From the NCBI GenBank assembly GCA_021791335.1, contig JAJYWS010000037.1:1-32148 (forward strand): a DNA stretch of 32,148 nt, read 5' to 3'. Positions 1 to 32,148 of the stretch are shown in pieces; position 1 is the first letter of the stretch, and each line of letters begins with the position of its first letter. The notes beneath the pieces were generated by a model, which was not told the DNA's origin, ran no database searches, and was given only the letters and a program-made list of their open reading frames with translations. A program made the translations under genes and the position numbers. This DNA is from Thermoplasmata archaeon (lineage in GTDB: Archaea > Thermoplasmatota > Thermoplasmata > Lutacidiplasmatales > UBA184).

Positions 1-218
1 GGCTGTAACTCGCCCTCGTGAAAATGGATTCCGTAGTAATCGCGGGTCAACATCCCGCGGTGAATGTGCCCCTGCTCTTTGCACACACCGCCCGTCAAGT
101 CATCCGAGTTGGGTCGGAGTGAGGGTGCCCTCTATGGGTCGCTCGAACTTCGGTTCAGCAAGGGGGACTAAGTCGTAACAAGGTATCTGTAGGGGAACCT
201 GCAGATGGATCACCTCCT
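1..218 (+). rRNA. 16S ribosomal RNA, 3' end (partial)
   Basis: This is the 3' terminal part of a small-subunit rRNA gene; the 5' part lies outside the window. It contains the universal decoding-site segment (GCACACACCGCCCGTCAAG near 80-98), the AAGTCGTAACAAGG segment (about 170-183) and the anti-Shine-Dalgarno end GGATCACCTCCT (207-218). The base pattern fits archaeal 16S. No tRNA or 23S gene follows: ribB begins 130 bases downstream. Unlinked rRNA genes are known in Thermoplasma relatives. The exact mature 3' end is placed at 218 by similarity and could be one or two bases later. Confidence 0.97.
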
Positions 219-304
219 AAACGCGCCGTCCGCGCGCAGGTGTCGATCCGTGTCGCTGGTGCTTCTCGCATCTCCCTTCCATCGGGCCATCTAACCATTT
301 TTTG

Positions 305-326
305 GTAATTACTTCGAGCTTATTAG
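305..326 (+). promoter_or_regulatory. Candidate promoter and operator for the riboflavin operon
   Basis: An AT-rich stretch in an otherwise GC-rich spacer carries CTTATTAG (319-326), about 26 bases before the ribB ATG. This is the distance expected of an archaeal TATA box for a leaderless mRNA. Just upstream is the perfect 8-base palindrome GTAATTAC (305-312), a possible regulator site. In some archaea riboflavin genes are controlled by RbkR, but I cannot confirm that its motif is present. Confidence 0.45.
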
Positions 327-347
327 TCGGCGAAATGTTGGCGTGAC

Positions 348-1070
348 ATGGCCCTGGCGATTCCCGAGACGGTGCCTCGCTCGGTTGGCCGGGCGATCGA
401 TGCGCTCGCCGAGGGCCGCCCGGTGCTGATCTTCGACGCCGAGGACCGGGAGGGCGAGGTCGATCTGGTCTACCTCTCCGAGCGGATCACTCCCGCGCGG
501 GTCCGCGAACTCCGCCGCGAGGCGGGGGGGGTCATCTGCGCGGCGATCCCGGAGGAGTTGGCCCGTCGGGCCGGCCTGCCGTTCTTCACCGAGCTGCTCA
601 CCGAGGCCGCGTCGCGGTTTCCGATCACCGGGGCCCTCATCGAGCGGCCCCGCTACGACGCCCGGAGCGCCTTCGGCCTTACGGTCAACCACCGGGCCAC
701 GTTCACCGGGATCCCGGACCGGGACCGGGCGAGGACGCTCACGGAGCTCGGGCGTTGGGTGACCCGCTCGGCCGGGCCGGACGACCGGACGGTCGCCGAG
801 GAGTTTGCCCGGGAGTTCAGCTCCCCGGGCCACGTTCCGCTCCTCTACGCCGCCGAGGGACTTTCGCGGGTGCGCCGGGGGCACACCGAGCTCAGCATGG
901 CCCTCGCCCGGATGGGCGGCCTCTCGGAGTCGACGACGGTCTGCGAGATGCTCGGCGACGACGACGGCCCGCTTCCCCGGAGCCGGGCGCGCCCGTACGC
1001 CGACCGGCACGACGGCGTCTTTATCGAGGGTCGGGAGATTGCCGATGCGTGGGTCCGATGGTCCGAGTGA
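348..1070 (+). CDS. ribB: 3,4-dihydroxy-2-butanone 4-phosphate synthase
   Basis: This enzyme converts ribulose 5-phosphate to 3,4-dihydroxy-2-butanone 4-phosphate plus formate, supplying the four-carbon unit for lumazine in riboflavin synthesis. The 240-residue protein shows the acidic metal/substrate motif DAEDREGEVDLV near the N terminus, the segment LTVNHRATFTGIPDRDRA, the conserved SSPGHVPLL, and RRGHTELS, all diagnostic of the RibB family. Length fits a single-domain archaeal enzyme with no fused GTP cyclohydrolase. The ATG start is supported by a TATA-like box 26 bases upstream, suggesting a leaderless message. It is the first gene of a tight rib operon, and its last 13 bases overlap ribL. 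Confidence 0.95.
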   Translation: MALAIPETVPRSVGRAIDALAEGRPVLIFDAEDREGEVDLVYLSERITPARVRELRREAGGVICAAIPEELARRAGLPFFTELLTEAASRFPITGALIERPRYDARSAFGLTVNHRATFTGIPDRDRARTLTELGRWVTRSAGPDDRTVAEEFAREFSSPGHVPLLYAAEGLSRVRRGHTELSMALARMGGLSESTTVCEMLGDDDGPLPRSRARPYADRHDGVFIEGREIADAWVRWSE

Positions 1071-1489
1071 TGGCCACCGGGGTCTTCGACCTCCTGCACC
1101 CCGGCCACCTCTACTTCCTCGAGGAGGCCCGACGGCTCGGCGACGAGCTCGTCGTGGTCGTGGCCCGCGATGCGACGGTCCGGCGGCTCAAGGGCGAGCC
1201 GTATCTCCCCGAGGCGACCCGTCGGATCATGGTCGACGCGCTGAAGCCGGTCGACCGGGCCGTGCTCGGATCGACGACCGACATCTACACGACGGTGGTC
1301 GACCTGCGCCCCCAGGTGATCGCGCTCGGATTCAACCAGCATTGGGACGAGGCGGAGATCGCCCGGGAGTGCGCGCGCCGCGGGGTGCCGGCCCGGGTGG
1401 TCCGGATCGGGCCCCGTCCGGGCGAAGAGTACGCCTCGCGCCGGATCGTCGACCGGATCCTCCAGCGGGCGTCGGAGTCGGCCCGATGA
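1058..1489 (+). CDS. ribL: FAD synthase (archaeal cytidylyltransferase-type)
   Basis: RibL transfers AMP from ATP to FMN to make FAD in archaea; it belongs to the glycerol-3-phosphate cytidylyltransferase-like nucleotidyltransferases. The 143-residue protein has the nucleotide-binding signature GVFDLLHPGH (residues 8-17, HxGH at 14-17) and a second conserved region near Y-AS-RRIVDRI at the C terminus (ISSTxI-like position). Length matches archaeal RibL (about 145-150). The ATG at 1058 lies inside the end of ribB and gives translational coupling. A related family member could use a CTP/alcohol-phosphate substrate, but the position inside a riboflavin operon strongly favours FAD synthase. Confidence 0.88.
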   Translation: MVRVMATGVFDLLHPGHLYFLEEARRLGDELVVVVARDATVRRLKGEPYLPEATRRIMVDALKPVDRAVLGSTTDIYTTVVDLRPQVIALGFNQHWDEAEIARECARRGVPARVVRIGPRPGEEYASRRIVDRILQRASESAR

Positions 1490-1956
1490 AGCGGATCGCT
1501 GTCGTGGACACCACCTTCGCCCGGGTGGACATGGCCGGCTACGCGGTCCGGGCGCTCCGCGCGGCGGGGACCGGCTTTGCCCTGGTGCGCCGGACGGTGC
1601 CCGGGATCAAGGATCTTCCGGTCGCCTGCCGGCAGGCGATGGTCGAGGACGGCGCCGACCTCGTTCTGGCGCTCGGGATGCCGGGCCGGGCCGACTACGA
1701 CCGGACCTGCGCCCATGAGGCCTCGCTCGGGCTCCAGTTCGCCGCGGTCCTCGGGGGTCGGCCGATCGTCGAGTGCTTCGTCTTCGAAGGCGAGGCCGAC
1801 GACCCCCGGACGCTCGAGACGCTCGCCCGTCGGCGGGCCGAAGAGCACGCCCTGAATGCCTACACCCTCCTCTTCCGGCCGGACGACCTTGGCCGACGCG
1901 CCGGCACCGGTCTACGGCAGGGGTTCGCCGATGCGGGGCCGATCCGACCCCGATGA
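1486..1956 (+). CDS. ribC: Riboflavin synthase (archaeal, RibC type)
   Basis: This enzyme dismutates two molecules of 6,7-dimethyl-8-ribityllumazine to riboflavin and the pyrimidine that is recycled. The 156-residue protein begins MKRIAVVDTTFARVDM, typical of the archaeal pentameric riboflavin synthase, which is related to lumazine synthase rather than to the bacterial RibE trimer. It also has VRRTVPGIKDLPVACRQ, LALGMPG and the C-terminal segment with EEHALNAYTLLF. Its ATG overlaps the ribL stop (ATGA), so the two are coupled. The C-terminal 25 or so residues are Arg/Gly-rich and probably not part of the fold. Confidence 0.92.
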   Translation: MKRIAVVDTTFARVDMAGYAVRALRAAGTGFALVRRTVPGIKDLPVACRQAMVEDGADLVLALGMPGRADYDRTCAHEASLGLQFAAVLGGRPIVECFVFEGEADDPRTLETLARRRAEEHALNAYTLLFRPDDLGRRAGTGLRQGFADAGPIRPR

Positions 1957-1990
1957 TCCCCGACCTCACACTCCCCCAAGGAACACAACC

Positions 1991-2431
1991 ATGAGTCCGA
2001 ACCCAACGCCCCCCGAGCGCCTCCAGGTCGCGATCGTCGCCAGCGAGTACAACTTCGACGTCACGCTGCTCATGCTCGAGCGGGCGAAGGAGGAGATCGC
2101 GTTTCTCGGCGGGACCCTGGGCCCGGTCCTCAAGACCCCGGGTGTCTTCGACATGCCGCTCGCCGTCGACCGGCTCCTGCGGCGGCCCGACGTCGACGCG
2201 TTGGTCGCCCTCGGGGCGGTCATCGAGGGCGAGACGCAGCACGATGAGGTCGTCATGCAGCAGGCGGCCCGGAAGCTCGCCGACCTGTCGGTCCAGCACG
2301 GGAAACCGGTCGGGCTCGGCATCACCGGCCCGGGGGAGACCCGGCTCCAGGCGCAGGACCGGATCGAGAACGCCGCCCAGGCGGTCCGGGCGGTCGTGAA
2401 GATGGTCCGGCGGCTCCGCGACCTGGGATGA
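1991..2431 (+). CDS. ribH: 6,7-dimethyl-8-ribityllumazine synthase
   Basis: RibH condenses the butanone phosphate made by RibB with 5-amino-6-ribitylaminouracil to form lumazine, the substrate of RibC next door. The 146-residue protein has the substrate-binding N-terminal segment VAIVASEYNFDV, the phosphate-binding GAVIEGETQHDEVV with the catalytic histidine, and GITGPGETRLQAQDRI near the C terminus. Length is normal for the family. The ATG at 1991 follows ribC by 34 bases, with AAGGA (1979-1983) as a weak ribosome-binding site. It ends the rib operon; the next gene is on the opposite strand six bases away. Confidence 0.95.
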   Translation: MSPNPTPPERLQVAIVASEYNFDVTLLMLERAKEEIAFLGGTLGPVLKTPGVFDMPLAVDRLLRRPDVDALVALGAVIEGETQHDEVVMQQAARKLADLSVQHGKPVGLGITGPGETRLQAQDRIENAAQAVRAVVKMVRRLRDLG

Positions 2432-2437
2432 TCGGTC

Positions 2438-2848
2438 CTACAGCCCGAGCCGGCCCCGCAGGAACTCGAAGGCCGCCCGGCCCTTCGCCGTATGGCCGGT
2501 GACCTGGGCGGCGCCCGGAGGGAGCGGGCCCCCGGAGGGGCGGTCGAGCGCCTGGACCAAGTGGGACTGGGCGATCCGGACCGTCACGTCCGGGGTCGGC
2601 ACCGGACCGCTACGCACCGTCATCTGGCCACTCCCCTGGACGGTCAGGCTGGCTGCCCCCGCCTCGGTCTCGAAGAGCCAGGTCTGGGGAAGGTAGGCCT
2701 GCGCCATCTGCCCGATGAAGCCCTTCAGCCGCCGGCGGAGTTCAGGCTCCATCCGCTCGGCCGCCCGGTGGAGCGTCTCGGCCGGTTCGCTCACGGCCTC
2801 CATGAGCGCCCGTCGGGTAAAGGGTTTCGCTCCGTGGGCCGCCCGCAC
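2438..2848 (-). CDS. SCP2-like sterol/lipid-binding domain protein
   Basis: The 136-residue protein resembles single-domain SCP2 (sterol carrier protein 2) family proteins: an amphipathic helical N-terminal half, then a beta segment with LTVQGSGQMTVRSG, a DVTVRIAQSHLVQALD segment, and the terminal VTGHTAKGRAAFEFLRGRL. The last part matches the characteristic G-D/K-hydrophobic end of SCP2 domains. SCP2 domains bind lipids or acyl-CoA in the cytoplasm; the ligand here is unknown. The start used is a GTG at 2848 with a TATA-like CATAACC (about 2869-2875) some 23 bases upstream, so it may be leaderless. An alternative ATG is at 2803. It is divergent from, and overlaps by a few bases, the chosen biotin ligase start. 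Confidence 0.7.
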   Translation of the reverse strand: MRAAHGAKPFTRRALMEAVSEPAETLHRAAERMEPELRRRLKGFIGQMAQAYLPQTWLFETEAGAASLTVQGSGQMTVRSGPVPTPDVTVRIAQSHLVQALDRPSGGPLPPGAAQVTGHTAKGRAAFEFLRGRLGL

Positions 2849-3652
2849 GACGTCCCGGCCCCCGAACGGTTATGGTCGTCGGCCTCCTCGGGGCCGCCTC
2901 CGGGGTGGGGGCGGACGGCGACGCATCGGTTCGGGGCGATCGATTCGACCCAACGGATCGCCCGGGTCCTGGCCCGGGATCCGTCGACGGTGGGCGATCA
3001 GGTCGTCGCCCTGGCCCAGAAGGGCGGCCGCGGCCAGGGGGCCCACACCTGGGCCTCCCCGCCGGGGGGGCTCTACCTCTCGCTCATCCGCCGCGCCCCA
3101 CCGGCGACCTCCGCGATCGTGCCGATCGCCCTCGGGGTCGCGCTCGCCGAGCTCTTCGAACGGCGTTGGTCGGTCCCGTCCCGGGTACGCTGGCCGAACG
3201 ACGTGGTCGCCGCCCGGCCGGTGGGGCCCTCGCGGAAGGTCTCGGGGATACTGGTCGACGGCGTCGAGATGAACACCCCGAGGGCCCGGTGCGTGATCGG
3301 CATCGGCGTCAACGTCCGGCCGCTGCCCGACGTGGTGCCGGAGGAGGTCCGGAGCATCGCGAGCTCGATCGGAGAGTGGGCGAGCCCGCCGCCTCCGCTC
3401 TCCGAGGTGGAGTCGGAGGTCGTCGCCGCCGTCGACCGGGCCCTGCTCGACCTGGAACGGCCGGACGGCGTCGGCGGGTGCCTGCGTCGGGCCCGGGCCC
3501 GGCTGGACGGTCGGGGCCGGATCGCCCTCATCGACGGGCGGCCCGCCGGACGGATCGACACCCTCGGCGAGGGGGGCGAGCTTCTTTTGGTCGACGGGCT
3601 TGGGCCCCGACGGATCGTCTCGGGGCGGTTGACGATCCAGGACGATCCATGA
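2834..3652 (+). CDS. birA: Biotin--[carboxyl carrier protein] ligase
   Basis: The enzyme activates biotin as biotinyl-5'-AMP and attaches it to the lysine of a biotin carrier protein, here presumably the carrier encoded three genes downstream. Landmarks in order: AIDSTQ (biotin-binding start), GGRGQGAHTWASPPGGLYLSL (biotinyl-AMP loop), RVRWPNDVV, KVSGILVDG with the adenylate-contacting lysine, VIGIGVNV, and a small C-terminal beta domain. There is no DNA-binding domain, so it is a catalytic-only ligase. The AMP loop departs from the usual GRGRRGR: the fourth to seventh positions are Q-G-A-H. The start is uncertain: GTG 2834 is the last in-frame ATG/GTG/TTG before the conserved core. The stop overlaps the next ATG (ATGA). 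Confidence 0.9.
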   Translation: MGRPHDVPAPERLWSSASSGPPPGWGRTATHRFGAIDSTQRIARVLARDPSTVGDQVVALAQKGGRGQGAHTWASPPGGLYLSLIRRAPPATSAIVPIALGVALAELFERRWSVPSRVRWPNDVVAARPVGPSRKVSGILVDGVEMNTPRARCVIGIGVNVRPLPDVVPEEVRSIASSIGEWASPPPPLSEVESEVVAAVDRALLDLERPDGVGGCLRRARARLDGRGRIALIDGRPAGRIDTLGEGGELLLVDGLGPRRIVSGRLTIQDDP

Positions 3653-5199
3653 CCGAGAACTTCGATCGCTGGACGCAGCTGGAGGCGGCCGCGGAGGCCG
3701 GGGGCGGGGCCGCGCGACGGGACCGGCACCAGAAGGCGGGCCGGCTGGGGGCGCGGGCGCGGCTCGAGGCGTTCTTCGACCCCGGGACCTTCCAGGAGTA
3801 CGACCGGCTCGTGACCCATCGGGCGACCGCCTTCGGCTTGGCGGAGCGCCGGATCCCCGGCGACGGGGTCGTCACCGGCTGGGGGGAGGTCGACGGCCGC
3901 CCGGTCGCTGCCTTCGCCCAGGACGCCACGGTCTTCGGGGGGGCGCTCGGGGAGGCGCATGCGGGCAAGATCGTGAAGGCGATGGAGAACGCCCGCAAGG
4001 CCGGTATCCCGATCGTCGGCTTCAACGACTCGGGCGGGGCCCGGATCCAGGAGGGGGTGATGAGCCTCGGCGGGTACGGCGAGGTGTTCTACCGGAACGT
4101 CGCGCTCTCGGGGGTCGTCCCCCAGATCTCGCTGGTCCTCGGCCCCTGCGCGGGCGGCGCGGTCTATTCGCCGGCGATCACCGACTTCATCGTGATGGTG
4201 CGGGGCACCGGCCAGATGTTCATCACCGGCCCGGATGTCGTCCGGGCGGTCACGGGGGAGGAGGTCACGATGGAGGCCCTCGGCGGGGCCGACGCCCACG
4301 GGTCGCAGAGCGGGGTCTCCCATCTGACGGCGGCGAACGACGCGGAGGCGATCCGGCTCGCCCGGCACCTGCTCTCCTACCTCCCGCTCAACAACCTCGA
4401 GGATCCGCCCCGCGGGGCACCGCGACCGCCGCCCGAGTCGGCGGCCGCCGAGCTCGCCGGGATCGTTCCCGAGAGTCCCCAGCAGCCGTACGACGTCCAC
4501 GCGGTCATCGAGCGGATCGCCGACCTGGACTCGTTCCTGGAGATCCAGCCGGGCTGGGCGACCAACATCGTCGTCGGGTTCGCCCGGTTCGACGGGCGGC
4601 CGGTCGGGATCGTCGCGAACAATCCGGCGACGCTCGCCGGTACCCTGGACATCGACGCGTCGACCAAGGCGGCCCGGTTCGTCCGGTTCCTCGATGCCTT
4701 CAACCTGCCGGTCCTGACGTTGGTCGATGTCCCCGGATTCCTCCCCGGGACCGCGCAGGAGCATGGCGGGATCATCCGGCACGGGGCGAAGCTCCTCTAC
4801 GCCTACTCGGAGGCGACGGTGCCGCTCATCACGGTGATCCTGCGCAAGGCCTTCGGCGGGGCGTACGACGTGATGTGCTCGAAGCACCTCGGGGGCGACG
4901 TGAACCTCGCCTGGCCGAACGCCGAGATCGCGGTCATGGGCGCCGACGGGGCGGTCCAGATCCTGTTCCGTCGGGAGATCGAGGCGGCCCCCGAAGCGGA
5001 GCGGGCCGCGCTGAGGGCCCGGCTCGCCGGCGAGTACCGGCGGGAGTTTCTGAACCCGTTCCTCGCGGCGGAGCGGGGGTACCTGGACGCGGTGATCGAC
5101 CCGTCGACCACCCGCCCCCGGATCCTCGCCGCGCTGAATCTGCTCGAGGGCAAGCGCGACGACCGGCCGGCCCGCAAGCACGGGAACCTGCCGCTCTAG
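3649..5199 (+). CDS. Acyl-CoA carboxyltransferase, propionyl/methylmalonyl-CoA type (12S-like)
   Basis: This 516-residue protein is a biotin-dependent carboxyltransferase of the PccB/MmdA/transcarboxylase-12S family. It moves CO2 between carboxybiotin and an acyl-CoA, most likely propionyl-CoA/methylmalonyl-CoA. Both crotonase-like halves are visible. The N half has FNDSGGARIQEG, SLVLGPCAGGAVYSP (oxyanion hole) and FITGPDVV. The C half has TLVDVPGFLPGTAQEHGGI, the second oxyanion-hole segment KAFGGAYDVM and VMGADGAVQIL. Length equals PccB and the 12S subunit of propionibacterial transcarboxylase (about 520). The ATG is coupled to birA, and pycB-like follows 9 bases later. Substrate choice (propionyl versus acetyl) is inferred from overall similarity. 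Confidence 0.92.
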   Translation: MTENFDRWTQLEAAAEAGGGAARRDRHQKAGRLGARARLEAFFDPGTFQEYDRLVTHRATAFGLAERRIPGDGVVTGWGEVDGRPVAAFAQDATVFGGALGEAHAGKIVKAMENARKAGIPIVGFNDSGGARIQEGVMSLGGYGEVFYRNVALSGVVPQISLVLGPCAGGAVYSPAITDFIVMVRGTGQMFITGPDVVRAVTGEEVTMEALGGADAHGSQSGVSHLTAANDAEAIRLARHLLSYLPLNNLEDPPRGAPRPPPESAAAELAGIVPESPQQPYDVHAVIERIADLDSFLEIQPGWATNIVVGFARFDGRPVGIVANNPATLAGTLDIDASTKAARFVRFLDAFNLPVLTLVDVPGFLPGTAQEHGGIIRHGAKLLYAYSEATVPLITVILRKAFGGAYDVMCSKHLGGDVNLAWPNAEIAVMGADGAVQILFRREIEAAPEAERAALRARLAGEYRREFLNPFLAAERGYLDAVIDPSTTRPRILAALNLLEGKRDDRPARKHGNLPL

Positions 5200-5208
5200 G
5201 GGGCGCCG

Positions 5209-6744
5209 ATGGTCGAGATCACCGAGACGGTCCTGCGGGACGGCCACCAGTCGCTCATCGCCACCCGGATGCGCACCCGCGACATGCTTCCGGCGGCCGA
5301 GCGGCTCGACGGCGTCGGCTACCGCTCGCTCGAGGTCTGGGGCGGCGCGACCTTCGACGTCTGCCTGCGGTTCCTCCACGAGGACCCGTGGGAGCGGCTG
5401 CGGACCCTCAAGAGGGCGATGCCGAACACCCCCCTCCAGATGCTCCTGCGGGGCCAGAACCTGGTCGGCTACCGGCATTACGCCGACGACATGGTCCGGG
5501 CCTTCGTCCAGGAGGCGGCCCGGCAGGGCATCGACATCTTCCGGGTCTTCGACGCGCTCAACGATCCCGGCAACATGGCCGTCGCCCTCGCCGAGGTCAA
5601 GCGGGCCGGGGCGCGCGCCCAGGCGACGATCTGCTACACCCAGAGCCCGGTCCACACGCTGGAGTCGTTCGTCGCGCTCGGCCACCGGCTCGCCGAGCTC
5701 GGCGCCGACGAGCTGTGCGTCAAGGACATGGCCGGCTTCATGCCCCCGGACGAGGGGGGCCGGCTGGTCCGGGCGCTGGTCGAGGAGGTCCGGCTTCCGG
5801 TGGTCGTCCACATGCACAGCGCGAGCGGCTTCTCGACCCTCACCGCGCTCGCCGTCGCCGAGGCCGGGGCGACCGCGATCGACAGCGCCTTGAGCCCGTT
5901 CGCCGGCGGCGCCTCCCAGCCGCCGACCGAGACGCTCGTGGGCGCGCTGCAGGGCACGGCGCGCGCGACCGGCCTCGACCTGCCGCTCCTCTCCGACCTC
6001 GCGGAGTACTTCCACGGGGTGCTCGACCACTACCGCCCGCTCCTCAACGTGCGGGCGCTCCAGACCGACCCGGGGATCCTCCTCCATCAGGTGCCGGGCG
6101 GGATGTTCTCCAACCTCCTGAGCCAGCTCGCCGAGCAGGAGGCGACCGGACGGCTCGCCGAGGTCCTCGCCGAGATCCCCCGGGTCCGGGCCGACCTGGG
6201 CTACCCTCCGCTCGTCACCCCGACCAGCCAGATCGTCGGGATCCAGGCGGTGATGAACGTGCTCGCCGGCGGGCGGTACCGGCAGGTCACGAAGGAGGTC
6301 CGCGATTACGTTCGGGGCCTCTACGGGACCCCGCCCGGCCCCCTCGATCCGGCGCTCAAGGCCCGGATCCTCGCCGAGACGCCCGGCATCCGGGGCCGCC
6401 CGGCCGACTCCCTGGAGCCGGAGCTCACGAAGGCGATCGCCGAGGTCCGGGCGCTGGTCCCGAGCGCCGACACGGCCGAGGCGCTTTCGTACGGCCTCTT
6501 CCCCCAGGTCTACAAGAGCTACCGGGCGGCGCGCGACCGCGCGATCGACGATTCGGTCCTGACCACCGCGGCGCTCGGGATCCTCGGGGCGCTTCGGCGT
6601 CCCCCGCCGGCCCCGCCGCCCCGTCCCGCGGCCCCCGCGTCGGGGGGCGACGGGGGACCGATCCCCTGGGCGTTCGCGGGACGTTCCCAGTTGCAGAACC
6701 AGCGGAGGTGGCTCGATGCGGGTCGTCGTCGTACGGGGCACTGA
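5209..6744 (+). CDS. Pyruvate/oxaloacetate carboxyltransferase (5S/PycB-like)
   Basis: This 511-residue protein is a metal-dependent carboxyltransferase acting on pyruvate/oxaloacetate, as in PycB, OadA and transcarboxylase 5S. The metal-site pieces are all present: RDGHQS with D11 near the N terminus, the carbamylated-lysine motif CVKDMAGF (K172) and VHMHSASG (H201, H203). Also conserved are EVWGGATFDVCLRFLHEDPW, the RGQN-VGYRHYADD stretch and FRVFDALND. It lacks the C-terminal biotinyl domain of OadA; instead it ends in a Pro/Ala-rich tail, and the carrier is a separate gene overlapping by 29 bases. The size matches the 5S subunit (about 505-520) better than PycB with a fused carrier. ATG 5209 follows an AGGGGG stretch. 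Confidence 0.92.
   Translation: MVEITETVLRDGHQSLIATRMRTRDMLPAAERLDGVGYRSLEVWGGATFDVCLRFLHEDPWERLRTLKRAMPNTPLQMLLRGQNLVGYRHYADDMVRAFVQEAARQGIDIFRVFDALNDPGNMAVALAEVKRAGARAQATICYTQSPVHTLESFVALGHRLAELGADELCVKDMAGFMPPDEGGRLVRALVEEVRLPVVVHMHSASGFSTLTALAVAEAGATAIDSALSPFAGGASQPPTETLVGALQGTARATGLDLPLLSDLAEYFHGVLDHYRPLLNVRALQTDPGILLHQVPGGMFSNLLSQLAEQEATGRLAEVLAEIPRVRADLGYPPLVTPTSQIVGIQAVMNVLAGGRYRQVTKEVRDYVRGLYGTPPGPLDPALKARILAETPGIRGRPADSLEPELTKAIAEVRALVPSADTAEALSYGLFPQVYKSYRAARDRAIDDSVLTTAALGILGALRRPPPAPPPRPAAPASGGDGGPIPWAFAGRSQLQNQRRWLDAGRRRTGH
6704..6710 (+). promoter_or_regulatory. Strong Shine-Dalgarno site for the biotin carrier gene
   Basis: GGAGGTG, complementary to the 16S 3' end seen at 207-218, lies 5 bases before the ATG at 6716. 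It fixes the start of the biotin carrier inside the coding sequence of the upstream gene and suggests independent, strong translation of the carrier. Confidence 0.8.
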
Positions 6745-7264
6745 GCGCACCGAGGTGGAGGTCGATCCGGCGGCCCGGACCGTCACGATCGGGGGGCGGA
6801 GCTGGTCGTACGAGATCGCGGAGGACCGGGGCCTCCGCACCGAGCTCGAGATCGCCGGTGAACGGGTGATCGTCGAGGGATGGCCCGCGGGGCTGGAACG
6901 CCCGCCCGGCCCGTTGGCGGTCAACGGGGAGCGCTGGACCGCGACCGCGGAACCGGTCGCCGGGTCCGTCCCCGAGCCGACCGCGGCGGCGCCGCGGCCG
7001 GTCGAACCTCCGTCGCCCGCCGGGCCGTCCGCCGGCCCCTCGGAAGGCGAGCCGATCCTGCCCCCGATGCCCGGCCGCATCCTCGAGGTCCGGGTGAAGG
7101 CGGGCGACCGGGTCGAGGCCGGTACCCTCCTGCTGGTGCTGGAGGCGATGAAGATGCGCAACGAGATCGTGGCCCCCCGGGCGGGCCGGATCGCCTCGGT
7201 GCGGGTCGCCGCCGGGGCGTCGGTCCGGGCCCGGGAGCCGATGCTCTACCTCGCCTCCGAGTGA
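6716..7264 (+). CDS. Biotin carboxyl carrier protein (1.3S-like)
   Basis: The carrier shuttles carboxyl groups between active sites on a biotin attached to lysine. The biotinylation motif EAMKM is at the C terminus, with K146 36 residues from the end, the usual place, inside a typical biotinyl beta-barrel (ILPPMPGRILEVRVKAGDRV through LYLASE). A Pro/Ala/Ser-rich flexible linker (about residues 80-117) precedes it. The first 80 or so residues form a predicted beta-rich region (VDPAARTVTIGGRSWSYEI, VNGERW) that loosely resembles the BT domain linking carrier and carboxyltransferase in propionyl-CoA carboxylase; this resemblance is an inference. At 182 residues it is longer than the 123-residue propionibacterial 1.3S. 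Its 3' end overlaps the convergent gene by 19 bases. Confidence 0.93.
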   Translation: MRVVVVRGTERTEVEVDPAARTVTIGGRSWSYEIAEDRGLRTELEIAGERVIVEGWPAGLERPPGPLAVNGERWTATAEPVAGSVPEPTAAAPRPVEPPSPAGPSAGPSEGEPILPPMPGRILEVRVKAGDRVEAGTLLLVLEAMKMRNEIVAPRAGRIASVRVAAGASVRAREPMLYLASE

Positions 7265-7590
7265 TCGGGGGCCGGGTCGAGCCGGTCCGCCTCCTCGACC
7301 GGGTCGTAGTCGGGATCGGTCGGCTCGACCTCGGGGCCGGTCGCCGGCGGGGCGGGCGCCCGCGGTTCGACCCGGACCGTGGAGACCGGCCGCTCCGGCG
7401 GGACGTACGGGATCTGATGGAACTCCCAGAGGTAGGCGACGGCGACGCCGAGCGGCACGACGAGCGGGGCCAGGGCCCAGTCGCCGGGCAGGGTGCGGCT
7501 GCCGAGGTAGACGGCGGCGATGGCGAGGAGCCCGAGGATCGCGAGCATGCCGGTGAAGGGGATCCGGGTGAGCCCCGCCCGCCGGGTCAA
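7246..7590 (-). CDS. Small two-segment membrane protein, unknown function
   Basis: I do not recognise a family. The protein has two hydrophobic segments (MLAILGLLAIAAVYLGS and WALAPLVVPLGVAVAYLW) followed by a Pro- and Glu/Asp-rich soluble tail. Two starts are possible: a TTG at 7590 that overlaps the upstream stop (TTGA), giving 114 residues, or the ATG at 7548, giving 100 residues. I chose the coupled TTG because the basic residues it adds (TRRAGLTR) suit a positive-inside N terminus. It is the second gene of a two-gene unit with the zinc-ribbon protein and probably works with it in the membrane. It is convergent with the biotin carrier gene. Confidence 0.6.
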   Translation of the reverse strand: MTRRAGLTRIPFTGMLAILGLLAIAAVYLGSRTLPGDWALAPLVVPLGVAVAYLWEFHQIPYVPPERPVSTVRVEPRAPAPPATGPEVEPTDPDYDPVEEADRLDPAPDHSEAR

Positions 7591-7931
7591 TGGCCGGCCC
7601 CCCGGAAGGTCGGCACCGACCGGCCGCAGGCCGGGCAACTGGTCGCTCCGGGCGGGTAGGCGGTCCCGCACCAGATGCAGAACCCGAGGGGCGCGGCCTC
7701 CGCCGATCCCAGGGGGGCCCCCGGGCTCGAGAGGCCCGACGCGGGCCGGGGCGCCGCCGAGCCGATCCGGCCCGAGGTCCGCGGATGGTAGGCGAGGGCG
7801 AGGCTCACGAACATCCAGAGGAGGAGCCCGTAGAAGGCGATGGTCGAGAGGCTCGGCAGGAGGAAGTAGATCGCGAGGGCGGCCCCGAGGAGCACCAGAT
7901 TCACCAGGGTCAGCAGGAACCGGTACTGCAT
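7587..7931 (-). CDS. Membrane protein with C-terminal zinc ribbon
   Basis: The 114-residue protein has two predicted membrane helices (LLTLVNLVLLGAALAIYFLL and IAFYGLLLWMFVSLALAY), a linker rich in Ser/Gly/Ala/Pro, then a treble-clef/zinc-ribbon signature C-I-W-C-G-(x)9-C-P-A-C-G. Zinc ribbons with this spacing are common at the ends of archaeal membrane proteins and often mediate protein contacts; no specific function can be assigned. The ATG at 7931 has GGGAGGGAACGGGG just upstream on the minus strand as a ribosome-binding site. It is divergent from rtcB with about 107 bases between start codons. Confidence 0.72.
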   Translation of the reverse strand: MQYRFLLTLVNLVLLGAALAIYFLLPSLSTIAFYGLLLWMFVSLALAYHPRTSGRIGSAAPRPASGLSSPGAPLGSAEAAPLGFCIWCGTAYPPGATSCPACGRSVPTFRGAGH

Positions 7932-8009
7932 TCCCCGTTCCCTCCCCAGCGGTCAACGCGGGGCGGCTACTTGGTGTTTTGTACCGACCGGTGGCCCGTG
8001 CCCCAGCCT

Positions 8010-8016
8010 CTAATAG
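8010..8016 (+). promoter_or_regulatory. Candidate TATA box for rtcB
   Basis: CTAATAG lies in GC-rich surroundings with its centre 26 bases before the ATG at 8039. The spacing implies transcription starts at or next to the start codon. Confidence 0.5.
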
Positions 8017-8038
8017 GCCCGCCGGTTCGGCGCGGGCC

Positions 8039-9490
8039 ATGCCGCCCGTGCCCGAGCTCGTGGCCCGTGACGAGTTCACCTATGAGATCCCCCGGGACAC
8101 CGCCCGGGGGATGCGGGTGGCGGGGATCCTCTATTCGACCCCCGAGCTCCTCTCGGGGGTCCGCGACGACCCCTCGCTCGAGCAGCTCGCCAATGTCGCG
8201 ACGCTGCCGGGGATCGTCGGCGCCGCCTACGCGATGCCGGACATCCATTTCGGCTACGGGTTCCCGGTCGGCGGGGTCGCGGCCTTCGACCTCGACGACG
8301 GGGTCGTGAGCCCCGGCGGGATCGGCTACGACATCAACTGCGGGGTCCGTCTGCTCACGAGCCGCCTGGGCGTGGAGCAGGTACGGGCCCGGCTTTCGCC
8401 GCTCCTCGACCAGCTCTTCCGGGCGGTGCCGTCGGGGGTCGGCTCGAAGGGCGGCCACCCGGTCTCCGCCTCCGAGATCGACGAGGTGCTCGCAGGGGGG
8501 GCCCATTGGGCCGTCGAGCGGGGGCTCGGGGTGGCGGACGATCTCCGGTGCCAGGAGGAGGGCGGCCGGATGGCCACGGCGGCGCCCGGGGAGGTCGGCG
8601 AGAGCGCCCGCAAGCGCGGGCTCCGGCAGCTCGGGACCCTCGGGAGCGGCAACCATTTCCTCGAGCTTCAGGCCGTCGACGAGGTCTACGAGCCCGGCCT
8701 GGCCCGGGCGCTCGGGCTCACCCCCGGCTCGGTCGCGGTGATGCTCCACACCGGTTCGCGCGGACTCGGCCACCAGGTCGCGACCGACTTCATCCAGCGG
8801 ATGGACGAGCGGCTCCACCGGGAGGGTACGGTGCTGGTCGACCGGCAGCTCTCCTGCGCCCCGATCGGCTCGGACGACGGCGCCGCCTACCTGGGCGCGA
8901 TGGCGGCGGCCGCCAACTTTGCCTGGGCGAACCGGCAGGCGATCACCCACGGGGTCCGGACCGCCTTCGAGTCGGTCTTCTCCACCCCCTGGAGGGATCT
9001 GGGCCTCGAGGTCGCCTACGACATCAGCCACAACATGGCGAAGGTCGAATCCCACGCGACACCGGCGGGGGAGCGCCGCCTCCTGGTCCACCGCAAGGGG
9101 GCGACCCGGGCCTTCCCGGCGGGCCGGCCCGAGGTGCCGGAGCCGTACCGCCCGTTCGGCCAGCCGGTGCTGATCCCCGGCGACATGGGGACCGCCAGCT
9201 ACGTGCTGAGCGGGCTCCCGTCCGCCCTCGGCCGGTCGTTCGGCTCCTCCTGCCATGGGGCGGGACGCCGGATGAGCCGGCACGCCGCGGTCCGTTCGTT
9301 CCGGTTCGACCAGGTGACCCGGGAGCTCGGCGAGCGGGGGATCCTCGTCCGTTCGGCGAGCCGGGAGGGGGTCACCGAGGAGGCGCCCGGCGCCTACAAG
9401 AGCGTCGACCAGGTGGTCCGGGCCGCCGAGGGGGCCGGGCTGACCCGCCGGGTGGCCCGGCTGCGGCCGCTCGGCGTCGTCAAGGGCTGA
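8039..9490 (+). CDS. rtcB: RNA-splicing ligase RtcB
   Basis: RtcB joins a 2',3'-cyclic phosphate or 3'-phosphate RNA end to a 5'-OH end using GTP and Mn2+; in archaea it ligates tRNA exons after intron removal. The 483-residue protein is full length without intein. Motifs in order: GGIGYDINCGVRLL (metal Asp and Cys), LGTLGSGNHFLELQ, HTGSRGLGHQ, ISHNMAKVE, LVHRKGATRAFPAG, PGDMGTASYVL and SSCHGAGRRMSR, whose His (about residue 406) is the guanylated nucleophile. The ATG start is backed by a TATA box at -26. The window also holds an intron-containing tRNA-Leu (19594-19710), a likely kind of substrate. Confidence 0.97.
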   Translation: MPPVPELVARDEFTYEIPRDTARGMRVAGILYSTPELLSGVRDDPSLEQLANVATLPGIVGAAYAMPDIHFGYGFPVGGVAAFDLDDGVVSPGGIGYDINCGVRLLTSRLGVEQVRARLSPLLDQLFRAVPSGVGSKGGHPVSASEIDEVLAGGAHWAVERGLGVADDLRCQEEGGRMATAAPGEVGESARKRGLRQLGTLGSGNHFLELQAVDEVYEPGLARALGLTPGSVAVMLHTGSRGLGHQVATDFIQRMDERLHREGTVLVDRQLSCAPIGSDDGAAYLGAMAAAANFAWANRQAITHGVRTAFESVFSTPWRDLGLEVAYDISHNMAKVESHATPAGERRLLVHRKGATRAFPAGRPEVPEPYRPFGQPVLIPGDMGTASYVLSGLPSALGRSFGSSCHGAGRRMSRHAAVRSFRFDQVTRELGERGILVRSASREGVTEEAPGAYKSVDQVVRAAEGAGLTRRVARLRPLGVVKG

Positions 9491-9571
9491 GCCGCCCGGC
9501 GGGCGGGCGCGCGGGGGACCTCTTGGGCGTCGGCCAGCGCCCTCGTCCCTCACCGGGTGGCAAAGCGCCAT

Positions 9572-10945
9572 ATGGGCCGCTCCGGTCCGACCGGGGGAGC
9601 GGCGGGAGTGTTCGCCATCAACGGCTATCTCATCCTCGTCCTGGTCGTCGCCGCCTACGGGCTCGCGGTCTACGGGCTCTACCGCGCCGGCTTCATCGGG
9701 GCCGACCGGAGCCTTTCGCTCCTCGGACCGGCGCTGATGATCAAGACCCGCCGGGGTCGGGCCGCCCTCGACCGTTGGGGACGGTTCCGGCGGTTCTGGA
9801 GCGCCGCGGGGGATTTCGGGATCCTCCTCGCCGCCGTCTCGATGGTGGCGATGATCGGGCTCCTCCTCCTCGACGCCTACGTCTCCCTGTCGCTCTCCGC
9901 CGCCCAGGCGCCGACCCCCCAGGAGGCGCTCGGCCTCCCCGGGATCAACCCGATCATCCCGATCGGCTACGGCATCGTCGCGCTGGTGGTGGGGATCGTC
10001 CTCCACGAGCTCATGCACGGCGTGCTCGCCCGCTCCCAGAAGGTCGGGGTGAAGAGCCTCGGGATCCTCTGGTGCGTCGTCCCGATCGGGGCGTTCGTCG
10101 AGCAGGACGATGAGGAGATGCAGCGGGCCTCCCGGCGCTCGCGCGACCGGATCGCGGCCGCGGGCATCCTCGCGAACTTCGTCCTCGCCGCCGTCTTCTT
10201 CCTCCTCCTCGCGGCGCTCCTCAACGGCGGGATCGCGCCGAATGCCCCGGGGGTGGGCGTCGTCCAGGTGGTCGCCCACTCCCCGGCCGCGAACGCCTCG
10301 CTCGCCCCCGGGGACATCATCACGGCCGTCAACGGGACCCCGATCACCTCGACCCTCGAGTTCGAGAACCTGCTCGCCGCCTCTTACCCCCACGAGGTCG
10401 TGACGGTGGGGTTCTATTCGAACGCCGCCGGCCGGGTCGTGACCGAGCGGGTGCCGCTCGCCCAGAACCCGACCAACGCGACCCGGGGCTTCCTCGGGGT
10501 CGCCGTGAACTACCTGACGCCGGCCCAGCTCAAGGCGACGCTGGTGAGCCCGCTCACGAGCGCGGCGACGCCCGAGGCCGGCCTCGTCAACTGGCTGGTC
10601 CTGCCGCTCGCGACCCTGGAGCCGGTCGCGGCGCCCACGACCGGATTCTTCCACCTCACGGGGATCTGGGCCTCCACCGATCCGGGGAGCTTCTGGATCG
10701 GGGCCAACCTCCTCTACTGGCTGAGCTGGATGAACCTCCTCCTGGGCGCCTCGAACGCGCTCCCGTTGATCCCCCTGGACGGCGGCCTCCTCGTCCGGGA
10801 CTACGCGGCGGCGCTCATGGGCCGGCTGCGGAAGGGGTGGAGCACCGCCCGGCTCGACGACTTCGGGGGCCGGGTCGCCGTCACCGCCTCCCTGGTCGTC
10901 GTCCTTTTGATCGTATGGCAGTTCATCGTGCCCCGTCTGGGATAG
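9572..10945 (+). CDS. Site-2-type membrane zinc metalloprotease (M50) with PDZ domain
   Basis: This is a predicted intramembrane protease. The zinc motif HELMH (first His at residue 145) sits in a membrane helix, and the third ligand motif IPLDGG is near the C terminus. Several other membrane helices are present, including one at the N terminus (YLILVLVVAAYGLAVYGLY) and one at the C terminus (VAVTASLVVVLLIVWQFIV). Between the two halves is a PDZ-like domain (VVQVVAHSPAANASLAPGDIITAVNG). Such proteases cut transmembrane segments of signalling or pre-cleaved membrane proteins; the target is unknown. The start is uncertain: GTG 9557, ATG 9572 and a GTG near 9609 are all possible. The gene's 3' end overlaps priL by 31 bases. 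Confidence 0.88.
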   Translation: MGRSGPTGGAAGVFAINGYLILVLVVAAYGLAVYGLYRAGFIGADRSLSLLGPALMIKTRRGRAALDRWGRFRRFWSAAGDFGILLAAVSMVAMIGLLLLDAYVSLSLSAAQAPTPQEALGLPGINPIIPIGYGIVALVVGIVLHELMHGVLARSQKVGVKSLGILWCVVPIGAFVEQDDEEMQRASRRSRDRIAAAGILANFVLAAVFFLLLAALLNGGIAPNAPGVGVVQVVAHSPAANASLAPGDIITAVNGTPITSTLEFENLLAASYPHEVVTVGFYSNAAGRVVTERVPLAQNPTNATRGFLGVAVNYLTPAQLKATLVSPLTSAATPEAGLVNWLVLPLATLEPVAAPTTGFFHLTGIWASTDPGSFWIGANLLYWLSWMNLLLGASNALPLIPLDGGLLVRDYAAALMGRLRKGWSTARLDDFGGRVAVTASLVVVLLIVWQFIVPRLG

Positions 10946-12066
10946 ACGAACGGACGCTCTTCGCCGCGTACCCGTTCCTGCCGGGCGCCGCGGCGCTCGC
11001 CGCGGGCCTCGGCGCCTCGGTCGGGGAGCTGCTCCGGGATCCCGCCTTCGAACGCTGCCGGCTGGTGGGCCGGGCCCGGATCCGGGCCGCGGCCGGCGAT
11101 CCCCGGGGGGCCACCGCGATCGAGGAGCTCGACCATGCGGCCGAGGCGGAGCGATTCCTCTCGTTCCTCTTCGCGCGCTACGTGCTCAGCACCTTCGCCC
11201 ACCCGGCGGCCCGCCGCCGCTGGGCGGTCGCGGAGTCCAAACGGGCGAGCGGCCGGCTGGAACACGCCGGGGCGCCCGAGATCGCCGAGGTCGGCCGGCG
11301 GCTCGGATTCGGCTACGAGACGGTCGGCCGGGAGATCGAGATGCCGCTCGACGCCTACCTCCACCTCGCGACCCCGATCCGGGAGGCGGAGTTCCGGCTC
11401 GCCCGCCAGCGGCTTCGGCGCGGCACCGTCCGGGTCGATCCGGCCCGGGGCGCCCGGCTCCTGGAGGAGGGGATCCGACGCACCCTCGCCGAGCCGGTCC
11501 GGCTCGACACCGCGATCGTCGAGGCGATCCGGACGTCGGAGGCGGAGCTCGAACGCGAGCTCCGGGAACGGATCCCGCTCCCCTCGGCGGCCCCCGCGGC
11601 CGGCCGGGGGCCGATCCGCATGGACTGGTTCCCTCCCTGCCTCAGGAAGATGCGCCGGACCCTCGAGGCCGGCGAGAATCTCTCCCACGCCGGACGGTTC
11701 GCCCTGGCGGCGTTCCTGCACCGGGTCGGGGCCGACCGGGAAACGATCGTCGATGCGTTCCGGGGGGCGCCCGACTTCGACGAGTCGATCACCCGCTACC
11801 AGGTCGAGCACATCACCCAGCACGGGGGCGGGGAGGGGTACCGGCCCCCCGAGTGCGCCACCCTGAGGAGCCATGGGCTCTGCGTGCGCGACGGGGATCC
11901 GACGGCGGCCGCGCCCGAGGACCGGCAGCGGGACGATCGGTGCTTTGACGAACGGCTCCAGCATCCGCTCCAGTACTACCGGAACCGGGGCGGCCGGGAG
12001 CGGCCGACGGAGCCGGCGCCTACGGAGCCGGGGGAAGGCTCCGGTACGTCCGGACGGCCCGGCTGA
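10915..12066 (+). CDS. priL: DNA primase large subunit
   Basis: PriL pairs with the catalytic PriS to make RNA primers for replication. The 383-residue protein has an alpha-helical N-terminal half and a C-terminal iron-sulfur region with the four expected cysteines C242 (MDWFPPCLRKM), C314 (PPECATLRSHG), C323 (GLCV) and C343 (DDRCF), followed by QHPLQYY, a standard motif of the family. Length fits archaeal PriL. The ATG at 10915 lies inside the end of the protease gene, implying coupling. The last 15 or so residues are low-complexity and overlap the 3' end of the convergent CDP-alcohol phosphotransferase gene by 47 bases. PriS is not in the window. Confidence 0.92.
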   Translation: MAVHRAPSGIDERTLFAAYPFLPGAAALAAGLGASVGELLRDPAFERCRLVGRARIRAAAGDPRGATAIEELDHAAEAERFLSFLFARYVLSTFAHPAARRRWAVAESKRASGRLEHAGAPEIAEVGRRLGFGYETVGREIEMPLDAYLHLATPIREAEFRLARQRLRRGTVRVDPARGARLLEEGIRRTLAEPVRLDTAIVEAIRTSEAELERELRERIPLPSAAPAAGRGPIRMDWFPPCLRKMRRTLEAGENLSHAGRFALAAFLHRVGADRETIVDAFRGAPDFDESITRYQVEHITQHGGGEGYRPPECATLRSHGLCVRDGDPTAAAPEDRQRDDRCFDERLQHPLQYYRNRGGRERPTEPAPTEPGEGSGTSGRPG

Positions 12067-12682
12067 GCGCGGTCCACTGGCTCGTCACCACCAGGAGCGC
12101 CAGCGCGACGTCGAGGACGGTGAAGTGGACCCCGAAGGCGGCGAACCGCTCCCAGGGCCGTGTGGGGGCCCAGGGCCAGGGGAGCGACCAGTCGAACTCG
12201 AGGAAGGCGGCGACCGCGAGGATCACGAGGCGATCGGCGCGTCCCACGAGCCCGCCGTACATCCGGCCCTGCCCCACCGCCTGGGCCTGGGTCCCCATGT
12301 AGCTCGTGAGCAGCAGGCTCACGAGCGCCAGCAGGGCGAGGGCGGGATCAGCGAAACCGGACAGCGCGATCCCCACCAGGAGGAACAGGTCCGCGTACCG
12401 GTCGAGGACATGGTCCAAAAAATCCCCCCGCAGCGAGGCGCGCCCGGTCTGGCGGGCGACCTCCCCGTCAAGCGCGTCCCAGAATCCCGAGAGGATCACC
12501 AGGGCTGAGACCCCCAGGAACAACACCGGGGTGGTCCAGCGAACGGCGGCGGCCAGCCCTCCGGCCAACGCCGCGGTCGCCACGGCGAGGAGGCTCAGGC
12601 TCGAGGGCTTCCAGCCGAGGAACGGCGCCGCGGCCCGCCGAAGCCAGGGGAGCGCAGTGCCCCGGTACCGGTTGAGCGTCAC
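12020..12682 (-). CDS. CDP-alcohol phosphotransferase (archaetidylinositol-phosphate synthase-like)
   Basis: This integral membrane enzyme transfers an alcohol phosphate onto a CDP-linked lipid, building polar head groups of archaeal ether lipids. The family signature D-x2-DG-x2-AR-x8-G-x3-D-x3-D is complete: D69, D72, G73, A76, R77, G86, D90 and D94. About five to six hydrophobic segments span 220 residues, which is normal. The archaeal homologue closest in layout makes archaetidylinositol phosphate, but the head group cannot be read from the sequence. The GTG start at 12682 overlaps the upstream adenylate kinase stop (GTGA), so the two genes are coupled, as is common for this pair in euryarchaea. 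Confidence 0.88.
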   Translation of the reverse strand: MTLNRYRGTALPWLRRAAAPFLGWKPSSLSLLAVATAALAGGLAAAVRWTTPVLFLGVSALVILSGFWDALDGEVARQTGRASLRGDFLDHVLDRYADLFLLVGIALSGFADPALALLALVSLLLTSYMGTQAQAVGQGRMYGGLVGRADRLVILAVAAFLEFDWSLPWPWAPTRPWERFAAFGVHFTVLDVALALLVVTSQWTALSRAVRTYRSLPPAP

Positions 12683-13233
12683 GGGGCCGACCCCCGACTC
12701 CAGCCGGGCAGCGCCTGGGTGACCCAGGGGTCGCTCAGCCAGTCGATCCGGCCGTAGCGGGGAGGCGGCCGCTCCTCAAGGAGGCGTCGCACGGCCCGGG
12801 CGACGTCGGGGACCGACCGACCGGTCGTGTCCAGCTCCCAGACCCGGAGCCCGGGTCGGAGCGCCTCCCGGGTGATGACCCCCAGCGCTTCGGCCGCGGC
12901 ATTCTCTTCCCGGAGCCGCCGGCCGAGCGGCCGAGCCGCATGCTCCAGCCGAGCCAGGAGCTCTCGAGGATGGCACCGCAGCACGATCGCGGCCCGGACC
13001 GGAAGCAGGTGGGCCAGGTGGCCCACCCACAGCGGCTCGACGGGGCCGTTCGAACGCAGCCCCCGGCGCAGTCGGGCGATATCGACGCACCATCCCCGGG
13101 CAAGTGCCGTTGCAGCGCCGAACCTATCGGCCAGCGGCCCGACCTCGATGGAGGGGGGCTGCCCGTCCAGCTCGAGGGCCACCCGGCTCTTGCCGGAGCC
13201 CGGGGTCCCCGTGAGCGCCACATGCCAGGTCAT
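12679..13233 (-). CDS. Fap7/AK6-type adenylate kinase
   Basis: A P-loop NMP kinase of the archaeal adenylate kinase/Fap7 group, which interconverts adenine nucleotides and, in studied homologues, helps final maturation of the small ribosomal subunit through uS11. The P-loop GTPGSGKS is at residues 9-16 of the 184-residue product. Other family marks are the hydrophobic beta strand AAIVLRCHPRELLARL (NMP/LID boundary) and RVWELDTTGRSVPDVARAV near the C terminus. ATG 13233 is preferred over GTG 13257 because a TATA-like box (13261-13268) lies about 30 bases upstream and would overlap the GTG start. It leads a two-gene unit with the lipid phosphotransferase. Confidence 0.88.
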   Translation of the reverse strand: MTWHVALTGTPGSGKSRVALELDGQPPSIEVGPLADRFGAATALARGWCVDIARLRRGLRSNGPVEPLWVGHLAHLLPVRAAIVLRCHPRELLARLEHAARPLGRRLREENAAAEALGVITREALRPGLRVWELDTTGRSVPDVARAVRRLLEERPPPRYGRIDWLSDPWVTQALPGWSRGSAP

Positions 13234-13260
13234 ATCCGCAGGCCCGCGCTCCCCCAAGAC

Positions 13261-13268
13261 ACTATAAG
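13261..13268 (-). promoter_or_regulatory. Candidate TATA box for the adenylate kinase gene
   Basis: On the minus strand this reads CTTATAGT, about 30 bases before the ATG at 13233, placing the transcription start within a few bases of the start codon. Confidence 0.5.
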
Positions 13269-13362
13269 CCCTTCGTGGGGTTATACTGCTGCTAACGACG
13301 CCCGCCTATCGGTGGAAGGCTGGACTTTGCGTGCGGAACCGTGACACCGAACGGGCGAAAAG

Positions 13363-13369
13363 CCTAAAA
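13363..13369 (+). promoter_or_regulatory. Candidate TATA-like box for the thermopsin gene
   Basis: CTAAAAA in a GC-rich context, 28 bases before the chosen ATG at 13394. A GGAG ribosome-binding site lies at 13385-13388. A second AT-rich element (GGTTATAC, about 13279-13286) is an alternative promoter with a leader of roughly 85 bases. Confidence 0.35.
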
Positions 13370-13393
13370 AGGGGGCCTCTCATGGGAGCGGCC

Positions 13394-16300
13394 ATGTATA
13401 GACTACCGCCGGGCGCGTGGAAGAAGCTAACGATCGGACTTGTGGCCGTCGTAGCGATCATGTCGGTCGCCGCGTTCAGTGTCACTCCCGTCGCCGGAAT
13501 CGCCGGATCGTCGCTCCCGGCCACTCCCGGTGCGACCGCGGGGGCTCCGATTGCCTCCCCGTCCAAAGCCTCCACGGCACCCAGCGTGACCCATGCCACC
13601 AACACCAAGGCGCCCACGCTCTCCGGACGGGCTGAGCAGATCCTCAAGACGGCCGAATCGTTGGGCGTGCCGGCCCGTGCCGTCTATCTGCCCGACTTCA
13701 ACAACCTCAACCCGACCTTGACGAACGGTCATGTTCACCTGACCTATCTCGGCGGCCCGGCCCCGATGGGGGTCGGCGAATTCGGCCTGGAGAACAACTC
13801 CGGGACCATCACCCCGTACATGCTCAACACCACGAGCGTGGCGGGCACCTTTGCCCCCAGCAACCTTCAGGTACTCTACTTTGACACGGCCAACCCCCAG
13901 CTCTACGGCGTTCAACTGAACGCGGTCGATGTGGGCGTCTCCCTCTTCGGGAGCGCAAGCTACCAGTTCTGGACCCAGAATGTGGTGACCTACAACATCG
14001 CCTCGGGGCAGCTCCAGTTCGAAGACAACGTCTGGAACTTCTCCAGCCCGGCGTCGTACCTTTCCCCGAATGTCTTCCACGCCCACGGCCCGAACGGCAC
14101 CCAGGTCGGAACTCAGTTCTACTACGCCTACTCCGCGCCGATGGTGGTCTCCTATCCGTTCTCCCTGACCCTCTACCTCAACTCGACGTTGGTCGGGGGC
14201 CGGAACGCGGTCTACTTCAACTACTCGGTCACCAACAGCGCCGGCAAGACGATCAGCGGCTCGTACGACTATGTCATCTTCAACTCCCTGGCCGGCAGTG
14301 CGACCACTGTGCCGGCCTCGATGTACCAGGCGGACGGCTACGGCTACAACCCGCTCGGGCTCCCCAACGACTTTGAGATCATCATGGGCGGACCCGGCGG
14401 CGGAAGCTCGACCAACGTCGTCTCGGGCAACGCCACGATGGCCCTGATGTACTGGGATGCCGCCACCTCCTCCTACCAGTCGGTGCCCTCCGCCTACAAT
14501 GTGGGCGGCGAGACCGGTGAGACGGTGGCCGGTGCCGCAGTTTCCTGGACGACCGGGGCCAACGGTATGCCGATGGCCATGATCAACGCCGGTGCCTCGA
14601 TCGTGCAAGGTCTCTGGAACGTCTCGAACGCAGTGGGCACGACCGGGCAGACCGCGTCCACGCTTACGGTGACGCTGGACCCGAGCAACGCCTTCCTGTT
14701 CTTGGTCAACAACGCCGGCGGGGTCAACGCCTCGAACGCCCAGTGGGCCCCGACCGCCTCGACGGGTGTTGTCGTGTCCGGATCGACCTCCTCGTTGACC
14801 TATCTGCTGAACCCGGGAACCTACTCCTACTTGGTCGAGCTGTCCGACTACAGCCCCGCGACCGGTACCTTTACCCTGACCGCCGGGGTGCCCTCGGCCC
14901 TGACCCTGACCTTGTTCCCGAGCTTCACCTCAAATATCTACACCCCGCTCTACGCGTTCTCGAACGCTCAGTTGGCCGCCCTATCGATCTCGGGTAGCGG
15001 CACCGCAACCAACCCTTACGTGATGCCCAACAGCCAGGGGGGCCTGCTCAATGCGACCTTTGGGGTCGTCAACGACTACACCTACCCGGTCTTTGACGGG
15101 GTCTTCTTCGTGAACACCACCGACTACACCACCATCACCGCCCCGGCACTCTCCTATCTGACGCCGTTCTCGGGCCTCTACGCCCTCTACTACCAGAAGG
15201 TCTACGGGTTCCCCAGCACGAACAACCTGCAGATGCAGTTCTTCGAGGTGCAGAACCTGACCCTCGAGAACAGCTATCAGATCATGGGCTGGGCCTCCTA
15301 CTATGTCGAGTCCTACTCGATGCCGCTGTTTTCCACCTACTCGAACGTTCTCTTCTGGAACTCGTCCGCTGACACAGTCTACGCGAATACCTTCAACACC
15401 CAGAGCCAGGCGCTGATTCTCTACGGTGGAACCAACGATGTGGTGGTCAGCAACTTCATCAACGCCACGGCTGCAGTCGCTCCGAACCCGCTCAACTTCC
15501 CGCCGTACACCTTCCCGCTGATGGGAATCCTGCTGGACCAGAACGGCACCTACGTGATCAACAACTACTTTGGCATCAGCCAGGAACCCGCGATCATGCC
15601 CGACTTCAGCATCTACACTGGTGCCTTTGAGCTCTTTACGACCAACAACTGGAACATCAGCACTGTCCCCGCGGAGAACATCATTGGCAATGTCGGAGTC
15701 AGCGGCAACTTCTGGGCGAACTACGGTTCCCCCGAGAACCCGCTCGGACAGGTCTACACGGATGGCGGACTGATCACCTACGGAGGCGATTACTCGGCCC
15801 TGACCTACTTCCCGCTGCAGTCGGTGACCTTCACGGAGTCCGGCCTTCCGGCGGGAACTCCCTGGAATGTCACCCTCAACGGAGTGACCGACACGGGAGT
15901 GGCCGGGCCTGTCTCCTCGACCCTGCTGTTCTACCAGGAGAACGGAACCTATCCGTTCACCGTCGGCATGGTGGCCGGCTACGGGGTCAGCCCGTCGTCC
16001 GGGATGCTGATCGTCCTTGGACCAACCTCGGAGACCGTGGACTACGCGTACGCCTCGGTTACGGCGGACACCGTCCTGGGGAACTACTCGATGCTTTCGT
16101 TTGTCGACAACGTCAGCATCGCGCTCCACAACGCCCCGATCAGCCAGGCCACGGTGAGCCTCTGGATGCAGATCAGTGACAGCCTGACCGGCGCGACCTG
16201 CGCGTTCGTCTCGGAGAACACCTCCATCACCCCAGGGATCACTGGCTACAGCTTCGATGTGACCCCGATCGTGATCGGCACGCAGGCGCTCCTGAACTGC

Positions 16301-16975
16301 CCGCTGCTCGACCTGCACCCCGCTGAACTGACGACCTACGTGAGCGTCTATGGGGTCGCCAATTCCACCAGCCAGACGACCTCGATCGTCCTCAACGAGC
16401 TGGCGCTCTCCCTGCTGAACCCGAGCACCAGCGTCTCGACGGGGAACGTCTCCTTCACCGCGTACTACACGGCGCAGTACGTCCAGAGCGTGGAGATCAT
16501 CGTGTCGGCCCCGACCACACCGGTGGTCCTGTTCAATGCGAGCTTGGCGTGGGCCAGCCCGACCCTCCCGACGACGGCGGTCTGGTACGCGGCCAACCCG
16601 GGTGTCTACCCCTGGGTGCTGACCCTGGTCACCAGCTACGGGACCCTGAGTATCCACGGGGACCTTACCGTGGTCTCATCGGGTGGGACGGTCTACCAGA
16701 ACACCACGGTCTACAGCAACGGCTCGCTGTTCAAGGGCTTGAATGCGGGAGCCTCCGGGACCATCCTCCTGGTGGTCGGCCTGATCATCGGTATGATCGT
16801 CGCGCTCCTTCTGGCCCGCTCGATGATGGCCACCCCGAAGAGCGCCCCCGCGCAGGCCTGGCAGCAGCAGTCGACCACCGCTCCGACCAACCAGTGCAGC
16901 GTCTGCAACCGTTCCTTCGCGACCCCTGAGGAGCTGAAGGAACACGCCAAGACGGAGCACGGGATCAGTTCGTAG
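13394..16975 (+). CDS. Thermopsin-like surface protein with beta-helix region, membrane anchor and cytoplasmic C2H2 zinc finger
   Basis: A 1193-residue protein. A hydrophobic signal segment (KLTIGLVAVVAIMSVAAF) comes first. A thermopsin (peptidase family A5) domain spans roughly residues 65-430, with the typical runs LPDFNNLNPTLTNGHVHLTY, WTQNVVTYN, FEDNVWNFSS, GSYDYVIFN and DFEIIMGG. Next come a short PEGA-like strand region (about 465-505), a NosD-like beta-helix (about 560-790, ending in GNFWANYG...YGGDYSAL), an FTESGLPAGTPWNVTLNG domain common in Thermoplasmata exoproteins, and more beta-sandwich. One membrane helix (about 1120-1142) precedes a tail with C1168, C1171, H1184 and H1189 (C-x2-C-x12-H-x4-H). 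Basic residues after the helix put the finger in the cytoplasm. Thermopsin is an acid protease; its catalytic residues are not firmly established, so activity is inferred. An in-frame ATG at 13382 is an alternative start. Confidence 0.85.
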   Translation: MYRLPPGAWKKLTIGLVAVVAIMSVAAFSVTPVAGIAGSSLPATPGATAGAPIASPSKASTAPSVTHATNTKAPTLSGRAEQILKTAESLGVPARAVYLPDFNNLNPTLTNGHVHLTYLGGPAPMGVGEFGLENNSGTITPYMLNTTSVAGTFAPSNLQVLYFDTANPQLYGVQLNAVDVGVSLFGSASYQFWTQNVVTYNIASGQLQFEDNVWNFSSPASYLSPNVFHAHGPNGTQVGTQFYYAYSAPMVVSYPFSLTLYLNSTLVGGRNAVYFNYSVTNSAGKTISGSYDYVIFNSLAGSATTVPASMYQADGYGYNPLGLPNDFEIIMGGPGGGSSTNVVSGNATMALMYWDAATSSYQSVPSAYNVGGETGETVAGAAVSWTTGANGMPMAMINAGASIVQGLWNVSNAVGTTGQTASTLTVTLDPSNAFLFLVNNAGGVNASNAQWAPTASTGVVVSGSTSSLTYLLNPGTYSYLVELSDYSPATGTFTLTAGVPSALTLTLFPSFTSNIYTPLYAFSNAQLAALSISGSGTATNPYVMPNSQGGLLNATFGVVNDYTYPVFDGVFFVNTTDYTTITAPALSYLTPFSGLYALYYQKVYGFPSTNNLQMQFFEVQNLTLENSYQIMGWASYYVESYSMPLFSTYSNVLFWNSSADTVYANTFNTQSQALILYGGTNDVVVSNFINATAAVAPNPLNFPPYTFPLMGILLDQNGTYVINNYFGISQEPAIMPDFSIYTGAFELFTTNNWNISTVPAENIIGNVGVSGNFWANYGSPENPLGQVYTDGGLITYGGDYSALTYFPLQSVTFTESGLPAGTPWNVTLNGVTDTGVAGPVSSTLLFYQENGTYPFTVGMVAGYGVSPSSGMLIVLGPTSETVDYAYASVTADTVLGNYSMLSFVDNVSIALHNAPISQATVSLWMQISDSLTGATCAFVSENTSITPGITGYSFDVTPIVIGTQALLNCPLLDLHPAELTTYVSVYGVANSTSQTTSIVLNELALSLLNPSTSVSTGNVSFTAYYTAQYVQSVEIIVSAPTTPVVLFNASLAWASPTLPTTAVWYAANPGVYPWVLTLVTSYGTLSIHGDLTVVSSGGTVYQNTTVYSNGSLFKGLNAGASGTILLVVGLIIGMIVALLLARSMMATPKSAPAQAWQQQSTTAPTNQCSVCNRSFATPEELKEHAKTEHGISS

Positions 16976-16989
16976 GCCGACAGATGGGT

Positions 16990-17052
16990 GACCCCCCCTT
17001 CGCCTGGGGGGGGGGTCCTAAACAACCAACCCTTTCCACCCTTCTATTTTTT
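16990..17052 (+). terminator. Terminator after the thermopsin gene
   Basis: A GACCCCCCC / GGGGGGGTC stem (16990-16998 with 17009-17017) lies 14 bases after the stop codon. It is followed by the pyrimidine-rich run CCAACCCTTTCC and then CTTCTATTTTTT, ending at 17052. The T run on the plus strand fits archaeal transcription termination for the upstream gene. The remaining bases to 17140 hold no gene that I can support. Confidence 0.75.
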
Positions 17053-17140
17053 GAAACAGCCGATTCATGGATGGGCGATTTTGGAGGATCCCGGACGTCG
17101 GGCGGTGGACTCGAAGGAACGTAGGCCCGAGATCGCCCGG

Positions 17141-18370
17141 CTACTCGAAGCGCAGCGTCGGATACTCGGAGCGCCAGCGCTGCACCTCCGCCCGCACCTC
17201 CGAACGCTCGACCCCTCCCAAGTTGAGGAGCTGGGCAAGCCGTCCCATCTCTCGGGGCTCGACGCCCAGCCGGGTCACCTCGGCGGTTCCGATCCGCCCG
17301 ACCAGGTCGAGAATGAGGCCCTGGGGCTCGAGCCTTCGGGCGAGTTCCCCCGGACCCAACGCGAAGCGCTCCCGGAAGCGCCGGGGGTCGATGTGGATCT
17401 GGTGGGAGCGGGAGAACCCCTGCGGCTCGGCGACCATCGGCCAGCCGAGGTCGGAGAGTTCGCGGGCGAGCCGTTGGGCGCTTTCAACGACCGTCTGGGC
17501 ATACTCCGCGCCCACCCGCTCGAACTCCAGCAGGGTCTGGGTCAGCGCCGCGATCCGGTTCCAGTGGGCATTGTCGAAGATCCTCCAGACCAGGGCCGGG
17601 TCGATCTGCCGAAACAGATCCTCACGGTCGGTCACCAGGAGTCCGCCCTGAGGGCCGAAGAACGACTTGTGGGTACTTCCGAAGAGAAGGTCGGCCCCCT
17701 CCCGCAAAGGATCCTGAAAGACGCCCCCGGCGATCAGACCGAGGACGTGCGAGGCATCGTAGAAGAGGAGCCCGCCCCAGCGGTGGGTCTCCTCGGCGAT
17801 CTCCCGGACCGGATACGGGAAGAGGAAGAAGCTCTGGCCGAGCAGCACCGCATCGGGACGCTCGGCCCGGATCACTTCGAGGGCCTGGTCGGCCACGACC
17901 GACCCGCCGGGCCCGTCCGCCGGCAGCGGGCGGACCTTCCAGCCGAACAGGGCGGGGATGAAGCCGGGGGCGTAGCCATCGTAGCCTCCTTGCTCCGGCG
18001 AGATCGCCAGCAGTTTGGCGCCGGAGGGCAGCAACGGCGCCATCGCCGACAGGGCGGCGATATGGCCGGAGAGGGGGCGCACGGTGGCCCAGCGGCCGTG
18101 GAAGATCCGGGAGGCGACCCGGTTGCCGAGCTCCTCGATCCGGTCGGTATACCGGGTGCCCGCGTAGCTGTTGTCGATCGACTCCCCATGGAAGGTCGTG
18201 GATATCGGCAGGGTGTAGCGGCCGGCCAGGTCGCTCGCGAGGTAGCGTTTGGCCGTCGCCGAGAGCGCGTTCTCGCTCGGCAGGAGGTTGAAGACCTCCC
18301 GGCCCCGCCAGCGATTGTGGGCGCGCACCCAGCGCGCCAGGGTCCGCTCGTCGAGGCTACGCGTCACCAT
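17141..18370 (-). CDS. glyA: Serine hydroxymethyltransferase-like PLP enzyme
   Basis: SHMT converts serine and a tetrahydrofolate or pterin carrier to glycine and the methylene carrier. The 409-residue protein has the start motif FNLLPSENALS, DASHVLGLIAGG (cofactor Asp and His) and GSTHKSFFGPQGG with the PLP lysine K235, matching the usual TTTHKTLRGPRGG. The C-terminal TAEVTRLG fits family motif RLGTxxxTR. However, the usual substrate-loop motif (GYPGKRYYGG) is replaced by a longer stretch containing ESIDNSYAGTRYTDRIEELG, so the substrate or carrier may differ. ATG 18370 is chosen; GTGA complementary to 16S lies upstream. GTG 18385 is an alternative start. It overlaps csl4 by 14 bases and is the last gene of the cluster. 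Confidence 0.82.
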   Translation of the reverse strand: MVTRSLDERTLARWVRAHNRWRGREVFNLLPSENALSATAKRYLASDLAGRYTLPISTTFHGESIDNSYAGTRYTDRIEELGNRVASRIFHGRWATVRPLSGHIAALSAMAPLLPSGAKLLAISPEQGGYDGYAPGFIPALFGWKVRPLPADGPGGSVVADQALEVIRAERPDAVLLGQSFFLFPYPVREIAEETHRWGGLLFYDASHVLGLIAGGVFQDPLREGADLLFGSTHKSFFGPQGGLLVTDREDLFRQIDPALVWRIFDNAHWNRIAALTQTLLEFERVGAEYAQTVVESAQRLARELSDLGWPMVAEPQGFSRSHQIHIDPRRFRERFALGPGELARRLEPQGLILDLVGRIGTAEVTRLGVEPREMGRLAQLLNLGGVERSEVRAEVQRWRSEYPTLRFE

Positions 18371-18956
18371 GATGGGCCGGTTCACCGGGCAAGGGGAGCA
18401 GCTGGCCCTCGGCCATCTTGCGGTGCTCGCGGTTGCCGCACCTCGGGCACTCGAACTGATCCGCCTTGCGGCCCATCAGCCCGTGGCAGACCTGGCAACG
18501 GGCGGAGATCACCCCGAGGTTGGCGGGCGCCGTCGTGAGCTTCACCGACGGGGCCGACTGGAGGACCCGGGCCAGCAGGATGTCGCCGACCGCGAATTCG
18601 CTCCCGAGGGACTCTGTGTACCCTTCCCGGGCCTTGGAGATGTGGACGGTTCCCTCGGGATCGCCGGGGACCGGGCGGCGGCTACCGGCGGTCGCCAGGA
18701 TCGTACAGATGGCCATCGCCGACTTGAGCTCGTCGACCCGCGCGTAGACCAGGTCCCCCTCCGAGACCTGGGGGATGCCGTTGCGCGGGATCACATGGAC
18801 GCTGCGGTCGGTGGGATCGATGTGGGAGATGCCCAGCACCGAGGCGTAGATCCGGCCGGAGTCCTCGTAGGTGCCACGGCCCGGGACAAACTCCTCGGCG
18901 GCGCCGAGGTACTCTCCGGGGATGACCAGCTTCGGGGGTTCGGGGGAACTGCTCAT
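18357..18956 (-). CDS. csl4: Exosome subunit Csl4
   Basis: Csl4 is a cap protein of the archaeal exosome that binds RNA and recruits DnaG to the Rrp41/Rrp42 core for 3'-5' decay and tailing. The 199-residue protein shows the short N-terminal domain (VIPGEYLGAAEEFVPGRGTY), a central S1 RNA-binding domain (GDLVYARVDELKSAMAICTI through GDILLARVLQ) and a C-terminal zinc ribbon with four cysteines, CQVC and CPRC, followed by GNREHRKM. Length is typical. The ATG overlaps the stop of the methyltransferase gene (ATGA), showing coupling. The ORF continues upstream, but the conserved part starts at this ATG. Confidence 0.95.
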   Translation of the reverse strand: MSSSPEPPKLVIPGEYLGAAEEFVPGRGTYEDSGRIYASVLGISHIDPTDRSVHVIPRNGIPQVSEGDLVYARVDELKSAMAICTILATAGSRRPVPGDPEGTVHISKAREGYTESLGSEFAVGDILLARVLQSAPSVKLTTAPANLGVISARCQVCHGLMGRKADQFECPRCGNREHRKMAEGQLLPLPGEPAHHGDA

Positions 18957-19546
18957 GGGGATTCGCTTCGCTCCAGAACCCACAGATCGACCTTCAAGGG
19001 CCGCGAGCGGGCCCGATGGTGCGGGAACAACGCCGGGAGCTCCCACGGCACCGGGTGAAGATCGAGGATGCGGGTCTTGGCTTGGACGGCTCTGCGAGCT
19101 ATAAAGCTTCGCGACGCGGCCAGAGCGAATCCGTACACCCGCCGGGGCTGGAGCCGGAATGCCGCATCCCAAAACTCGCGGTCGGCCCCTTGCCGCTGGG
19201 CGCCGAACGGGGGGTTCATGACCACCGTGTCGGCCCGGCCGGTCGCCTGCCGGACCTCGGCGGGATGGAATACCACCGGTAGCTCCCAGCGGGTCGCCCA
19301 CTCCCGGGCGATCGCGACCAGGACGGGGTCGACCTCCCACCCCACCACGGAACGCGCCCCGAGGAGGGCCGCGCCGAGCGCCAGGACTCCGGTACCGGCC
19401 CCCAGGTCGGCCACGGTCCGCCCCTCCAGGTCGTCGCGTTGCCACGCGCCGAGGAGAAGCTCGGCCGCCCGTTCGGGGGGAGTCGGCACCTGTTCGAGGG
19501 CCGGATCCGGCGTCGGCGGGCCGGGCAGTTTCGCCAGGCGGATCAC
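18953..19546 (-). CDS. METTL5-like N6-adenine RNA methyltransferase
   Basis: An SAM-dependent methyltransferase. Human METTL5 places m6A on 18S rRNA, and archaeal relatives are expected to act on rRNA; that target is inference here. The 197-residue protein carries LEQVPTPPERAAEL at the N terminus, typical of this family, the SAM-binding motif VADLGAGTGVLALGAALLGA, an acidic ribose-binding position in VVGWEVDP, and the catalytic NPPF in VVMNPPFGAQRQGADREF. The start is uncertain: no ATG precedes the core. GTG 19546 is used, but homology suggests translation may begin a few residues earlier, in the 47 bases between this GTG and the tRNA 3' end. No promoter is visible there, so it is probably co-transcribed with the tRNA. 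Confidence 0.85.
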   Translation of the reverse strand: MIRLAKLPGPPTPDPALEQVPTPPERAAELLLGAWQRDDLEGRTVADLGAGTGVLALGAALLGARSVVGWEVDPVLVAIAREWATRWELPVVFHPAEVRQATGRADTVVMNPPFGAQRQGADREFWDAAFRLQPRRVYGFALAASRSFIARRAVQAKTRILDLHPVPWELPALFPHHRARSRPLKVDLWVLERSESP

Positions 19547-19593
19547 CAGTTGACGGTGGCTCAGGGCCGGGCGGGGGACCGAAGTGATGCCGT

Positions 19594-19710
19594 TGCGGGG
19601 AGCCGGATTCGAACCGGCGAACGCCTTCGCGACAGGATCTCTCGGCACGGGGTCGGGGGCGACTCCCGGCGTTTAAGTCCTGCGCCGTTGCCCGGCTTGG
19701 CTATCCCCGC
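19594..19710 (-). tRNA. tRNA-Leu (anticodon UAA) with an intron
   Basis: On the minus strand the acceptor stem GCGGGGA/TCCCCGC is perfect, with discriminator A at 19594. The D arm is GCC/GGC, the anticodon stem CAGGA/TCCTG, and there is a long class II variable arm. The T arm is GCCGG-TTCGAAT-CCGGC. The anticodon is TAA (19675-19673). A 33-base intron (19671-19639) sits after position 37, the canonical archaeal site; it folds as a hairpin (CGGG-A-GTCG closed by CGAC-CCCG) and gives a relaxed bulge-helix-bulge at the splice sites. Discriminator A and the long variable arm support leucine rather than serine. Only four bases separate the 5' end from the stop of the PRC-barrel gene. Confidence 0.93.
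19639..19671 (-). other. tRNA-Leu intron (37/38)
   Basis: These 33 bases interrupt the anticodon loop between nucleotides 37 (19672) and 38 (19638). The inner stem pairs CGGG with CCCG and GTCG with CGAC around a CCCC loop. The central helix next to the splice sites pairs only partly, so this is a relaxed bulge-helix-bulge. Removal would need the archaeal splicing endonuclease; RtcB (8039-9490) would join the exons. Confidence 0.85.
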
Positions 19711-19714
19711 GCCC

Positions 19715-20020
19715 TCAACGGGCGGCCGACGGTGCGGGTTCCGCCTCGGGCTCCTCTTCGGCCCGGGACATCCCCTTCTTCAACGAAACGCGCTGCGGGA
19801 AGTACTTGAGCAGGATGACGTCGTTGACGGCGCTGACCCACCGGTAGGGCACGCTGACCGGCCGGGACTCCTCGACGAGCACCGCCGCCGTCTCATCGAC
19901 ATAGAGCCCTTCGATCTTCGCTCCGTCCACATCGACGATGACGTTGTCCACTTCCCCCAACAGCCGTCCGTCGGGGGTGTAGATCTGGCGGCCCAGGTAT
20001 TCGGTCATTTCGACGAGCAT
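19715..20020 (-). CDS. PRC-barrel domain protein
   Basis: A small (101 residues) beta-barrel protein of the PRC-barrel family, which includes the C-terminal part of RimM and archaeal stand-alone forms of unknown role. Characteristic parts are YLGRQIYTPDGRLLGEVDNVIVDVD, KIEGLYVDE and VSVPYRWVSAVNDVILLKYF; the tail is charged and Ala/Pro-rich. Archaeal forms have been linked to RNA or to cell-division factors (CdpB family), but no specific role is visible here. ATG 20020 begins the domain directly. An ATATG element at 20052-20058 may act as its TATA box. Its stop codon is four bases from the tRNA-Leu 5' end. Confidence 0.85.
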   Translation of the reverse strand: MLVEMTEYLGRQIYTPDGRLLGEVDNVIVDVDGAKIEGLYVDETAAVLVEESRPVSVPYRWVSAVNDVILLKYFPQRVSLKKGMSRAEEEPEAEPAPSAAR

Positions 20021-20104
20021 CGGAATCCCGGCCGGTGGACGAGCGGCCGCCTTCATATGCCTTTGGGCGGAGGGGCAGCTCCCCATTCCCTCCCGGGGAA
20101 GGGC

Positions 20105-21886
20105 TCATCCGCCGCCGGTGCCCGGGGCGCTCTGACGGACCTGCTGACGGTACATCCGGCGCAGTTCCGTGCTGGAGGTCGCATCGGTCGGCGCCTTCTC
20201 GTCACGGAACCGGCCCGTGAAGCGGGGGAACCGCAGGGCGAAACCGCTCCCCGGTCGAATCGCGCCGAAGTCGGCCCGATGGATCGGGCTCAGGGTCAGC
20301 TCGGCGCCCCGGACCTCCAGGACGAGGCCGGGCCGGAACCAGCGGTCCGGGGCGAGGCCGGTGTCGACCATCGGGGGCCGGTCGGCGCAGCTCCACGGGG
20401 CGAGGCGGCCGGGCATCTCGGCGAGGGCGGCATCGTCGAAGCCGGTCCCCACCTTGCAGAACGACTCGAAGCGGTCCTTCTCGGGGTTGTAGCTCGCGAG
20501 GAGGAAGGCCCCGAACCGCCCGGCCCGCCGGCCCCGGCCGTGGAAGGCCCCGATCACGACGCCGTCGAGCGAATCGGAGAGCCCTTCGGCATACTCCCGC
20601 TTGTACTTGATCCACCAGAACCCGCGGGCCCCGGCCCGGTACTGGCTCTCGGGGGCCAGCGATTTCACCATGACCCCTTCGGCCCCCTCCGACAGGGCCA
20701 GGTCGAAGAACTCCTCGGCCGGGCCCAGGGCCTCGACTCGCCGTTGCTCGGCGAGCCGCACGGAGGGGCCGGGGGCGATCAACCCCTCGAGTCGGCTCCG
20801 ACGTTCGGGGAACGGCCGGTCCAGCGTGAGGTCGGTCCCCTCGAGCAGCACGTCGAAGAGGAAGAGGCAGACCGGGACCTCCGACTGGAGCCGATCGAGC
20901 TCATAGATCCGGCCCCGTCGGCGGGAGATCTCCTGGAAGGGGCGGATCTCGTCGGTATCGGGATCGACGGGGACGCATTCCCCCTCCAGCACGGCGGGTC
21001 GACGCCGAACGGCGGCCGGCAGGGTAGCCACCAGATCCGGGAACTGGGCGTCGATCCTCTCGAGCCGCCGGGAGAACAGCCGCACGGTGCCGTCGTCGGC
21101 CACGTGGGCCTGCACCCGCAGCCCGTCGTACTTGTATTCCAAAGCGGCCGGACCGTGCATCCGCTTCAGGGCCTCCGGAAGGCTCCGGGCCCGTTCGGCC
21201 AGCATCGGCCGAACCGGGCGACCCACCTGGATGGTCACCGAATCCATCGCCTCGAGGCCGTGACGGCTCAGTTCCCCGGCCACCCAGCCGAGGTCGCTGC
21301 ACAGGTTGAAGGCCCGTTCGATCCGGGCCCGCGCCGCCTTCGAGCCGTCGGCAAAGGCGTGGGCGAGGGCGTCGAGGAGGGTCATCTCCCGGATCCCGAT
21401 CCGGAGACTGCCGAGGACGAACCGGATCAGGTAGCGGGCCTCCACCGGCCCGGCGCGAACTAGGAGGCCGGTGAGTCGCCGCAGCCGCTCCTCCTGGGCC
21501 CCGTCGCCCCGGCTGGCGGCGATCGCCCGGAGTTCCGCATAGACCTCCTCGACCTCCAACGGCTCGAGGGGCTCCAGACGGCGCTGCCCCGAGCGGAGCC
21601 GCTCGGCGGTGACTCCGAGGTCGCCCGAGACCGTCGACTCCCGACGGACCTGACCGTCCTCGACCCCGGCCGCTTGGGCGATCGCCTTTCGGGCCAACGC
21701 CTCCCCGACGCCCAGTTCGATGCCCTCGAACTCCGGCCGAAGAAGCCCCTGCGAAAGGTAGAGGAGGCTCGGCAGCAGTTGAGGGGGGGTGGCGCGGAAG
21801 AGCTCGCTCAGCAGCGTCCGAACCTCGGAGTGCTGCCGGGTGGCCTCCAGTCGTTCGTAGACCTCGACCAGGTCACGGTACCGCAT
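20105..21886 (-). CDS. lig: ATP-dependent DNA ligase
   Basis: Seals nicks during replication and repair. The 593-residue protein is a full-length archaeal LigB/LIG1-type enzyme: an alpha-helical DNA-binding domain (MRYRDLVEVYERLEATRQHS to about residue 220), then the adenylation domain with motif I EYKYDGLRVQ (nucleophile K252), RLFSRRLERID, LEGECVPVD, LFLFDVLLEG and EGVMVKSL, then WWIKYKREYAEG at the boundary to the OB domain. The C-terminal end TGRFRDEKAPTDATSS is typical. The ATG at 21886 is chosen because the conserved N terminus starts there; it overlaps the end of rpe by 14 bases, showing coupling. Confidence 0.97.
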   Translation of the reverse strand: MRYRDLVEVYERLEATRQHSEVRTLLSELFRATPPQLLPSLLYLSQGLLRPEFEGIELGVGEALARKAIAQAAGVEDGQVRRESTVSGDLGVTAERLRSGQRRLEPLEPLEVEEVYAELRAIAASRGDGAQEERLRRLTGLLVRAGPVEARYLIRFVLGSLRIGIREMTLLDALAHAFADGSKAARARIERAFNLCSDLGWVAGELSRHGLEAMDSVTIQVGRPVRPMLAERARSLPEALKRMHGPAALEYKYDGLRVQAHVADDGTVRLFSRRLERIDAQFPDLVATLPAAVRRRPAVLEGECVPVDPDTDEIRPFQEISRRRGRIYELDRLQSEVPVCLFLFDVLLEGTDLTLDRPFPERRSRLEGLIAPGPSVRLAEQRRVEALGPAEEFFDLALSEGAEGVMVKSLAPESQYRAGARGFWWIKYKREYAEGLSDSLDGVVIGAFHGRGRRAGRFGAFLLASYNPEKDRFESFCKVGTGFDDAALAEMPGRLAPWSCADRPPMVDTGLAPDRWFRPGLVLEVRGAELTLSPIHRADFGAIRPGSGFALRFPRFTGRFRDEKAPTDATSSTELRRMYRQQVRQSAPGTGGG

Positions 21887-22577
21887 GTCGGTCCTCCGCG
21901 CCCTGACGGATCGCCTCCCGGAGCCGGGCGAGGTTCGCTTCAATCGCTCCCCCTTCGAAGGCTGCGTTGCCGCACACGAAGAAGGTGCCCCCGGCCCGGG
22001 CCGCCCGGCGGCCGGTCTCGGACGTGACCCCGCCGTCGACCCCGATGTCGACCCGGCCCCCGGCCCTATCGGAAAGCGCCCGGGCCTCCGCAATCTTGTC
22101 GAGACATTCGGGCAGGAAGAGCTGGCCCGAAAAGCCCGGATGGACCGTCATCACCAGGATCGCGTCGAGCTCCGGGAGCCACGGTTCGACCCGAGCGACC
22201 GGGGTTTCGGGCCGTACGGCCACGGCGGCTTCCATCCCCAGGGCCCGGATCGAGCGCGCCAGTCCGGCCGGATCCGAGGCCGCCTCAAGGTGGAAGGTCA
22301 ACCGGTCTCCCCCCGCCCGCCGGAACGGATCGAGGAATCGTTCCGGATGCTCCACCATGAGGTGGATGTCGAGCGGAAGTCGGGTATGGCGACGCACCGC
22401 GGCGACCAGGGCCGGGCCGAAGGAAAGGTTCGGGACGAAGTGACCGTCCATCACATCCAGATGAAAGGCCGCGGCTCCGCCTTCCTCCGCCCGCCGGACC
22501 GCGCTTCCCAAGTCGGAGAAGTCGGCGCTCAGCAGCGAGGGGGCCAGCCGGAGATTTCGGTCGGGGGACAAGGGCAT
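21873..22577 (-). CDS. rpe: Ribulose-phosphate 3-epimerase
   Basis: Interconverts ribulose 5-phosphate and xylulose 5-phosphate in pentose metabolism; ribulose 5-phosphate is also the RibB substrate. The 234-residue TIM-barrel shows APSLLSADFSDLG at the N terminus (catalytic Ser and Asp region), FHLDVMDGHFVPNLSFGP with metal-binding His and Asp, DIHLMVEHPE, VMTVHPGFSGQ and VDGGVTSETG near the C terminus; these cover all active-site strands. ATG 22577 lies 25 bases from TATATATA (22599-22606), consistent with a leaderless mRNA. It heads the long minus-strand cluster down to glyA. Confidence 0.95.
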   Translation of the reverse strand: MPLSPDRNLRLAPSLLSADFSDLGSAVRRAEEGGAAAFHLDVMDGHFVPNLSFGPALVAAVRRHTRLPLDIHLMVEHPERFLDPFRRAGGDRLTFHLEAASDPAGLARSIRALGMEAAVAVRPETPVARVEPWLPELDAILVMTVHPGFSGQLFLPECLDKIAEARALSDRAGGRVDIGVDGGVTSETGRRAARAGGTFFVCGNAAFEGGAIEANLARLREAIRQGAEDRHAVP

Positions 22578-22598
22578 GGAGAGGGAGTCGCGTAAGCC

Positions 22599-22606
22599 TA
22601 TATATA
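22599..22606. promoter_or_regulatory. Palindromic TATA box between rpe and the peptide-binding gene
   Basis: TATATATA reads the same on both strands. It lies about 25 bases from the rpe ATG on the minus strand. On the plus strand it sits about 25 bases before a probable start near 22628, leaving a leader of roughly 26 bases to the ATG at 22654. It could serve both divergent genes. Confidence 0.65.
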
Positions 22607-22621
22607 CCACCTTTTGGGTGG
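22607..22621 (+). promoter_or_regulatory. Dyad CCACC-n5-GGTGG next to the TATA box, possible operator
   Basis: The inverted repeat CCACCTTTTGGGTGG starts one base after the TATATATA, between the TATA box and the expected start of the peptide-binding gene. A protein bound here would block that promoter. Alternatively it may form a 5' hairpin only if transcription begins further upstream. No second copy was seen by eye near oppB. Confidence 0.4.
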
Positions 22622-22653
22622 CGTTTCTAAGCCCCGAGAGGGGTGCTAAACGC

Positions 22654-25600
22654 ATGCAGACAGCAGATGAACAGAGCCCGACCATGCAGCCGCGTGGATT
22701 GGGCCGAAGGGGTATCTCGACAACGATGGCGGCGGTGGTCATGATTGTGGTCATCGTCGTTGTCGGTGGAGTCGGGTATGTCGGAATCGGAGCGCTGGCG
22801 GGCCAGGGTAGCAATACCGTGTCCACCTGTCAGCCGGCGACGAGTCCGGTCTGCCACTCCACGAGCAATCTGAACAACGTCGTGCTGTTCGTGGCCTACC
22901 AGCCCGGCTACGGACAGAGCATGATCCAACTCCAGCAGGGCCAATCGCTTCCGGCGTCGGTTTCGCTTTCGGGCGGCGGTCTGGCCTCCAGCTACACCGT
23001 TCACTGGGGCGACGGAACCGCCACGACCCAGACCTCGCCCACCTTCACCCACATCTACACTTCGCTCGGTGTCTTCGTGATGCACGCGACGGCCAACGTG
23101 AGCGGAGTCACGCACCAGGGGCCCGGCTACCTCTACCCCGTGCAGGTCATTCCCTCCATCGCGAACAGCGCCTCCGGGCAGTACCCGGTACTGACGACCA
23201 CCTTCTCCAACGGGTCGGCCGGCGCCGGGGTTTCCCGGCCGTGGATCCAGGTCGGCCAGGGACCCATCTCCGTGAGCGGCTCGTACTCGAGCCTGCCCAC
23301 CGCTCCGGGCTACGTGGCCGGGGCTCCGTCGATCACCTCGACCGGCGGCACGATGGTAACCAGCAACTCCACGTCCACCCAGGCGCGCGCGACCTACTCG
23401 TTCTCCGCCGCGGGCGTCTATCGCCTCACCTTTGTCGGTCCGATCACCACCCCAACGGGCGGCACGATGTACCAGAACTACACGTGGACCGTCTTCGTAG
23501 GTGCCGCAGGGACCAGCCTCGGATGCGCCTACTGCCAGGGTAAGCAGTCGGTGAGCCCGCACCCGAACACCATCGACGCGTATGAGATCGCTCCGGGCGG
23601 AGCGACCAGCCTGGACCCCGCCGTCGACTATGAGACGGTGGGCGCCGAGGTCATGAACAACATCTTCGAGACGCTCGTCAATTACAACGGAACCAGCACG
23701 GCCGGCTTTGTCCCGGTCCTCGCCAACTGCGTTCCCGGCACCCAGGCGTGCGTCAACCAGTACGGCAGCAGCCTGCTGACCATTGTCAACAACCAGCCCC
23801 TTTACTGGACCTTCGTCATCAGCGGGAACGCCTCCTTCTACGACCCCTCGACCGGCCACTCCTGGGGCGTCTACCCGTCCGATGTGATGTTCTCCATCAC
23901 CCGGACGCTGCTCTGGCTGCAGACCCCGAGCCAGTACGTCTACAACGGCTGGATCATCGGGCAGTCGCTCCTTCCCTACGGGAACGCGAGCTGGGATGGT
24001 GGCCTCCACAGCCCGTGGAACAACACCCCCCAGAACATCCTGGGCTCGATGCTGGTCAATGACACCCAGTTCTGCCCCCAGTCGGCGATGACCCAGGCCC
24101 ACGGTTGCATCACCTTCAAGGCGGATGGGAGCGGCTCCGACTGGCCGTTCTTCCTCCAGCTCGTCGGGGATGCGAACGGTGGAGCGATCGTTCCGTGCGG
24201 GTGGTACACTGCTCAGGGCGCCAGCGTTCCGGGCTTCGCCGGGACCAGTGCCCCGAACGGCGACGGGCCGTGCCTTCTGCCCGGCGGTGCCACGAGCACG
24301 AACTCGTCGGCATTCCAGAACTACCTGAGTTCGGTCAGCCCGAAGGCGTACGATAGCGTGATTGAGCTCGGGGCGACCAGCCCGTATGCCCCGCAGCCGT
24401 CCGTCCGCTGGAACACGGTCGGGAGCGGCCCGTACTACCTTGAGAGCGTCGACCAGGGCGAGGGATACGTCCTCCAGGCCAACCCGGCCTACGCCCAGCC
24501 GAACTGTGCCGGCCAGCCGAACTGCTACCCGGCCCCCGGGAAGTATGTGGCCCACGTCAACGTGGCCTGGGAGCCGACTTCCACGGGAGGCATCGAGCAG
24601 TACATCGCGGGCCAGGCGGATGTGGCCGGATTCTATCCGACCGACATTCCGACCATCCTGAACCTGGTCCATGCGGGCAAGGTGGGTCTGCTCACGGTCC
24701 CGACGCTGGAGACCTTCGAGATGGGCTACTACTATCAGTTCAACCCGAGCGCGACCGCCCAGCAGTCGGGTCTGCCGGTGAACATCCCCGGGAACTTCTT
24801 CTCGTATGTCGGGCTCCGGGAGTTCTTCAGCCAGGCGTTCCCCTACGCCTACAGCCTGAACTCGCTCAACACCGTGGATGGGATCAACCTCGCCCTCAAC
24901 TTTGGCGGTGCGATCCCCCAGTTCATGGGGAACTACTACCCGACGAACATCAGCTGGCCGGGGCTCAACCTGACCACGAACACCTGGCATGATCCGAGCT
25001 TCAACCCGAACGTCAACGGCAGCGCGGCGTACTGGTGGAAGATGATCACCACGAACGCTCCGGGGAACCCGTACTACGACCCCGAGCTGGCGGCCTGTAC
25101 CTCCTCCAGCCCCTGTACCTTCCCGATGGTCGGTGAGCAGGGAGCCCAGACCCTGGCGCTCGCGATTCAGGCCTGGAACGCGGAGATCGTCAAGCTGACC
25201 GGTGGCGCCATCAGCCCCAGCCTCTGGCAGCCGACATTCAGCCAGATTGTGGTAGCGACCACGGCGCCCCCGGGAACCAGCGCGTTCACGACCGCCATCG
25301 ACGGCTGGCTGCCCGACTACCCGGACCCGACCGACTACATGGCCCCCTACTACTATCCGGACGGCAGCTACACCTACTCTCCGGGCCTGTACCAGACGTT
25401 TGTCCAGCAGCAGTTCGGCGGCTCGTACAACTGCCCGATCGAGAACACGCTCGACTTTGCCAGCCTGGTCTACTGGGCGAACCACGGCCTGGTGGCGAAC
25501 AACTGCCAGGGCACGGCCTACTCGGTCATGAACTGGGCGAACCAGTTGGCGGCCAGCATGCCGACCGGGGCGCAGCGGACTCTTTATTACAACCTGGTTG

Positions 25601-25755
25601 AACACGTCGCCAACAACCTGGCGCTCTACATGTACTACGACCAGCCGATCGGTGTGGGTTCGTATGCCTCTTGGGTCAACCCGGCGGGCATTGACACCAA
25701 CCCGGTCGCTCCGGGTCAGCTCTGGTTCATGTGGAACGGGAACGGAATGATCTAG
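22654..25755 (+). CDS. oppA: Oligopeptide-binding protein (SBP family 5) with PKD domain and class III-like signal
   Basis: A 1033-residue extracellular solute-binding protein, probably serving the Opp system encoded downstream. The N terminus has RRGIS (residues 18-22) followed by a hydrophobic stretch TTMAAVVMIVVIVVVGGVGY, which is the pattern of archaeal pilin/class III signals cut after the Gly by PibD-type peptidase. A PKD-like domain follows (WGDG at 118-121, THIYTSLGVFVMHATANV), then a second beta domain. The SBP_bac_5 fold starts near residue 305 (TSLDPAVDYETVGAEVMNNIFETL) and runs to the C terminus. It is rich in Asn, Ser, Thr, Tyr and Gly, as is the thermopsin protein. ATG 22576 is excluded because it lies upstream of the TATA box; ATG 22654 has GAGGGGTG 8 bases before it. 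Confidence 0.9.
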   Translation: MQTADEQSPTMQPRGLGRRGISTTMAAVVMIVVIVVVGGVGYVGIGALAGQGSNTVSTCQPATSPVCHSTSNLNNVVLFVAYQPGYGQSMIQLQQGQSLPASVSLSGGGLASSYTVHWGDGTATTQTSPTFTHIYTSLGVFVMHATANVSGVTHQGPGYLYPVQVIPSIANSASGQYPVLTTTFSNGSAGAGVSRPWIQVGQGPISVSGSYSSLPTAPGYVAGAPSITSTGGTMVTSNSTSTQARATYSFSAAGVYRLTFVGPITTPTGGTMYQNYTWTVFVGAAGTSLGCAYCQGKQSVSPHPNTIDAYEIAPGGATSLDPAVDYETVGAEVMNNIFETLVNYNGTSTAGFVPVLANCVPGTQACVNQYGSSLLTIVNNQPLYWTFVISGNASFYDPSTGHSWGVYPSDVMFSITRTLLWLQTPSQYVYNGWIIGQSLLPYGNASWDGGLHSPWNNTPQNILGSMLVNDTQFCPQSAMTQAHGCITFKADGSGSDWPFFLQLVGDANGGAIVPCGWYTAQGASVPGFAGTSAPNGDGPCLLPGGATSTNSSAFQNYLSSVSPKAYDSVIELGATSPYAPQPSVRWNTVGSGPYYLESVDQGEGYVLQANPAYAQPNCAGQPNCYPAPGKYVAHVNVAWEPTSTGGIEQYIAGQADVAGFYPTDIPTILNLVHAGKVGLLTVPTLETFEMGYYYQFNPSATAQQSGLPVNIPGNFFSYVGLREFFSQAFPYAYSLNSLNTVDGINLALNFGGAIPQFMGNYYPTNISWPGLNLTTNTWHDPSFNPNVNGSAAYWWKMITTNAPGNPYYDPELAACTSSSPCTFPMVGEQGAQTLALAIQAWNAEIVKLTGGAISPSLWQPTFSQIVVATTAPPGTSAFTTAIDGWLPDYPDPTDYMAPYYYPDGSYTYSPGLYQTFVQQQFGGSYNCPIENTLDFASLVYWANHGLVANNCQGTAYSVMNWANQLAASMPTGAQRTLYYNLVEHVANNLALYMYYDQPIGVGSYASWVNPAGIDTNPVAPGQLWFMWNGNGMI

Positions 25756-25778
25756 GTCGGTAGGACACTCCGAGCCCG

Positions 25779-25831
25779 GGGACCTATCCCCCTACGGGGG
25801 TAGGTCCCAACCCTTTCCTGACTTCTTTTCT
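25779..25831 (+). terminator. Terminator after the peptide-binding gene
   Basis: A 13-pair hairpin, GGGACCTA-T-CCCC / GGGG-G-TAGGTCCC with loop CTAC (25779-25808, one T-G pair), begins 24 bases after the stop codon. It is followed by CCAACCCTTTCCTGACTTCTTTTCTG. The segment CCAACCCTTTCC plus a nearby CTTCT also follows the thermopsin hairpin at 17025-17045. Confidence 0.75.
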
Positions 25832-26196
25832 GCTCTTCCGACCGATCTGATGGGTCGAGGGTACTGGGGCATGTTGGGTAGACGTTTCCGAACCCGAGGG
25901 GTTACGAAGCGGAGGCTCGGCCACGGAGGGAGCGCCTTCTAAGTCGCCGACGAGGGTCGTCGGCACCCGTCTCAGGGCGCTTCGGCCGGAATCGTGGGTG
26001 TGTGATGAAGCGGTCTGACCTGGGCGGCCCAGTGATCACAGGGAGATCTGCCATCGGATTCTACGAAGCCTGCGAAACGCCGGTCATTGCTGAGTGGCCC
26101 CATCCTATACATCGGGGGGACCGAATCTATGCTCTCGCAGAGTGCCGGGAGAACTGTGCCTGGAGGGCGGAGGCGCCGTCGTTGCCGGGGCTCTTC
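25832..26196. other. Intergenic region without a supported gene; one perfect hairpin
   Basis: This stretch lies between the convergent peptide-binding gene and the opp operon. I see no credible coding frame; the short frames here have no family features. A perfect 8-pair inverted repeat, GCCGACGA-GGG-TCGTCGGC (25946-25964), stands alone and lacks a T run on either strand. It may be a terminator remnant for opp, a processing site or part of a non-coding RNA. An A/T-containing CCTATACA at about 26104-26111 has no gene in promoter position. Nothing else stands out. Confidence 0.4.
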
Positions 26197-26628
26197 TCAG
26201 AAGTCGTCCTTCCGGATTTGGGGTCGGTGGAGCCGCCCGCTGAGGGATTCGGCCTCTTCGGGCGTCCAACGGCCGAACTCGCGGAGCCGATACCACGTCG
26301 GGCGGAAGGCCGGGCTTCCCGAAGGCCTCAGTTCGGCCGGCCGGTGCCACAGGTAGCCGTAGGCGAGATACTCCAGGTAGAGGCAGGCGGCCAGGGAGAG
26401 CCCGATTCCCAGAGGATTGAACGGGTTGAACCAGCTGGTGATGACCCAGGCATCCACGATGAGGAACCCCACCCCGACCCACCATTTCGCGCCGCTGTAG
26501 AGGAACCACTCGCGCCAGCTGGGGCCGGGGTCGTCCAGCGCGGCCTGACGCTCGCGCTGCAGGACGTCCAACGCATCCGAATCATAGCCTTCCGAGGCGG
26601 GGTCATCGGACCGGTGCCGTCCGAACAC
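26197..26628 (-). CDS. Small two-helix membrane protein, last gene of the opp operon
   Basis: I do not recognise a family. The 143-residue protein has an acidic N-terminal segment of about 45 residues, then two hydrophobic helices (WWVGVGFLIVDAWVITSWF and LGIGLSLAACLYLEYLAYGYLW) separated by NPFNPLG, and a basic, aromatic C-terminal segment (FRPTWYRLREFGRWTPEEAE). The start is a GTG at 26628, 24 bases after the oppF stop, so it is likely co-transcribed with opp. The helical hairpin topology suggests a membrane accessory of the transporter or an unrelated hitch-hiker; the sequence does not decide between them. Confidence 0.7.
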   Translation of the reverse strand: MFGRHRSDDPASEGYDSDALDVLQRERQAALDDPGPSWREWFLYSGAKWWVGVGFLIVDAWVITSWFNPFNPLGIGLSLAACLYLEYLAYGYLWHRPAELRPSGSPAFRPTWYRLREFGRWTPEEAESLSGRLHRPQIRKDDF

Positions 26629-26652
26629 GGGGTCCCCTAGGGCCTCCGACGC

Positions 26653-27813
26653 TCACCCCGCCGGTGTCGGCGCCGCCGCCTCGGGGGCGGCCGAAACCGG
26701 GGTGGAGCGGGCGTTTCCGCCCGGGTAGAGGTGACAGGCCACCCAATGGTCGGGCCCATTCGGCAGGAGCGGGGGGTCGACCTGGGAACAGATCGGCATG
26801 ACGGCCGGGCATCGGGTATGGAACCGGCAACCCGAGGGGGGTGCCGCCGGGCTCGGCACGTCGCCCGAGAGGATGATCCGCTCCCGCTTGAGGTTCGGAT
26901 CGGGGATCGGGATGGCCGACAGCAGGGCCTGGGTATAGGGGTGCAGCGGGCGGGCGAAGAGGGAGTCGGTTTCGGCTTGCTCCACCACCCGGCCCAGGTA
27001 CATCACGACGACCCGCCGGCTGACCGCGCGGATCACCGAAAGGTGGTGCGAGATGAACAGGAAGGAGATTCCGTATTCGGCCTGCAGCCGCTGGAGGATA
27101 TTCAGGATCTGGGCCTGGACCGAGACGTCGAGCGCACTGGTGGGCTCATCGAGCACGATGAACTCCGGGCGCAGGGCCAGGGCCCGGGCGATCCCGATCC
27201 GTTGCCGCTGTCCTCCCGAGAACTCGTGGGGGAACCGCCAGAGGTGCTCGGGGTTGAGGCCCACCTCCTGCATGAGTTCCGAGACCCGCTGGATCCGTTC
27301 GCGGGCGGTCCCGATATGGTGCACCTCGAGGGGTTCGGCGATGATGTCCTTGACCAGCATCCGGGGGCTCAGCGATCCGAAGGGATCCTGGAAGACGATC
27401 TGGAGCTTGCCCCGAAGCTCCTGCATTCGCCGGGAGTTGCGTCGGTAGAGCGAGTACTGCGCGGCCAGCTGGTCGAGTTCCTTGAGGGCCGAGGCGGCCT
27501 GCGGGCTCGATTCGGTCGCCCCGTCCAAGGTCTCGTACAGGGCGTTGATCCGGTCCATCACCTCAGGGGGGGGCCGGTAAAAGGCCTGGCCGGAGGTGGG
27601 CTCGATCAATCGGAGGAGCAGCCGTCCGGCGGTGGTCTTCCCGCAGCCGGACTCCCCCACCAGGCCGACGGTCTCGCCCTGATGGATGTCGAAGCTGATG
27701 CCGTCGACCGCCCGGACATCGCCGACCTTCTTGGACAGCAACCCGCCGCGGATGGGAAAGTACTTGCGGATGTTGCGAGCGGCCAGCACCACTTCGGAGG
27801 AACGGTCTTGCAT
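26653..27813 (-). CDS. oppF: Oligopeptide ABC transporter ATP-binding protein OppF-type
   Basis: One of two ATPases that drive peptide import. In the 386-residue protein Walker A is GESGCGKTT (53-61), the Q-loop [12 protein letters not shown] (Q142), the signature [15 protein letters not shown] (198 onward), and Walker [13 protein letters not shown] (about 218-229), with the H-loop in [14 protein letters not shown]. The C-terminal oligo-HPY region holds [15 protein letters not shown] and a later VACHLYPG: four cysteines, a pattern tied to an Fe-S cluster in some Dpp/Opp ATPases. About 45 extra residues, helical and charged, sit between Walker A and the Q-loop (about 82-128). It follows oppD by 10 bases. 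Confidence 0.95.
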
Positions 27814-27823
27814 AGGGGTCCTT

Positions 27824-29458
27824 CTATTCGGTCACCGGGGTACCGTGGTAGAGGAAGCAGGCGACGTGGTGACCGTTGCCTTCCTCGGTCATCGGGGGTC
27901 GGGACTTCTTGCAGATCTCCATGGCATACGCGCAGCGGGGATGGAACCGGCAGCCCGTAGGGGGGGAGATCAGGTTCGGCACAGATCCCGGGATCGAATC
28001 CAAGCGCTTGTCGGGTTGGTCCATCCGCGGAATGGAGGCCAACAGACCCTGGGTGTAGGGATGGAGCGGGTGGGCGAAGAGGTCCTTGACCGCCGCATTC
28101 TCGACGATCTGGCCGGCGTACATGATGCAGACCCGATCGGCCACTTCCGCGATCACGGCAAGGTCATGGGTGACCAGCAGAATGCCCATTCCGACCCGCT
28201 GCTTGAGGTCCCGCATCAGGTCCAAGATCTGGGCCTGGATGGTGACGTCGAGCGCGGTGGTGGGCTCATCGGCCATCAGGAGCAGCGGCTCCGAAGAGAG
28301 GGCCATGGCGATCATCACCCGCTGGAGCATGCCGCCCGAAAGTTCAAACGGATAGCCCCGGGCCACTTGGACCGGGTTGGCGATCTGGACTCCCTCGAGG
28401 AGACGGACCGTCTGCCAGAAGAGCTCGTCCTTGAGGGGCTTGGAGATGCGGCCGCGGATGCCCCAGAGGCTGAAGTAGAAATGGCTCCAGCGCTGGAGCC
28501 GGATCCGGTTCCGGAGGTTGATCTTGGCGGTACGGTCGAGTTTGCCCGACCGCATTTCCGCCATGTAGATCTGTTTGAGCCGTTCCTGGCTTCGGATCAG
28601 CCCGAGCTGGTGGCGCAGGTAGGCCCGCTGGGCGCCGGAGATGCGGAAGCGGTGAATGGATCGGGTCAGTTGGTGCAGCACGCCCGCCGGGTTCTGACGG
28701 GCGTCCCGCGCCCGGTAGTACAGCTGGGTCTCGGCAGACGGGGCCCCGATCGCCTCCGCGGCCGTCTTGGCCAGGCTCCGGATCTCCCCCGGTCCGGCCC
28801 TCCGCTCGACGGCCTCCGCCAGCCGCTCGAGGGCGGGGCGCACCGTCGGGGCGTCCGGGGTCGCCGATAGCAGCCCCTCCAGGAGTTGGGTGCCCCGGTG
28901 GAGGAGCAACGTCTCGCCGATCTGGTCGTAGATCGGGAAGAGCGGGTTCATCGCGGATGTGGGCTCCTGGAAGATCATGGAGATGCCATGACCCCGGACA
29001 GCCATCATCCGCTCGTTGGCGGCCTTGATCCGGCGGAACTTGCGGGTGACCTTGACCCGACCGGTGGTCCCGATCGGTTTCATCTTGGCTTCGGATTCAA
29101 TCCCCCAGAGGAGATTGGCGCCTTGGAAGAGGACCTTCCCGCTGACCGTTCGCCCGGGCGGATCGGGGATGAGCCTCAGAGCGGAAAACATCGTGACGCT
29201 CTTCCCGCAGCCGGTCTCGCCGGCCATGCCCACCGTCTCGCCCCGACGGACCTTGAACGAGACCCCATCAAGGGCCCGGACCACCCCATCGTAGGTGTAG
29301 AAGTAGGTACAGAGGTCCCGGACATCCAGGATTACGTCACCGCGCTGGGGCATCGGGGCCCCACCGCGATCCGCGACGCCGCCTTCCAAGGGAGGCGCGG
29401 GGACGGGGGTCGGTGAAACCGGGAGCGAGGTGGTGCCACGGGGGGTAGCCGCCGACAC
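27824..29458 (-). CDS. oppD: Oligopeptide ABC transporter ATP-binding protein OppD-type, with large insertion
   Basis: Second Opp ATPase. At 544 residues it is about 200 longer than a usual OppD (320-340). Walker A GETGCGKS (80-87), Q-loop [10 protein letters not shown] (Q164), signature [15 protein letters not shown] (373 onward), Walker [14 protein letters not shown] (about 392-404) and H-loop [15 protein letters not shown] are intact. The extra mass lies between Q164 and LSGG: 209 residues instead of roughly 65-70, highly charged and helical (about 185-350). The C-terminal oligo-HPY part has [15 protein letters not shown] and VACFLYH. The start used is GTG 29458; ATG 29353 ([14 protein letters not shown]) is also plausible, because the first 35 residues are low-complexity. 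Confidence 0.93.
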
Positions 29459-29464
29459 GCTGGA

Positions 29465-30598
29465 CTACCTCCGCAACCTGGGGTCTAGGGCGTCTCGGAG
29501 TCCGTCCGCAAAGAAGTTGACACTGATCGCAAAGAGGAAGAGGGCCAGTCCCGGGAAAAGGAACTGCCACCACGGGATCGTACAGGTCGAGGCTGTCTGG
29601 CAGGCGGTGATGAACGACTGCACCACATTGAAGGAGACCGAGTAGGCCGCAATGGTCCCCCACTCGGGGAAGTTCTGGTTCGGGAAGATCTGGAACCCGA
29701 TGAAAACGATCGCCGCAATCAGGAGGGGCACCGAGCCCACATCCAGCGACATCTGGACGAAGACCGGGTAGATGCTGTTCGGCATGATGTGTTTTCGGAT
29801 GATTCGACCACTGTGCGCACCGGCGGCCTTGGCTGCCTCGACAAAGCGCTGCTCGCGGACCACCAGCACCTGGCCTCGCACCACCCGTGCATACGTAGGC
29901 CACCAGATGACAACGAACGCACCGATAATCAACGCGACTCTCGTATCGATCGAAGTGATTTCGGGGGCAAACACGGCGAGTACGATGATGACGAGGAGGA
30001 GCCCTGGAATGGAGAGGAAGATGTCGGTCAGCCGCATGATCGACTCATCGACCACGCCCCCGAAATAACCCGAGACCATCCCGACAACCACGCCGATCAG
30101 CGCCCCCGAGGCCACGACACCGAAGGCGATGGTCAGGGACCAGTCGGTACCCTTGATCAACCCGTCAAAGATGTCGTAAAATTGGATGTTGCCCGGGTTG
30201 ATGGTCAGGGAGCCCATCGGCAGGGGACCCAAACCCAAAGGTGACAGTGCCGTCGTCGGACCGATGACCGAAGGGAAACCGACCGGGGTCGGGTAGCACC
30301 CGCTCGGAAGGGGTGCGGGCGAGCCAACGGTATATGTGCAAATCTCCGGGAAGATGGAGGTGTTGCTGGGCGGCAGACCCTGGCTGGCCTGGTAGGTTTG
30401 GAGCTGGGTGGCGGGCGCCGGGTAGAAGAACGCGAATCCGTAGACCGCGATAAAGAAGATCAGAATGCCCAATCCGACCATCGCAAGGGTGTTTCTCCGG
30501 AAGAAGTACCATGTCCTTCGGAACTGAGCGATCCGGGGGTTCGGGCGTCGGGCCCTCGGAGCGGGGGTGTGGGGCGCCTCCTGGGTTGGTGCCAGCAT
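29465..30598 (-). CDS. oppC: Oligopeptide ABC transporter permease OppC-type
   Basis: Membrane channel subunit. Six hydrophobic segments are visible, starting with TLAMVGLGILIFFIAVYGFAFF, and the coupling (EAA) motif FVEAAKAAGAHSGRIIRKHIMPNSI lies before the last two. Between the first and second helices is an unusually long external loop (about 100 residues) with the pair C-T-Y-T-V...S-G-C that could form a disulfide. A second external loop with ACQTASTCTIPWW near the C terminus adds two cysteines. The ATG at 30598 is preferred to the one at 30602-30604: GGAGG (30610-30606) is 7 bases from the former and only 1 from the latter. It follows oppB by about 20 bases. Confidence 0.94.
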   Translation of the reverse strand: MLAPTQEAPHTPAPRARRPNPRIAQFRRTWYFFRRNTLAMVGLGILIFFIAVYGFAFFYPAPATQLQTYQASQGLPPSNTSIFPEICTYTVGSPAPLPSGCYPTPVGFPSVIGPTTALSPLGLGPLPMGSLTINPGNIQFYDIFDGLIKGTDWSLTIAFGVVASGALIGVVVGMVSGYFGGVVDESIMRLTDIFLSIPGLLLVIIVLAVFAPEITSIDTRVALIIGAFVVIWWPTYARVVRGQVLVVREQRFVEAAKAAGAHSGRIIRKHIMPNSIYPVFVQMSLDVGSVPLLIAAIVFIGFQIFPNQNFPEWGTIAAYSVSFNVVQSFITACQTASTCTIPWWQFLFPGLALFLFAISVNFFADGLRDALDPRLRR

Positions 30599-30618
30599 CT
30601 GCATTCCTCCCTTCGCCT

Positions 30619-31827
30619 CTATCCCAGTCGTACCCGCGGGTCCAAGTAGGCGTAGAGGACGTCGACAATGATGTTGGCCGCGACAACCAGGAAGGTAAAG
30701 AGAATCGTGCTACCGAAGATGAGCCCGAAATCATAGGGGGTCAGGGTGACCGAATACGCCAGCAGGCGGCCCACCCCGTTCAGGTTGAACACCGACTCGA
30801 TCACCGGAAACCCTCCGATGAAGCCCGCAAAGGTGAGCCCGAGGATGGTGATCGTGACGTTCAGGGAGTTCCGGCCCGCATGCTTGCGGACCACGGTGGA
30901 TTCGGCCACACCCTTCGCGCGGGCGGTGCGGACGAAGTCGAGGTTGAGGACCTCAAGCATGCTGTTGCGAACGAACCGGAGGAGGACCGCGATGGTGCCG
31001 AAGGCGATCACGAGCGCGGGGATGATGATGCGCAGGACGGTGTCGCCGGCCAGGAGCCACTGGCCGTGGATCATCGCATCGATCGTCGGGAACCCCGTCG
31101 GGCTGCTGATCTGCCCTTTCTGGAGCCAACTGGGATACGCATTGTTGGCGAAACAGTTGGAGGGTGGCCAGGACCCCGAGAAGTCGAAGTACGGCGAGTT
31201 CCCCGGTGTGGCCGGGCAGTAGAGGGAATGACCCAGGGTCCCGACGATGAGCAGAACGACCCCCATGAGCAGCAGGGTGCCTAACAGGAACTGGGGCAGC
31301 GCATATCCCGAGAAGGACATGACCCGCGCCGCCTGGTCGACCGGCCGGTTCCGGTTGACGGCCGAGAGGTTCCCCAAGGGAAGCGCCACGGCCAGAATGA
31401 TGATCAAGGATAGAGCGGCGAGCTCCAAGGTATAGGGAAGGAACCAGCCCAGCACCTCAACGACCGGGTGACCGGCGGCCAGCGGGATCTGGCCGGCCGC
31501 ACCGGTCCCATTTCCGACAAATCCCCAATTGAACGTTAAAGAATTGAATATGTAAATCCCCCATTGTACGACAATCGGCCGATCCAAGCCCAAGGCATGG
31601 AGTCCGTTGTAGTAGAACGGGTTGCGACAGTTCCCCGGCTTGTCGATGCCCAGCTTCTGGCAGGAGACTTCCGGATTGTACGGGACCTTCGGGTTCGGAC
31701 CGTAGTAGGAGACCAATCTCTCCTGGAGGGGGAGGGCGCTCACCAGGACGAAGGTGATGGTCATGACCCCAATGATGACCGGGATCAGCAGGGCGGCCCG
31801 CCGCACGATATAAATCCAAAGTCTCAT
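30619..31827 (-). CDS. oppB: Oligopeptide ABC transporter permease OppB-type
   Basis: Membrane channel subunit, 402 residues against about 310 for the usual OppB. It has the typical N-terminal helix (RRAALLIPVIIGVMTITFVL), then a long external loop with VSCQKLGIDKPGNC, the permease core (LPYTLELAALSLIIILAVAL), and the coupling motif FVRTARAKGVAESTVVRKHAGRNSL. A second long external loop (LYCPATPG...NCFANNAYP) lies between later helices. The two cysteine pairs suggest disulfides on the outside face. It is the first gene of the opp operon; the ATG at 31827 is about 75 bases from a TATA box. Confidence 0.94.
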   Translation of the reverse strand: MRLWIYIVRRAALLIPVIIGVMTITFVLVSALPLQERLVSYYGPNPKVPYNPEVSCQKLGIDKPGNCRNPFYYNGLHALGLDRPIVVQWGIYIFNSLTFNWGFVGNGTGAAGQIPLAAGHPVVEVLGWFLPYTLELAALSLIIILAVALPLGNLSAVNRNRPVDQAARVMSFSGYALPQFLLGTLLLMGVVLLIVGTLGHSLYCPATPGNSPYFDFSGSWPPSNCFANNAYPSWLQKGQISSPTGFPTIDAMIHGQWLLAGDTVLRIIIPALVIAFGTIAVLLRFVRNSMLEVLNLDFVRTARAKGVAESTVVRKHAGRNSLNVTITILGLTFAGFIGGFPVIESVFNLNGVGRLLAYSVTLTPYDFGLIFGSTILFTFLVVAANIIVDVLYAYLDPRVRLG

Positions 31828-31902
31828 CGCTGCCGGCTCCCGTCCACTGGCATTCGCGCGCCAGATGACCTTGGCATCGCCGGCCCGAGACCGGAGGTGC
31901 TA

Positions 31903-31910
31903 TTTATAAA
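31903..31910 (-). promoter_or_regulatory. TATA box of the opp operon
   Basis: The palindrome TTTATAAA stands out in a GC-rich context upstream of oppB. With the usual 25-base spacing transcription would start near 31880 and leave a leader of about 50 bases before the oppB ATG, unlike the leaderless genes elsewhere in the window. Confidence 0.65.
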
Positions 31911-32025
31911 TTGAGAACGCCCCCTCGGTAACGAACGGGCTCAACCGCAGTCTCCGATTCGGGCGGGCGGGCCGGGGCCCCCACCGGACCTGCTGAGGCC
32001 GGGGTCCGACACGGTTCCGGTGGGT

Positions 32026-32148
32026 TCAAAGGAGTGGAAGGTCGCCGGTGAGGGGGTCCAGGTCGGCCGAGCGCGCCGGCCCGATTCCGAGGCAGGTTTT
32101 GGTCCCCGGTGCGACCTCGGTGAATCCCGCATCCTCGATCAGGATGGT
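32026..32148 (-). CDS. pth2: Peptidyl-tRNA hydrolase Pth2, C-terminal part (cut by window end)
   Basis: Forty C-terminal residues of a protein whose N-terminal part lies beyond the window. The segments EDAGFTEVAPGTKTCLGIGP and the terminal DPLTGDLPLL match the end of archaeal/eukaryotic Pth2 (DAGRTQ-x-PGT-x-TVLGIGP, then K-V-T-G-x-L-x-L at the terminus). Pth2 releases tRNA from peptidyl-tRNAs that drop off ribosomes. The frame is open from the window edge to the TGA at 32026-32028. Assignment is by memory of the family pattern over a short stretch. Confidence 0.75.
   Translation of the reverse strand, partial: TILIEDAGFTEVAPGTKTCLGIGPARSADLDPLTGDLPLL

Follow-up and report, generated by a model that had tools for sequence, protein, structure and literature searches.

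What reaction is carried out by an archaeal operon that encodes two different carboxyltransferases, a biotin carrier and a biotin ligase, and in which the ATP-using part that charges biotin seems to be missing? The operon lies on the 32,148-nt contig JAJYWS010000037.1 (the window, whose positions are our coordinates), from a Thermoplasmata genome of the Lutacidiplasmatales that is 93% complete. Because the biotin-charging part seems missing, the operon looks built for ATP-free carboxyl transfer, and we read it with good confidence as an archaeal methylmalonyl-CoA carboxytransferase (transcarboxylase) with its own biotin ligase. On the best reading of the sequences, this enzyme would be of unusual make: its carrier would bear a BT barrel like that of propionyl-CoA carboxylase (PCC), and its 5S subunit has a W-x3-[GA]R tail. 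The features are as follows.

2438 to 2848, minus strand: SCP2-like flanking gene outside the enzyme, a recurrent neighbour and slot marker (PF02036 weak, E 0.17, below cut-off)
2834 to 3652, plus strand: birA, biotin-protein ligase predicted to charge the carrier (TIGR00121, PF03099; start uncertain)
3649 to 5199, plus strand: 12S-type CoA carboxyltransferase with a predicted propionyl-CoA/methylmalonyl-CoA site (PF01039, E 1.6e-195)
5209 to 6744, plus strand: 5S-type pyruvate carboxyltransferase without a fused carrier (PF02436, E 4.2e-49; NF006761 above cut-off)
6667 to 6684, plus strand: codons of the 5S C-terminal motif W487-x3-G491-R492 (coordinates derived from residue numbers)
6716 to 7264, plus strand: biotin carrier (PF00364, E 1.6e-16; EAMKM motif)
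7587 to 7931, minus strand: zinc-ribbon protein, a flanking slot marker and recurrent neighbour (PF13240 above cut-off)
8096 to 9490, plus strand: rtcB, a flanking slot marker and recurrent neighbour (PF01139, E 1.1e-166)

The birA, 12S/PccB, 5S/PycB-like and carrier genes run head to tail on the plus strand from 2834 to 7264. The original prediction described the four as overlapping or within 9 bases of each other, in an operon with neither a biotin carboxylase (BC) nor an OadB gene. Both points hold: birA and 12S overlap by 4 bases, 12S and 5S are 9 bases apart, 5S and carrier overlap by 29, and no BC or OadB gene is seen within the operon. The set is no chance assembly, because it is conserved in relatives. 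Across the genus, minus two genomes of the BC type described below, full-length identity is 69-93% for 5S and 70-94% for 12S. In 27 of the 29 transcarboxylase-type loci compared, birA precedes the cassette, and the remaining two are cut by contig ends; at locus L059, birA is about 1.6 kb away from the cassette. The birA product matches TIGR00121 at 89.1 bits (cut-off 83.1). GTG 2834 is the sole ATG, GTG or TTG from that position to where conservation among relatives sets in, and the frame stays open further upstream to ATG 2492, crossing the minus-strand neighbour.

A BC encoded elsewhere might charge one carrier shared by a propionyl-CoA carboxylase and a pyruvate carboxylase. Such sharing would fit a 12S that aligns best with PccB-type chains, a 5S that aligns best with PycB and a carrier with a BT-like barrel, and two genomes of other families (G087 and G098) hold a BC elsewhere besides a 12S-5S pair, where a shared BC may operate. 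Against it, neither the Pfam profile PF02785 nor a congener's BC as query found a BC in the window genome; the sole match to the latter was a double-ATP-grasp (CarB-like) frame at 1.1e-8. Across the genus, represented by 61 draft assemblies, 5S is present in 53 genomes, of which 17 reach a completeness of 90% or more, and BC was found in none of the 53; a simple completeness model expects a BC in about 43 of the 53 had all of them one. The profile itself detects BC in 13 of 14 control genomes. A BC serving both transferases, the alternative that the original prediction had left standing, is thus very unlikely in this genus, as far as drafts allow.

The double-ATP-grasp frame and two other weak ATP-grasp matches in the window genome were considered as hidden BCs and set aside as CarB-like, PurT-like and LysX-like, names that reflect frame length and translations rather than a profile search; a weak match in genome G007 was rejected on frame length and translation. 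The many further weak matches to the BC query in the genus (22-34% identity) lie for the most part in long frames, from about 1000 residues upwards.

BC does occur in two genomes of the genus, G032 and G006, both without 5S. In G032, the same flanking genes enclose an inverted 12S'-BC-carrier cassette in place of the 12S-5S-carrier cassette, with birA beside it, and this BC stands where 5S would be. The G032 cassette is apparently an ATP-dependent propionyl-CoA carboxylase. The PCC-like cassettes of these two genomes share with our operon a 12S-type subunit and a separate carrier and differ in being inverted and having BC instead of 5S; their function, too, is read from sequence. The 12S' proteins are just 54-55% identical to 12S, and a tree test gives that of G032 a separate origin (AU p 0.023). 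Both BC genomes fall among the 8 that lack 5S (28/1830 = 0.015), a count that ignores kinship and is no more than suggestive. The slot exchange with its flanks is seen in G032 alone, and the lack of 5S in G006 counts for little because that genome is only 62% complete. Genome G029 (88% complete) yielded no 12S, 5S or BC.

The 12S protein aligns almost full length with solved propionyl-CoA carboxylase beta chains and with Propionibacterium 12S (1on3). Its Asp407 aligns with Asp422 of S. coelicolor PccB, a residue that presumably has a role in substrate choice. The PCC-type 12S' proteins of G032 and G006 have Cys at this position, which makes Asp407 a weak argument about substrate. This bears on a reading even less likely than a shared BC, namely a transcarboxylase with another CoA partner, such as acetyl-CoA/malonyl-CoA, instead of propionyl-CoA. 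The carboxyltransferase family spans acetyl-, propionyl- and other acyl-CoA enzymes, sequence cannot prove the substrate, and residue 407 varies among 12S proteins; however, of 54 genus locus rows, which include some genomes twice, 52 have Asp there, and methylmalonyl-CoA mutase (MCM) and epimerase are present. Least likely of all is a decarboxylase, in which the substrate of 12S or 5S would lose its carboxyl group, to be released as CO2 by a beta subunit or by slow hydrolysis: TIGR01117 (mmdA) matches 12S and TIGR01108 (oadA) matches 5S, both below cut-off, and genome G075 has a related 12S beside OadB and MCM, but the OAD_beta profile (PF03977) finds the beta subunit in 6 of 101 genomes searched and in 0 of 61 in the genus, with none in the window genome, and a decarboxylase has no need for two transferases on one carrier.

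In the 5S subunit, residues D11, K172, H201 and H203 are conserved and align with positions 34, 195, 226 and 228 of the 1rqb chain, which we take to be the metal ligands of 5S. The predicted fold matches 5ks8, 2nx9 and 1rqb, and in score the protein lies farther from Propionibacterium 5S than from PycB (5ks8) and OadA (2nx9), a point against the transcarboxylase reading. Against the NCBIfam 5S profile NF008984, it reaches 488.6 bits, below the cut-off of 827 that marks the Propionibacterium lineage; membership of that lineage lies outside the definition of the reaction EC 2.1.3.1. The 5S tree was built from a hand-picked set (16 genus sequences, 6 from the class, 35 of 68 other named loci taken from the best 80 of a longer list, and 3 PDB stretches). 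In it, 1rqb groups with V. cholerae OadA, and orthology of genus 5S with Propionibacterium 5S was weakly rejected (AU p 0.039 for their union). A single origin of genus 5S and the 12S-linked 5S of families f17 and f22 was neither supported nor rejected (AU p 0.287), which leaves independent assembly of the genus enzyme as no more than a candidate.

The 5S protein may dock in the complex by its C-terminal tail. W487 and R492 are invariant among 28 aligned 5S proteins, and W-x3-[GA]R occurs in all 41 distinct untruncated genus 5S, a count for which the pattern was composed after the tails were inspected, proteins that were truncated or shorter than 440 residues were left out, and near-variants (e.g. 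the L086 tail) were scored as non-matches. Since about 11% of shuffled tails also contain the pattern, single matches outside the genus mean little. A Pfam search with the tail alone gave nothing useful.

The carrier is predicted to begin with a BT-like beta barrel that reaches to about residue 80, followed by a disordered linker and a biotinyl domain; its EAMKM core is invariant in our carrier alignment (A1). This layout comes from that alignment, an AlphaFold2 model, Foldseek and profile matches, the structure models having been built from just 31 and 28 sequences. Top Foldseek matches are the BT-BCCP part of PCC alpha, and profile positions 22 to 171 are matched in four PCC chains, the only ones to align from position 22; better-scoring matches fall short of that. 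A Pfam search of the N-terminus gave nothing useful, and the BT assignment comes from fold and profile searches. The G058 carrier, outside the alignment, was matched by the window carrier in its biotinyl half only. In carboxylases, the BT barrel is the part that joins BC and carboxyltransferase, and its presence on the carrier counts against the transcarboxylase reading.

Set against the definitions of known enzymes, the operon shows no BC domain or subunit such as a propionyl-CoA carboxylase has. For PycAB, no BC was found and 5S carries no biotinyl domain; for the Na+-pump methylmalonyl-CoA/oxaloacetate decarboxylases, the membrane beta subunit was found in none of the 61 genus genomes. The parts that EC 2.1.3.1 calls for are present, namely a 12S-type acyl-CoA carboxyltransferase (PF01039; PccB/12S chain alignment), a separate 5S-type subunit with intact metal-site residues and a separate biotin carrier (PF00364), here with the added barrel, and no BC partner in the draft window genome or in any 5S-bearing genome of the genus.

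In the proposed transcarboxylase, BirA would biotinylate the carrier, 5S would move a carboxyl from oxaloacetate to biotin and leave pyruvate, and 12S would pass it from biotin to propionyl-CoA, giving methylmalonyl-CoA. Epimerase and mutase would convert this to succinyl-CoA, and the transfer would leave ATP and bicarbonate unspent. We infer the activity, substrates and direction from sequence, and the likely direction is propionyl-CoA + oxaloacetate to methylmalonyl-CoA + pyruvate. In a peptide-/fatty-acid-using, probably aerobic host, net flow would most likely serve propionyl-CoA disposal, as proposed for Pelotomaculum, and would be reversible to propionyl-CoA + oxaloacetate. Both mutase and epimerase, suggested as a check, are present in the window genome on contigs other than that of the operon, an epimerase above cut-off adjoining one MCM copy. 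With these and without a BC or OadB found, the idea of an ATP-free archaeal transcarboxylase gains support. MCM is found in 56 of 61 genus genomes, epimerase above cut-off in only 22 of 37. PEP carboxylase (PF14010) and both PEP carboxykinases were found in 0 of 37 genus genomes searched; the genome searches did not extend to malic enzyme or PF00311 (bacterial PEP carboxylase), nor to PF00289 or a B12-binding mutase subunit.

Among the closest known systems is the methylmalonyl-CoA carboxytransferase of Propionibacterium (EC 2.1.3.1; 12S 1on3, 5S 1rqb, 1.3S 1dcz), which likewise consists of a 12S, a 5S and a carrier without a BC and whose 5S metal-site residues are conserved here. The operon differs in its archaeal host, its 5S nearer to PycB/OadA, the W-x3-[GA]R tail, the BT-like barrel on the carrier and birA in the operon; to our knowledge, Propionibacterium 1.3S has no such barrel, the solved 1.3S chains being fragments. 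In the anaerobic syntroph Pelotomaculum thermopropionicum, the propionyl-CoA:oxaloacetate transcarboxylase is proposed to consume propionyl-CoA with oxaloacetate, and its mmc cluster also holds the epimerase, the mutase and TCA-type genes (PMC6046458), whereas here mutase and epimerase lie apart and the host group, from acid soil, is described as aerobic or facultative (PMC9287336). The Asgard propionate route concerns anaerobic lineages, and the accessible part of its account mentions neither a genus-wide lack of BC nor an exchange with PCC (PMC7015854). The 2022 genome paper on the Lutacidiplasmatales assigns the gene to propionyl-CoA carboxylase and takes pccB as the marker; its main text lacks the words biotin and pccA (PMC9287336). 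That published reading implies ATP-paid CO2 fixation, for which the gene content here gives no support.

More tentatively, and with some doubt, a BC-less PCC (PccB plus a BT-BCCP carrier) may have gained a PycB-like subunit via the docking tail, giving an independently assembled transcarboxylase whose slot swaps with ATP-dependent PCC. It would be the main, perhaps only, pyruvate-oxaloacetate carboxyl link, since a search that did not include malic enzyme turned up neither PEP carboxylase nor either PEP carboxykinase, and no pyruvate carboxylase or Na+-pump oxaloacetate decarboxylase. The slot exchange would then show ATP-paid and ATP-free carboxylation replacing each other in nature.

Should the transcarboxylase reading hold, these acid-soil archaea would dispose of propionyl-CoA by ATP-free carboxyl transfer, a route of fermenters and syntrophs. 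With the PCC-type cassette in the same slot of a congener, the conditions that favour each version can be tested directly. Finally, a metagenome model that relies on pccB or pycB markers without a check for BC can assign carbon flow to the wrong route.

The operon (2834-7264) consists of four genes in tandem, all on the + strand, each with a profile match:

2834-3652, + strand, birA
3649-5199, + strand, 12S (PccB-type CoA carboxyltransferase), 516 residues
5209-6744, + strand, 5S (PycB-like, pyruvate-type carboxyltransferase), 511 residues
6716-7264, + strand, biotin carrier, 182 residues

The junctions, in gene order, are an overlap of 4 bases, a gap of 9 bases and an overlap of 29 bases, exactly as claimed in the original prediction (genes overlapping or within 9 bases); the start codon of birA is the sole uncertain boundary. 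The host genome is a 1.41 Mb draft of 63 contigs (93.4% complete), with the window as contig 26. A compact set of riboflavin/FAD synthesis genes (348-2431) lies immediately upstream, and its ribB/ribH (names by reading) are repeated neighbours of this chromosomal slot in many relatives.

The original prediction, an ATP-free methylmalonyl-CoA transcarboxylase, called for a genome-wide search for a biotin carboxylase (BC). Neither PF02785 (positive in 13 of 14 control genomes) nor a congener BC protein used as query revealed one in the host genome. The sole match of the latter, a 1367-residue double-ATP-grasp frame (E 1.1e-8), was rejected as CarB-like. PF02786 matched four places, two of them inside this frame; the other two were also rejected, their translations reading as PurT-like and LysX-like. 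Across the 101 genomes searched BC is present in 14, and within the genus (61 genomes) in G006 and G032 alone. Of the 61 genus genomes, 53 have a 5S homologue, none of them with a BC match, where a simple completeness model would expect about 43 detections if all of them had it. G006 and G032 have BC and no detected 5S (G006 just 62% complete, G032 91%). Six genus genomes, 56-88% complete, yielded neither 5S nor BC (G009, G029, G034, G041, G049 and G053); G009 and G049 hold 12S fragments (77-80% identity). G029 (88% complete) has methylmalonyl-CoA mutase (MCM) with 12S, 5S and BC all unmatched, reflecting either a draft gap or a third way. Two of the 5S homologues (G055:C21:706-2223 and G044:C76:11805-13334) carry one in-frame stop each, perhaps through sequencing error or decay.

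An OadB-type subunit, the other gene that the original prediction wanted searched for, was likewise not found in the genus: the decarboxylase beta subunit (PF03977) was matched in 6 of the 101 genomes and in none of the 61 of the genus. Because the two transferases share one carrier, with no other source or sink of carboxybiotin, established biotin-enzyme chemistry would leave carboxyl exchange as the operon's sole net reaction. In other families of the class, 12S-5S-carrier clusters with a 5S tail of the form W-x3-[GA]R occur at L052 (G077), L055 (G087) and L053 (G098); G087 and G098 have BC elsewhere in the genome, and a search of G077 (81% complete) found none.

Flanks were compared across 31 relative loci and the window, a few genomes standing under two ids (e.g. 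L138 and L171). The usual order is ribB - ribH - SCP2-like - birA - [12S, 5S, carrier] - zinc-ribbon gene - rtcB, with variable spacing and not every flanking gene matched in every locus. Among the 29 transcarboxylase-type loci, birA is present in 27 and rtcB in 24, the remaining loci stopping short of them. In G032 (locus L047) the same neighbours surround an inverted cassette, which birA and the SCP2-like gene still adjoin:

6088-7665, inverted cassette, 12S' (the 12S of the BC-containing cassette)
7728-9251, inverted cassette, BC (PF00289, PF02786 and PF02785 matches)
9241-9840, inverted cassette, carrier

One species carries a propionyl-CoA carboxylase (PCC)-type cassette in the slot where its relatives carry 12S-5S-carrier, and the simplest reading is that both cassette types perform the same metabolic step. 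G006 has the same cassette as G032 (identity 85% for 12S', 69% for BC); on its 5.1 kb cassette contig none of the flanking slot genes was matched. A tree of 37 rows places the 12S of each cassette type in a clade of its own, and grouping the two together is rejected (AU p 0.023), a result to be read with caution given four long branches.

The carrier is more than a bare biotinyl domain. Its residues 1-80 are predicted to form an eight-stranded barrel, modelled without a long helix, and the best Foldseek matches are the barrel and biotinyl carrier parts (BT-BCCP) of PCC alpha (6ybq, E 3.6e-9; 7ybu; 3n6r), followed at lower rank by yeast ACC BT-BCCP (5csa, 1.8e-6). TM-scores are just 0.35-0.40 and rmsd is high, as expected from a floppy linker. 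In profile comparison, positions 22-171 align to 562-718 of human PCC alpha; four PCC chains align over this span and most others over the biotinyl half alone. From fold and profile together, the carrier looks like a PCC alpha without its BC part. In 12S, Asp407 aligns to Asp422 of S. coelicolor PccB and is Asp in 52 of 54 genus locus rows; PCC-type 12S' has Cys there, so that this residue is a weak guide to the substrate.

The 5S retains the residues that align to D34, K195, H226 and H228 of chain 1rqb, which we take to be metal ligands D23, K184, H215 and H217 of Propionibacterium 5S. Its AlphaFold2 model (28 sequences, pLDDT 79.5) matches 5ks8, 2nx9 and 1rqb. At the C-terminus, a variable linker leads to a predicted helix (486-503, pLDDT under 50) that begins at the motif W487-x3-G-R492. 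The W-x3-[GAS]-R motif is present in all 41 distinct untruncated genus 5S, in 4 of the 21 other unfused 5S whose locus has a 12S, and in none of the 19 unfused 5S without 12S or the 32 with fused carrier. In some acyl-CoA carboxylases, helices of AccE have been argued to make up for the lack of a BT helix (PMC3199775); by analogy, the 5S tail may stand in for such a helix and dock 5S onto the 12S/BT core. Small proteins beside 12S genes in two Chloroflexi loci and one Mahella locus (L086:7523-7969, L099:5741-6193, L088:4043-4396), OadG-like by reading, end in W-x3-GR-type peptides resembling this tail; both may be versions of a docking peptide shared among biotin-enzyme complexes.

In a 5S tree of 60 rows the genus sequences form a single clade on a long stem, and Propionibacterium 5S groups with V. 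cholerae OadA. The AU test weakly rejects a grouping of genus and Propionibacterium 5S (p 0.039) and does not reject one of the genus with 12S-linked 5S from two further families of the class (p 0.287). The 12S-5S pairing is dispersed across the tree (at least 4 changes), which makes repeated assembly of such pairs plausible but not proven.

Transcarboxylases as such are already known; a 2020 study invoked one for Asgard archaea (PMC7015854). No description of such an archaeal system was found among the matches listed in the open-licence literature (titles and abstract starts). What appears new is the combination of archaeal host, PCC-like BT carrier, tailed 5S and same-slot exchange with a PCC-type cassette, in a genus with BC found in just 2 of 61 genomes. 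The paper describing Lutacidiplasmatales, the Thermoplasmatota group to which the host belongs, enters pccB as propionyl-CoA carboxylase beta chain along with a propionate-to-succinate pathway; biotin, pccA and transcarboxylase are absent from its main text by word search (PMC9287336).

The mutase and epimerase that the original prediction wished to see checked are both in the host genome. MCM (PF01642), found in 56 of 61 genus genomes, has two copies there (C31 and C42), the latter adjoined by an epimerase over cut-off (C42:4180-4563); 22 of 37 genus genomes searched have an epimerase over cut-off, the others weaker matches alone. In the same 37 genomes (own and 36 congeners), neither archaeal-type PEP carboxylase (PF14010; probe positive in 6 of 14 controls, E. 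coli and Haloferax included, and over cut-off in 2) nor PEP carboxykinases (PF00821, PF01293) were matched. Reverse flow, towards propionyl-CoA formation, is possible; the propionyl-CoA-consuming, oxaloacetate-driven direction has been proposed for Pelotomaculum (PMC6046458). The lifestyles proposed for Lutacidiplasmatales are aerobic and facultative, using peptides, amino acids and fatty acids (PMC9287336), and an oligopeptide-type ABC transporter set in the window (22576-31827; by reading, genes for one solute-binding protein, two ATPases and two permeases) fits a peptide-using life. In the consuming direction, propionyl-CoA derived from amino acids and from fatty acids of odd chain length would be carboxylated at the expense of oxaloacetate, which would be regenerated through succinate oxidation, with pyruvate as the net product.
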